From positions 6,825,001 through 6,889,000 of the forward strand of contig OX419756.1 of assembly GCA_948567375.1 (NCBI GenBank): 64,000 bases of DNA. The letters are read 5' to 3'. Both the position numbers and the translations under genes were made by a program. This document shows positions 1-64,000 of this stretch, piece by piece. A model generated the notes under the pieces. It saw only the letters and a program-made list of their open reading frames with translations, searched no databases and had not been told where the DNA came from. This DNA is from Lunularia cruciata (lineage: Eukaryota; Streptophyta; Marchantiopsida; Lunulariales; Lunulariaceae). The number at the start of each line of letters is the position of its first letter. Positions within the stretch are counted from its first letter, which is position 1.

Positions 1-1564
1 ATCGAATAGTCCATCCAACACCGGATGCATCTGATCCATGAAGACTGCTAGAGCATTAGTGAGTCCAAAAGGTAGAACTCTCTACTCAAAATGCCCATAC
101 CTTGTATGAAAAGTAGTCTTTTGCACATCCTCTCTATCAATAGAAATTTACCAATAGCCGCTACAAAGATCCAACTTGGAAAAGTAGCATGCTCCACTTA
201 GTTGATCAAGCAAGTCATCAATCCAAGGCAAGGGATATGCATTCTTCATGGTTTGCTTATTGAGCCCATGATAATCAATACAGAAACAAAGTCCTCCATC
301 CTTCTTTGGAACAAGTAGTACCGGTGCTCCCCAAGGAGAGGTACTATGTCATATGAAGTCCTTCCAACAACTCTATAAGTGTTGTTTGTAGTTTCTCCAA
401 CTCCTTTGGTGAGAGCCGATAGATCGGTCTACTCACTGGAGTACTCCTTGGCAATAACTCGATCTTGAAGGGCATACCTCGATTAGAGGATAATCCCTTT
501 GGCAGATCATCTGGAAATACATCCAAAAACTCCTTAACTATTTGATCAACCATTGCTTGATGAGGCTTTTGACCCTCCGTAGATTATTCTTGTGCAATTG
601 ACTTGATCTTCACTGCGAATACAAACTTATCTTCCTCCAAAGCTTGCTCTATGGCTACTTTACTAACAAACTTCCCTTCTAGGGATTCATCTCTCTTCCA
701 AGCATGCTCCTTGGTTTCCTTCTTGGCAAACCTCCCATCTTGGGATTCATCTCCCTTCCATGTTCACTCTATGACTACCTTCTCAACAAACTTCCCATCT
801 TGGGACTGATTGTTCTTGGGTGTCTTACTCAAAGGTGCCAGACAACCTAATCAAAAATTCATACCTTGGTGTTGTACTTGAATTTGGCGTTGGGTCCAAT
901 CAAATTGAACCTTATGATCTTCAAGCCAAGGTAGACCCAGAATGATATCATAGTGTAGAGGTGCCACTACAAACCTCATACACTCCAAATACTCCTTCCC
1001 AATTTTTAAGGTAACATGATACGAGGTGCAGAATGCAGGTCCTTTCTACCATCCGCCATCATCAAACTACTTTCAATCACTAGCTTGATCGGAATACCCA
1101 ATTCCTTTACTACTTGCATAGATATGCAATTCTTTGAACTTCCAGAATCAACCAAAATCTTACAACCCCGATTAGATATTTTACCTTGCAAGTGAAGCAA
1201 ACTTACATAGGGCAAGCCTTCAAATCCCATTGGAACTTATCAAGCTCCCAAGAGGCGGCTCAAAATCTCCTATTGGGATTCCTCGTTTCCTTGATCACTT
1301 TGCTCCACAACCTCCACCTAGGCAACTTGTTGAGGTTGTCCATTCTTGAGTGGACATTCAGCAATGTGATGCCCTAATTGGTGACAATAAAAACAACCAC
1401 CATTTTGTCATAGTTTCTCTCTAGCTGCCGTGCCAAGTAGTCTTTGTTGAATCACATCAGTCTCCAAGGTGCTAGCTCCTCCACTTGTGTGAAGTTTATT
1501 GATAGGCTATGTGGAGGTCAAGGTCGAGACCAAGTTGTTGCCACCAAGGAATCAAAATGTTTGG
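1..1564 (-). pseudogene. Family II copy d: RT start, protease and end of gag (decayed chromovirus)
   Basis: This is the pol-proximal piece of the outermost chromovirus, read on the minus strand and running off the left edge inside the reverse transcriptase palm. Seen: the linker before RT (344-553, with [17 protein letters not shown]), an aspartic protease around 1006-1230 (ILVDSGSSKN, active-site DSG), and a CCHC zinc knuckle near 1390 interrupted by a stop. It is collinear with the better copies at 8562-10351 and 22286-24079. The gag reading continues at 53551-54170, on the far side of the inserted copy c. Several stops and frameshifts rule out a functional protein. The 3' LTR of this copy must lie left of the window. 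Confidence 0.85.
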
Positions 1565-1835
1565 TGTAAAAGACCGAATCCGAGGAGAGAAATAGGAGAA
1601 TGGAAACTCACATTGGAACACTTGAATGAGTGAAAACTCCAAATGCCTAGCATGAGCATTGGCTTTGGTATTTATAGGTAGCATACAAGGCCTTTGAGAA
1701 GCGTCTCAAGAAGCTTCCTCAAGCCGCTTTCTTAGAGTGCAAGCCAAGTTAACTAGGAAGCTTCTCAAGAAGCTTCCTTCTAGAAGCCATGTACTTGGCG
1801 TGCAAGCTAAGTTAGTCGGAAGCTTCTAGAAGCTT
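1565..1835 (-). repeat. 3' LTR of family II copy c, first part
   Basis: It starts with TGTAAAAGACCGAATCC like the other family II LTRs and follows them until 1835, where family III sequence begins. The remaining 159 bp of this LTR are at 47494-47652. The family's GAA/TTC pentamer repeats are visible here. Confidence 0.88.
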
Positions 1836-2496
1836 TGTCGTGCGTATATACATCGCTACACAACATACATCGCTGTCAACATCATACACTATAGAAGCAC
1901 AACTCACACATAAGTCATACATAGACTCTAAAGTGCCACAATAATCAGATTGCTTACCACTCTCAACTCAACTCAACATAGATCAGTACTTGATCTGTCA
2001 CTCTATAAACTGCCAACAATTGGGCATTGATTCAGTCAAGCCACACCCACTCAAGCATAGAGAATCCAGGTGACGCTCACCGGTCTCTATCCACCATAGC
2101 CAGGAACTCAAAGGCTCAACATCAGAGAAGTGAGCTCTCTGGAGCTCACTTCAAAACTATACCCCCTGGACTCAAGCTACCTCTGAAACCCTAATGGTCC
2201 TACTGACGGCACACTTGATGGTGTGAATGGTGCAAAATGATGGTAGGCCCCACCATGAAGTCAGTACCCCAAACACAAAATTTGACCGTCGGAAAATAGT
2301 CTCTGAGAAACTGCTGACATAACTCCAACTACTATCACTGGAACTCCAGTGTTCGAGCATCTAGATGCAGCACTACAAATGGCGTGACAGCTGTCGTGCG
2401 TATATACATTGCTACACAACATACATCGCTGTCAACATCATACACTATAGAAGCACAACTCACACATAAGTCATACATAGACTCTAAAGTGCCACA
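1836..2496 (-). repeat. Family III left terminal region, R-Q-R arrangement
   Basis: A repeat R of about 105 bp (1836-1940, start TGTCGTGCG, end GTGCCACA) is followed by a 449-bp block Q (about 1942-2390, end GCGTGACA) and then R again (about 2393-2496). Q recurs at 47042-47493, at the other end of the element, without R. Q plus R has TG...CA ends at the outer junction, while the purine tract at 2499-2506 directly abuts the inner R. The LTR could therefore be Q+R or R+Q. A rearranged terminus is likely. Confidence 0.6.
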
Positions 2497-2665
2497 ATCG
2501 CCCCCCTAGCTGGCGGTTAGGCCCCTCTAACTCCAAATAGCCATCTACTCTAAGTATATGCTATACCCTCTAATGGGCAAAGATCAAGAGGCTGGGTGCT
2601 ATGGAGCCCCATCGTTAGTTGCCTGTTTGCAATCTATACCATATAAAGAATGAACTACCTATAGG

Positions 2666-3207
2666 TCAAGTATATCTAGGACATAACCATTGTCTCTGAG
2701 AACCACCGTGAGGGGAGGAGTCATACATGCCATATACCATCTTCTTGAACAGCTATCACACACTAACATAGTAGCAGCTCCACCAGAAGAGCCACATAAC
2801 ATACATCTCAAGCCTGCACGTACAAGTCCCAAGCTTGGGTCCATAGTACCATCAATGTTTGGGAGGTGGCATGGCGCACAATTGCGCACATGATCCTTCC
2901 AAACAACACCATCACGTCCTTCTAACACAAGGACTCCAGATGGCAAAACCTTGTGCACTCTCAAGATAGTGCGGCCTGTAGAAACATCAAGTGTCATTGA
3001 TGTTGTTTGTTGTAGATATACATAGTCGCCTAGATGAAATCGATGGATCAAGGGTCTATAAACTCCTCCTCGAATGGTAGCATAGCATACAATATCTCTA
3101 TGCTGAGCAATCACCAAGTTCTCAAAGGCCATCGGCATCACTCTCCAAAAGATCTTTGCCCGCTGAGAACATGCGCTCATCCATACATCGGGGTCATCCA
3201 AGTCCAA
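2666..3207 (-). pseudogene. Family III integrase C-terminal region with PHD-like finger
   Basis: This is the tail of the family III polyprotein after the integrase core. Residues 60-110 of the open stretch (HLGDYVYL ... GVVWKDHVRNCAPCHLP) resemble the linker and SH3-like tail of gypsy integrases. Residues 135-161 then read C-x2-C-x11-C-x2-C-x4-Y-x2-C followed by TPPL, which is the PHD-finger pattern with the zinc-binding His replaced by Tyr. A frameshift follows; in the neighbouring frame W-L-C-P-R-Y and a stop at 2666-2689 supply the usual W-x-C-P-x-C end, with the last Cys also changed to Tyr. PHD fingers commonly read histone H3 tails, so this probably replaced a chromodomain as a targeting module. 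It is now non-functional. Confidence 0.75.
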
Positions 3208-3960
3208 AACTATAGTAGCATCTCGACAAATGGCTACAGGTAAATCTGGATCTCATCCATAGAGTAGAAAGTATGGAGAGAAGGATGCTAAGGAGGCTTG
3301 CCGGCTGAACCAATAGCCCATGGCCAACCAAGGTAATTGGAGATCCCAATCTCCCAAGTAGCCTCTCTGCAAACCATACTTTCGCAATCTTCTCTTCACC
3401 ATCTGAACCACTCTCTCAGCTAAGCCATCTGCCTTAGGGTGATCTTGGGATGTAGTACAATGATCAATCAAAGCCTTTACACACAAGACCTGAAACTCCC
3501 CCAAGAACTCTGTACCCCGATCAGTCAAAACCTCAACTGGTGCACCAAGATGACTAAGAACTCGATCCAGGAACAAATAAGCTGTCCCTTCACTAGACTT
3601 GTTAGGAAGTGCCACCAACTCAATCCAATTAGAGAAGTGCTCACCAAAACATACCGATGATGTCTCACAGTCAACGGTAAAGGTCTGGCAAAGTCCAAAC
3701 TCCAATGGTAACCCAATCCCATGATAGGTAATGGGTGTAACTATGGCGTAGGAGCATTGAATGATGCTCTAACTCGGTCACAAACCACACATCTGGCAAC
3801 AAACTGCTGTACCTTGGTCTGCATACTACACCACCAATAATGACTCTGGAGTAAGCTATACATATGCTTTACTCCAAAATGTCCTAGCTCTCATGAGCAT
3901 GACGGACCAATTGTGGTCTCTGTGATGGAAGTGGTACTACTCACACTCTACCATCTTCTC
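3208..3960 (-). pseudogene. Family III integrase, zinc-binding and catalytic core
   Basis: The core is visible at 3253-3705: SNWIELVALPNK, then EVLTDRGTEFLGEF (second Asp), then HPKADGLAERVVQMVKR (Glu of the D-D-35-E triad), then the LPWLAMGYW region that precedes the C-terminal part. The first Asp region (YHWSLDFARPLP) is in another frame at 3525-3722. Upstream, around 3720-3920, remnants of the H-H-C-C zinc finger (RCVVCD) appear between stops. Integrase inserts retroelement cDNA; here at least three disruptions abolish the ORF. Confidence 0.82.
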
Positions 3961-4003
3961 ATACACACAAAAGGTGTCTACCCTCCAATCTAAACCATCT
4001 GGC

Positions 4004-4864
4004 TCATTGAAGAACACGATCTCTCTCCTTGGCCCCAATTGTCTCTCCCACAACACCAGTGCAAAGATAGTCCATCACTAAGACATCATCATGAATGTCT
4101 CGCTGAACTGTACCAATATCTTCACTCTCTGGATCTATGATCTCAATAACTCCTCCTGTATGCACTGAGAGAGAAACCACCAAAGCCTCTGCAAATATAC
4201 ACAAAAAGGCCAATGCATGCCAACCTGGCACCATCTCCTCATCTGTCTTACCATGCCAATGTGCTTCGGTCTGATCCTGCTGGCTAGGACATGGGTTTCT
4301 ACTCAACCCATCTGCATCACGGTTCACCACTCCAAGTCTGTGAACAACCATGAAATCATACTCCTATAAAATCAGAGCCCATCGTGCAAGCTTCCCTGAA
4401 AGCTTGTCGGACTCCATCAACCACTTCAACGGCTGATGATCAATGATGAGAGTGAAGGGGTTACCAAATAGGTAACATCGGAAATGTGCTACTGCCCAAA
4501 CTGCTACCAAGCACTCTCCCTCATATGAACTATACTTTGCCTCCACTGAATTGTTGGAGCGACTAGCATAGGCCACCACAAACTCCTTCTCCTCATCATC
4601 ATGCTGAGTGAGCACCGCTCCAAGCCCCAACATACTCCAATCAGTATGAACCTGAAATGGTCGTCCCCTGATCGGTCTCCTCAAGATAGGAGCAGATGTC
4701 AACCTCTCCTTGAGCTCTACAAAAGCTCTCTCTTGCTCATCTCCCCAACACCACTCCTGTGTAAGCTTGGTTAACTTCGTCAAGGCCTTGGCAATGGCAC
4801 TAAATCCTCTAACATAGCGGCGATAGAAGTTCACCAACCCAAGGAATGCTCGCACTCTGCTCAC
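4004..4864 (-). pseudogene. Family III RNase H and connection region
   Basis: Positions 4364-4864 encode VRAFLGLVNFYRRYVRGF (end of RT thumb) and then RNase H signatures: FQVHTDWSMLGLGAVL (first catalytic Asp, with the usual TDAS changed to TDWS), YEGECLVAVWAV (Glu) and IIDHQPLKWLM (Asp). Positions 4004-4351 continue with VVNRDADGLSRN (last Asp motif) and a linker to integrase. A stop and frame change separate the two ORFs. RNase H removes the RNA strand during reverse transcription. Confidence 0.85.
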
Positions 4865-5560
4865 ATCTGTAGGCCAAGGAATACGTGCAATAGCCTGTCC
4901 ACCTTGGTCTGCTGAACACCAAGTCCTCCGGGGTAGATAGTGTGACCCAAATACTCAACCTGCTCATGGAAAAACCTACACTTCCCATGATGTAATTTGA
5001 GTCCATGAGATCTCAACCTCTCAAACACCTCCAACAACTGTCTCTCATGCTCCTCCACAATAGTGCTATAAACCAAAATGTCATCAATATAGCACCGAGC
5101 AAAATCCAATCCAGCTAGGATCCTATCCATGACCCTCTGGAACTCAGTAGGAGTGTTCTTTAACCCAAATGGTAAGAAACTCCATTGATATAACACATCC
5201 TTGCCGTGAGGATCAATAGCCCAAAATGCTGTCTTGGACTTATCCTCCTCCTTGATCGGCAACTGATGATATCCCGCTCAAAGATCCAAAGTATTGAAGA
5301 TCTTTGCATGCCCAATCGCATCAAAAATCTCCTCTGGTGTAGGCATGACATACTGATTAGCCCTGGTCTGTCGGTTGATAGGACGGTAATCTCCACACAT
5401 CTGCCTATCTATATAGTTGCCATGCATATCCTTCTTGGCTGGCATCATTGTCGCTGATGCATACTCTCCATGTGAAATCTCCACCAAACCAACCTCAAAA
5501 AGGTCACTACTCCAGCTCTAAATCAATGTCCTTTCCATATCACTATATCAATAAGGATGT
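4861..5560 (-). pseudogene. Family III reverse transcriptase
   Basis: Fingers and palm are split by a stop near 5277. The upstream piece (5278-5487) has GDYRPINRQTRANQYVMPTPEEI; the downstream piece (4861-5262) has FLPFGLKNTPTEFQRVMD and the catalytic RCYIDDILVYS box. The sequence differs strongly from families I and II, so this is a separate gypsy lineage. Target of the enzyme: the element's own RNA. Not functional because of the stop and frame changes. Confidence 0.87.
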
Positions 5561-6338
5561 CAGAAAACTGGTGTGTCGCTAGTCAGCTCAATTCATATAC
5601 CAAGTCCCTTCAGAGCACCCAAATCCTTCATACTAAAGGCAAAACAACTCGTGTGACTCCTCAAGAACCTCCAAACCCTCCGTCTTTCCTCTCCAGTAAG
5701 CTTGGGTCCAAGATCTGGCTCCCAAGTATCCTCTATAACTATAGTAGGAGTGGAAGACGTACTTACTGACTGCTACACTGGGCCCTTGGGAGCAATAGTG
5801 TCATGCTCCCGACCACTAGAGGTCCCAACCTCTATGTGAAAAACTCCCTCCACTTTGGCTGCAAGCTCCACACGTCCTCTAGCTGCATCCCATGTGGACC
5901 AAGAGTGTAATCCAAGTAGCCCACGCTCACCTGGATGGACTCCAAGTAGACCACTCCTCCTAGTAGCTACTGGATATGTCCCAAGAATACCATGTCCACT
6001 CGGTCCATCACCCCTAGCATGTGCCTGAATCGTCTTGATAGGCACAGGGCTCACAAGTGTCCGAGTGGTGATGCCTATCAAGCGCATCCTACACTACTCT
6101 GCCAAGCCAAGGCTCACAATCCAGTCAAATAGTTTAGGTCCATAGCCTAACCTAACACTTGACGCCTGGATGCCTCTGACATTGCTAGAATAGTGGTAAT
6201 ACCGGAGTGAAAACCCATTGCTTGCTCTCTCTCATCAGCTTGGGGCTCCACCAATTGTTGTGAGTCCCAAACAAGTCCAGGTCCTCCCTCTCAAAAAGCA
6301 TGAGAGCTTGGGAAGCTCATGAGTGTGGGAAATGTAAC
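5561..6338 (-). pseudogene. C-terminal part of the DNMT3-like methyltransferase, plus linker to RT
   Basis: Just below the insertion point of copies a and C, minus-strand reading gives VTFPTLMSFPSSHAF, then EREQAMGF, then SEASRRQVLG followed by a stop. This matches the C-terminal end of DNMT3/DRM-type cytosine methyltransferases (an E-R-x3-GF block followed by R-R-Q-x-LG, before the end of motif X). It continues the methyltransferase half at 41434-42455 once the inserted elements are taken out. From about 6087 to 5773 a different frame holds an unrecognised linker before RT. Premature stops are present. Confidence 0.72.
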
Positions 6339-6343
6339 TCTAG

Positions 6344-6753
6344 TGTAAAAGACCAAAACCGAGGAGAGAAATAAGAGAATGGAAACTCACATTGGGACAC
6401 TTGAATGAGTGAAAACTCCGAATGCCTAGCATGAGCTTTGGCCTTGGTATTTATAGGTAGCATACAAGCCCCTTGAAGCTTCTCAAGAAGCTTCCTTGGA
6501 GTGCAAGCCAAGTTAACTAGGAAGCTTCTCAAGAAGCTTCTTTCTAGAAGCCGCCTACTTGGCGTGCAAGCTAAGCTAGTTAGAAGCTTCTAGAAACTTC
6601 CTTCTAGAAGCTACCTGCTTAGGGCACAAGTTAACTAGTTGGGAAGCTTCCCAAGAAGCTTCTTAGATGTTTCTAGAATATTTTAGGCTATTTTGTCTTA
6701 TTATCTACTTCATAAGCCCGACTAACTTCGTTGCTAAACTCCATATTGTTACA
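6344..6753 (-). repeat. 3' LTR of family II copy a
   Basis: The 410-bp LTR has TG...CA ends. The polypurine tract is the complement of the bases just inside it (6754-6768, C-rich on the plus strand). It contains the GAAGCTTC repeat array of the family; see the promoter entry at 20162-20410. Confidence 0.92.
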
Positions 6754-8520
6754 TATTCCCCGGCCGCTAGTTGGTAACGTCCTCGTCGCTAGTGAAGCTT
6801 TGAATTCCTTGATGGCCGTCTGTGCATTTTGGAGGTGAGAAAAAGGTTCCCATGTGGCATCATGAAGGGAATACGCTTTCCAAAGGACCTTGTACTCCGT
6901 ATGTTGGCAACATCTTCGTTGAATATGGCGATGTGCAAGGATACGATCAACTTCGTACTCCTCATGATCATTGATAGGGACAGGCAAAGGAGGAGGTTGG
7001 ACTCAAGAGGAAAAGGAAGAGGGGTTAGGAAAAAAAGGTTTCAACTTGGAAACATGAAAGACATGATGGATACACATGTGATAAGGCAAGGCAAGTCGAT
7101 AAGCAACAGGAGAGACAATGTGGGTGATATCAAAGGGTCCTATCCAATTAGGAGCAAGTTTACGAACTTGGGTATCAAGTGGGAGAGGAAGGTTACTAGA
7201 GGATAGTATGACTTTATCACCAACTTCAAAGGTGAGATCACAATGATGGTGGTCCACATATTGTTTTTGGCGATTTTGAGCAACAAGGAGGTGAGACTTG
7301 GCTTGTTGGAGAGATTGGGATATAGTGGTCAAGAATGTGGAAGTATGAGGAACTTGAGAGGGAGGAGGAGCAAGAAGAGAATCTGGAACAAGCGGATCTT
7401 GGCCAAAATTGAGAAAGAAGGGAGAAAATCCGGTGCTTGCTTGTTTGGAATTGTTGTAGGCAAATTCTGCAGCTATAAGACATTCATCCCAGTTGGTGTG
7501 GTGGACATTGACAAAGGCCCGCAACATATCCTTCAATGTACAATTTGTGCGTTCGGTTTGTCCATCAGTTTGAGGATGATAGGCCGTGGACAGAGCAAGC
7601 TTGGTGCCGAGTATCTGGAAGAGTGCTTGCCAAAATTTCCGGTAAATCGAGGATCATGGTCGGAGATGAGTACACATGGCAACCCATGATGCTTGCAGAT
7701 ATTGTTGAAGTAGATTTGTGCTAAGGTTGGAGCATCCACGGTATCATAGGTTGGTGCCAAGTGGATTTGCTTACTAAGCTTATCCACAAACACCACAATT
7801 GTTGTGTGTCCTTGTTTTGTCTTTGGCAAGGATGTGATGAGATCCAAGCTCACATGCTCCTAGCGAGCGGATGGAATGGCGAGTGGTTGAAGGAGTCCAC
7901 TCGGCTTCTAGTTGCTAACCTTCTTACATTAGCAACTCTCACATGATCGGACAAAGTCTTGAACATCTCGTGTCATGTTGGGCCACCACCATTGGCGTTG
8001 GAGGGTGCCCAAGGTCTTATCCACTCCCATGTGACCAGCTACTGGTGAATCATGGGCTTCTTGAATGCGCACAAGTCAAAGATCACCTTTGGTTGGAACA
8101 TAGATCTGGTTTGCATGGAATAAAAGGCCTTCCTTGAAGGAGAAGGTGTTGTACTCCTTGTCGCATGCTGTCAGACGACCGTGTACCATTTGGAAGAAGG
8201 GATCTTGTTGTAGAGCTTATTGAAACTCATTATGGACCTTAGGGTCAATGGAGACCGTTGTAATTGCCACCGTGATGAGAGGAAGAGCCTTCAAATCAGG
8301 TCGTTGTGATAGAGCATCAGGGATAACATGGAACCGACCTGGTTTGTACTCAAGTTTGATGTCAAAAAATTGGAGTTGCTCTTCCCATTGATGATGCCGA
8401 CTCTTCATGTGCTCCAAGTGTAAGGTCTACAATAGTGGCTTGTGATTAGTTTGCATGATCACGTGTTTCCCCAAGAGATAATGCCTCCATACCTTGGTGG
8501 CATATACTATTGCAAGTTGT
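6754..8520 (-). pseudogene. Copy a: RNase H end, integrase and chromodomain
   Basis: Reading down the minus strand: RNase H end (8217-8417, KPGRFHVIPDALSQRP), integrase core (7533-7853, MSLDLITSLPKTKQGHTTIV with the first Asp, then ISDHDPRF where the second Asp region has drifted), integrase C-terminus (7003-7536, FEVGDKVILSSSNLPLP) and chromodomain (6688-6987, YEVDRILAHRHIQ ... EYKVLWKAYSLHDATWEP). The chromodomain places family II among chromoviruses and is thought to steer integration to marked chromatin. Frames shift between blocks, so the ORF is dead. Confidence 0.87.
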
Positions 8521-8561
8521 TCTTGATCTCGAGTAGAGTAATTTCTTTCAGCTGTATTTAG

Positions 8562-10351
8562 TCAACAAGACACAAAGGCAATAGGATGTAGTCCATTTGG
8601 AAATTCTTGTTGCAACACAACTCCAATTGTAAAGTTAGAAGCATCAAAATCAACCACACAAGGTAGTTGAGGATCATATGGTTGAAGAATGGGTCTTGAA
8701 GACACCATATGCTTTAACTTCTGGAATGCTTCTTCATGCTTGGTGGTCCACTGGAAGCTCGAGTTCTTTCCAAAGAGGTCAGTCAATGGTGCAGCCACGT
8801 GAGCATAATAATGGATGAACCGTCGGTAAAAACTGGCCAATCCATTGAATGCTTGTACTTCTGTAGTATCCTTCGGGGTAGGCCAATTAGTAATGGCCTT
8901 GATCTTCTCTTCTTCCATCTTGATCCCCTTTGATGAGATCTTATGATCCAAGAAGGTAACCTCCTTCTGCCAAAAAGCACACTTTGACTTCTTGCAGTAA
9001 ATTTCCACTATCGTAGTCGTCTTAGGACTTCTCGCACATGACTCATGTGTTCTGCCTTTGTCCTGCTATAGATTAAGATATCATCTAAGAACACCACCAC
9101 GGACCGATCCAATAGTCCCTCCAACACCCAATGCATCTGATCCATGAAGACTGCTGGAGCATTAGTGAGTCCAAAAGGTAGAACTCTCCATTCAAAATGT
9201 CCATACCTTGTGCGAAAAGCAGTTTTTTGCACATCCTTGCCTTCAATAGAAATTTGCCAATAGCCGCTACAAAGATCCAGCTTGGAAAAGTAGCGTGCTC
9301 TACTTAGTTGATCAAGCAGGTCATCGATCCGAGGCAAGGGATATGCATTCTTCACGGTTTGCTTATTGAGTCCGCGGTAATCAATATAGAAACAAAGTCC
9401 TCCATCCTTCTTTGGAACAAATAGTACCGGTGCTCCCCAAGGAGAGGTACTATATTGTATGAAATCCTTCTCCAACAACTCTATAAGTGTTGTTTGTAGT
9501 TTCTCCAACTCCTTTGGTGAGAGCCGATAGATTGGTCTACTCACTAGAGTACTCCCTGGCAATAACTCGATCTTGAAAGGCATACCTCGATCGGAGGGTA
9601 ATCCCTTTGGCAGATCATCCGGAAACACATTTGCAAACTCATGAACTATCCGATCAACCATTGCTTGATGAGGCTCTTGGCCCTCCTCAAATTGTTCTTG
9701 TGCAATCAGCTTGATCCATACCGCGAATACTGACTTATCTTCCTCCAAAGCTTGCTTTATGGCCGCTTCATTAACAAACTTCCCTTCTAGGGAACCATCT
9801 CTCTTCCAAGCTTGCTCTATGGTTGCCTTCTTGGCAAACTTCCCATCTTGGGACTCATCTTCCTTCCAGATTCGCTCTATGGCTACTTTCTCGACAAACT
9901 TCCCATCTTGGGACTGACTATTCTTAGGCATCTTACTCAAAGGTGCCAGACAACCTAATCCGAAATTTCTACCTTGGTGTTGTACTTGAATTTGTCGTCG
10001 GGTCCAATCAAATTGAACCTTATGACATTCAAGCCAAGGTAGACCCAAAATGATATCATAGTGTAGAGGTGCCACTACAAACCTCATACACTCCAAATAC
10101 TCCTTCCCAATCTTGAAGGTAACAGGATATGAGGTGCGGAATGAAGAACCTTTTCTACCATCCGCCATCATCAACCTACTTCCAAATATTGGCTTGATAG
10201 GAATACCCAATTCCTTTGCTACTTGCATAGACATGCAATTCTCTAAACTTCCAGAATCAACCAAAATTCTACAACCTCGATTAGATATCGTACCTTGCAA
10301 GTGAAGCAAACTTGCATAGGTCGAGCCTTCAATCCCATTGGAACTTATCAA
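8562..10351 (-). pseudogene. Copy a: protease, reverse transcriptase and start of RNase H
   Basis: The longest family II open frame, 447 codons (9008-10351), runs from protease ([12 protein letters not shown]) through the RT fingers and palm ([35 protein letters not shown]) to the catalytic [12 protein letters not shown] box and ends at a stop in the thumb. The next frame (8562-9008) carries the rest of RT ([19 protein letters not shown]) and the RNase H start ([18 protein letters not shown]). Nearly intact, but the internal stop at about 9008 and missing upstream continuity with gag make it a pseudogene. Confidence 0.88.
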
Positions 10352-10727
10352 GCTCCCAATAGGCGGCTCGAAATCTCCTACTGGGATTCCTTGTTTCCTT
10401 GATCATTCTGTTCCACAAGCTCCATCTGGGCAACTTGTCAAGGTCACCTATTCCTAAGTGGATATTTAGTAATGCGATGTCCAACTTGGCGACAATAAAA
10501 GCAACCTCCATTTTGTTGTAATCTTTCTCTATCTGCTGTGCCAAGTGATCTTCGTTAGATAGCATCAATCTGTATTGGTACCGGTTCTTCTACTCGTGGT
10601 ACAGGTAGGTTTTGTGTAGGTCGAGGTCAAGACCAAGTTGTCACAACCAAGGAGTCAAAACGCTCAGCCAATTGCATGGCTTCTTCTTCATTCTGTGGCT
10701 CTTGCATAGTCACCTCCAATTTGGTTC
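10352..10727 (-). pseudogene. Copy a: C-terminal gag with zinc knuckle (rest at 18529-19078)
   Basis: The CCHC region is readable near 10490-10530 (GGCFYCRQ-like) but shifted in frame relative to protease. This piece joins the N-terminal gag at 18529 once family I copy A is taken out; the join falls in the sequence equivalent to 24440-24460 of copy b. Confidence 0.75.
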
Positions 10728-11406
10728 TGTGAGCCGGCCTGTCTCTCACTCAGGATGAACCTCTGATGGCTATTATGGTAGCGCACCATGGACTAAGAAG
10801 GCAAGGAACCCCAACTCCATCATACTCCTCCAAGGCTAACACTCCAAGACTCAAGACATTGCTCACTAGAGAACTCAATGAAAGAGAGATAGTTGCAAAT
10901 GAAAGGATGATGAGTACCTCCTCACTCCTTGTTTATATACTTGTGAAATAGTTACGTACCAAAGTTACTAATTACCGTAGTAACTCAAGTTACTAGACTA
11001 AAAGTCAAGTAAAGTCAAAAAGTAGAAAGGAATATCCATTCACATGGGCATATTCCCCTTATCTTGACCCAACCACTAAAGCAAGGATTCCTTCACATGG
11101 GCTATCCTTGGACTAAAGAAGAATCCAAAACAAAAAGGCTTGCAGGCCCAAGAGTTCTCAACTCTTTCCCCAAAGCCAAACACCTAGGAATAATACCAAG
11201 TCAACACACTAAAATCCAAAATAGTGGTGCTCATCTTTCCTACTTCCTCTAAAGTAAGGTCCCATCTATCTTAGCTATGACTAACTTTAGCTAACCATGA
11301 CTAATATAGAACCATCCTTTATCTCTATATAAATAATATCTCTTAAGTACTTGTAATACCAAGCTAAATATCACAATACCACACACATGCACAAATGGGT
11401 GTTACA
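10728..11406 (-). repeat. 3' LTR of family I copy A
   Basis: 679 bp, TGTGAGCC...GTTACA on the plus strand. Small ORFs inside it are repeated in every family I LTR and are not regarded as genes. Confidence 0.95.
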
Positions 11407-11454
11407 TTTACCCCCGGACTAAGTTTTCACTTTGTCCTCAAAGTGAAGGTCTCT

Positions 11455-14400
11455 CTACCTTCTATGGTACATCTTTAACTTATCATGGTTAATCCTATCA
11501 AAGTGTCTTCCTCCCAACTCCTTGAGATCATAAGTGTAATTTCCCCACACCTTCTCTACTATGAAAGGTCCAAAGTACTTAGGCAAAAACTTCTTTTGTA
11601 CTCTCTTGAATCGAATGGAATCAAACAACATTACCCAATCACCTTCTTTGAAAGGCTCCACCTTCTTCTTGCCTTGCCTCTTGTCATAGCTCTCCTTTTG
11701 TTTCCTTTGGGCTTGCTCCACTCGAACCATAGCAACTGCTCTTGCCTCTTCCAACTCCATGAGTTGATCCTTCCTTGACTTCTCTGCATCACTTCCTTGT
11801 GCTTTCTTCAATCTCCTATGAATGCTTTGGAAGGTAGGAAGATCAAAGTGAATAGGTAAGGTAGACTCAATACCATACACCAATTGGAATGGAGAATATC
11901 CAGTGGAAGTCTTCATGGTTGTCCTATACTCCCACAAAACTGCATGAATCCTCTTGTCCCAATGATGTTTAGCCCCCTCCATTTCTGCATCTTTGGCCAA
12001 CATCATGCACAAGGTCTGATTGGTTCTCTCTGCCAAGCCATTGGAATTTGGCTTATAGGATGTAGTTACTCTATGTGTGATAGAGAAATGTCGTAGCATG
12101 GCTGTAGTAATGCTTCCTGTAAACTCTCCTCCTCTATCAGAAACCAACTCCAAAGGGCATCCAAACCTAGTGATAATGCGTTCATAAAGAAATCTACCCA
12201 CTTCATCTTCATTCTTGTCCCTCAATGGTCTAGCCTCAACCCACTTGGTAAGGTAATCAGTAACTACCACAATGTACCGATTGTTCCTTGGGGTTCTATT
12301 GAGAGGTCCTACAAAATCAATTCCCCACTTCTCAAAGGGTCCTAGCAATGGAATTGATCTAAGTGGTGGAGTGGATGTAGACTTTCTAGCAAAAGCTTGA
12401 CAAACATGACAAGTTTTGCAATAATCAAGACAATCCTTGAAAATCCCTCTCCAATGGTAACCTGCATCTAGAATCTTGAAAGCAGTCACCTTTCCTGCAA
12501 AGTGTCCTCCACATACTAAACCTTCATGAAACTCCTTTATGAGTAGGATAGACTCTTCCTTACCCACTGCTCTTCGAAGTAGACCATCTGCTCCTTGGTG
12601 AAAAAGAATATCATCCACCATTGTGTAAGGTCTAGATCTTGCTGCAAGGGCCTTCCTCTCCCTAGCATGCATCCCTTCTGGATAGTTACCTCTTGTCACA
12701 AAATCCACAATCTCCTTGTACTCCATTGGAACCTCTTGAGTGACTGAGATTGTCATGAGCTCCTCATCCGGGAAGGAATCATCTACTGGCTCATCTCCAT
12801 CATGATCATAGGCTCTAGATAACAAATCAGCATTTGCATGTTTCTTTCCTGGCCTATCCTCAATTGTGTAGTCATACTCAGACAAGAGAATCATCCACCT
12901 TGCTAGTCTCCCTTCAACATTAGGCTTGTTGAAGATGTACTTCAAAGCCTTGTGATCCGTGACAATTGTGGCCTTCCCTCCAATCAAGTAGTGTCTAAAC
13001 TTCTTGAGACCAAAGATCACTGCCAACCCTTCTCTCTCTGTGACAGAGTAGTTCTTCTCTGCTGAAACCATCTGCCTACTAGCATAAGCTATTGGATGAT
13101 CATGCCCATCTTGGTCTAATTGACTAAGAGTGCATCCTATAGCTACATTAGAAGCATCAGTGTAGAGGATGAAAGGCTTACTCCAATCAGGTTTAGCAAG
13201 AATTGGAGCTACAACAAGGGATTGCTTGAGCTCCTCAAAAGCTTTGAGAGCCTCCTTGTCTTCCAAAATCACCATGTAATCTACACCCTTCTTCATGTAG
13301 ATGGTCAATGCATAAGCCTTGTTGGAAAATGAGAAGATGAACCTCCTATAGTACCCAACCATTCCCAAGAATTGGCGTAACTTTGTCAAGCTTGAAGGGA
13401 ATGGAAGGTCTGAGATTTTCCTCACCTTCTCAGGATCAACTGCTATTCCATCCTTGGAGATGATGTGCCCCAAAAGTAGACCTTCTTCACATCCAAAAAT
13501 GCACTTCTCTGGGTTGAGTGATGCATTTGCCTCATCCAAGCGTTGCAAGACTTTGATTAGGTGCTCAAAGTGCTCCTCCTTGCTCCCATAGACACAAAAG
13601 TCATCAATGAAATCTCTCACAAATTTCCCAATGAAAGGTTCAAATACCTTGTTCATGAACCGTTGGAATGTGGCTGGAGCATTGCAAAGCCCAAAAGGCA
13701 TGACCTTGAAAGCGTAAGTTCCCCAAGGTGTGGTGAATGTGGTGAGTTGTTGATGCTCTGGTGCAATCTTGATTTGGTTATATCCACTATAACCATCTCC
13801 AAAACTGTACCTCTCATGACCTGCAACCTCCTCCAAGATCTCATCAATGAATGGCAATGGGTAGTAGTCCTTCTTGGTAACAGCATTGAGCTTCTTGTAA
13901 TCCACACATACCCGAAGCTTGCCATTCTTTTTCTTCACAATGACAATTGGAGACACCCATTCTGAATTCTCCACCTCAAAGATAAATCCAGCCTCCTTGA
14001 GCTTATCAATCTCCTCCTTCAGAACCAAAGATATTGGTGGGCTAATGCGACGTTGCTTTTGGCGGATTGGTCTTGCATGTGACTCCACCTCTATCTTGTG
14101 CTCCTCCAAGGTGACTTCCTTCAAATCCTTGTAACTAAAAGCAAACACATGGATGAACTTGCGGAAAATCTCCTCAAATCTCACCTTCTCCTCCTTGGTA
14201 ACATTTGGGCCATACTTGAGGGTAGATAACCTTCTCTCTACCTCCTCAAGTGTCAATGGTGATTTATCTGGGTCCTTCAAAACCTCTGGCTTAGGTGCAA
14301 AATCCATAGCACACAAGGGATACACATCTGAATCAGATTCAGATTCCTCCGTGGAAGTCTCCTCTTCCATGCTTGTGTCCACACCTGAAGCTCCTTCTTC

Positions 14401-16275
14401 AGAATCTGATTCCCAATAATCAGAAGATGGGGTATCTGAATGTGAAGTGTTGGTGGTGTTAGTCACAGGAACAGTGACTCTATGGTTTGATGGCCCAATC
14501 CTTAAGTACCCTTTGTGCCATCGATCAGTTGTGCGTGCTGCTCTCAACCATGGCCTCCCAAGAAGTAAGTCATAGCTTGAATCCTTCAAGACTTGGAAAG
14601 TCATGAGATTTTGAACTCCCATAACTGAAACTACCACCTTATCCATCACTCCTACTGGTCGAACTTGTTGCTTGTTTGCCATGCTCACCACAAATGTTGA
14701 AGCTCTTGAGGGTATCATACCCAACTTCTTCATCAACCTTTCTGACATGGCATTCACTGCTGATCCTCCATCAACCAATGCATCCTTGATGTTGTGACCA
14801 TTCACTCTCACATCAATCTTGGAGGCATATTCACAAGCTTCCCATGGTGCTGGCTTGGCATCCACCACCCCCATTGATATTGGAACTTTTGCCTTCTTCT
14901 TCTTCTTGCTCCTTGTAGAACTCAAACCACCTCTAAGCTCCTTTCTCAAGGTAGGGTTCAAAGCAATTAATTGGCACACTGTGATGTTAGCCTTGTGACT
15001 ACCAACATCCTCCAACACATTGTAGTTCCATTGTTGCTTGGAGATCAAGAAGTCCTCCATCCCCAACTTCTTCCTTGGAGTCTTTGTTGTTGATGGTGTT
15101 GAGGTGCGAGTGCTCCTAGTAGACATAGGAGTATCCTTGCTTGAAGTAAATCCTTGAGAAGAGTGAACATCCTCTGCAAAACGAGCTCTCTTCGTCTCTT
15201 GTGCCAAAAGCTCCAAATTAGGACCCTTGGAGTTTGAGCACTCTCCCTTCTCATACTTGCTCTCAACCACATCTATGGATGCTATCCCCTTACCTTTGTT
15301 GGGATTAGGAGCCACTTGGGTTTCACTACCTCCCTCTTTCCCTCTATTGGCTCCCTCATAACCCCTTCCTCCATGGTAAGTGGAATTTGGGCAATTCCTT
15401 TGGATATGGCCTCTTCCCCCACAACCAAAACAATTTCTATCATTGAAATTGTTGGCTGGTTGGCCTCCTCTATATGGATGGTTTCCATAACTCCTAGGCC
15501 CTCTCCCTACATTCTGATCCACCTCTCTCTTCTCCCATAATTGCACCACATTGATCTTGAGATCCGCAAGTTGTTCTGTGATGGTTTGGAGTGGATCTTT
15601 TGGTGGAGGTGCAAGAACTGGAGCAACTACTACTTGTGGTGCAACCCTTGTCACCAAAGTATCAGAAGTTCCACCATACTTGTAGCCTTGAGGAGGATGC
15701 ACAACCTCCTTCACCACCAAATCACTCTCATCCCCTTCCAAACTCTCCTCCATACGAATTGCGATCTTGATAGCTTCAACCTTGGAAGAAGGTTTCTCAT
15801 ATCTCACCTTGCTTCTAATTTGTGGTCTCAATCCTCCCACAAAATTCTTGGTGAGCATGGCCCCTATGCCAATCATTGTAGTCTCCACATCATCCCCACC
15901 CTTCCTCAACACTATGCGAAATTTGGACTCCAATTTTTCCACTCTTTCCACATAGACTCTCACTTTCTCTCCATCTCCTTGCTTGAGAAATGTAACCTCA
16001 CTCATCAATCTCTCATAACTCTCATCAGGAAGAAAGTTCTCAATGAGTGCTGAAGTCAAAGTCTCCCAAGACTCCTCTTCCCCCTCTCTCCTCTCTCTCT
16101 TTTGGTATTCTGACTCATACCATGTAAGTGCTGCATCCTCAAAGAAATCTGGTAATAATGAGGCCCACTCATTCTTCCTCCTCTCATTGTTTCCTATGCA
16201 AGCTCTCTTGAAGTCTCTCACAAAGGCCTCCACATCTTCTCCATCCTTGCCAAAGAAAACCGGAAGTTTCCCCAT
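11455..16275 (-). CDS. Family I Gag-Pol polyprotein, copy A (intact)
   Basis: One uninterrupted frame of 1606 aa. Order: Gag (residues 1-250, with a retrotransposon-gag block around 60-150), CCHC zinc knuckle (C282, C285, H290, C295), protease with D502-G-G-S active site and LLGRPWL near 571, reverse transcriptase about 720-960 with PFGLCNAPATFQRFM and catalytic F889-I-D-D, RNase H (D1040, E1080, D1107, D1150), integrase zinc finger (H1250, H1258, C1289, C1292) and core D1320, D1380, E1416 (exact D-35-E spacing). The C-terminus ends YDLKELGGRHFDRINHDKLK with no chromodomain. The start MGKLPVFF is the first Met and is conserved in copy B. Gag, PR, RT, RH and IN are all in a single frame with no frameshift. 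Every catalytic residue is present, so the copy may be active. Confidence 0.95.
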   Translation of the reverse strand: MGKLPVFFGKDGEDVEAFVRDFKRACIGNNERRKNEWASLLPDFFEDAALTWYESEYQKRERREGEEESWETLTSALIENFLPDESYERLMSEVTFLKQGDGEKVRVYVERVEKLESKFRIVLRKGGDDVETTMIGIGAMLTKNFVGGLRPQIRSKVRYEKPSSKVEAIKIAIRMEESLEGDESDLVVKEVVHPPQGYKYGGTSDTLVTRVAPQVVVAPVLAPPPKDPLQTITEQLADLKINVVQLWEKREVDQNVGRGPRSYGNHPYRGGQPANNFNDRNCFGCGGRGHIQRNCPNSTYHGGRGYEGANRGKEGGSETQVAPNPNKGKGIASIDVVESKYEKGECSNSKGPNLELLAQETKRARFAEDVHSSQGFTSSKDTPMSTRSTRTSTPSTTKTPRKKLGMEDFLISKQQWNYNVLEDVGSHKANITVCQLIALNPTLRKELRGGLSSTRSKKKKKAKVPISMGVVDAKPAPWEACEYASKIDVRVNGHNIKDALVDGGSAVNAMSERLMKKLGMIPSRASTFVVSMANKQQVRPVGVMDKVVVSVMGVQNLMTFQVLKDSSYDLLLGRPWLRAARTTDRWHKGYLRIGPSNHRVTVPVTNTTNTSHSDTPSSDYWESDSEEGASGVDTSMEEETSTEESESDSDVYPLCAMDFAPKPEVLKDPDKSPLTLEEVERRLSTLKYGPNVTKEEKVRFEEIFRKFIHVFAFSYKDLKEVTLEEHKIEVESHARPIRQKQRRISPPISLVLKEEIDKLKEAGFIFEVENSEWVSPIVIVKKKNGKLRVCVDYKKLNAVTKKDYYPLPFIDEILEEVAGHERYSFGDGYSGYNQIKIAPEHQQLTTFTTPWGTYAFKVMPFGLCNAPATFQRFMNKVFEPFIGKFVRDFIDDFCVYGSKEEHFEHLIKVLQRLDEANASLNPEKCIFGCEEGLLLGHIISKDGIAVDPEKVRKISDLPFPSSLTKLRQFLGMVGYYRRFIFSFSNKAYALTIYMKKGVDYMVILEDKEALKAFEELKQSLVVAPILAKPDWSKPFILYTDASNVAIGCTLSQLDQDGHDHPIAYASRQMVSAEKNYSVTEREGLAVIFGLKKFRHYLIGGKATIVTDHKALKYIFNKPNVEGRLARWMILLSEYDYTIEDRPGKKHANADLLSRAYDHDGDEPVDDSFPDEELMTISVTQEVPMEYKEIVDFVTRGNYPEGMHARERKALAARSRPYTMVDDILFHQGADGLLRRAVGKEESILLIKEFHEGLVCGGHFAGKVTAFKILDAGYHWRGIFKDCLDYCKTCHVCQAFARKSTSTPPLRSIPLLGPFEKWGIDFVGPLNRTPRNNRYIVVVTDYLTKWVEARPLRDKNEDEVGRFLYERIITRFGCPLELVSDRGGEFTGSITTAMLRHFSITHRVTTSYKPNSNGLAERTNQTLCMMLAKDAEMEGAKHHWDKRIHAVLWEYRTTMKTSTGYSPFQLVYGIESTLPIHFDLPTFQSIHRRLKKAQGSDAEKSRKDQLMELEEARAVAMVRVEQAQRKQKESYDKRQGKKKVEPFKEGDWVMLFDSIRFKRVQKKFLPKYFGPFIVEKVWGNYTYDLKELGGRHFDRINHDKLKMYHRR

Positions 16276-16510
16276 CTTAACCCCTCACTATCTTTCTTTT
16301 CTCTTAATTTTTTTTTTCTCTTTTCTTTTCTCTCACTCTATTACTAATATAGTATATACATGACTAACACCATCTGAGAATAATCCACTCTAGGGAACAC
16401 AAAAGGTTCAGGTTGCTCCAAGATTTCTATAGCAACATCAAATCCTAGAGTGCATATTAATCTAACTCTCATGGATAGTTTATCCATAAGTTGAAAGATT
16501 ATCTCCATCA

Positions 16511-17008
16511 CTAATCTTGAGAACTAGCTGATGAAGGTGGTAGTATTTCTGTAGCTGTACTAAGACTCTCTCCAAGATCCTTCACCAAAGTTTCCAAAAG
16601 TGCTTTTACTCCACTACACTCATGTCCTTTTGGAAGTCCTTCAACTCCACAAACCTCACACAACTCTTTGGTCTTAGATCTTCTCCCTCCCAATCTTGGT
16701 GAAGAAGGTCCAACATGCAAACCCAAGTCAAGTAAGCCTCTCCTTTCCCTCAATCTCTTGCTCTCAAAGGTCAATGGACATGAACTTGCCTTATGTCCCT
16801 TCTCTCCACATAGAAAGCACTTAGACTCACTCTTTCCTCCAAGTGGTGTAGGTTTTTGGATCCTCTCAACACTCTCTTCAAATTCTATTGTAAACTCTCT
16901 TTTCCTCAAATCCACCCCTACAATCACCTCAAACCCTTGGGGAACCTTGCATAATCTCAATTTCCACTCTTGATGACTCTCCATGTTCCCCAAGATGAAT
17001 CTAAACAC
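16511..17008 (-). CDS. Family I upstream zinc-knuckle ORF, copy A
   Basis: 165 aa, separate from and upstream of Gag-Pol (235 bp gap), same strand. It has a canonical CCHC knuckle (C64-x2-C67-x4-H72-x4-C77) and a second cysteine pair, C117-x2-C120-x8-H129-x-C131, with basic stretches (RLRERR, LGGRR) between. The Gag-Pol has its own knuckle, so this is an additional nucleic-acid-binding candidate. The same ORF is open in copies B (26783-27280) and C (34749-35222). Extra ORFs upstream of gag are known in some large plant gypsy lineages (Ogre-type); I do not recognise this protein. Function unknown. Confidence 0.75.
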   Translation of the reverse strand: MFRFILGNMESHQEWKLRLCKVPQGFEVIVGVDLRKREFTIEFEESVERIQKPTPLGGKSESKCFLCGEKGHKASSCPLTFESKRLRERRGLLDLGLHVGPSSPRLGGRRSKTKELCEVCGVEGLPKGHECSGVKALLETLVKDLGESLSTATEILPPSSASSQD

Positions 17009-17844
17009 TCAAACATGCTTTTTGTTGATCTCAAGCTTCTCATGCATGAGATCTCCACTCTGCAGAATTGACCCTTCCTCACAATGTCATTCAAATCTCC
17101 CAACCAATACGTCACAGTCCTCTGAAATTTTGCACACTTGATCACAACTCCAGGGCGTCCCTCCCTGCAAAATTTCAGATCTTTTCATTGAGCCATTTGG
17201 CCTAGACACCTTTCTATTCAGCACCCATATTTCAGATTTGGTCTGAAAACCACCCCCCTCACTTCAAAAACTCATCACGCCCTGCGCAAAAACGATCTCT
17301 CTCTAATTTTTGTGGCAGCAGGTAGGATACAATGCACTGAATTTTCTTGGAAATTTTCAGGACAATTCACTAAAAAAAGAAGAAATGGCAGACTCTGTAC
17401 AATTTTCCAGAGAGCATGCAGTTGCGGGAGCACTTTACCCTATCAACTTTCAAAAATTCTAGCCCAGTGCGCATAGAAGCTCTCTCAATAATTTCAAGTG
17501 TGCTAACTGAAAGATAACCCAAGCTATCATGTGTAGAAATCTCAAGTCCAGATCTCAAACTTGAGATTTTGCCCAAAATCACCTTAATCCCCAAAATCTG
17601 CAATCCACCTCACACAATCTCTCCAATTCCTCTCATGTGTACAAGATGTACAAAATCACCTCAAAGACATCATAATGAACTACAGGGTATACAAATGGAT
17701 CTTGGTTCTCTAACATAAGTTCAGCCCTCTCCTCTCCTAATGTTCTCTCCAAGTGAGCTCTCATAGCCTCCTTCTGCCTAATGTAGAATTGGACGCGGAA
17801 CATTATCTTGCCTTCTAGAGAGGTCCCGGCAACGGAACCAAAAA

Positions 17845-18524
17845 TGTGAGCCGGCCTGTCTCTCACTCAGGATGAACCTCTGATGGCTATTATGGTAGCG
17901 CACCATGGACTAAGAAGGCAAGGAACCCCAACTCCATCATACTCCTCCAAGGCTAACACTCCAAGACTCAAGACATTGCTCACTAGAGAACTCAATGAAA
18001 GAGAGATAGTTGCAAATGAAAGGATGATGAGTACCTCCTCACTCCTTGTTTATATACTTGTGAAATAGTTACGTACCAAAGTTACTAATTACCGTAGTAA
18101 CTCAAGTTACTAGACTAAAAGTCAAGTAAAGTCAAAAAAGTAGAAAGGAATATCCATTCACATGGGCATATTCCCCTTATCTTGACCCAACCACTAAAGC
18201 AAGGATTCCTTCACATGGGCTATCCTTGGACTAAAGAAGAATCCAAAACAAAAAGGCTTGCGGGCCCAAGAGTTCTCAACTCTTTCCCCAAAGCCAAACA
18301 CCTAGGAATAATACCAAGTCAACACACTAAAATCCAAAATAGTGGTGCTCATCTTTTCTACTTCCTCTAAAGTAAGGTCCCATCTATCTTAGCTATGACT
18401 AACTTTAGCTAACCATGACTAATATAGAACCATCCTTTATCTCTATATAAATAATATCTCTTAAGTACTTGTAATACCAAGCTAAATATCACAATACCAC
18501 ACACATGCACAAATGGGTGTTACA
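17845..18524 (-). repeat. 5' LTR of family I copy A
   Basis: 680 bp. It differs from the partner LTR by one extra A in a run and two substitutions. The promoter layout is as described at 25681-25742. Confidence 0.95.
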
Positions 18525-18528
18525 GTTC

Positions 18529-19078
18529 GTGCCTTCAATCCTCGCACAAATCAATCCAAAACTTCACCTTCTTGGATATCTAGAATTCACATGATGATGT
18601 TCTGAAATTGTGTGATGTAGCTTCTCACTGAGCCAATCTGCCTCAACTCCGCCAATTTATCTCATGCGGCTCGGGTGGCATTTATAGTCTGAAATCAACC
18701 AAGTATTGCGTCCTTGAATTCTGCCCATGTCAAAATTGGTGTAACAACTTGTAGTTCAGCTCTTTCTACTCAAAATCACCACCAAAGTTTTGCCATGCCA
18801 TCCAATTGGCTAGAAGCCAAGAGAATTTGTTTCCGCTCATCTTGAAGATTGGTGGCTTCAAAGTAATGTTCGCAGTCAAACACAAAATTCTCCACTGTGC
18901 CTGGAAGATTCTTGCCTTCAAACACCTTGGGTTTTGGAAATTGAATGCGGTCTTCTCCATCTCGAACTGGCGCTCTGTCTATCTGTTCTCGTTGTTGCTG
19001 GTCTCGTTCATCCAACAATCGAGTAAGATGCTCGATTTGTTGTTGCATTGCAAGGATAACATCCGGTATTGCGGCCAT
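18529..19078 (-). pseudogene. Copy a: N-terminal gag, interrupted by family I copy A
   Basis: The start MAAIPDVILAMQQQIEHLTRLL is a predicted coiled N-terminus followed by FEGKNLPGTVENFVFDCEHYFEA, a typical chromovirus gag block. An open frame of 100 codons ends at a stop (18776). The sequence is collinear with copy b gag (24166-25005). The 3' part lies at 10352-10727 beyond the nested element. Confidence 0.85.
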
Positions 19079-19349
19079 TGCTACTACCCTAATCCACTAC
19101 CCTCAATTTATCTAGTTGATTAACACATATATACAACACGTCCACTATTCTCCATAAGTTACAACTAGAAGTTTCAAGGGTTCCTCTGACACGGTGATCA
19201 TATGTAGAAAATCTTGCCCAAAGCATGAGGTGATGAATTGTGTGAAACAATGCTTTGGTAATATTTGGACATGAAAGTCCCAATGGTTTGGCGGAAGTGG
19301 ATTTGGTGGTCCATAAATTCTATCCATCCCACTCCTGCTCTGATACCAA

Positions 19350-19745
19350 TGTAAAATACAAAAACCGAGGAGAGAAATAGGAGAATGGAAACTCACATTG
19401 GGACATTTGAATGAGGGAAAACTCTGAATGCCTAGCATGAGCTTTGGCCTTGGTATTTATAGGTAGCATACAAGCCCCTTGAAGCTTCTCAAGAAGCTTC
19501 CTTGGAGTGCAAGCCAAGTTAACTAGGAAGCTTCTCAAGAAGCTTCCTTCTAGAAGCCACCTACTTGGCATGCAAGCTAAACTAGTTAGAAGCTTCTAGA
19601 AGCTACCTGCTTAGGGCACAAGTTAACTAGTTGGGAAGCTTCCCAAGAAGCTTGTTAGATGTTTCTAGAATATTCTAGGCTATTTTGTCTTATTATCTAC
19701 TTCATAAGCCCGACTAACTTCATCGCTAAACTCCATATTGTTACA
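19350..19745 (-). repeat. 5' LTR of family II copy a
   Basis: 396 bp; a deletion shortens one GAAGCTTC block relative to the 423-bp form. The tctag duplication follows at 19746-19750. The primer site is the complement of 19337-19348. Confidence 0.92.
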
Positions 19746-19757
19746 TCTAGGTTGTCC

Positions 19758-20057
19758 TATAACACCCATTTGTGCATGTGTGTGGTATTGCAATATTTAG
19801 CTTGGTATTATAAGTACTTAAGAGATATTATTTATATAGAGATAAAGAATGGTTCTATATTAGTCATGGTTTGCTAAAGTTAGTCATAGCTAAGATAGAG
19901 GGGACCTTACTTTAGAGGAAGAAGAAAAGATGAGCACCACTATTTTGGATTTTAGTGTGTTGACTTAGTATCATTCCTAGGTGTTTGGCTTTGAGGAAAG
20001 AGTTGAGAACTCTTGGGCCTGCAAACCTTTTTGTTTTGGATTCTTCTTTAGTCCAAG
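19758..20057 (+). repeat. 5' LTR of family I copy C, outer part
   Basis: The first 300 bp of a family I LTR, ending exactly at the ccaag duplication (20053-20057) of family II copy b. The remainder is at 33511-33901. Confidence 0.92.
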
Positions 20058-20480
20058 TGTAAAAGACCGAAACCGAGGAGATAAATAGGAGAATGGAAAC
20101 TCACATTGGGACACTTGAATGAGGGAAAACTCCTAATGCCTAGCATGAGCTTTGGCCTTGGTATTTATAGGTAGCATACAAGACCTTTGAAGCTTCTCAA
20201 GAAGCTTCCTTGAGCCGCTTTCTTGGAGTGCAAGCCAAGTTAACTAGGAAGCTTCTCAAGAAGCTTCCTTCTAGAAGCCGCCTACTTGGCGTGCAAGCTA
20301 AGCTAGTTAGAAGCTTCTAGAAGCTTCCTTCTAGAAGCTACCTGCTTAGGGCGCAAGTTAACTAGTTGGGAAGCTTCCTAAGAAGCTTCTTAGATGCTTC
20401 TAGAATATTCTAGGCTATTTTGGCTTATTCTCTACTTCGTAAGCCCGACTAACTTCGTCACTAAACTCCATATTGTTACA
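20058..20480 (-). repeat. 3' LTR of family II copy b
   Basis: 423 bp, the reference form for the family: TGTAAAAGACC...ATTGTTACA on plus. The C-rich bases at 20481-20495 are the complement of the polypurine tract. Confidence 0.94.
20162..20410 (-). promoter_or_regulatory. LTR promoter: heat-shock-element array upstream of a TATA box
   Basis: On the minus strand a TATAAATA box (complement of 20162-20169) is preceded by GAAnnTTC modules at 20189-20196, 20201-20208, 20248-20255, 20260-20267, 20269-20276, 20310-20327, 20329-20336, 20370-20377, 20382-20389 and 20398-20410. The block 20310-20327 is four perfect alternating GAA/TTC pentamers; 20398-20410 is a perfect TTCnnGAAnnTTC. This spacing is the heat-shock-factor binding pattern known from heat-induced plant LTRs such as ONSEN. 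The same array is present in the other family II LTRs. Heat induction is inferred, not shown. Confidence 0.75.
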
Positions 20481-22280
20481 TATTCCCCCGCCGCTAGTTG
20501 GTGACGTCCTCGTCGCTAGTGAAGCTTCAAATTCCTTGATGGCCATCTGTGCATTCTGGAGGTGAGAAAGAGGTTCCCATGTGGCATCATGAAGGGGATA
20601 CCCTTTCCAAAGGACCTTGTACTCCGTGTGTTGGTGACGGCCTCGTTGAATATGGCGACGTGCAAGGATACGATCAACTTCGTACTCCTCATGATCATTG
20701 ATAGGGATAGGAAGAGGGGGAGGTTGGACTCGAGAGGAAAAGGAAGAAGGGTTAGGAACAAAGGGTTTCAACTTGGAAACATGAAAGACAGGATGGATAC
20801 GCATGTGACAAGGTAAGGCAAGACGATAAGCAACAGGAGAGATAATGTGGGTGATATCAAAGGGTCCTATCCAATTAGGAGCAAGTTTACGAACTTGGGT
20901 ATCAAGTGGGAGAGGGAGGTTACTAGAGGATAGCATGACTTTATCACCAACTTCAAAGGTGAGATCACGACGATGATGGTCTGCATATTGTTTTTGGCGA
21001 TTTTGAGCAACAAGGAGGTGAGACTTGGCTTGTTGGAGAGAGCGAGATATAGTGGTCAAGAATGTAGAAGTATGAGGAACCTAAGAGGGAGGTGGAGCAA
21101 GAAGAGAATCTGGAACAAGCGGATCTTGGCCAAAATTGAGAAAGAAGGGAGAAAATCCGGTGCTTGCCTATTTGGAATTGTTGTAGGCAAATTCTGCAGT
21201 TGCAAGACATTCATCCCAGTTGGTATGGTGGACATTGACAAAGACCCGCAACATATCCTCCAATGTACAATTGGCGCGTTCAGTTTGTCCATCAGTTTGA
21301 GGATGATAGGCCGTGGACAAAGCAAGCTTGGTGCCGAGTATCTGAAAGAGTGCTTGCCAAAACTTCCTAGTAAAGCGAGGATCACGGTCGGAGATGAGTA
21401 CGCGTGGCATGCCATGATGCTTGAAGACATTGTCAAAGTAGATTTGTGCTAAGGTTGGAGCATCCACGGTATCACAGGTTGGTGCCAAGTGGATTTGCTT
21501 ACTAAGCTTATCCGCAAACACCACGATGGCGGTGTGTCCTTGTTTTGTCTTTGGCAAGGATGTGATGAGATCCAAGCTCACATGCTCCCAACGAGCGGAT
21601 GGAATGGCGAGTGGTTGAAGGAGTCCACTCGGCTTCTGGTTGCTGGCCTTGTTCCGTTGGCAACTCTCACATGATCGGACAAAGTCTTGAACATCTCGTG
21701 TCATGTTGGGCCACCACCATTGGCGTTGGAGGGTGCCCAAGGTCTTGTCCACTCCCATGTGACCAGCTATTGGTAAATCATGGGCTTCTTGAAGGCGCAC
21801 TAGTCGAAGATCACCTTTGGCTGGAACATAGATCTGGTCTGCATGGAATAAAAGGCCTTCCTTGAAGGAGAAGGTGTTGTACTCCTTGTCGCATGCTGTC
21901 AGACAACCGTGTACCATTTGGAAGAAGGGATCTTGTCGTAGAGCTGATTGAAACTCATTGTGGACCTTAGGGTCAATGGACACCGTTGTAATTGCCGCCG
22001 TGATAAAAGGAAGATCCTTCAAATCAGGTCGTCATGATAGAGCATCGGGAATGACATGGAACCGACCTGGTTTGTACTCAAGTTTGATGTCAAAAAATTG
22101 GAGTTGCTCTTCCCATCGATGATGCCGTCTCTTCATGTGCTCCAAGTGTAACGTCTGCAACAATGGCTTGTGATCAGTTCGCATGATCACTTGTTTTCCC
22201 AAGAGATAATGCCTCCATACCTTGGTGGCATATACCATTGCAAGTTGTTCCCGATCTCGAGCAGAGTAATTTCTTTCTGC
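20415..22280 (-). pseudogene. Copy b: RNase H end, integrase and chromodomain
   Basis: RNase H end (22032-22238: MRTDHKPLLQTL, KPGRFHVIPDALS), integrase zinc finger and core in one frame of 284 codons (21168-22022: HDLPIAGHMGVDKTL, CESCQRNK, then SLDLITSLPKTKQG, ISDRDPRF, HPQTDGQTERAN, with the catalytic D, D and E). A stop follows at 21168. Positions 20415-21059 then give the integrase C-terminus and chromodomain (YEVDRILARRHIQRG, EYKVLWKGYPLHDATWEPL); the frame ends inside the LTR. This is the best-preserved chromodomain in the window. Confidence 0.9.
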
Positions 22281-22285
22281 TGTAT

Positions 22286-24079
22286 TTAGTCGGCGAGCAC
22301 AAAGGCAATCGGATGTAGTCCATCTGGAAATTCTTGTTGCAACATAGCTCCAATTGCAAAGTTAGAAGCATCAAAATCAACCACACAAGGTAGTTGAGGA
22401 TCATATGGTTGAAGAATAGGTCTTGAAGACACCATATGCTTTAACTTCTGGAATGCTTCTTCATGCTTGGTGGTCCACTGGAAGCTCGAGTTCTTTCCAA
22501 AGAGGTCAATCAATGGTGCAGCCACGTGAGCATAATAGTGGATGAACCGTCGGTAAAAACTGGCCAGTCCATTGAATGCTCGTACTTCTGTAGCATCCTT
22601 CGGGGTAGGCCAATTAGTAATGGCCTTGATCTTCTCTTCTTCCATCTTGATCCCCTCTGATGAGATCTTATGACCCAAGAAGGTAACCTCCTTCTGCCAA
22701 AAAGCACACTTTGACTTCTTGCAGTAAAATTTCCACTGTCGTAGTCGTCTTAGGACTTCTCGCACATGATTCACATGTTCTGCCTCTGTCCTGCTATAGA
22801 TTAAGATATCATCTAAGAACACCACCACGGACCGATCCAATAGTCCCTCCAACACTCGATGCATCTGATCCATGAAGACTGCTGGAGCATTAGTGAGTCT
22901 GAAAGGTAGAACTCTCCACTCAAAATGTCCATACCTTGTGCGAAAAGCAGTCTTTTGCACGTCCTCTCCTTCAATAGGAATTTGCCAATAGCCGCTACGA
23001 AAATCCAGCTTGGAAAAGTAGCGTGCTCCACTCAGTTGATCAAGCAGGTCATTGATCCAAGGCAAGGGATATGCATTCTTCACGGTTTGCTTATTGAGCC
23101 CACGGTAATCAATACAGAAACGAAGTCCTCCATCCTTCTTTGGAACAAATAGTGCCAGTGCTCCCCACGGAGAGGTACTATGTCGTATGAAATCCTTCTC
23201 CAACAACTCTGTAAGTGTTGTTCGCAACTCCTCCAACTCCTTTGGTGAGAGCCGATAGATTGGTCTACTCACTGGAGTACTCCCTGGCAATAACTCGATC
23301 TTGAAGGGCATACCTCGATCGGAGGGTAATCCCTTTGGCAGATCATCTGGAAACACATCTGCAAACTCCTGAACTATCCGATCAACCATTGCTTGATGCG
23401 GCACTTGGCCCTCCTCAGATTGTTCTTGTGCAATCGGCTTGATCCACACCGCGAATACAAACTTATCATCCTCCAAAGCTTGCTCTATGGCTGCTTCATT
23501 CACAAACTTCCCTTCTAGGGACTCATCTCTCTTCCAAGCTTGCTCCATGGTTGCCTTCCTGGCAAACTTCCCATGTTGGGACTCATCTCCCTTCCAGATT
23601 TGCTCTATGGCTACCTTCTCGACAAACTTCCCATCTTGGGACTGACTATTCTTAGGTGTCTTACTCAGAGGTGCCAGACAACCTAATCGGAAATTCCTAC
23701 CTTGATGTTGTACTTGAATTTGGTGTCGGGTTTAATCAAATTGAACCTTATGACATTCAAGCCAAGGTAGACCCAAAATGATATCATAGTGTAGAGGTGC
23801 CACTACAAACCTCATACACTCCAAATACTCCTTCCCAATCTTGAAGGTAACGGGATGCAAGGTGCGGAATGCAGAACCCTTTCTACCATCCGCCATCATC
23901 AAACTACTTCCAATCACTGGCTTGATAGGAATACCCAATTCCTTTGCTACTTGCATAGACATGCAATTCTCTGATTTTCCAGAATCAACCAAAATTCTAC
24001 AACCCCGATTAGATATCATACCTTGCAAGTGAAGCAAACTTGCATAGATCGAGCCTTCAATCCCATTGGAACTAATCAA
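22286..24079 (-). pseudogene. Copy b: protease, reverse transcriptase and RNase H start
   Basis: Protease at 23732-24079 (RILVDSGKSENC) ends at a stop; the frame reopens at 23548 and runs 420 codons to 22286. It covers the linker ([21 protein letters not shown]), RT ([26 protein letters not shown]-type box [12 protein letters not shown]), the thumb ([17 protein letters not shown]) and the RNase H start ([18 protein letters not shown]). The catalytic residues are intact. Two breaks separate it from gag and from RNase H/integrase. Confidence 0.9.
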
Positions 24080-24165
24080 GCTCCCAGTAGGTGGCTCGAA
24101 ATCTCCTACTGGGATTCCTTGTTTCCCGGATCATTCCGCTCCACAACCTCTACTTGGGCAACTTA

Positions 24166-25005
24166 TCAAGGTCGTCCATTCTTGAGTGGACATTCAGCAA
24201 TGCGATGCCCCAACTGGCGACAATAAAAACAACCTCCATTTTGTCGTAATCTTTCTCTATCTGCTATGCCAAGTGGTCTTCGCTGGATAGCATCAATCTC
24301 CATTGGTACCGGTTCTTCCACTCGTGGTACGGGTAGGTTTTGTGTAGGTCGAGGTTGAGACCAAGTTGTTGCAACTAAGGAATCAAAACGCTCAGCCAAT
24401 TGCATGGCTTCTTCTACATTCTGTGGCTCTCGCATGGTCACCTCCAATCTGGTTCGTGACTTCAATCCTTGCACCAATCGATCTAGAACTTCACCTTCTT
24501 GGATATCTGGAATTTGCATGATGATATTCTGAACTTGTGTGATGTAGCTTCTCACTAAGCCAATCTGCCTCAACTCCCCCAATTTATCTCGTGCAGCTCG
24601 GGTGGCATTTATAGTCTGAAATCGACCAAGTATTGCATCCTTGAATTCTACCCATGTCAAAATCGGTGTAACAATTTGTCGTTCAGCTCTTTCTACTCGG
24701 AATCGCCACCAAAGTTTTGTCACGCCATCCAACTGGCTAGAAGCCAAGAGAATTTGTTTCCGCTCGTCTTGAAGATTGGTGGCTTCAAAGTAACGTTCAC
24801 AGTCAAACACAAAATTCTCCACTATGCCTGGAAGATTCTTGCCTTCAAACACCTTGGGTTTTGGAAATCGAATGCAATCTTCTCCATCTCAAACTGGCGC
24901 TCTGTCTATCTGTTCTCGTCGTTGCTGGTCTCGTTCATCCAACAATCGAGTAAGATGCTCGATTTGTTGTTGCATTGCAAGGATAACATCCGGTATTGCC
25001 GCCAT
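24166..25005 (-). pseudogene. Copy b: gag with zinc knuckle
   Basis: The start MAAIPDVIL is at 25005. An in-frame stop lies near codon 40, just before the open stretch of 228 codons (24166-24852). That stretch has the gag core (FVFDCERYFEATNLQDERKQILL, RAARDKLGELRQIGLVRSYI) and a CCHC knuckle (GGCFYCRQLGHRIAECPL: C-x2-C-x4-H-x4-C). The knuckle binds genomic RNA in such elements. Apart from the early stop it is well preserved. Confidence 0.88.
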
Positions 25006-25267
25006 CGCTACTACTCTATTCCACTACTCTCAATTTATCTAGTTGATTAACACATATATACAACACGTCCACCGTTCTCCATAAGTTACAACTGGAAGTA
25101 TCAAGGGTTCCTCTGACACGGTGCTCATATGTAGAAAGTCCTGCCCAAAGCGTGAGGTGATGAATTGTGTGAAATGATGCTTTGGTAATATTTGCACATG
25201 AAAGTCCCAATGGTTTGGCGGAAGTGGATTTGGTGGTCCATAAATTCCATCCATCCCATTCCTGCTC

Positions 25268-25946
25268 TGTAACACCCATTTGTGCATGTGTGTGGTATTG
25301 TGATATTTAGCTTGGTATTACAAGTACTTAAGAGATATTATTTATATAGAGATAAAGGATGGTTCTATATTAGTCATGGTTAGCTAAAGTTAGTCATAGC
25401 TAAGATAGATGGGACCTTACTTTAGAGGAAGTAGAAAAGATGAGCACCACTATTTTGGATTTTAGTGTGTTGACTTGGTATTATTCCTAGGTGTTTGGCT
25501 TTGGGGAAAGAGTTGAGAACTCTTGGGCCCGCAAGCCTTTTTGTTTTGGATTCTTCTTTAGTCCAAGGATAGCCCATGTGAAGGAATCCTTGCTTTAGTG
25601 GTTGGGTCAAGATAAGGGGAATATGCCCATGTGAATGGATATTCCTTTCTACTTTTTGACTTTACTTGACTTTTAGTCTAGTAACTTGAGTTACTACGGT
25701 AATTAGTAACTTTGGTACGTAACTATTTCACAAGTATATAAACAAGGAGTGAGGAGGTACTCATCATCCTTTCATTTGCAACTATCTCTCTTTCATTGAG
25801 TTCTCTAGTGAGCAATGTCTTGAGTCTTGGAGTGTTAGCCTTGGAGGAGTATGATGGAGTTGGGGTTCCTTGCCTTCTTAGTCCATGGTGCGCTACCATA
25901 ATAGCCATCAGAGGTTCATCCTGAGTGAGAGACAGGCCGGCTCACA
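25268..25946 (+). repeat. 5' LTR of family I copy B
   Basis: 679 bp, TGTAACACCC...CGGCTCACA. It holds the element promoter. Confidence 0.95.
25681..25742 (+). promoter_or_regulatory. Family I LTR promoter: four GTAACT boxes before a TATA box
   Basis: GTAACT occurs at 25681-25686, 25706-25711 and 25719-25724, and its complement AGTTAC at 25689-25694. The first two form a palindrome GTAACTTGAGTTAC. A TATATAAA box follows at 25735-25742, 10 bp after the last box. The arrangement is kept in the other family I LTRs. A transcription-factor binding cluster is inferred; the factor is unknown. Confidence 0.5.
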
Positions 25947-25950
25947 TTTT

Positions 25951-25967
25951 TGGTTCCGTTGCCGGGA
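25951..25967 (+). other. Primer-binding site of family I copy B
   Basis: Four bases after the LTR, TGGTTCCGTTGCCGGGA matches the usual tRNA-Asp primer site of plant gypsy elements (TGGCGCCGTTGCCGGGGA) except at two or three positions. Copy C has TGGTTCTGTTGCCAGGA here. The assignment to tRNA-Asp is an inference. Confidence 0.55.
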
Positions 25968-25987
25968 CCTCTCTAGAAGGCAAGATA

Positions 25988-26158
25988 ATGTTCCGCGTCC
26001 AATTCTACATTAGGCAGAAGGAGGCTATGAGAGCTCACTTGGAGAGAACATTAGGAGAGGAGAGGGCTGAACTTATGTTAGAGAACCAAGATCCATTTGT
26101 ATACCCTGTAGTTCATTATGATGTCTTTGAGGTGATTTTGTACATCTTGTACACATGA
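25988..26158 (+). other. Short leader ORF in family I, 56-57 codons
   Basis: Starts MFRVQFYIRQKEAMRAHLERTL and ends at 26158, lying between the primer site and the zinc-knuckle ORF. The frame is open and similar in copies A (17633-17803) and C (about 33944-34113), with only a few substitutions in C. It could be an upstream ORF, or a first exon for the downstream ORF. No known domain is seen. Confidence 0.35.
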
Positions 26159-26782
26159 GAGGAATTGGAGAGATTGTGTGAGGTGGATTGCAGATTTTGG
26201 GGATTAAGGTGATTTTGGGCAAAATCTCAAGTTTGAGATCTGGACTTGAGATTTCTACACATGATAGCTTGGGTTATCTTTCAGTTAGCACACTTGAAAT
26301 TATTGAGAGAGCTTCTATGCGCACTGGGCTAGAATTTTTGAAAGTTGATAGGGTAAAGTGCTCCCGCAACTGCATGCTCTCTGGAAAATTGTACAGAGTC
26401 TGCCATTTCTTCAATTTTTAGTGAATTGTCCTGAAAATTTCCAAGAAAATTCAGTGCATTGTATCCTACCTGGTGCCACAAAAATTAGAGAGAGATCATT
26501 TTTGCGCAGTGCGTTATGAGTTTTTGAAGTGAGGGGGGTGGTTTTCAGACCAAATCTGAAATATGGGTGCTGAATAGAAAGGTGTCTAGGCCAAATGGCT
26601 CAATGAAAAGATCTAAAATTTTGCAGGGAGGGACGCCCTAGAGTTGTGATCAAGTGTGGAAAATTTCAGAGGACTGTGACATATTCGTTGGGAGATTTGA
26701 GTGACATTGTGAGGAAGGGTCAATTCTGCAGAGTGGAGATCTCATGCATGAGAAGTTTGAGATCAACAAAAAGCATGTTTGA

Positions 26783-27280
26783 GTGTTTAGATTCATCTTT
26801 GGGAACATGGAGGGTCATCAAGAGTGGAAATTGAGATTATGCAAGGTTCCCCAAGGGTTTGAGGTGATTGTAGGGGTGGATTTGAGGAAAAGAGAGTTTA
26901 CAATAGAATTTGAAGAGAGTGTTGAGAGGATCCAAAAACCTACACCACTTGGAGGAAAGAGTGAGTCTAAGTGCTTTCTATGTGGAGAGAAGGGACATAA
27001 GGCAAGTTCATGTCCATTAACCTTTGAGAGCAAGAGATTGAGGGAAAGGAGAGGCTTACTTGACTTGGGTTTGCATGTTGGACCTTCTTCACCAAGATTG
27101 GGAGGGAGAAGATCTATGACCAAGGAGTTGTGTGAGGTTTGTGGAGTTGAAGGACTTCCAAAAGGACATGAGTGTAGTGGAGTAAAAGCACTTTTGGAAA
27201 CTTTGGTGAAGGATCTTGGAGAGAGTCTTAGTACAGCTACAGAAATACTACCACCTTCATCAGCTAGTTCTCAAGATTAG
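26783..27280 (+). CDS. Family I upstream zinc-knuckle ORF, copy B
   Basis: 165 aa, nearly identical to the copy A protein: CCHC knuckle at residues 64-77 and a second C-x2-C...H-x-C cluster at 117-131. It lies 235 bp upstream of Gag-Pol on the same strand. Changes relative to A are few and none hits a zinc ligand. The ORF may start at MEGHQEW, nine codons in, since copy C keeps only that start. Likely RNA- or DNA-binding; role in the element unknown. Confidence 0.75.
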   Translation: MFRFIFGNMEGHQEWKLRLCKVPQGFEVIVGVDLRKREFTIEFEESVERIQKPTPLGGKSESKCFLCGEKGHKASSCPLTFESKRLRERRGLLDLGLHVGPSSPRLGGRRSMTKELCEVCGVEGLPKGHECSGVKALLETLVKDLGESLSTATEILPPSSASSQD

Positions 27281-27515
27281 TGATGGAGATAATCTTTCAA
27301 CTTATGGATAAACTATCCATGAGAGTTAGATTAATATGCACTCTAGGATTTGATGTTGCTCTAGAAATCTTGGAGCAACCTGAACCTTTTGTGTTCCCTA
27401 GAGTGGATTATTCTCAGATGGTGTTAGTCATGTATATACTATATTAGTAATAGAGTGAGAGAAAAGAAAAGAGAAAAAAAAAATTAAGAGAAAAGAAAGA
27501 TAGTGAGGGGTTAAG

Positions 27516-30500
27516 ATGGGGAAACTTCCGGTTTTCTTTGGCAAGGATGGAGAAGATGTGGAGGCCTTTGTGAGAGACTTCAAGAGAGCTTGCATAGGAA
27601 ACAATGAGAGGAGGAAGAATGAGTGGGCCTCATTATTACCAGATTTCTTTGAGGATGCAGCACTTACATGGTATGAGTCAGAATACCAAAAGAGAGAGAG
27701 GAGAGAGGGGGAAGAGGAGTCTTGGGAGACTTTGACTTCAGCACTCATTGAGAACTTTCTTCCTGATGAGAGTTATGAGAGATTGATGAGTGAGGTTACA
27801 TTTCTCAAGCAAGGAGATGGAGAGAAAGTGAGAGTCTATGTGGAAAGAGTGGAAAAATTGGAGTCCAAATTTCGCATAGTGTTGAGGAAGGGTGGGGATG
27901 ATGTGGAGACTACAATGATTGGCATAGGGGCCATGCTCACCAAGAATTTTGTGGGAGGATTGAGACCACAAATTAGAAGCAAGGTGAGATATGAGAAACC
28001 TTCTTCCAAGGTTGAAGCTATCAAGATCGCAATTCGTATGGAGGAGAGTTTGGAAGGGGATGAGAGTGATTTGGTGGTGAAGGAGGTTGTGCATCCTCCT
28101 CAAGGCTACAAGTATGGTGGAACTTCTGATACTTTGGTGACAAGGGTTGCACCACAAGTAGTAGTTGCTCCAATTCTTGCACCTCCACCAAAAGATCCAC
28201 TCCAAACCATCACAGAACAACTTGCGGATCTCAAGATCAATGTGGTGCAACTATGGGAGAAGAGAAAGGTGGATCAGAATGTAGGGAGAGGACCTAGGAG
28301 TTATGGAAACTATCCATATAGAGGAGGCCAACCAGCCAACAATTTCAATGATAGAAATTGTTTTGGTTGTGGAGGAAGAGGCCATATCCAAAGGAATTGC
28401 CCAAATTCCACTTACCATGGAGGAAGGGGTTATGAGGGACCCAATAGAGGGAAAGAGGGAGGTAGTGAAACCCAAGTGGCTCCTAATCCCAACAAAGGTA
28501 AGGGGATAGCATCCATAGATGTGGTTGAGAGCAAGTATGAGAAGGGAGAGTGCTCAAACTCCAAGGGTCTTAATTTGGAGCTTTTGGCACAAGAGAAGAA
28601 GAGAGCTCGTTTTGCAGAGGATGTTCACTCTTCTCAAGGATTTACTTCAAGCAAGGATACTCCTATGTCTACTAGGAGCACTCGCACCTCAACACCATCA
28701 ACAACAAAGACTCCAAGGAAGAAGTTGGGGATGGAGGACTTCTTGATCTCAAAGCAACAATGGAACTACAATGTGTTGGAGGATGTTGGTAGTCACAAGG
28801 CTAACATCACAGTGGGCCAATTAATTGCTTTGAACCCTACCTTGAGAAAGGAGCTTAGAGGTGGTTTGAGTTCTACAAGGAGCAAAAAGAAGAAGAAGGC
28901 AAAAGTTCCAGTATCAATGGGGGTGGTGGATGCCAAGCCAGCACCATGGGAGGCTTGTGAATATGCCTCCAAGATTGATGTGAGAGTGAATGGTCACAAC
29001 ATCAAGGATGCATTGGTTGATGGAGGATCAGCAGTGAATGCCATGTCAGAAAGGTTGATGAAGAAGTTGGGTATGATACCCTCAAGACCTTCAACATTTG
29101 TGGTGAGCATGGCAAACAAGCAACAAGTTCGACCAGTAGGGGTGATGGATAAGGTGGTAGTTTCAGTTATGGGAGTTCAAAATCTCATGACTTTCCAAGT
29201 CTTGAAGGATTCAAGCTATGACTTACTTCTTGGGAGGCCATGGTTGAGAGCAGCACGCACAACTGATCGATGGCACAAAGGGTACTTGAGGATTGGGCCA
29301 TCAAACCATAGAGTCACTGTTCCTGTGACTAACACCACCAACACTTCACATTCAGATACCCCATCTTCTAATTATTGGGAATCAGATTCTGAAGAAGGAG
29401 CTTCAGGTGTGGACACAAGCATGGAAGAGGAGACTTCCACGGAGGAAGATGAATCTGAATCTGATTCAGATGTGTATCCCTTGTGTGCTATGGATTTTGC
29501 ACCTAAGCCAGAGGTTTTGAAGGACCCAGATAAATCACCATTGACACTTGAGGAGGTAGAGAGAAGGTTATCTACCCTCAAGTATGGCCCAAATGTTACC
29601 AAGGAGGAGAAGGTGAGATTTGAGGAGATTTTCCGCAAGTTCATCCATGTGTTTGCTTTTAGTTACAAGGATTTGAAGGAAGTCACCTTGGAGGAGCACA
29701 AGATAGAGGTGGAGTCACATGCAAGACCAATCCGCCAAAAGCAACGTCGCATTAGCCCACCAATATCTTTGGTTGTGAAGGAGGAGATTGATAAGCTCAA
29801 GGAGGCTGGATTTATCTTTGAGGTGGAGAATTCAGAATGGGTGTCTCCAATTGTCATTGTGAAGAAAAAGAATGGCAAGCTTCGGGTATGTGTGGATTAC
29901 AAGAAGCTTAATGCTGTTACCAAGAAGGACTACTACCCATTGCCATTCATTGATGAGATCTTGGAGGAGGTTGCAGGTCATAAGAGGTACAGTTTTGGAG
30001 ATGGTTATAGTGGATATAACCAAATAAAGATTGCACCAGAGCATCAACAACTCACAACATTCACCACACCTTGGGGAACTTACGCTTTCAAGGTCATGCC
30101 TTTTGGGCTTTGCAATGCTCCAGCCACATTCCAACGGTTCATGAACAAGGTATTTGAACCTTTCATTGGGAAATTTGTGAGAGATTTCATTGATGACTTT
30201 TGTGTCTATGGGAGCAAGGAGGAGCACTTTGAGCACCTAATCAAAGTCTTGCGACGCTTGGATGAGGCAAATGCATCACTCAACCCAGAGAAGTGCATTT
30301 TTGGATGTGAAGAAGGTCTACTTTTGGGGCACATCATCTCCAAGGATGGAATAGCAGTTGATCCTGAGAAGGTGAGGAAAATCTCAGACCTTCCATTCCC
30401 TTCAAGCTTGACAAAGTTACGCCAATTCTTGGGAATGGTTGGGTACTATAGGAGGTTCATCTTCTCATTTTCCAACAAGGCTTATGCATTGACCATCTAC

Positions 30501-32342
30501 ATGAAGAAGGGTGTAGATTACATGGTGATTTTGGAAGACAAGGAGGCTCTCAAAGCTTTTGAGGAGCTCAAGCAATCCCTTGTTGTAGCTCCAATTCTTG
30601 CTAAACTTGATTGGAGTAAGCCTTTCATCCTCTACACTGATGCTTCTAATGTAGCTATAGGATGCACTCTTAGTCAATTAGACCAAGATGGGCATGATCA
30701 TCCAATAGCTTATGCTAGTAGGCAGATGGTTTCAGCAGAGAAGAACTACTCTGTCACAGAGAGAGAAGGGTTGGCAGTGATCTTTGGTCTCAAGAAGTTT
30801 AGACACTACTTGATTGGAGGGAAGGCCACAATTGTCACGGATCACAAGGCTTTGAAGTACATCTTCAACAAGCCTAATGTTGAAGGGAGACTAGCAAGGT
30901 GGATGATACTCTTGTCTGAGTATGACTACACAATTGAGGATAGGCTAGGAAAGAAACATGCAAATGCTGATTTGTTATCTAGAGCCTATGATCATGATGG
31001 AGATGAGCCAGTAGATGATTCCTTCCCGGATGAGGAGCTCATGACAATCTCAGTCACTCAAGAGATTCCAATGGAGTACAAGGAGATTGTGGATTTTGTG
31101 ACAAGAGGTAACTATCCAGAAGGGATGCATGCTAGGGAGAGGAAGGCCCTTGCAGCAAGATCTAGACCTTACACAATGGTGGAGGATATTCTTTTTCACC
31201 AAGGAGCAGATGGTCTACTTCGAAGAGCAGTGGGTAAGGAAGAGTCTATCCTACTCATAAAGGAGTTTCATGAAGGTTTAGTATGTGGAGGACACTTTGC
31301 AGGAAAGGTGACTGCTTTCAAGATTCTAGATGCAGGTTACCATTGGAGAGGGATTTTCAAGGATTGTCTTGATTATTGCAAAACTTGTCATGTTTGTCAA
31401 GCTTTTGCTAGAAAGTCTACATCCACTCCACCACTTAGATCAATTCCATTGCTAGGACCTTTTGAGAAGTGGGGAATTGATTTTGTAGGACCTCTCAATA
31501 GAACCCCAAGGAACAATCGGTACATTGTGGTAGTTACTGATTACCTTACCAAGTGGGTTGAGGCTAGACCATTGAGGGACAAGAATGAAGATGAAGTGGG
31601 TAGATTTCTTTATGAACGCATTATCACTAGGTTTGGATGCCCTTTGGAGTTGGTTTCTGATAGAGGAGGAGAGTTTACAGGAAGCATTACTACAGCCATG
31701 CTACGACATTTCTCTATCACACATAGAGTAACTACATCCTATAAGCCAAATTCCAATGGCTTGGCAGAGAGAACCAATCAGACCTTGTGCATGATGTTGG
31801 CCAAAGATGCAGAAATGGAGGGGGCTAAACATCATTGGGACAAGAGGATTCATGCAGTTTTGTGGGAGTATAGGACAACCATGAAGACTTCCACTGGATA
31901 TTCTCCATTCCAATTGGTGTATGGTATTGAGTCTACCTTACCTATTCACTTTGATCTTCCTACCTTCCAAAGCATTCATAGGAGATTGAAGAAAGCACAA
32001 GGAAGTGATGCAGGGAAGTCAAGGAAGGATCAACTCATGGAGTTGGAAGAGGCAAGAGCAGTTGCTATGGTTCGAGTGGAGCAAGCCCAAAGGAAACAAA
32101 AGGAGAGCTATGACAAGAGGCAAGGCAAGAAGAAGGTGGAGCCTTTCAAAGAAGGTGATTGGGTAATGTTGTTTGATTCCATTCGATTCAAGAGAGTGCA
32201 AAAGAAGTTTTTGCCTAAGTACTTTGGACCTTTCATAGTAGAGAAGGTGTGGAGCAATTACACCTATGATCTCAAGGAGTTGGGAGGAAGACACTTTGAT
32301 AGGATTAACCATGATAAGTTGAAGATGTACCATAGAAGGTAG
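27516..32342 (+). CDS. Family I Gag-Pol polyprotein, copy B (intact)
   Basis: 1608 aa in one frame. It is the same as copy A except for scattered substitutions and two extra residues in the acidic Ser/Glu/Asp stretch after protease (residues about 640-652). Gag, CCHC knuckle, protease (DGGS), RT (FIDD), RNase H and integrase (D, D-35-E) all keep their key residues. There is no chromodomain. The poly-acidic linker between PR and RT is a feature of this family. The translation start is preceded by an A-rich leader (27460-27500). Probably competent for transposition. Confidence 0.95.
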   Translation: MGKLPVFFGKDGEDVEAFVRDFKRACIGNNERRKNEWASLLPDFFEDAALTWYESEYQKRERREGEEESWETLTSALIENFLPDESYERLMSEVTFLKQGDGEKVRVYVERVEKLESKFRIVLRKGGDDVETTMIGIGAMLTKNFVGGLRPQIRSKVRYEKPSSKVEAIKIAIRMEESLEGDESDLVVKEVVHPPQGYKYGGTSDTLVTRVAPQVVVAPILAPPPKDPLQTITEQLADLKINVVQLWEKRKVDQNVGRGPRSYGNYPYRGGQPANNFNDRNCFGCGGRGHIQRNCPNSTYHGGRGYEGPNRGKEGGSETQVAPNPNKGKGIASIDVVESKYEKGECSNSKGLNLELLAQEKKRARFAEDVHSSQGFTSSKDTPMSTRSTRTSTPSTTKTPRKKLGMEDFLISKQQWNYNVLEDVGSHKANITVGQLIALNPTLRKELRGGLSSTRSKKKKKAKVPVSMGVVDAKPAPWEACEYASKIDVRVNGHNIKDALVDGGSAVNAMSERLMKKLGMIPSRPSTFVVSMANKQQVRPVGVMDKVVVSVMGVQNLMTFQVLKDSSYDLLLGRPWLRAARTTDRWHKGYLRIGPSNHRVTVPVTNTTNTSHSDTPSSNYWESDSEEGASGVDTSMEEETSTEEDESESDSDVYPLCAMDFAPKPEVLKDPDKSPLTLEEVERRLSTLKYGPNVTKEEKVRFEEIFRKFIHVFAFSYKDLKEVTLEEHKIEVESHARPIRQKQRRISPPISLVVKEEIDKLKEAGFIFEVENSEWVSPIVIVKKKNGKLRVCVDYKKLNAVTKKDYYPLPFIDEILEEVAGHKRYSFGDGYSGYNQIKIAPEHQQLTTFTTPWGTYAFKVMPFGLCNAPATFQRFMNKVFEPFIGKFVRDFIDDFCVYGSKEEHFEHLIKVLRRLDEANASLNPEKCIFGCEEGLLLGHIISKDGIAVDPEKVRKISDLPFPSSLTKLRQFLGMVGYYRRFIFSFSNKAYALTIYMKKGVDYMVILEDKEALKAFEELKQSLVVAPILAKLDWSKPFILYTDASNVAIGCTLSQLDQDGHDHPIAYASRQMVSAEKNYSVTEREGLAVIFGLKKFRHYLIGGKATIVTDHKALKYIFNKPNVEGRLARWMILLSEYDYTIEDRLGKKHANADLLSRAYDHDGDEPVDDSFPDEELMTISVTQEIPMEYKEIVDFVTRGNYPEGMHARERKALAARSRPYTMVEDILFHQGADGLLRRAVGKEESILLIKEFHEGLVCGGHFAGKVTAFKILDAGYHWRGIFKDCLDYCKTCHVCQAFARKSTSTPPLRSIPLLGPFEKWGIDFVGPLNRTPRNNRYIVVVTDYLTKWVEARPLRDKNEDEVGRFLYERIITRFGCPLELVSDRGGEFTGSITTAMLRHFSITHRVTTSYKPNSNGLAERTNQTLCMMLAKDAEMEGAKHHWDKRIHAVLWEYRTTMKTSTGYSPFQLVYGIESTLPIHFDLPTFQSIHRRLKKAQGSDAGKSRKDQLMELEEARAVAMVRVEQAQRKQKESYDKRQGKKKVEPFKEGDWVMLFDSIRFKRVQKKFLPKYFGPFIVEKVWSNYTYDLKELGGRHFDRINHDKLKMYHRR

Positions 32343-32376
32343 AGAGACCTTCACTTTGAGGACAAAGTGAAAACTT

Positions 32377-32390
32377 AGTCCGGGGGTAAA
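32377..32390 (+). other. Polypurine tract of family I copy B
   Basis: The G-rich tract ending CCGGGGGTAAA directly abuts the 3' LTR, the expected place for plus-strand priming. Confidence 0.7.
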
Positions 32391-33069
32391 GGTAACACCC
32401 ATTTGTGCATGTGTGTGGTATTGTGATATTTAGCTTGGTATTACAAGTACTTAAGAGATATTATTTATATAGAGATAAAGGATGGTTCTATATTAGTCAT
32501 GGTTAGCTAAAGTTAGTCATAGCTAAGATAGATGGGACCTTACTTTAGAGGAAGTAGAAAAGATGAGCACCACTATTTTGGATTTTAGTGTGTTGACTTG
32601 GTATTATTCCTAGGTGTTTGGCTTTGGGGAAAGAGTTGAGAACTCTTGGGCCCGCAAGCCTTTTTGTTTTGGATTCTTCTTTAGTCCAAGGATAGCCCAT
32701 GTGAAGGAATCCTTGCTTTAGTGGTTGGGTCAAGATAAGGGGAATATGCCCATGTGAATGGATATTCCTTTCTACTTTTTGACTTTACTTGACTTTTAGT
32801 CTAGTAACTTGAGTTACTACGGTAATTAGTAACTTTGGTACGTAACTATTTCACAAGTATATAAACAAGGAGTGAGGAGGTACTCATCATCCTTTCATTT
32901 GCAACTATCTCTCTCTCATTGAGTTCTCTAGTGAGCAATGTCTTGAGTCTTGGAGTGTTAGCCTTGGAGGAGTATGATGGAGTTGGGGTTCCTTGCCTTC
33001 TTAGTCCATGGTGCGCTACCATAATAGCCATCAGAGGTTCATCCTGAGTGAGAGACAGGCCGGCTCACA
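32391..33069 (+). repeat. 3' LTR of family I copy B
   Basis: 679 bp, almost identical to 25268-25946; the first base is G instead of T. The gctc duplication follows. Confidence 0.95.
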
Positions 33070-33082
33070 GCTCTGATACCAA

Positions 33083-33505
33083 TGTAAAAGACCGAAACCG
33101 AGGAGATAAATAGGAGAATGGAAACTCACATTGGGACACTTGAATGAGGGAAAACTCCTAATGCCTAGCATGAGCTTTGGCCTTGGTATTTATAGGTAGC
33201 ATACAAGACCTTTGAAGCTTCTCAAGAAGCTTCCTTGAGCCGCTTTCTTGGAGTGCAAGCCAAGTTAACTAGGAAGCTTCTCAAGAAGCTTCCTTCTAGA
33301 AGCCGCCTACTTGGCATGCAAGCTAAGCTAGTTAGAAGCTTCTAGAAGCTTCCTTCTAGAAGCTACCTGCTTAGGGCACAAGTTAACTAGTTGGGAAGCT
33401 TCCTAAGAAGCTTCTTAGATGCTTCTAGAATATTCTAGGCTATTTTGGCTTATTCTCTACTTCGTAAGCCCGACTAACTTCGTCACTAAACTCCATATTG
33501 TTACA
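33083..33505 (-). repeat. 5' LTR of family II copy b
   Basis: 423 bp. It differs from the partner LTR at two positions (CG to CA changes near 33314 and 33378). The initiator-tRNA-Met primer site complement lies at 33070-33081. The heat-shock-element array is intact. Confidence 0.94.
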
Positions 33506-33510
33506 CCAAG

Positions 33511-33901
33511 GATAGCCCATGTGAAGGAATCCTTGACTTAGTGGTTGGGTCAAGATAAGACCACATGCTTAGGGGAATATGCCAATGTGAATGGATATTC
33601 CTTTCTACTTTTGACTTTACTTGACTTTTAGTCTAGTAACTTGAGTTACTATGGTAATTAGTAACTTTGGTACGTAACTATTTCACAAGTATATAAACAA
33701 GGGGTGAGGAGGTACTCATCATCCTCTCATTTTCAACTATCTCTCTCTCATTGAGTTCTCTAGTGAGCAATGTCTTGAGTCTTGGAGTGTTAGCCTTGGA
33801 GGAGTATGAGGGAGTTGGGGTTCCTTGGCTTCTTAGTCCATGGTGCGCGACCATAATAGCCATCAGAGGTTCATTTTGAGTGAGAGACATGCCGGCTCAC
33901 A
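33511..33901 (+). repeat. 5' LTR of family I copy C, inner part
   Basis: Continues the LTR begun at 19758-20057 after the family II insertion. It carries a 14-bp insertion near 33560 and several substitutions, so it is older than the LTRs of copies A and B. Confidence 0.92.
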
Positions 33902-34748
33902 TTTTTGGTTCTGTTGCCAGGACCTCTCTAGAAGGCAAGATAATGTTCCGCGTTCAATTCTACATTAGGCAGAAGGAGGCTATGAGAGCTCACTTGGAGA
34001 GAACATTAAGAGAGGAGAGGGCTGAACTTATGTTAGAGAACCAAGATCCATTTGTATACTCTGTAGTTCATTATGATATCTTTGAGGTGATTTTGTACAT
34101 CTTGTACACATGAGAGGAATTGGAGAGATTGTGTGAGGTGGATTTTAGATTTTGGGGATTAAGGTGATTTAAGGCAAAATCTCAAGTTTGAGATCTGGAC
34201 TTGAAATTTCTACACATGATAGCTTGGGTTATCTTTCACTTAGCACACTTGAAATTATTATGAGAGCTACTATATGCACTGGGCTAGAATTTTTGAAAGT
34301 TGATAGGGTAAAGTGCTCCCGCAACTGCATGCTCTCTGGAAAATTGTACAGAGTCTGCCATTTCTTCAATTTTCATTGAATTGTCCTGAAAATTTCCAAG
34401 AAAATTCAGTATCCTACTTGTTGCCACAAAAATTAGAGAGAGATCATTTTTTTGCAGGGCGTTATGAGGTTTTGAAGTGAGGGGGGTAGTTTTTATACCA
34501 AATCTGAAATTTGTGTGCTGAATAGAAAGGTGTCTAGGACAAATGGCTTGATGAAAAGATCTGAAATTTTGCAGAGAGGAATATCCTAAAGTTGTGATCA
34601 AGTGTGCAAAATTTTAGAGGACTGGGACTGTTGGGCAATTTGAGTGACATTGTGAGGAAGGGTCAATTTTGCAGAGTGGAGATCTCATGCATGAGTAGTT
34701 TGAGATCAACAAAAAGCATGTTTGAGTGTTTAGATTCATCTTGGGAAC

Positions 34749-35222
34749 ATGGAGGGTCATCAAGAGTGGAAATTGAGATTATTCAAGGTTCCCCAAGGGT
34801 TTGAGGTGATTGTAGGGGTGGATTTGAGGAAAAGAGAGTTTACAATAGAATTTGAAGAGAGTGTTGAGAGGATCCAAAAACCTACACCACTTGGAGGAAA
34901 GAGTGAGTCTAAGTGCTTTCTATGTGGAGAGAAGGGACATAAGGCAAGTTCATGTCCATTGACCTTTGAGAGCAAGAGATTTAGGGAAAGGAGAGGCTTA
35001 CTTGACTTGGGTTTGCATGTTGGACCTTCTTCACCAAGATTAGGAGGGAGAAGATCTAAGACCAAGGAGTTGTGTGAGGTTTGTGGAGTGGAAGGACTTC
35101 CAAAAGGACATGAGTGTAGTGGAGTAAAAGCACTTTTGGAAACTTTGGTGAAGGATCTTGGAGAGAGTCTAAGTACAGCTACAAAAATACTACCACCTTC
35201 ATCAGCTAGTTCTCAAGATTAG
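34749..35222 (+). CDS. Family I upstream zinc-knuckle ORF, copy C
   Basis: Open for 157 codons from MEGHQEW although the rest of the element is broken. All zinc ligands of both clusters are kept, with only a handful of replacements (for example Cys to Phe in LRLFKVP). Retention of the frame in a dead copy may simply reflect its small size. Probably not expressed from a decayed LTR. Confidence 0.6.
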   Translation: MEGHQEWKLRLFKVPQGFEVIVGVDLRKREFTIEFEESVERIQKPTPLGGKSESKCFLCGEKGHKASSCPLTFESKRFRERRGLLDLGLHVGPSSPRLGGRRSKTKELCEVCGVEGLPKGHECSGVKALLETLVKDLGESLSTATKILPPSSASSQD

Positions 35223-35454
35223 TGATGGAGATAATCTTTCAACTTATAGATAAACTATCCATGAGAGTTAGATTAATATGCACTCTAGGATTTGATGTTG
35301 CTATAGAAATCTTGGAGCAACCTGAACCTTTTGTGTTCCCTAGAGTGGATTATTCTCAGATGGTGTTAGTCATGTATATACTCTATTAGTAATAGAGTGA
35401 GAGAAAAGCAAAGGGAAAAAAATTTGAGAGAAAGAAAGATAGTGAGAGGTTAAG

Positions 35455-38400
35455 ATGGAGAAACTTTCGGTTTTCTTTGGCAAGGATGGAGAAGATGTGG
35501 AGGCCTTTGTGAGAGGCTTCAAGAGAGCTTGCGTAGGAAACAATGAGAGGAGGAAGAATGAGTGGGCCTCATTATTACCAAATTTCTTTGAGGATGCAAC
35601 ACTTATATTGTATGAGTCAGAATACCAAAAGAGAGAGAGGAGAGATGAGGAAGAGGAGTCTTGGGAGACTTTGACTTCAGCACTCATTGAGAACTTTCTT
35701 CCTGATGAGAGTTATGAAAGATTGATGAGTGAGGTTACATTTCTCAAACAAGGAGATGGAGAGAAAGTGAGAGTCTATGTGGAAAGAGTGGAAAAGTTAG
35801 AGTCCAGATTTTGCGTAGTGTTGAGGAAGGGTGGGGATGATGTGGAGACTACAATGATTGGCATAGGGGCCATGCTCACCAAGAATTTTGTGGGAGGGTT
35901 GAGACCACAAATTAGAAGCAAGGTGAGATATGAGAAACCTTCTTCCAAGGTTGAAGCTATCAAGATTGCAATTCGTATGGAGGAGAGTTTGGAAGGGGAT
36001 GAGAGTGATTTGGTGGTGAAGGAGGTTGTGCATCCTCCTCAAGGCTACAAGTATGGTGGAACTTTTGATACTTTGGTGACAAGGGTTGCACCACAAGTAG
36101 TAGTTGCTCCATTTCTTGCACCTCTACCAAAAGATCCACTCCAAACCATCACAGAACAACTTGCGGATCTCAAGATCAATGTGGTGCAACTATGGGAGAA
36201 GAGAGAGGTGGATCAGAATGTAGGGAGAGGGCCTAGGAGTTATGGAAACTATCCATATAGAGGAGGCCAACCAGCCAAAAATTTCAATGATAGAAATTGT
36301 TTTGGTTGTGGAGGAAGAGGCCATATCCAAGGAATTGCCCAAATTCCACTTACCATGGAGGAAGGGGTTATGAGTGAGCCAATAGAGGGAAAGAGGGTGG
36401 TAGTGAAACCCAAGTGGCTCCTAATCCAAACAAAGGTAAGGAGATAGCATCCATAGATGTGGTGGAGAGCAAGTATGAGAAGGGGGAGTGCTCAAACTCC
36501 AAGAATCTTAATTTGGAGCTTTTGGCACAAGAGAAGAAGAGAGCTCGTTTTGCAGAGGATGTTCACTCTTCTCAAGGATTTACTCCAAGCAAGGATACTC
36601 CTATGTCTACTAGGAGCACTTGCATCTCAACACCATCAACAACAAAGACTCCAAGGAAGAAGTTGGGGATGGAGGACTTCTTGATCTCAAAGCAACAATG
36701 GAACTACAACGTGTTGGAGGATGTTGGTAGTAACAAGGCTAACATCACAGTGTGCCAATTAATTGCTTTGAACCCTACCTTGAGAAAGGAGCTTAGAGGT
36801 GGTTTGAGTTCTACAAGGAGCAAGAGGAAGAAGAAGGCAAAATTTCCAGTATCAATGGGGGTGGTGGATGCCAAGCCAGCACCATGGGAGGCTTGTGAAT
36901 ATGCCTCCAAGATTGATGTGAGAGTGAATGGTCAGAACATCAAGGATGCATTGGTTGATGGAGGATCAGCAGTGAATGCCATGTCAGAAAGGTTGATGAA
37001 GAAGTTGGGTATGATACCCTCAAGACCTTCAACATTTGTGGTGAGCATGGCAAACAAGCAACAAGTTGGACCAGTAGGGGTGATGGATAAGGTGGTAGTT
37101 TTAGTTATGGGAGTTCAAAATCTCATGACTTTCCAAGTCTTGAAGGATTCAAGCTATGACTAACTTCTTGGGAGGTCATGGTTGAGAGTAGCACGCACAA
37201 CTGATCGATGGCACAAAGGGTACTTGAGGATTGGGCCATCAAACCATAGAGTCACTGTTCCTGTGACTAACACCACCAACACTTCACATTTAGATACACC
37301 ATCTTCTGATTATTGGGAATCAGATTCTGAAGAAGGAGCTTCAAGTGTGGACACAAGCATGGAGGAGGAGACTTCCACGGAGGAGGATGAATCTGAATCT
37401 GATTCAGATGTGTATCCCTTGTGTGCTATGGATTTTGCACCTAAGCCAGAGGTTTTGAAGGACCCAAAAAAATCACCATTGCACTTGAGGAGGTAGAGAG
37501 AAGGTTAGCTACCCTCAAGTTTGGCCCAAATGTTTCCAAGGAGGAGAAGGTAAGATTTGAGGAGATTTTCAGCAAGTTCATCCATGTGTTTGCTTTTAGT
37601 TACAAGGATTTGAAAGAAGTCACCTTGGAGGAGCACAAGATAGAGGTGGAGTCACATGCAAGACCAATCCGCCAAAAGCAACGTCGCATTAGCCCACCAA
37701 TATCTTTGGTTGTGAAGGAGGAGATTGATAAGCTCAAGGAGGCTAGATTTATCTTTGAGGTGGAGAATTCAGAATGGGTGTCTCCAATTGTCATTGTGAA
37801 GAAAAAGAATGACAAGCTTTGGGTATGTGTGGATTACAAGGAGCTCAATGCTGTTACCAAGAAGGACTACTACCCATTGCCATTCATTGATGAGATCTTG
37901 GAGGAGGTTGCAGGTCATGAGAGGTATAGTTTTGGAGATGGTTATAGTGGATACAACCAAATCAAGATTGCACCAGAGCATCAACAACTCACAACATTCA
38001 CCACACCTTGGGGAACTTATGCTTTCAAGGTCATGCCTTTTGGGCTTTGCAATGCTCCAGCCACATTCCAACGGTTCATGAACAAGATATTTGAACCTTT
38101 CATTGGGAAATTTGTGAGAGACTTCATTGATGACTTTTGTGTCTATGGGAGCAAGGAGGAGCACTTTGAGCACCTAATCAAAGTCTTGCAACGCTTGGAT
38201 GAGGCAAATGCATCACTCAACCCAGAGAAGTGCATTTTTGGATGTGAAGAAGGTCTACTTTTGGGGCACATCATCTCCAAGGATGGAATAGCAGCTGATC
38301 CTTAGAAGGTGAGGAAAATCTCAGACCTTCCATTCCCTTCAAGCTTGACAAAGTTATGCCAATTCTTGGGAATGGTTGGGTACTATAGGAGGTTCATCTT

Positions 38401-40702
38401 CTCATTTTCCAACAACGCTTATGCATTGACCATCTACATGAAGAAGGGTGTAGATTACATGGTGATTTTGGAAGACAAGGAGGCTCTCAAAGCTTTTGAG
38501 GAGCTCAAGCAATCCCTTGTTGTAACTCCAATTCTTGCTAAACCTGATTGGAGTAAGCCTTTCATCCTCTACATTGATGCTTCTAATGTAGCTATAGGTT
38601 GCACTCTTAGTCAATTAGACCAAGATGGGCATGATCATCCAATAGCTTATGCTAGTAGGCAGATGGTTTCAGCAGAGAAGAACTACTCTGTCATGGAGAG
38701 AGAAGGGTTTGCAATTGTAAAAGACCGAAACCGAGGAGAGAAATAGGAGAATGGAAATTCACATTGGGACACTTGAATGAGGGAAAACTCCGAATGCCTA
38801 GCATGAGCTTCGGCCTTGGTATTTATAGGTAGCATACAAGTCCCTTGAAGCTTCTCAAGAAGCTTCCTTGAGCCGCTTTCTTGGAGTGCAAGCCAAGTTA
38901 ACTAGGAAGCTTCTCAAGAAGCTTCCTTCTAGAAGCCGCCTACTTGGCGTGTAAGCTAAGCTAGTTAGAAGCTTCTAGAAGCTTCCTTCTAGAAGCTACC
39001 TACTTAGGGCGCAAGTTAACTAGTTAGGAAGCTTCCCAAGAAGCTTCTTAGATGCTTCTAGAATATTCTAGGCTATTTTGTCTTATTATCTACTTCATAA
39101 GCTCGACTCACTTCGTCGCTAAACTCTATATTGTTACAGCAGTGATCTTTGGTCTCAAGAAGTTTAGACACTACTTGATTGGAGGGAAAGCCACCATTGT
39201 CACGGATCCCAAGGCTTTGAAGTACATCTTCAACAAACTTAATGTTGAAGGGAGACTAGCAAGGTGGATGATACTCTTGTCTGAGTATGACTACACCATT
39301 GAGGATAGGCCAAAAAAGGAACATGCAAATGCTGATTTGTTATCTAGAGCCTATGATCATGATGGAGATGAGCCAGTGGATGATTCCTTCTCGGATGAGG
39401 AGCTCATGACAATCTTAGTCACTCAAGAGGTTCCAATGGAGTACAAGGAGATTGTGGATTTTGTGACAAGAGGTAACTATCCAAAAGGGATGCATGCTAG
39501 GGAGAGGAAGGCCTTTGTAGCAAGATCTAGACCTTACACAATGGTGGAGGATATTCTTTTTCACCAAGGAGCAGATGGCCTACTTCGAAGAGCAGTGGGT
39601 AAGGAAGAGTCTATCCTACTCATAAAGGAGTTTCATGAAGGTTTAGTATGTGGAGGACACTTTGCAAGAAAGGTGACTGCTTTCAAGATTCTAGATGCAG
39701 GTTACCATTGGAGAGGGATTTTCAAGGATTGTCTTGATTATTGCAAAACTTGTCATGTTTGTCAAGCTTTTGCTAGAAAGTCTACATCCACTCCACCACT
39801 TAGATCAATTCCATTGCTAGGACCTTTTGAGAAGTGGGGAATTGATTTTGTAGGTCCTCTCAATATAACCCCAAGGAACAATTGGTACATTGCGGTAGTT
39901 ACTGATAACCTTACCAAGTGGGTTGAGGCTAGACCATTGAGGGACAAGAATGAAGATGAAGTGGGTAGATTTCTTTATGAACGCATAACCACTAGGTTTG
40001 GATGCCCTTTGGAGTTGGTTTCTGATAGAGGAGGAGAGTTTACAAGAAGCATTACTACAGCCATGCTACGACATTTCTCTATCACACATAGAGTAACTAC
40101 ATCCTATAAGCCAAATTCCAATGGCTTGGCAGAGAGAACCATTAGACCTTGTGCATGATGTTGGCCAAAGATGCAGAAATGGAGGGGGCTAAACATCATT
40201 GGGACAAGAGGATTCATGCAATTTTGTGGGAGTATAGGACAACCATGAAGACTTCCACCGGATATTCTCCATTTCAATTGGTGTATGGTATTGAGTCTAC
40301 CTTACCTATTCACTTTGATCTTCCTACCTTCCAAAGCATTCATAGGAGATTGAAGAAAGCACAAGGAGGTGATGTAGAGAAATCAAGGATCAACTCCTGG
40401 AGTTGGAAGAGGCAAGAGCAGTTGCTATGGTTCAAGTGGAGCAAGCCCAAAGGAAACAAAAGGAGAGCTATGACAAGAGCCAAGGCAAGAAGAAGGTGGA
40501 GCCTTTCAAAGAAGGTGATTGGGTAATGTTGTTTGATTCCATTCGATTCAAGAGAGTGCAAAAGAAGTTTTTGCCTAAGTACTTTGGACCTTTCATAGTG
40601 GAGAAGGTGTGGGGCAATTACACCTATGATCTCAAGGAGTTGGGAGGAAGACACTTTGATAGGATTAACCATGATAAGTTGAAGATGTACCATAGAAGGT
40701 AG
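35455..40702 (+). pseudogene. Family I Gag-Pol of copy C, broken
   Basis: Collinear with the intact copies. Breaks seen: a one-base deletion inside the zinc knuckle (near 36330) shifts the frame; a stop just before the LLGRPWL block (37161-37163); a frameshift near 37480; a stop at about 38303 after the RT domain; the solo LTR at 38716-39138 in RNase H; and a frameshift near 40145 in integrase just after the catalytic Glu. The RT catalytic FIDD and most integrase residues survive in the separate pieces (37586-38305, 39052-40158, 40403-40702). Confidence 0.92.
38716..39138 (-). repeat. Family II solo LTR inside family I copy C
   Basis: 423 bp with TG...CA ends and 5-bp duplication gcaat/gcagt (38711-38715, 39139-39143; one mismatch). 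It interrupts the RNase H domain between REG and AVIFGLKKF. No internal element sequence is attached, so it is a product of LTR-LTR recombination. The heat-shock-element array is intact. Confidence 0.93.
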
Positions 40703-40750
40703 AGAGACCTTCACTTTGAGGACAAAGTGAAAACTTAGTATGGGGGTAAA

Positions 40751-41429
40751 TGTAACACCCATTTGTGCATGTGTGTGGTATTGCAATATTTAGCTTGGTA
40801 TTACAAGTACTTAAGAGATATTATTTATATAGAGATAAAGGATGGTTCTATATTAGTCATGGTTTGCTAAAGTTAGTGATAGCTAAGATAGAGGGGACCT
40901 TACTTTAGAGGAAGTAGAAAAGATGAGCACCACTATTTTGGATTTTAGTGTGTTGACTTGGTATTATTCCTAGGTGTTTGGCTTTGGGGAAAGAGTTGAG
41001 AACTCTTGGGCCCGCAAGCCTTTTTGTTTTGGATTCTTCTTTAGTCCAAGGATAGCCCATGTGAAGGAATCCTTGCTTTAGTGGTTGGGTCAAGATAAGG
41101 GGAATATGCCCATGTGAATGGATATTCCTTTCTACTTTTTGACTTTACTTGACTTTTAGTCTAGTAACTTGAGTTACTACGGTAATTAGTAACTTTGGTA
41201 CGTAACTATTTCACAAGTATATAAACAAGGAGTGAGGAGGTACTCATCATCTTTTCATTTGCAACTATCTCTCTCTCATTGAGTTCTCTAGTGAGCAATG
41301 TCTTGAGTCTTGGAGTGTTAGCCTTGGAGGAGTATGATGGAGTTGGGGTTCCTTGGCTTCTTAGTCCATGGTGCGCTACCATAATAGCCATCAGAGGTTC
41401 ATCTTGAGTGAGAGACAAGCCGGCTCACA
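40751..41429 (+). repeat. 3' LTR of family I copy C
   Basis: 679 bp, preceded by the G-rich tract at 40740-40750 and followed by the gtcc duplication. Confidence 0.94.
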
Positions 41430-41433
41430 GTCC

Positions 41434-42455
41434 AACTAGGTTCACCACTGCCATAGGTAACCTATCAGCCACTACTACTGTCTGAGACTGATGCCCAACA
41501 TCCAAGATATCATCAACAAGGATGTGGTCAAGTCATTGAATCCCATCATAAGCACGTTGTAGAACCTCTCTGGGTAAGAGGTTCGTCCACCAAAGACAAA
41601 GACGATGAGCCCGTGATCCCACTCTGGCTGCATCTAACAATACAGCTGGTCCCATCCAAGAATGGACCTGATGTGTACTCGCCACCACTCTAGTGCAAGA
41701 ATCACCCATCAAAGGAACGTTCTCCAAAAGGTAAGCTAGAGAAACAGATTGATGAACATGGAGATGTTGTAGTATCCATAACATCTCCCAAAACACACCA
41801 GAATGAGGATCCTGAAGACCCAATCCTCTACCAGCATGTGTATGTCCCTAACATGGCCATCCAGAAATCACCAAGTGAATAGGCCCATATCTCTCTAGGT
41901 TATGCGCCCCAGTAAGGAAATGTCTCCTAGTAGGGCCTTCTGATAACCTCTAAGTGCTGATATTGGTAATTACTCTGGATACCGATAGGCCAAGTGTGCC
42001 ACATGATGTTGAGAGACTCGCCTAGCAGTCTCATCTCTCTCTACATACAAGTACCTCTGTACTTGTATACCTGCCTGTAACACCGTAGCTAGTCCGGTGC
42101 TAATCCCATCAAACAACTTCAATAGGCATATCCCCTCTACTGGATTCTGCCAAGCAATGAGTGTGGTATCCAGAGGTGTCAAAGCAATTGCCTCTGGAGG
42201 CTCATCCTCACACTCATCTCCTGATGGTATGAAGGCTCCACTCCAAGCCTGCTGCACCAACTGATCTGCATGCTGCTGTAATGCCTCCTCTAAACTCCAC
42301 AATGGAACATCCAAGGTTGATGGAACAATCCCGCTTGTACTCCACAATTGAGTGATCTCCTCTGGTACTAGAGTATCCTCTGCATGGGCGTTCCCCTCCA
42401 ACAAGTCACCAAGCCAAGTAACTGCACCACTGAAAGCTAAAATTAATGCTGCCAT
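41434..42455 (-). pseudogene. DNMT3-like cytosine methyltransferase domain of family III, N-terminal and catalytic part
   Basis: The minus strand shows, in order: motif I LKLFDGISTG (about 42095-42130) followed by LQAGIQVQRYLYVERDE, as in DNMT3 (LFDGIATG ... GIQVDRYIASE); motif IV with the catalytic Pro-Cys at 41851-41856 in GPIHLVISGWPC, followed at once by a stop codon (41848-41850); the Glu-Asn-Val motif in AYLLENVPLMG; and motif VIII-like LLDAARVGSRAHR...WWTNLLP, matching DNMT3 DAxxVSAAHRARYFWGNLP. The C-terminal part is at 5561-6338. It sits between protease and RT in the polyprotein. Such enzymes methylate cytosine in DNA. Stops and a frameshift make it inactive. The 110 residues before motif I are not recognised. 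Confidence 0.85.
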
Positions 42456-42755
42456 GGTCTCGGACTATAGTGAGCCAAGATTGCCACTACTGAAGCGTAC
42501 TAGTAGGCGACATACCCGTCCCTCACCAGACTGCTAACCAGGTCTATAAGAGGATGTCTCCTCCCAATAGTCAATGCTAAAACCTATGGGGTATAACACT
42601 ACTCCCCCAAATAGCACATCATATGACTCAACTATTGTCGCAATAGCCTGAGCTCTCACCATCAAGCTATTAGTTGGATGACCAGGCTGAACTTGGACAA
42701 CAAGCTCTCCACGTGTGATGTATTGTGTTGAACCACCACCTAGAGATGTCTGGAT

Positions 42756-42974
42756 CTAAAATGGACACCTCTCCACATCGGTCTTCCGTAACTCCAAACC
42801 GACAATTGCAGCCTTCCCCAACATAAGGGGCTGCGCACCAGAGTCTAACAAGACTCTATGTGGTGTATAGACCTTCCCTAAAGGTCCCACCAAATGGAAA
42901 ATCCCCCTCTGGTTATCCAATAGGACAACATCAGGTGTAAACCGCGCTCTCTCAAAGGCCGGTCTAGCTGGCAA
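42756..42974 (-). pseudogene. Family III aspartic protease
   Basis: The active-site block VLLDSGAQPLMLGK (D-S-G-A) is followed by GLELRKTDVE, the expected pattern of a retroviral-type protease that processes the polyprotein. It is placed between the zinc knuckles and the methyltransferase. The frame closes on both sides, at 42974 and 42756. Confidence 0.8.
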
Positions 42975-42975
42975 C

Positions 42976-43659
42976 TCCTCCAGTCTAGCCGCTGCTGCTT
43001 GCTATAAACCACTGGTCGTTGAATAGATCCCATGCTCCTCAACCAAGTCAGCTCCACTACCAACCACCTCTGCTCTAGTAGTAAAAACTGCACCATCCCT
43101 ACTCTCACACAAAGTGGCAGCCAACCAAAATATTGGGGCTGGGTCAACTCCCAATGTAAACATATAACTGACCAAAAACAAAGGACGTCACATAATCAGC
43201 TGAGCCGCCCCCAACATCATGCTAGACTCAGTCTGTGTAGTAGTAGGTGGCTGACTAGCAGGTAGTCCATCATGTACTCCATCACCACCTACCACACCTA
43301 CACTGGGACGTCTAAGAATCATGGATGTTGTCTGCAATGCCTCAGATAGCGTGAAAGACTATGGAAGTCTAACCTGTCTCCCAACCTCTCCTCTTTGTGG
43401 GTCCAACTCCACTGATGCTCCTCTAGGCTCTGGAGCACATACTACACTCCTAGTCACTGCTGCAGATGCATCCACCTATGTTGCTCCTCACATGAAGTCC
43501 AAAGCATCTCTATCACCAGCATATGAGGTAGAAGCCTCAGCACCTGAATCTGATCTCCTCTGAGCAATAGCCATACTAGCTAATCTCTGCTCCAATTGCT
43601 CAATCAGAGTAGCCATAGTTGTGTCAGAAGTAAGGGCAAGTATTGCACCCCTACTAGGT
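42976..43659 (-). other. Family III spacer between zinc knuckles and protease
   Basis: Low-complexity remains of a polyprotein linker with many stops in all minus frames. No domain recognised. Confidence 0.5.
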
Positions 43660-44979
43660 GTAGATCCTCTACCACCACCTCGTCCTCCATGAACTAAACT
43701 CCTCTACTACTAGCCATAGTAGCCCTACCACTTCGTAACTCCGGGTGTAGGTCAAAACACCGATCACTAGTGTGACCAAATCTGTAGCAATGCTCACACT
43801 GCCTCTGTGCTGGCTGTGATGCATCCAAGGTATCGGGTCCACTGCCTTAAGTACACTCTCTTCGATGGTGAGGTCCACCACAAGTCCAACAAGCAACACC
43901 ACCACTCATTGGTTGTTGTTGACCCAAAAATGAGGGTAAGGGTCTAACTCCACTAGGCCCTCCACTTGCTCTATAGGATATGGGCTGTCCACCTTGTCCT
44001 CAAAAACCAACTGGGCGTGATGCACTATGCTGCACTCTAGAAGAAGTCACAGCCGTGGATGAGGTCTCCCTACCAAATCCAAATGTCACCACTCTCTCTT
44101 CCACCATATTGAGCTCAATACGCTCAGCCAAACCAAAGACTACTGCCAAAGTGGGCGAAGTAGCCTGCAACAACATAGCATCACGAACTCTACATCATAA
44201 CTCCTTGTCCAGTATCCCATACCAAAATTGGACTGCCTGGGCCTCAATAACTCCCTAAGTGAAACTGATCAGCCACCTCATGCAAGTGTATGCCTCGCAT
44301 AGGCTCTCTCCAGCCTTCCGCTGGAACTCCTGCAAGCTCTTCAGCTTGTCAATCCGCACTCCCTGGTAGTTCTGCCTCAAACACAGGAAGAACTCCACTA
44401 TGGGGTTAAACCCCGATACCACACCACCTCTTGCAGCAGTGCCTCCACTCGTAGTAGCACTATCTCCAGCTAGTGCACCTCCACTAGCTCCACCCACACT
44501 ACTCGAGCTAGAACTCGTAGGTACAGCCGATCTACTCCTGGCCACCAAGCCTTAAGTGATGGAGACATAGTGTGGAGACCAATCTGTCTCCATAACTCAA
44601 TCTCCTCCAAATGAGCTCTCCTAAACTCATGGTAGTCATCCATCGGCGGACCTTCCAGATGCTGAAACAACCCCTTCCATGCCATGAAGGGTATGAACAA
44701 ATTTGGGTTCCGCATCTACTACAAATCACACCAACTATCAAACCCCTGGATGTAGTCATCCAACTCAATGGTACCCACTATACCAGAGTAACGCCTAAGG
44801 CCTTTGGAGGCCCCATAAATCTAGTCCATGTCCCACAACAATGGTGCGGACACACCAAGTGCACTCTCAACTGAATCAACTCTTGTGTCGAACTCCAACT
44901 CAGAGTCAATCTCCTCCCTCACTGGGACTTGAGATACAAGCTGATATCGAGCACCACTTTGAGTAAACCCATTGTGTAC
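43660..44979 (-). pseudogene. Family III gag with two zinc knuckles
   Basis: Gag core pieces: FMAWKGLFQHLEGPPMDDYHEFRR region at 44470-44715 and the FRQ/SLQEFQRKAGESLCEAYTCMRWL block at 44255-44548, a typical retrotransposon-gag motif. After a Ser/Gly-rich linker, the minus strand near 43700-43890 reads CWTCGGPHHRREC (C-x2-C-x3-H-x4-C) and CEHCYRFGHTSDRC (C-x2-C-x4-H-x4-C), two tandem zinc knuckles for RNA binding. The N-terminal end is cut by a family I solo LTR. Several stops are present. Confidence 0.78.
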
Positions 44980-45658
44980 TATGAGCCGGCCTGTCTCTCA
45001 CTCAGGATGAACCTCTGATGGCTATTATGGTAGCGCACCATGGACTAAGAAGGCAAGGAACCCCAACTCCATCATACTCCTCCAAGGCTAACACTCCAAG
45101 ACTCAAGACATTGCTCACTAGAGAACTCAATGAGAGAGAGATAGTTGCAAATGAAAGGATGATGAGTACCTCCTCACTCCTTGTTTATATACTTGTGAAA
45201 TAGTTACGTACCAAAGTTACTAATTACCGTAGTAACTCAAGTTACTAGACTAAAAGTCAAGTAAAGTCAAAAAGTAGAAAGGAATATCCATTCACATGGG
45301 CATATTCCCCTTATCTTGACCCAACCACTAAAGCAAGGATTCCTTCACATGGGCTATCCTTGGACTAAAGAAGAATCCAAAACAAAAAGGCTTGCGGGCC
45401 CAAGAGTTCTCAACTCTTTCCCCAAAGCCAAACACCTAGGAATAATACCAAGTCAACACACTAAAATCCAAAATAGTGGTGCTCATCTTTTCTACTTCCT
45501 CTAAAGTAAGGTCCCATCTATCTTAGCTATGACTAACTTTAGCTAACCATGACTAATATAGAACCATCCTTTATCTCTATATAAATAATATCTCTTAAGT
45601 ACTTGTAATACCAAGCTAAATATCACAATACCACACACATGCACAAATGGGTGTTACA
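44980..45658 (-). repeat. Family I solo LTR in family III gag/leader
   Basis: 679 bp; the first base pair is TA instead of TG. The 4-bp duplication gtac is exact (44976-44979, 45659-45662). No internal family I sequence, so it is a recombined solo LTR. Confidence 0.93.
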
Positions 45659-45662
45659 GTAC

Positions 45663-47041
45663 TGCAAGGCTAACTCCTCTGGAACTTCCAAAGAATTCCG
45701 TCATGAAAAAGTAACCACAATAGCAAACCCAAACCACCAACTGCAACCGCAAGTGCCCCACCAAGTGCTAATACCAACTAAGCACCACCCACTAATGTAA
45801 CTCTAACCAAGATAATTACACTAGGGGAAAGGGCAACCTGTACCCTACCATCATAACACGCACTCTCACGATCTGCAGGTCATCACTTCTTGCCTCACCA
45901 GAGAGAAACAAAGGTAATCTGACTGGTCATCACTCCAGCCTCACCACCGAGAGCACACCAGAGCACCAACGCTCAAAAGTCAAGGCACCTCACACAAACG
46001 TGGTGCACAAACAAGAAATAGAGAATGGAGGGGATCCAATCACAAGAAGTCTAAACAAAAACCCTCCATCTCATAACACAACACAGGACTAACTCTGCCA
46101 CCATTTGGCATTTGACATAAGAGAAGTTTGTATCTAAGTCCTAAGCTACCAAGATCACCAAGAATGGGATCAAACTGCCTTTCCTAGCCAAAGCTACATG
46201 TGTATAGGTAACACTGGCACAGTCACTAGGACAACAAGTGAGGGTGGACCAGTTGGCTAGGGCACTAGTCTAGGAACAAGAGATCTAGGGGTCAAATCCT
46301 ATTGCGCACAATCTAGCAAGAAAGGTAGATTTTGCCAACCAATGACCAAGATCTATTCTAAACTAGCTAGCCTCATGCCAGCAAGTTGGCTTGTTGGCCC
46401 TTCTAGGCCTTCGTAGCCTCTCATAGCCCACAACCCTATACCTCGAAGCCTCTAAATGCCAAAATTCAACCAAATAAGGCCTTTCTTGTTGCCACTTCAA
46501 ACCTCCTCCACAATTGGCAAAACTTCTCCAAATCTATGAAAGTCCTCCAAACTAGCGAAAGTCCTCCAAATTTGGCCATACAGCAAAAACTCCTCCAATT
46601 CTGGCCAAAATCTGACGTAAATTCCAACCAAAATCTGACGTAAATCCTAAAGTTGGTTGTCCGCCAAATCCCCCGCTAACTTTCCACTCGAGCCAAATTG
46701 ACAACACGGGTTTTTCCAAATCACAAATTCATGAGAATAGCTTCCCAACTCCACCTTCAATTTGACTTTCTGAGCCCAACTCGTATCAAATTGGTCTTGC
46801 CTTCACCTCCTGAGCTCAAAATCACAACCATTGCTCAAAATTTGCTATTTCTTTGCTCGAAATTTGGCCAGCGCTTCCGCACACCGTCTGCCTTACTGCC
46901 AAATCTGCATCAATTGAATGGGCTTCTGCACACTAGGGAAACACTGAACTTGAATTGAGCTACCAACAATCCACCGAGCTTGGAGATACCACCAACACTC
47001 AAAGTTCTTGCACCCAATTTCCCCTTTACTTCACTTCTCTT
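45663..47041 (-). other. Family III 5' leader
   Basis: About 1.4 kb between gag and the Q repeat, without a convincing ORF. A canonical primer-binding site was not found beside the Q repeat. A possible TGG-containing site is the complement of 46098-46108, which would make the LTR much longer; unproven. Confidence 0.4.
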
Positions 47042-47493
47042 ATGTAATCAGATTGCTTACCACTCTCAACTCAACTCAACATAGATCAGTACTTGATCTG
47101 TCACTCTATAAACTGCCAACAACTGGGCATTGATTACAGTCAAGCCACACCCACTCAAGCATAGAGAATCTAGGTGACGCTCGCCAGCTTCTGTCCATCA
47201 TAGCTAGGAACTCGAAGGCTCAACATCAAAGAAGTGAGCTCTTTGGAGCTCACTTCAAAACTATACCCCCTGGACTCGAGCTAGCTCTGAAACCCTAATG
47301 GTCCCACTGATGGCACACTCGACGGTGTGAACGGTGCAAAGTGACGGTGGGCCCCACCGTGAAGTCAGTACCCCAAACACAAAATCTGACCATCGGAAAG
47401 TAGTCTTTGAGAAATTGCTGACATAACTCTAACTACTATCATTGGAACTCCAGTGTTTGAGCATCTAGATGCGGCACTACAAATGGCGTGACA
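47042..47493 (-). repeat. Family III right terminal repeat (Q copy)
   Basis: Similar over its whole length to 1942-2390, with roughly 5-8 % differences. It ends GCGTGACA, then resumes the family II LTR at 47494. It lacks the 105-bp R block found on both sides of the left copy. Confidence 0.75.
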
Positions 47494-47652
47494 ACTTCCT
47501 TCTAAAAGCTACTTACTTGAGGTGCAAACAAAGCTAGTCGGGCAGCTTCCCAAGAAGCTTCCTAGGTATTTCCGGAATATTCTAGGCTAATTTGTCTTAT
47601 GTGCTACTTCGTAAGTCTGACTAACTTCGTCGCTAAACTCCATATTGTTACA
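47494..47652 (-). repeat. 3' LTR of family II copy c, second part
   Basis: Continues the LTR left at 1835 and ends ATTGTTACA. It joins the chromovirus internal region at 47653. Confidence 0.88.
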
Positions 47653-48995
47653 TATTCCCTTGCGGCTAGTTGGTGACGACCTTGTCGCCAATGAAGCTTT
47701 GAAGTCCTGGATGGCCGTCTGTGCATTCTCGAGGTGAAAAAGAGGTTCCTATGTGGCATCATGAAGGGGATACCCTTTCCAAAGGACCTTGTACTCTGTA
47801 TGTTGGCGATGGCCTCGTTGAATATGGCAACGCGCAAGGATACAATCAACTTTGTACTCCTCATGATCATTGATAAGGATAGGAAGAGGGGGAGGTTGGA
47901 CGAGAGGAAAAGGAAAATGGGTTAGGAACAAAGAGTTTCAACTTGGAAACATGAAAGATAGGATGGACACACATGTGACAAGGCAAGGCAAGTCGATAAG
48001 CAATAGGAAAGACAATTTGATGATATCAAAGGATCCTAGCCAATTAGGGGCAAGTTTACGAACTTGGGTATCAAGGAGGAGAGTGAGGTTACTAGAGGAT
48101 AACGTGACTTTATCACCAACTTCATAGGTGAGATCACGACAATGGTGGTCCGCATATTGTTTTTGGCAATTCTGAGCAACAAGGAAGTGAGACTTGGCTT
48201 GTTGGAAAGATTGGGATATAGTGGTCAAGAATGTGGAAGTATGAGGAACCTGAGATGGAGGGAGAGCAAGAAGAGAATCGGGAACAAGCGGATTTTGGCC
48301 AAAATTGAGAAAGAAAGGAGAAAATCTGGTGCTTGCCTATTTGGAATTGTTGTAGTCAAATTCTGCAGCTGCAAGACATTCATCCCAATTGGTATGGTAG
48401 ACATTGACAAAGGCACGCAACATATCCTCCAATAAAGGATTTGCACGTTTGGTTTGTCCATCAGTTTGAGGATGATAGGCTGTGGACAAAGCAAGCTTGG
48501 TGTCGAGTATCTAGAAGAGTGCTTGCCAAAACTTCTTGGTAAATCAAGGATCACGGTCGGAGATGAGTACATGTGGCATCCCATGATGCTTGAAGATAAT
48601 GTTGAAATAGATTTGCGCTAAGGTTGGAGCTCCACGGTAGCACAGGTTGGTGCCTAGTGGATTTGCTTACTAAGCTTATCCACAAACACCACAATTGCAG
48701 TGTGTCCTTGTTTTGTCTTTGGCAAGAATGTGAAAAGATCCAAGCTCATATGCTCCTATTGAGCGGATGGAACGACAAGTGGTTGAAGGAGTCCACTCGG
48801 CTTTTGGTTGCTAGCCTTGTTACATTGGCAGCTCTCACACGATCAGACAAATTCTTGAACATCTTGTGTCATGTTGGGCCACCAACATTGACGTTGGAGG
48901 GTACCCAAGGTCTTGTCCACACCCATGTGACCAGCGATGGGTAAATCATGGGCTTCTTGAAGGCGCACAAGTTGAAGATCACCTTTAGCTAGAAC
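47653..48995 (-). pseudogene. Copy c: integrase and chromodomain, decayed
   Basis: Chromodomain remains (47749-47931: EEYKVDCILARCHIQRGH, EYKVLWKGYPLHDAT) and integrase C-terminus (47938-48228: YEVGDKVTLSSSNL) are in different frames. Integrase core positions are recognisable by nucleotide similarity to 20481-21860 but contain many stops. A family I solo LTR cuts the region at 48996. Confidence 0.82.
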
Positions 48996-49674
48996 TGTAA
49001 CACCCATTTGTGCATGTGTGTGGTATTGTGATATTTAGCTTGGTATTACAAGTACTTAAGAGATATTATTTATATAGAGATAAAGGATAGTTCTATATTA
49101 GTCATGGTTAGCTAAAGTTAGTCATAGCTAAGATAGAGGGGATCTTACTTTAGAGGAAGTAGAAAAGATGAGCACCACTATTTTGGATTTTAGTGTGTTG
49201 ACTTGGTATTATTCCTAGGTGTTTGGCTTTGAGGAAAGAGTTGAGAACTCTTGGGCCCGCAAACCTTTTTGTTTTGGATTCTTCTTTAGTCCAAGGATAG
49301 CCCATGTGAAGGAATCCTTGACTTAGTGGTTGGGTCAAGATAAGGGGAATATGCCCATGTGAATGGATATTCCTTTCTACTTTTTGACTTTACTTGACTT
49401 TTAGTCTAATAACTTGAGTTACTACGGTAATTAGTAACTTTGGTACGTAACTATTTCACAAGTATATAAACAAGGGGTGAGGAGGTACTCATCATCCTCT
49501 CATTTGCAACTATGTCTCTCTCATTGAGTTCTCTAGTGAGCAATGTCTTGAGTCTTGGAGTGTTAGCCTTGGAGGAGTATGATGGAGTTGGGGTTCCTTG
49601 CCTTCTTAGTCCATGGTGTGCTACTATAATAGCCATCAGAGGTTCATCCTGAGTGAGAGACAGGCCAGCTCATA
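48996..49674 (+). repeat. Family I solo LTR in family II copy c
   Basis: 679 bp; the terminal CA is changed to TA (ends GCTCATA). The 4-bp duplication gaac is exact (48992-48995, 49675-49678). Confidence 0.93.
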
Positions 49675-49678
49675 GAAC

Positions 49679-51925
49679 ATAGATCCGGTCCTCATGGAAT
49701 AAAAGGCCCTCCTTGATGGAGAAGGTGTTGTACTGCTTATCACATGCCGTAAGGCGACCATATACCATTTGGAAGAAGGGATCTTGGTGTAGAGCTGACT
49801 GAAACTTGTTTTGGACCTTGGAGTCAACTGACACTGTTGAAATTGCCGCTGTGATGAGAGGAAGAGACTTCAAATCAGGTCTTCGTGATAAAGCATGACG
49901 GATGACATGGAATTGACCTGGTTTGTACTCAAGTTTGATGTCATATAATTGGATTTGTTCCTCCCATCAATGATGTCGACTCTTCATGTGTTCCAAGTGT
50001 AAGGTCTGTAACAATGGTTTGTGATCAGTTTGCATGATCACTTGTTTCCCCAAGAGGTAATACCTCCATACCTTAGTGGCGTATACCATTGCAAGTTGTT
50101 CTCAATCTCAAGCAGAGTAATTTTGTTCAGCTATATTGAGTCGGCAAGACACAAAAGCAATGGGATGGAGTCCATCTGGGAATTCTTGTTGCATCATAGC
50201 TCCAATTGCAAATTTAGAAGCATCAAAATCAACCACACAAGGTAGTTGAGGATCATATGGTTGAAGAATGGGTCTTGAAGACACCATATGATTTAACTTT
50301 TGGAATGCTTCTTCATGCTTGGTGGTCCACTAGAGCTTGAGTTCTTTCCCAAGAGGTCAGTCAATGGTGCAGCCACATGAGCATAATAATGGATGAACCG
50401 TCGGTAAAAACTGGCCAATCCATTAAATGCCCATACTTTTGTAGCATCCTTGGGGGTAGGCCAATCAGTAATGGCCTTGATTTTCTCTTCTTCCATCTTG
50501 ATCCCCTCTGATGAGATCTTATGATCCAAGAAAGTAACCCCCTTTTGCCAAAAGGTACACTTTGACTTCTTGTAGTAAAATTTCCATTGTTGTATTCATC
50601 TTAGGACTTCTCACACATGATTCATATGTTCTGCCTCTGTCTTGCTATAGATTAAGATATCATCCAAGAACACCACCACAGACCGATCCAATAGTCTATC
50701 CAACATCGGATGCATTTGATCCATGAAGATAGTTGGAGCATTCGTGAGTCCGAGAGATAGAACTCTCCACTCAAAATGCCCATACTTGGTGCAAAAGGCA
50801 GTCTTTTGCACATCCTCTCTATCAATAGGAATTTGCCAATAGCCGCTTCAAAGATCCAACTTGGAAAAGTAGCATGCTCCACTTAGTTGATCAAGCAAGT
50901 CATCGATCCAAGGCAAGGGATATGCATTCTTCATAGTTTGCTTATTGAGCCCACGATAATCAATACAGAAACAAAGTCCTCCATTCTTCTTTGGAACAAA
51001 TAGTACCAGTGCTCCCCAAGGAGAGGTACTATGTTGTATGAAGTCCTTCTCCAACAACATTGTAAGTGTTTTTTGCAACTCCTCTAACTCCTTTGGTGAG
51101 ATCCAATAGATCAGTCTACTCACTAAAGTACTCCCTGGCAATAGCTTGGTCTTGAAGGGCATACCTCGATTGGAGGGTAATCCCTTTGGCAGATCATCTA
51201 GAAACACATCCGCAAACTCCTATCAAATCAACCATTGCTTGATGACGCTCTTGGCTCTTAGCAAATTGTTCTTGTACAATCAACTTGATCGACATCGCGA
51301 ATACAGACTTATCTTCCTCCAAAGCTTGCTCTATGGCTCCTTTACTAACAAACTTCCCTTCTAAGGACTCATCTCTCTTCCAAGCTTGCTCCTTGGTTGC
51401 CTTCTTGGCAAACTTCCCATCTTGGGACTCATCTTCTTGCCATGTTTGCTCTATGGCTACCTTCTCAACAAACTTCCCATCTTGGGACTGACAATTCTTA
51501 GGTGTCTTACTCAGAAGTGCCAGACAACCTAATGGGAAATTCCTACCTTGGTGTTGTACTTGAATTTGGTGTCGGGTCCAATCAAATTAAACCTTATGAT
51601 ATTCAAACCAAGGTAGACCCAGAATGATATCATAGTGTAGAGGTGCCACTACAAACCTCATACACTCCAAATACTCCTTCCCAATCTTGAAAGTAATAAG
51701 ATGCAAGGTGCGGAATGCATAACCTTTTCTACCATCCGCCATCATCAAACTACTTCCAATCACTGGCTTGATAGGAATACCCAATTCCTTTGCTACTTGC
51801 GTAGACATGCAATTCTTTGAACTTCCAGAATCAACCAAAATCTTACAACCCCGATTAGATATCGTACCTTGCAAATGAAGCAAACTTGCATAGGTCGAGC
51901 CTTCAATCCCTTTGGAACTAATCAA
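49679..51925 (-). pseudogene. Copy c: RNase H, reverse transcriptase and protease, decayed
   Basis: Pieces in order down the minus strand: protease (51587-51925, KILVDSGSSKNC), linker and RT fingers (50848-51207, [20 protein letters not shown]), RT palm (50611-50811, [12 protein letters not shown]), thumb (50293-50529, [19 protein letters not shown]) and an integrase N-terminal segment (49670-49873). Each is in its own frame; many stops. Confidence 0.85.
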
Positions 51926-52862
51926 GCTCCCAGTAGGCGGCTCAAAATCTCCTATTGGGATTCTTTGTTTCCCTGATCATTCTGCTCCACAACCTCCACT
52001 TGGGCAACTTGTCAAGGTCATCCATTCTTGAGTGGACACCAACAATGCGATGCCTTAATTGGCAACAATAAAATCACCCACCATTTTGTTGCACTTTCTC
52101 TCTATATGCCGTACCAAGTGGTCTTCATTGAATGATATCAATCTCCATTGGTGCTGGCTCCTCCACTTGTGTGTAGTGTATTGGTAGGCTCTGTGGAGGT
52201 CAAGGTCAAGGTCAAGGCCAAGTTGTTGTCACCAAGGAATCAAAATGTTTGGCCAACCGCATAGCTTCCTCCAAGTGTTGTGGCTCTTGCATGGTTACCT
52301 CTAATTTGGTTCTCGCCTTCAAGCCCCTCACGAATCGATTCAGAGCTTCACCTTCCAATATATCTGGAATTTGCATGATGGTGTTTTAAAACTATGTGAT
52401 GTAACTTCTTATAGAGCCAATCTGTTTCAACTTTGCCAACTTATCCCGTGCAGCTCGTGTGGTATTTATAGCTTGGAATTGACTAATTATTGCGCTCTTG
52501 AATTCTAACTATGTCAAGATTGGTGCAACAATTTGTTGTTTAGCTTGCTCCACTCAAAATCTCCACCATAGCTTTGCTACTCCATCCAATTGGCTAGAAG
52601 CCAAGAGAATCTAATTTTGCTCGTCCTATAGATTGGTAGCTTCAAAATAACATTCACAATTAAACAAAAAATTCTCCATTGCACCCAAAAGATTCTTGCC
52701 TTCAAATACCTTGGGTTTAGGGAATCTGATTCGATCTTCTCCTTCTCAAATTGGTACTCTCTCCACCTGCTCTTGTTGTCAAAGATCTCGTTCATCCAAC
52801 AATCAAGTAAGGTGCTCAATTTGTTTTTGCATAGTAAGGATAACAACGGGTATTGCCGCCAT
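51926..52862 (-). pseudogene. Copy c: gag, decayed
   Basis: The start codon (MAAIP) is at 52862 with in-frame stops soon after. The gag core (FCLIVNVILK, LLANWME in shifted frames) and a damaged zinc knuckle near 52070 are recognised by alignment with copy b. Confidence 0.78.
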
Positions 52863-53124
52863 AGTTGCTACTCTATCAAACCACCCCTAATCTATCTAAT
52901 TTACTAACACATAGAAACAGCTCATTCACCGTTCTCCATAAGTTACAACCGGAATCACCAAGGGTTCCTCAGATATAGTGATCATATGCAGAAAATCTTT
53001 TCCAAAGTGTGAGGTGATGAATTGTGTGAAACGTTGCTTGGGTAGTATTTGGATGTAAAAATCCTAATGTTTTGGTGGAAGTGGTCCATAAATTCCATCC
53101 ATCCCATTCCTGTTCTGATACCAA

Positions 53125-53550
53125 TGTAAAAGACCGAATCCAAGGAGAGAAATAGGAGAATGTAAACTCACAATGGGACACTTGAATGAGGGAAAACTCC
53201 AAATGCCTAGCATGAGCTTTGGCTTTGGTATTTATAGGTAGCATACAAGGCCTTTGAGAAGCTTCTCAAGAAGCTTCCTCAAGCCGCTTTCTTAGAGTGC
53301 AAACCAAGTTAATTAGGAAGCTTCTCAAGAAGCTTCCTTCTAGAAGTTGTCTACTTGGCGTGCAAGCTAAGCTAGTTGGAAGCTTCTAGAAGCTTCCTTC
53401 TAGAAGCTACTTACTTGAGGTGCAAGCTAAGCTAGTTGGGAAGCTTCCCAAGAAGCTTCCTAAGTACTTCTAGAATATTCTAGGCTAATTTGTCTTATGT
53501 GCTACTTTGTAATCCCGACTAATTTCATTGCTAAATTCCATATTGTTACA
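53125..53550 (-). repeat. 5' LTR of family II copy c
   Basis: 426 bp. The primer-site complement at 53112-53123 has one mismatch to initiator tRNA-Met (gttctgatacca). The TATA box and GAA/TTC array are preserved. Confidence 0.92.
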
Positions 53551-54170
53551 TTTTGCCAATCGCATGGCTTCCTCTAAGTGTTGTAGCTCTTGCATGGTTA
53601 CCTCTAATTTGGTTCTCGCCTTCAAGCCCCTCACAAATCGATCCAGAGCTTCACCTTCCAATATATCTGGAATTTGCATGATGGTGTTTTGGAACTACGT
53701 GATGTAACTTCTTATAGAGCCAATCTGTTTCAACTTTGCCAACTTATCCCGTGGAGCTCGTGTGGCATTTTTAGCTTGGAACCCACTAATTTTTGCGCTC
53801 TTGAATTCTGCCCATGTCAAGATTGGTGCAACAATTTGTCGTTTAGCTTGCTCACTCGAAATCTCCACCATAGCTTTGCTACTCCATCCAATTGGCTAGA
53901 AGCCAAGAGAATCTATTTTCGCTCGTCTTGTAGATTGGTAGCTTCAAAATAACATTCCAGATGAAATAAAAAATTCTCCATTGTACTCAAAATATTCTTG
54001 CCTTCAAATACCTTGGGTTTAGGGAATCTGATCCGATCTTCTCCTTCTCGAATTGGTACTCTCTCTACCTGCTCTTGTCGTCGAAGATCTCATTCATCCA
54101 ACAATCGAGTAAGGTGCTCGATTTGTTGCTGCATAGCAAGGATAACATTGGGTATTGCCGCTATGGTTGC
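53551..54170 (-). pseudogene. Copy d: N-terminal gag
   Basis: Continues the gag of the outermost element left at 1564. The start codon is changed from ATG to ATA (about 54164) and stops interrupt the frame. Its sequence closely follows 52300-52862 of copy c, so copies c and d belong to the same subfamily. Confidence 0.82.
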
Positions 54171-54435
54171 TACTCTATCATACCACTCCCAATCTATCTA
54201 ATTTATTAGTACATAGAAACAACATGTGCACCGTTCTCCATAAGTTACAACCAAAAGCACCAAGGGCTCCTCAGATATGGTGATCATATGCAAAAAATCT
54301 TGTTCAAAGTGTGAGATGATGAATTGTGTGAAACGATGCTTGGATAATACTTGGATGCAAAAATCCCAATGGTTTGGTGGAAGTGGGTTTGGTGGTCTAT
54401 AAATTCCATCCATCCCATTCTTGCTCTGATACCAA

Positions 54436-54846
54436 TGTAAAAGACCGAATCCAAGAAGAGAAATAGGAGAATGGAAACTCACATTGGGACACTTGAATGA
54501 GGAAAAACTTTGAATGTCTAGCATGAGCTTCGGCTTTGGTATTTATATGTAATATAGAAGGTCTTTGAGAAGCTTCTCAAGAAGCTTCCTTGAACCACTT
54601 TCTTAGAGTGTAAGTCAAGTTAACTAGTAAATTTCTCAAGAAGCTTCCTTTTAGGAACCGTCTATTTGGCATGCAAGCTAAGCTAGTTAGAAGCTTGTAG
54701 AAGCTACCTGCTTGGGATGCAAGTTAACTAGTCGAGAAGTTTCCCAAGAAGTTTCCTAGATGCTTTTGGAATATTCTAGGCTAATTTGGCTTATTCCCTA
54801 CTTAGTTAGCCTCACTAGCTACGTCATTAAACTCCATATTGTTACA
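54436..54846 (-). repeat. 5' LTR of family II copy d
   Basis: 411 bp, the most diverged family II LTR here, with several GAAGCTTC modules mutated. The primer site complement is at 54423-54434. This is the right edge of the whole nest. Confidence 0.9.
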
Positions 54847-56160
54847 AACAATGAACCCCTTGAAGATATGAAAGGTGACCTTTCCATTTCTTATGCACCT
54901 GGACGAGTCGGTAATTAACTACTAGGAGTTCAACTTCTGTCCTAATTGCAGTATCCGCACATGCTTTGCCGAAGCATTGCATATCTATATTCCCATGAGG
55001 TCCAAGTTGTTGATCTTTTGTTCAGATTCCTAATAATTGACATCTCGATGCTGTTTCTCAACCGTCTATATCCAAAATATAAAGACAATTTTACATGTGA
55101 ATGTTAGTATTTTTTCGCAATCTATCTAGCTAATTAATGATCTGTTTGATATTCTATGCTAAGTTCTGGCTTTAGTTCTTGGTTATTTGCAGGTGGGCCT
55201 TGATTCTCAGATTGGTCTTTTATTATATTCCTTGGAATTTTTTAATTTTTTTCTCAATTTATTTCTTCGTCAAATTTGGCTAAATAAGTGAATCCGTTTT
55301 AAGTACTCATCAATATAATTATATTTTGTTTCTATTAAAAAATTATGAAAATCATTAGTATTTTTTTAAGAAATTAAAAAATTCTTACAAGTATGAAGTA
55401 AAAAATAGAATAGAACTAAACCCCACTAGTATCTATATGAAATATGGACATATTGCTTCGAAGATATCGGGCTATGTAAATAAAAAAAATCTATCGACAC
55501 ATCCTAAGAAATATCACTTGACGTGATTTTTCCCATTCGTTGTTCCCCCCATGGATTGCGCTTGTCCATGGTTAAATATAACAATGGATTTATTTTATTT
55601 AAAATATAATTTCATGTTTAAATATAAAAATGGAATATATCAATATTTAAATATATTATCAAATATGAAAATGTATAGTATTGGATATATTTTTATTTAA
55701 AATGCATTTTTATATTTACATATAATAATAAATATATTATTATTTAAAATATTGTGAAATATGAAAGTATAATATCTGATGATATTTAATATGATAAATT
55801 CGTGAGTATATTTTAATAAATATATTAAAAATTATATCTATCATTCCATATAATTTTAAAACTAAAAAATCAAAGAGATATCCTTGATACATACTCATAT
55901 ATTTGCAAAATTTACGATCTGATATTTGGAAATTTGATACGATATTACTCTATTTATCACATCCAAGGGATAAATAATCAATATGTCCAAAAACACGTCA
56001 TGAAGTCAATGACCATGCATCTGATAAAACATAAGAATATATAATTTATCTAAAATTATATTATATATAATAATTTTAAATATATTATTCAGAGTTCTAA
56101 TTGTGCAACTTGAGTTACCAGCTCTCAAAGAATTAATCGCTAATGCTAATCAATTTTAGA
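54847..56160. other. AT-rich spacer, no gene seen
   Basis: Non-coding. Strongly AT-rich from about 55200 to 56110, with runs of TATTTAAATAT-like sequence. No ORF of interest, no LTR and no RNA gene was recognised. Confidence 0.6.
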
Positions 56161-56737
56161 ACAAGTCAAGGATTTGCTATTGTGACAAGCATCTTCGGAT
56201 TCCAGTTACAATTTGATGATACCGTAGGATACACTCTAGCCCCGTGACCTGAGTCAGGGAGTCCTCACGACAACTTGTCGTACCTGGACTCTTGAGATAT
56301 ACATGCTTAACGGGAGCAGAAGCAGTTCGCAGAACGGGGGGATCCATACCACTCAGGACCGAAGAACCGATGCAAACCGACGACATGCTGAACGACGCAA
56401 GGAAATATATGGAAGGTTAAGCAAGTAGAAAACACATGAGTGAAATCGATCAGAAGCAGAAGCAGAAGCGAATATTGATACATTTCTTTAGAGTAACTCT
56501 AATGCAGCATGCAACATCTACAGAGTGGTATGCAGGACGTAAGCCAAGAAGAGTGCCTTCGCGATTAAGACGGGGGCCAAACAGAGAGGATGCAGTAGAA
56601 AGCAAAGGAAAGTCATAGAGCGAGTAGGAATACGCATTTGAAAGCAACGGGAAACCATAGAACAAGTAGAAGACATTGTGTTAGTGAAAGATTGATGGGT
56701 GTGAGCGAAGTGTGACGATTGGATACTGAAAATGAGG

Positions 56738-56779
56738 CCGTTCAAAGAACGGCTTCATTCTTGAATGTTCTTTGAACGG
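56738..56779. repeat. Perfect 13-bp inverted repeat
   Basis: CCGTTCAAAGAAC (56738-56750) pairs with GTTCTTTGAACGG (56767-56779) across a 16-base loop. No surrounding element was identified; it could be the centre of a small foldback sequence. Confidence 0.7.
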
Positions 56780-57597
56780 GAGATCTAGAACCCATTATGT
56801 GCAATCGAAATGAATAGCAACTCAGGAGATGGAGATAAAAGTGAATCTAACCAAAAATCCATTGAGTGCATATGAAATGGAGATCAAATATAAGCATGAT
56901 ATGTGCAAATCGAAATGAACAGTAACTCAGGAATGTAGATAAAGGGAATCTAACTAAACGGATGTCAGCCGAAGTAAAGACACAATTGACACATTTCGTG
57001 AATAACACCTGCAGAGAACTAGTATACATCAAATGACCACAAGCAAGACGTGACCGACTACGCATCTGAAATAGATAGTCGTGTAGGAACCATGAACCAG
57101 ATAAACAATCGAGCTAAGAGTATTATTCAAACTCTTAGTTGAGGATGGAGTGGAGCGAAGTGAGAGGAGTGGATGGTGTCTTGGCTGGATCGCAGCGAAG
57201 CTTTGAGAGGATTGGATATGAAATATGAGACCAGAAGCTGTTCGAGGAATGGAAGATCTGGGATTCATTAAGTGCATATGAAGCGCATGTGTAATGGCAA
57301 TGAAATGAATGTGAAATTAAAGGAAAAGAACATGAAGAAAAGAGATGAAGTGAAACATGCTGGTCGAAAGTGAGGCAAAACACCGACATCAAAAAGTGAT
57401 CAGAGGATAACCGCCAGCAGAGAAACAGTTAATCAACGTGTAAACAAAAACCGATAAGCAACCCATGGAGATGAATGGATTAGATATGCATATCGCGGCA
57501 TGCGCTATAAGAGCATGAGTTCTAAAACTCTAAACACTGAAGGAGGCAGAAAGGGGGTCATAGTAGCCTCCACGAAAGTGCAAACGACTTCATCAGT

Positions 57598-57747
57598 GCC
57601 GAAGTAGGTGGGCGAATGCCAGTACCCTCGTACCAAGTTCTTGTTCATTTGACTACTGGACAGTGTATATCAGCCGAAGTAGGTGGGCGAATGGCAGTAC
57701 CCTCGTACCAAGTTTTTGTTCATTTGACTACTGGACAGTGTATATCA
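57598..57747. repeat. 75-bp tandem duplication
   Basis: Units 57598-57672 and 57673-57747 differ at two positions. A third diverged relative starts near 57845. Confidence 0.9.
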
Positions 57748-58177
57748 AGGCATGCCTTGTGAGTGAGCAAATTAGTCCCGAAACACCTAAAGACTACATA
57801 GAGGTAGTCGGATTGTCATGATAAGCCTGCACGGAAGTTTGAACGACTTCATCGGTGTCCCACTGAGTGCTGAAGTAAGTGGACAAATGTCTGTGCTCGT
57901 CGTACCGAGTTTCTATTCTAAATCCTATGGGTGCCAAGGCAAACTCAGTTGCTTCCCGAAAGTGCAGCTCAGGAATGGTTTTTGTACACTGTGCAGGAAC
58001 GTAGCGGGCCCTTGGAGGAATAACAGTGGGGCAGAAAGCAGCAAAGTAGCGATCTTGACAGAAACCTAGAATGTGAAGATCGTGGTCGATGCAGATGCAG
58101 AATCGAAGCATCTAAAGTATGAAGTATAAGTAGGCGAGCGAATGGGATTATCACGACCGGCGCATTCCCGGTATCTT

Positions 58178-60882
58178 TTAGTTGATTACATAGACAAGAT
58201 CGTCGGGATTCACGATACAATCCTTTGATGGGTTGGTGAGCACGTAAGAGGTCGGGGCACCGAGGTTTCCCCGCACACGGTACAGACCAATGACCAACAT
58301 GTTCGTTTCGTGAAGAAAATACGTGAAGAGTTTTTTATAGGGTTTATTGGCGTATGCTGCTGGCACTCCTGTTTGCTCTAAAATCCGCTGGCGGTCTGGA
58401 CTCAGACCATCTTTCGTGTTGGCATACCCTCCCTGTATTAACTGCTCCACGACTGAAATCGTGTTCCGATTGTAGAAAGAGGAACGCCTGTTTGACAGAC
58501 ATGAAGAAATAACAAGGATCAGTATTCACCAAAGATTAGATGGCAGACCCGCGATATCATAAACTTTAGCTTTTGGACTGAACTGTCAGCTTGCCTACAT
58601 GTACGTATTCTAAATCTAACTCCTGAAGTTCAAGACTAATGTCTATTATGCTCCTAAAATTCATTGAACAAGGAAGCATACGAGCAAAACAAGCTGTTTC
58701 AGAGTACGATATCTTCTGAAACAAGGGTCTCGATTGAACTAGCCATGTATTTCTGATTTAAAGGGATAGAAGAGGAACGAAGTGAGCTTTCTTGATGGGT
58801 TCCTGAGGGGCTTTGTTTAACACTGCATGTAAAAAAGGACCAGTAGCAGTGTAAATATTTCAGAAACAGGTAAGCAGAGAGGTTCACCCACACATTACCA
58901 GCTGGAGCCGCTACAGTTAGCTGTGTAGAGTTCAGACAGTTGATCAAGAATTATCTGTGCGGCTCAGACTAAGTAAAGGACTCTGAAATGTAAGTTTGTT
59001 ATTACCAACGGTAGATGTAACTTCTCGGTAGTTTCGGACTCTTTTACTTTTCTTTCTACATAATTATGTTAGGATGTAGGCTGTGACCTGCAGTTCAGTA
59101 AAGCCTCTTCAGAAACAAATAATCACAGTGGTCAACCATTGCATCCACTTTTCACCATGTATTACAGAAATATTTGTGTCGTACTTCCGAAGATCAAACA
59201 TGAAAAAGACGTCCTAAAGAGCTTAAGCTCAACTGAAATATTTAGTGGAGTTCATGTAGTATTACCAGTTAGCAGACTACGAAAAATCTGAAAAAATCAA
59301 GAGTGAAACCGATCAGCTCTAGCACATCTGAGAAACTAAAACTAAACTTGACTCACATGAGAAACCCCAGCATCGTTAAGGAGACGGCTTTTCCTTCCAT
59401 GTAAGGAGGTCCAAAGTGGATAAGTGCTTCTCTATTGCGCCTGAAGTCCACTTTCTCGAACTGTGAGAAAGAGATTCTGTAATGTGGTCGCAAGTAATGG
59501 AATGCATTAGCGTGCTGCATTTCCACGATAAGTTTCTCCACAACTTCATCTCCATATAATCGCTGCACATTGGCTGCAACTACAATGTTTTCTACATCGC
59601 TTGTGTAGGCTGCAGGGTTTCGATTCGCATATCTGTCATCCATAACTCCAGCTCCAGCGATATCGACAGATTCTCCTTGATCAGCCAGTATCACGACTTT
59701 TGCTGCAAGGGAAGGCTGGGTTTAGATGACAATAAAAAATGTGGACAGTAACAACACAGTGTATTACTACTGTCTATTATTAAATATGATATTCAAGTCT
59801 TCTGAGAAGTCCTGAAGGTAAAAGAAATACCAAACGCATAAGGCTATGGCAAACCTATGCTAGCTACTAATGATACCTGCTTGTAAAACGCCACCTCGCA
59901 TTAGGTCCAGCTCGTACTTCGGGAATCCTTTTAGGAAAAATACATCTTCGAACATGCCAACCGATCCCCATTGAATCACAGTCGGTTCTCCCGGGAAGAG
60001 AATGACAATTGGAGGATTGGAAAATTTCGGGTTCCGAAACTCCGCAAGGAAATAGAAAAGATTCGTAGGCCAACCCGATTGGCAACAGACAAGGATATGT
60101 GGTATATTAAATGCCACCATGCTTATCGTTCTGTCTTGCAGATTTTTCAAGATCACTTTTTCACTTCGTTGGAGAATACCAGGATATGGTGGTTCAGTCT
60201 TGCGAGTTGGAGGCCATGCGAGAAGTTCTGCAGCTACTTTTCCTAAAGACAAACCCTGTAAAAACTCAAACCCAGAACCAGTTCCCGGATTATTATTACT
60301 AAAATTTGAACCATCTCTTTCGCCTCTCTCAACCTGTGGGATATTTTTGGCGGCAGAGGAAATGTTCTCTCCGACAGCACTCGGACCAGCTCTCCAATTG
60401 GGGAACTCCTCGTCAGTGTATACCTCCTGTATTGCTGACCTGAACTGCGTTTCCAGTCCAAACTCACTATCTAGGTCATCGGGAAATACCCGAGAGCTCT
60501 GAACTCCAAAAGTAGCTTCTGTGCTCATTAGGGGACCTCGACCAAAGAAAGAACCTGACACGCTCCGGGTAACACGCTTTAGTAGTCCGACCGCTTCTGA
60601 ACTTGTTTCGCTGGGCTCTTCTCTCCATTGAAATAAGTTCCACAGCTTTTGAGTGACACCAGAAACCTCGACATCATCTTGCTCTGTCAAAGAAAACCTT
60701 GAGATAGCAAACGCCGTATATAGCTCACTTGTGATAACAAGTCCAACATCGCCAGGCCTAATAAGCTGACCTTTTGGGAACAATAAGACTTTGCGGCTTC
60801 TTGCCCTATTTAATCGTGAGGTTACTGAAGTATCAAGAGCAAAAAGGGTACTGTTGAAAATGTCAAATATCATATCTGCAGC
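58178..60882 (-). CDS. BK/Slo-type calcium-activated potassium channel, C-terminal three exons
   Basis: Exons 60882-59877, 59702-59357 and 58487-58178 (stop) on the minus strand, about 553 aa. Junctions fit: acceptor TGTGCAG before GCTGCA; donor GTATCA, acceptor TTGCAG (phase 1); donor GTGAGT, acceptor AAACAG (phase 2). The protein matches the cytoplasmic gating ring: AADMIFDIFNSTLFAL and LIRPGDVGLVI (BK EAVDMCFNKLGLLL ... KPGMKGFII), the second RCK domain (PHILVCCQSGWPTNLF, VGMFEDVFFLKGFPKYELDLMRGGV), ILADQGES, and the tail NMLVIGLYRVRG ... SYVLTNPSKDCIVNPDDLVYV (BK NMLCFGIYRLRD ... [20 protein letters not shown]). The pore and first RCK domain should lie further upstream, beyond the copia element. 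An acidic or Ser-rich 110-residue insert (about residues 75-190) separates the blocks. Such channels are missing from flowering plants as far as I know. Intact over the visible exons. Confidence 0.85.
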
Positions 60883-61372
60883 CTGCACAGACTACTATTA
60901 TATCAGTGAATAATTTGTGACTAGGACTTTCAACTTGACTGGTACTCTACTGCATCAGGAATCCATTTCTAACAGTTAAAAGTAGTTTAGTCTTTGACAA
61001 TGTTACAGATAAATCAATTAGGGGCAATACATGGAAACAGAGCACCGAATAGGCTAGATATCAAGGTCACATGCGTCTGATCTAACAGAACGTGCTCTCA
61101 AAAGTGCTCAAGGATCTGCGTTAAAACATGGTCAATCCTTGTTGTCGGTCACACGACTGTTGAGCTGTTCACACAGTTCTTCAGCTCATATTGTAGACCA
61201 AACAGTTGACGACACAATACCGAGAATACATTTATTCACTTACCTTGTCACGTGTAGGCTAGATAAGCAACTAGAAGGTGAAGGATACAATTATGATGGC
61301 AATTAGAAGCTTATTACGTGGTCAAAGTTTCTTCATATCGAGGAGTTCTAATATTTGAAGTGAAGTCAATGG
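60883..61372 (-). other. Intron or upstream region of the channel gene
   Basis: A consensus donor GTAAGT occurs on the minus strand at 61243-61238 (after CAAG), but the sequence before it has an in-frame stop, so no coding exon can be called. Confidence 0.4.
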
Positions 61373-61873
61373 TGTTAGAGTCCTGAGTACAATATATAAG
61401 TTAATTAATCTATAGTTTAGTGACTTCTCTAGTTCCTTTTTAGGGTTTTTTTGTGTTTCCTCTAGAGTTCTGTTAGATACATGATTCTGCTAGATACATG
61501 ATTAAGGCAAAGTGAGAGCACAGCCCTAATTAGGGTTTTGCAAAGCAACCTCTTGGGGCTTGCTTAAGTGTATAAATGAATGCTCTCACTCATGTTTAGT
61601 TAAATTCTTTTACAAGGGTGATTCCCAATACCAACCCATAGCATTCTGTGAAGTCCTGAGCTGCTTTACATCACCTCAGGTGTGTTCTATGTTGTTTCTT
61701 AGTTGGGTGTTGTTACTGCTGCGTGAGTGAACTTGCTTGTTGTCTTTGAACTCTGATACATTGAGAGAGGTCTAGTATTGTAGTAGTGATGTCTGATACA
61801 TCAGATATTAGAGAGACCAATAAACCTTCTTCTTCAAAGAGAGGAACAGAGGTTCTCATCAAGTTATTGGCCC

Positions 61874-62637
61874 ATGGCCACCATTGGGGTTGATAGGAGA
61901 ACTCAGAGAGATAGAGAAACTGTGAAACATTAACTACAGAGCCTGGGCTTCGTATGTGAAGTGTATCTTAGACAGTTCTGATTGTTTAGAATTGGCATTA
62001 GAAACTCATGATAAAGATGAACTAGAGGCCAACAAGGATGAGAGAGTCAAGCACTCTACTACTAAGAGGTTTCTCCTAAGGGCTATGCAAGAGCCGATCA
62101 GAACCTAGTAGACAATTATGCTTGGAGTTGGGAGATTTGGCAGAAACTCAAGACTTATTACTCTGTTGAGAAGCTGGAGACTTCCCATTCAGTCTGGTCT
62201 ACAATGTGGAAATTGAAGTTGCAAGATGGTGATGATTTCACCTTGCATCTGTCAAAGTTGCAGAAAATCTTCAAGAGTATCAAGGATATGGGGTTGTACT
62301 TACAGATAAGTATGAGATCAACCATCTCTTAGAGAGTCTTCTTCCAAGCTATGACCCTGTCTTAGTAGCTCTGAAAGTTTTACCTGTTGAAGTTGTCACA
62401 TGGGATTATGTGATAAACATATTGCTGGTGTTTAGCAAAGATAGAGATGAGAAAGAGATGAAGTTAAATGAGCTGGGAGATGCTTCTCTGTGCAGTGCCT
62501 CTTCTCGGTCAAGAAGAGTGCCAGATAGAAGAGTGAGTAAATCTGGTAAACGAGTTAATAGTGTTGATGACAGGACCGGTTATTTCTGTCATGATAAAGG
62601 TCATGTTGCACCTATAGGTCCCAAGAGAGGAGAATGA
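61874..62637 (+). pseudogene. Copia gag, decayed
   Basis: The start ATG at 61874 gives MATIGVDRRTQRDR; a frameshift follows before NYRAWASYVKCIL, then EIWQKLKTYYSVEKLETSHSVW, the LQDGDDFTLHLSKL block and, after another shift, LLESLLPSYDPVLVAL, all typical of copia gag. The zinc knuckle at about 62578-62625 has lost two ligands (GYFCHDKGHVAPIGP; Cys expected at the Gly positions). Not functional. Confidence 0.8.
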
Positions 62638-62789
62638 GAGAATGCGAGCTGAAGAAGGTAGGTAAGGGACCTCAACCAGTAAAAGGTCAAAAATTTGGGA
62701 GTTCAGCTGACAACACAAAGGAGTGCAATGAGATAGAAAGCAATGAGGAGGGGTTCTCAGCAGAATAGCTAGATTGTGGAATGTTGGCA

Positions 62790-64000
62790 GAATCACAGTT
62801 GTCCACGAACGGTTCTGGATGGTTCTTGGATTTTGGAGCCACCTCTCATATTTGTTACCAGAAGGAGCTGTTCTCAACTCTTCAACCTCTGAAGATTCCC
62901 AAGAGTGTGCGTTGTGGACTTGGGATTCTGAATCCAGTGTGAGGAACTGGCAAAGTTCCTATTGCCTTCATATGAAGATCTAATACAAGTTCTTGTAAGA
63001 GCTATTTGGAAGATGTGCTCTATGTTCCAGATTACACCAAGAACTTGATTTCAGTACATTGCCTCATGGAGCATGGACTGGATGTTCTGTTTGAGAGCAA
63101 CAGAAATCAATGCACTTTGAAGAAAGGAGAGCTGTTCCTTGGGTATGGTACTGCCAAAGGGAAGCCGTTCAAGTTGATGGAAGCTGATTGTTCTGATTCT
63201 GTATTGGTAGCAGAAAACAGAAATGATATCCATCTCTGGCATTTAAGGTTAGGGCACTTGTCGGAGCAAAACCTACATGCTTTAGAGAAGGTAGTGGAGG
63301 GGTTGAAACTAGATTCCAAAGGAAAACTCAAATTCTGCATTGGGTGTGCAGAAGGTAAGGCACACGAGGCTCCTATCCCCAAGAAATCTTCATCTAGAGC
63401 TTCTGGTCCTCTAGATGTCATCCATTTTGATGTATAGTGACTAAGAAGTCATTGAGTGGAGCAGCCTACTATATTTCCTTTGTGGATGATTACAATAGAA
63501 AGAGCTTTATCTATCTCATGAAAAGCAAGGATGAAGTGCTGTGAAAATTCCAAAAGTTTGTAGCCATGGCTGAGTTGCAGGCTAGGAGAAAAGTCAAGAG
63601 ATTGAGAACATATGGAGGCAGAGAGTACAGGCATGAAGAATTCCTCTCTTTTCAGTCCGAGAAAGGAATTCTCCTTGACTGTACTGCCAGAGACAGTACA
63701 GAAATGCTGAATAAGACATTGGTGGACACAGCATTGGCAATGCTCCAACATGCCAAGCTGTAGAGAAAGTTTTGGGGTGCTGCAATTAGCACTGCAAACT
63801 TTCTTAGAAATATCAGTGGTACCACAACATTGCAAGGAAGAACTCATGAAGAATGCTGGAGTGGTAAGGCACCTAATCTTTCAGCTTTGAAAGTTTTTTA
63901 ATGTCCTGCCTATGTTCATATCCCCTAGGAGCAGAGGAGGAAGTTCACAAAGCAGGCTGAGAGAATGCCTTTTGTAGGATATGAAGAGGGACTAAAAGGA
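62790..64000 (+). pseudogene. Copia protease, pre-integrase and integrase, decayed
   Basis: Protease block FLDFGATSHICYQKEL (usual DSGA changed to DFGA) near 62825-62870, then VLYVPDYTKNLISVHCLMEHG and the pre-integrase zinc region LWHLRLGHLSEQNL ... CIGCAEGK in one frame (63006-63437). Integrase follows (FVDDYNRKSFIYLMKSKDE, RLRTYGGREY, MLQHAKL ... FWGAAI, HIP and FVGYEEG) with four or more stops. Continues beyond 64000. Confidence 0.85.

Follow-up and report, generated by a model that had tools for sequence, protein, structure and literature searches.

The closest described system to the element reported here is KnitGypsy-Dnmt3 of Klebsormidium nitens, in which a Dnmt3 lies in the Pol open reading frame of an LTR Gypsy element whose repeats have the DIRS structure, that is, the order A-coding region-B-A-B (de Mendoza 2018, PMC5890265). 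In the literature searched, the name KnitGypsy turned up in this one paper. According to the passages of that paper drawn on here, its authors still classed KnitGypsy as an LTR Gypsy despite these repeats, the dinoflagellate captures of DNMTs concern LINE and DIRS elements and not gypsy elements, and de novo CG methylation in yeast was shown for SymbioDIRS-Dnmt3 and was inconclusive for KnitGypsy-Dnmt3 (PMC5890265). In the portions consulted, a later article cites this report and gives LTR Copia where the 2018 paper has Gypsy (PMC12344493), and another treats the host plant DNMT3, with no DNMT retrotransposon in it (PMC6453930).

Here we analysed a window, the whole 64,000-nucleotide stretch of DNA, for which an earlier note had proposed a Ty3/gypsy element with a DNMT3-like methyltransferase between protease and reverse transcriptase. 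The window holds a single copy of the methyltransferase-bearing element, and all of the conclusions below are drawn from that copy.

Results

Extent of the element and the insertions within it

The host element of the methyltransferase occupies positions 1836-47493 on the minus strand; its Pol domains, which include a DDE integrase, are of the gypsy type. Self-comparison by BLAST and translation revealed that two insertions, forming a nest of 35 kb, interrupt it, and that it also carries stops and frame shifts. Both insertions sit in the methyltransferase region. One is a gypsy element on the plus strand (19757-41430) of a family here called family A, which contains an element of a second gypsy family, family B (with another A-family element inside), plus a solo B-family LTR; the other is a B-family element on the minus strand (6343-19746) that contains an A-family element. 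(The letters A and B without the word family denote the repeats of the methyltransferase-bearing element.) About ten bases of the host element (19747-19756, minus strand) remain between the two insertions, as read from the junctions, and a solo A-family LTR, 97.7-99.9% identical to the window's other full-length A-family LTRs, lies within the element at 44975-45660. The earlier note had regarded the copy as degenerate and its methyltransferase region as split by 35 kb of later insertions, and both statements are borne out, the former by the stops, at least one frame shift and the nest, and the latter by the self-BLAST analysis.

The element itself landed inside a B-family LTR, whose flanking parts are 1564-1835 and 47494-47652 (self-BLAST). 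In the same comparison, the B-family elements at 1-1835 and 47494-54846 seem to be arranged in tandem, apparently with common LTRs, and the element sits in one such LTR. Elsewhere in the window, a Slo-like calcium-activated potassium channel gene, apparently belonging to the host, is represented by pieces on the minus strand at 58178-60891 (PF22614, 1.3e-10, at 59860-60891; PF21014, 1.5e-8, at 58178-58525), and a fragment of a Copia-type element with a GAG-pre-integrase domain (PF13976, 1.3e-11) lies on the plus strand at 62976-63437.

A decayed methyltransferase between protease and reverse transcriptase

The stretch 41435-42464 (minus strand) encodes a DNMT3-type C5 cytosine methyltransferase with motifs I to VIII, decayed by stops and at least one frame shift, as judged by profile, PDB, block and tblastn matches. 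The C-terminal block of the enzyme lies at 6070-6342 (minus strand), with motif IX-X at 6239-6111. Since searches of PDB, PHROGs and Pfam with the 70-aa C-terminal piece alone returned no methyltransferase, this block is assigned by the DNMT3A block scan described below and by its place between the second insertion and the reverse transcriptase. The motifs listed in the earlier note were recovered by translation, all on the minus strand: LFDGISTG of motif I (42116-42093), the Pro-Cys of motif IV (ending at 41851), a Glu-Asn-Val (inside 41730-41707), an AHR-type motif reading SRAHR (41616-41599), and the C-terminal block with EREQAMGF of motif IX-X (6233-6210). They are flanked by the DSGA of the protease (42851-42831) upstream and the YIDD of the reverse transcriptase (5091-5080) downstream, on the same strand, and the protease core (42851) and the N-terminal methyltransferase stretch (42116) share one reading frame. 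The presence of a decayed DNMT3-type methyltransferase between the protease and the reverse transcriptase of a gypsy-type element was thus confirmed.

In database searches, the read-through piece matched the DNA methyltransferase profile PHROG_116 (7.6e-10), PHROG_363 (1.3e-7) and TIGR00675 (9e-4; 19 bits, far under its cut-off). Pfam PF00145, which the earlier note had singled out as a check, also matched, at E 0.0017, but under its cut-off. The 164-aa N-terminal ORF alone matched nothing in Pfam or PHROGs, and among the 30 distinct PDB sequences that it retrieved at E<=10, 29 were DNMT3A/B/C (best 0.0072) and one was a serine protease. The second half retrieved 34 distinct PDB sequences at E<=10, namely 29 of DNMT3 (best 4.5e-4), four of DRM2 (0.94-0.96) and one of M.HaeIII (0.68), and matched PHROG_363 (3.6e-6) and PHROG_116 (1.6e-5), while the 104-aa ORF alone had no PDB match. 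DRM enzymes have a circularly permuted motif order; a DRM-type enzyme was rejected, as motif I here precedes motifs IV to X and the DRM2 matches were as weak as given above. The order I-IV-VI-VIII-IX-X is instead the canonical, unrearranged one, as in the eukaryotic Dnmt3 family. Penicillin amidase for the 104-aa piece (E 0.017 / 0.037, under cut-off, overlapping weakly with the region of motif IV) and VapB11 for the C-terminal piece (E 0.35, equivalent to chance) were also discarded. A search of viral contigs, sensitive to close relatives only, gave two pattern matches for the methyltransferase half, neither of them confirmed, and no match for the integrase-PHD piece.

We also compared these results with chance expectation. 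When the whole window was searched with human DNMT3A by tblastn, the top two pieces both fell at the site, at 42131-42039 (E 1.0e-4) and 41901-41578 (E 1.8e-4), in motif order, and the next-best match had an E of 5.1, while the best DNMT3A match in 20 codon-shuffled windows reached 0.082. Six ungapped blocks of human DNMT3A were then scanned against the 127,744-127,930 six-frame positions of the window. As a result, the motif I (z 8.9) and motif IV (z 7.0) blocks ranked first, the motif IX-X block ranked first of 127,744 positions at 6239-6111 (z 6.3), and the motif VIII block ranked third, whereas for two of the six blocks (motif VI and ARKGLYEG...) the expected sites were not among the top four. 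On the block-scan ranks and the tblastn comparison with the 20 shuffles, a chance likeness was rejected.

Relationship of the enzyme to DNMT3 and phage methyltransferases

In motif order, and in sequence at motifs I, IV, VIII and IX-X, the element's enzyme resembles DNMT3A and DNMT3B; identity is 29% over 189 aligned positions for DNMT3A and 26% over 208 for DNMT3B. It differs from DNMT3A in having GLGLQDPHS in place of GLYEGTGR, and in its location inside a retrotransposon. All 11 of the DNMT3-like methyltransferases compared from tailed phages (e.g. Escherichia phage PaulScherrer and Croceibacter phage P2559Y) showed 26-32% identity over 139-221 positions; these are free-standing phage genes, unlike the enzyme embedded in Pol, and QD-P/E-x-S occurs at the GLGLQDPHS site in two of the three phage rows printed. 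By tblastn, the read-through piece matched 169 phage records at E<=0.1 (best E 2e-13), with less than 30% identity in all of the 20 best rows. Human DNMT3A itself matched 250 phage records at E<=1e-5, so that DNMT3-type enzymes are common to phages and DNMT3.

In the pairwise comparison, the 11 phage enzymes scored 49.7-69.7 bits against the element's enzyme, DNMT3A scored 58.5 and DNMT3B 53.9; eight of these phage rows had been chosen from the element's own matches, which favours the phages, and the three chosen via DNMT3A matches scored 49.7-53.5, below DNMT3A. M.HhaI gave no alignment at E 10. In a tree of 15 rows (the query, two DNMT3, 11 phage enzymes and M.HhaI), the element stood on a long branch with phages as the nearest rows by path, and the program warned of a possible false joining of the DNMT3 and query branches. 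With phage enzymes of this type reaching scores similar to those of DNMT3A/B, DNMT3 is used here as the name of a type and not of a proven clade. These comparisons support the label DNMT3-type for the enzyme, with no firm grouping with DNMT3A/B.

Gag, Pol and a PHD finger

The other domains of the element, all on the minus strand, are those of a gypsy-type retrotransposon. Two gag CCHC zinc knuckles (43757-43891) were read by eye from the translation, and the aspartic protease core (42757-42920) was recognised by its DSGA motif; neither the two gag pieces upstream of the knuckles (at E<=1) nor the protease piece 42756-43001 had a Pfam match. The reverse transcriptase with YIDD (4861-5277; PF00078, 4.2e-25), RNase H (4364-4954; PF17917, 2.2e-32), the DDE integrase core (3253-3768; PF00665, 3.9e-6, 27.5 bits, under the curated cut-off of 32.6) and the C-terminal part of the integrase followed by a PHD finger (2659-3252, with the finger at about 2811-2659; PF00628, 1.4e-5, 25.5 bits, over the cut-off of 24) lie in one orientation between the repeats. 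The domain order PR-RT-RH-IN is that of Ty3/gypsy, and it is this order, with the Pfam families, that the label gypsy denotes; the Pfam scans of the named element pieces contained no tyrosine-recombinase family. The Pfam Pol domains, the PHROG and PDB matches, the block scan and tblastn thus support the proposal of a Ty3/gypsy element with a DNMT3-like methyltransferase between protease and reverse transcriptase.

The PHD finger and the split repeats described below are features absent from the earlier note. The C-terminal region of the integrase before the finger reads FHLGDYVYL... CHLPNIDG. In PDB, the finger resembled the PHD fingers of KMT2D (3.6e-6), an MLL3 homolog and DPF3, at 3.6e-6 to 4.1e-5. 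Of its C4-H-C3 ligands, the first four Cys and the sixth ligand are present, Tyr stands at the place of His, and the last pair is missing from this frame.

Split repeats and element ends

The element begins with A1, a 449-bp 5' terminal repeat starting with TGTCACG (47045-47493, minus strand), which is 92.65% identical to a second copy, A2 (1942-2389, minus strand; self-BLAST and letters). A 106-bp repeat, B1 (2392-2497, minus strand), is separated from A2 by the two bases GC and is identical at 105 of 106 positions to the terminal repeat B2 (1836-1941, minus strand), which ends with CGACA. The order on the minus strand from 5' to 3' is thus A1, coding region, B1, GC, A2 and B2, that is, A-coding-B-A-B. 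The B1-GC-A2 junction is the palindrome GACAGCTGTC, and the outer ends of the element, TGTCACG...CACGACA, are TG...CA termini. Directly before B1 lies AGGGGGG (2501-2507, minus strand), which by its letters is a candidate polypurine tract. On the outside, comparison with five other B-family LTR copies indicated a probable 4-bp target duplication in the B-family LTR, AAGT on the 5' side (47494-47497, minus strand) and AAGC on the 3' side (1832-1835, minus strand); the two copies differ at one base, and one of the five LTRs compared also has AAGT there.

B1 and B2 are the only copies of B in the window, and none follows A1; A is likewise confined to A1 and A2, short weak matches aside. The window's two other gypsy families have conventional LTR pairs (self-BLAST). 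The element does not show a pair of equal LTRs with a primer site immediately behind the 5' one: its repeats are split, and no TGG directly follows A1. The first TGG after A1 is at 47016, and TGGTATC at 46991 has seven bases in common with the initiator-Met primer site.

Decay and relative ages

The A repeats of the element (92.65% identity) are only slightly more diverged than the LTRs of the B-family insertion (93.2%, 6344-6754 versus 19350-19746), so that, on that scale, the element was hit soon after landing. The two LTR parts of the A-family insertion are 97.0% and 93.5% identical, and the youngest insertions have values of 99.3-99.9%. Two A-family copies (11455-16284 and 27507-32342) have uninterrupted frames of 1609 and 1611 aa and LTR pairs that are 99.6% and 99.9% identical, and are therefore recent insertions.

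Alignment of A1 with A2 over 446 bases gave 32 differences, namely 31 transitions (13 in CG, 10 in CHG and 8 in CHH contexts) and one transversion. Such a pattern would be consistent with plant-like methylation in three contexts, for which the host may be responsible. Five pieces of the element gave observed/expected CpG ratios of 0.29-0.50. The ratio was 0.15 for an A-family element, B-family pieces had 0.46 and 0.57, and the 54.9-61.9 kb stretch reached 0.74. The methyltransferase element does not stand out in its CpG depletion, the A family having the lower value. In contrast to A1 and A2, B1 and B2 differ at one of 106 positions, where 6.1 to 7.6 differences would be expected from A1/A2 (P 0.016 to 0.004). 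One common age with A1/A2 does not explain this excess likeness, for which gene conversion over 450 bp is a possibility.

Discussion

Domain content and order, the arrangement of the repeats and the lesions are observations on the element itself. We consider it likely that it is a dead gypsy-type copy whose Pol carried a DNMT3-type methyltransferase between protease and reverse transcriptase and a PHD finger after the integrase, with A-coding-B-A-B repeats, and that it is a member or a near relative of the KnitGypsy-Dnmt3 kind. According to the published description, KnitGypsy-Dnmt3 likewise combines the gypsy domain set, including an unrearranged Dnmt3-type domain inside Pol, with repeats in the order A-coding-B-A-B (PMC5890265); the likeness is drawn from that description, and the copy here is broken. 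SymbioDIRS-Dnmt3 also has Dnmt3 in Pol and A-coding-B-A-B repeats (PMC5890265), but it uses a tyrosine recombinase, whereas the element here has a DDE integrase core, TG...CA ends and a probable short duplication. The earlier note's assignment to the group of de Mendoza 2018, as a member or relative, is supported and is strengthened by the repeat order, and the element is probably a new case of the KnitGypsy-Dnmt3-like kind. That the architecture is constitutive would follow by analogy with the published family, one copy being at hand here. The term PHD does not occur in the main text of PMC5890265. In a limited search at the level of titles and abstracts, the only like case of a PHD finger beyond a gypsy-like integrase was a Ginger1 DNA transposon, Ginger1-9_HM of Hydra, in which the finger is C-terminal to a Gypsy-like integrase/transposase; this transposon also has Ulp1, and in the text consulted RT and methyltransferase are not described for it (PMC2836005).

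Other readings of the locus account for parts of these data. A different gypsy lineage might have captured a DNMT3-type or phage-like methyltransferase independently, with the resemblance to KnitGypsy-Dnmt3 due to convergence. The bit scores of the phage enzymes, which bracket those of DNMT3A and DNMT3B, the replacement of GLYEGTGR by GLGLQDPHS with its phage counterparts, and a tree that leaves the place of the enzyme open would all suit such an event; nevertheless, we regard it as rather unlikely, because the published description likewise has a gypsy domain set with these unusual split repeats, the reported dinoflagellate captures are in LINE and DIRS and not in gypsy elements (PMC5890265), and most of the phage rows came from the query's own matches, those selected via DNMT3A scoring below it. 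That a fragment of a host Dnmt3 gene or pseudogene dropped by chance into an ordinary gypsy element after insertion appears very improbable: a single copy was seen, as this would predict, but the N-terminal methyltransferase stretch is in the frame of the protease core, the C-terminal block is in place beyond the nested insertions, and a family of the same make-up has been published (PMC5890265).

The repeats could also have arisen by later rearrangement of an ordinary LTR element, in which B disappeared from the 5' LTR and a copy of it was placed just before the 3' LTR. The closer likeness of B1 to B2 than of A1 to A2, and the resemblance of A and B together to one TG...CA LTR, are both as expected from such a history. 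We find it improbable all the same, since two precise events at a single boundary would be required, a related family is described with the same order (PMC5890265), and the other two gypsy families of the window have conventional LTR pairs. Finally, a likeness of the methyltransferase that is due to chance or to a generic SAM-binding fold is hardly conceivable. The single motifs are short, PF00145 stays under its cut-off and two of the six DNMT3A blocks missed their site, but against this stand the PHROG_116 match, phage matches down to 2e-13, and DNMT3A pieces whose E values, in motif order, are far below the best of the shuffled windows.

In the living element, the methyltransferase would have been made as part of Pol, and may have methylated the element's own new DNA, either the cDNA or a fresh insertion. 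The integrase would have acted at the TGTC...GACA ends, with a short duplication of the target as the outcome, and the PHD finger may have guided it to chromatin of a given histone state. Chromodomains in chromoviruses are thought to guide integrase to chromatin. Since the copy is broken, none of these activities is possible now.

A more speculative reading, to which we give little weight, is that the element, whose gypsy-type Pol would unite an epigenetic writer, the DNMT3-type enzyme, with a reader, the PHD finger, moves via a circle. Reverse transcription would yield repeats of the form B-A, and the DDE integrase would cut at GACA-GC-TGTC on the B|A junction and not at the outer repeat ends. 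With a cut at this palindrome, the inserted copy, A-coding-B-A-B with TG...CA ends, would be a two-repeat circle opened there. Integration of a circular intermediate is otherwise linked with tyrosine-recombinase elements. The split repeats on an element with a DDE integrase raise a concrete question about the integration route.

The PHD finger suggests that the element described here read histone marks besides writing DNA marks. In our limited search, the literature seen offered DNMT-carrying gypsy elements from one alga. Should the host here be another species, the association would have been seen twice, both times with these odd repeats, which would speak for a lasting lineage and not a one-off.
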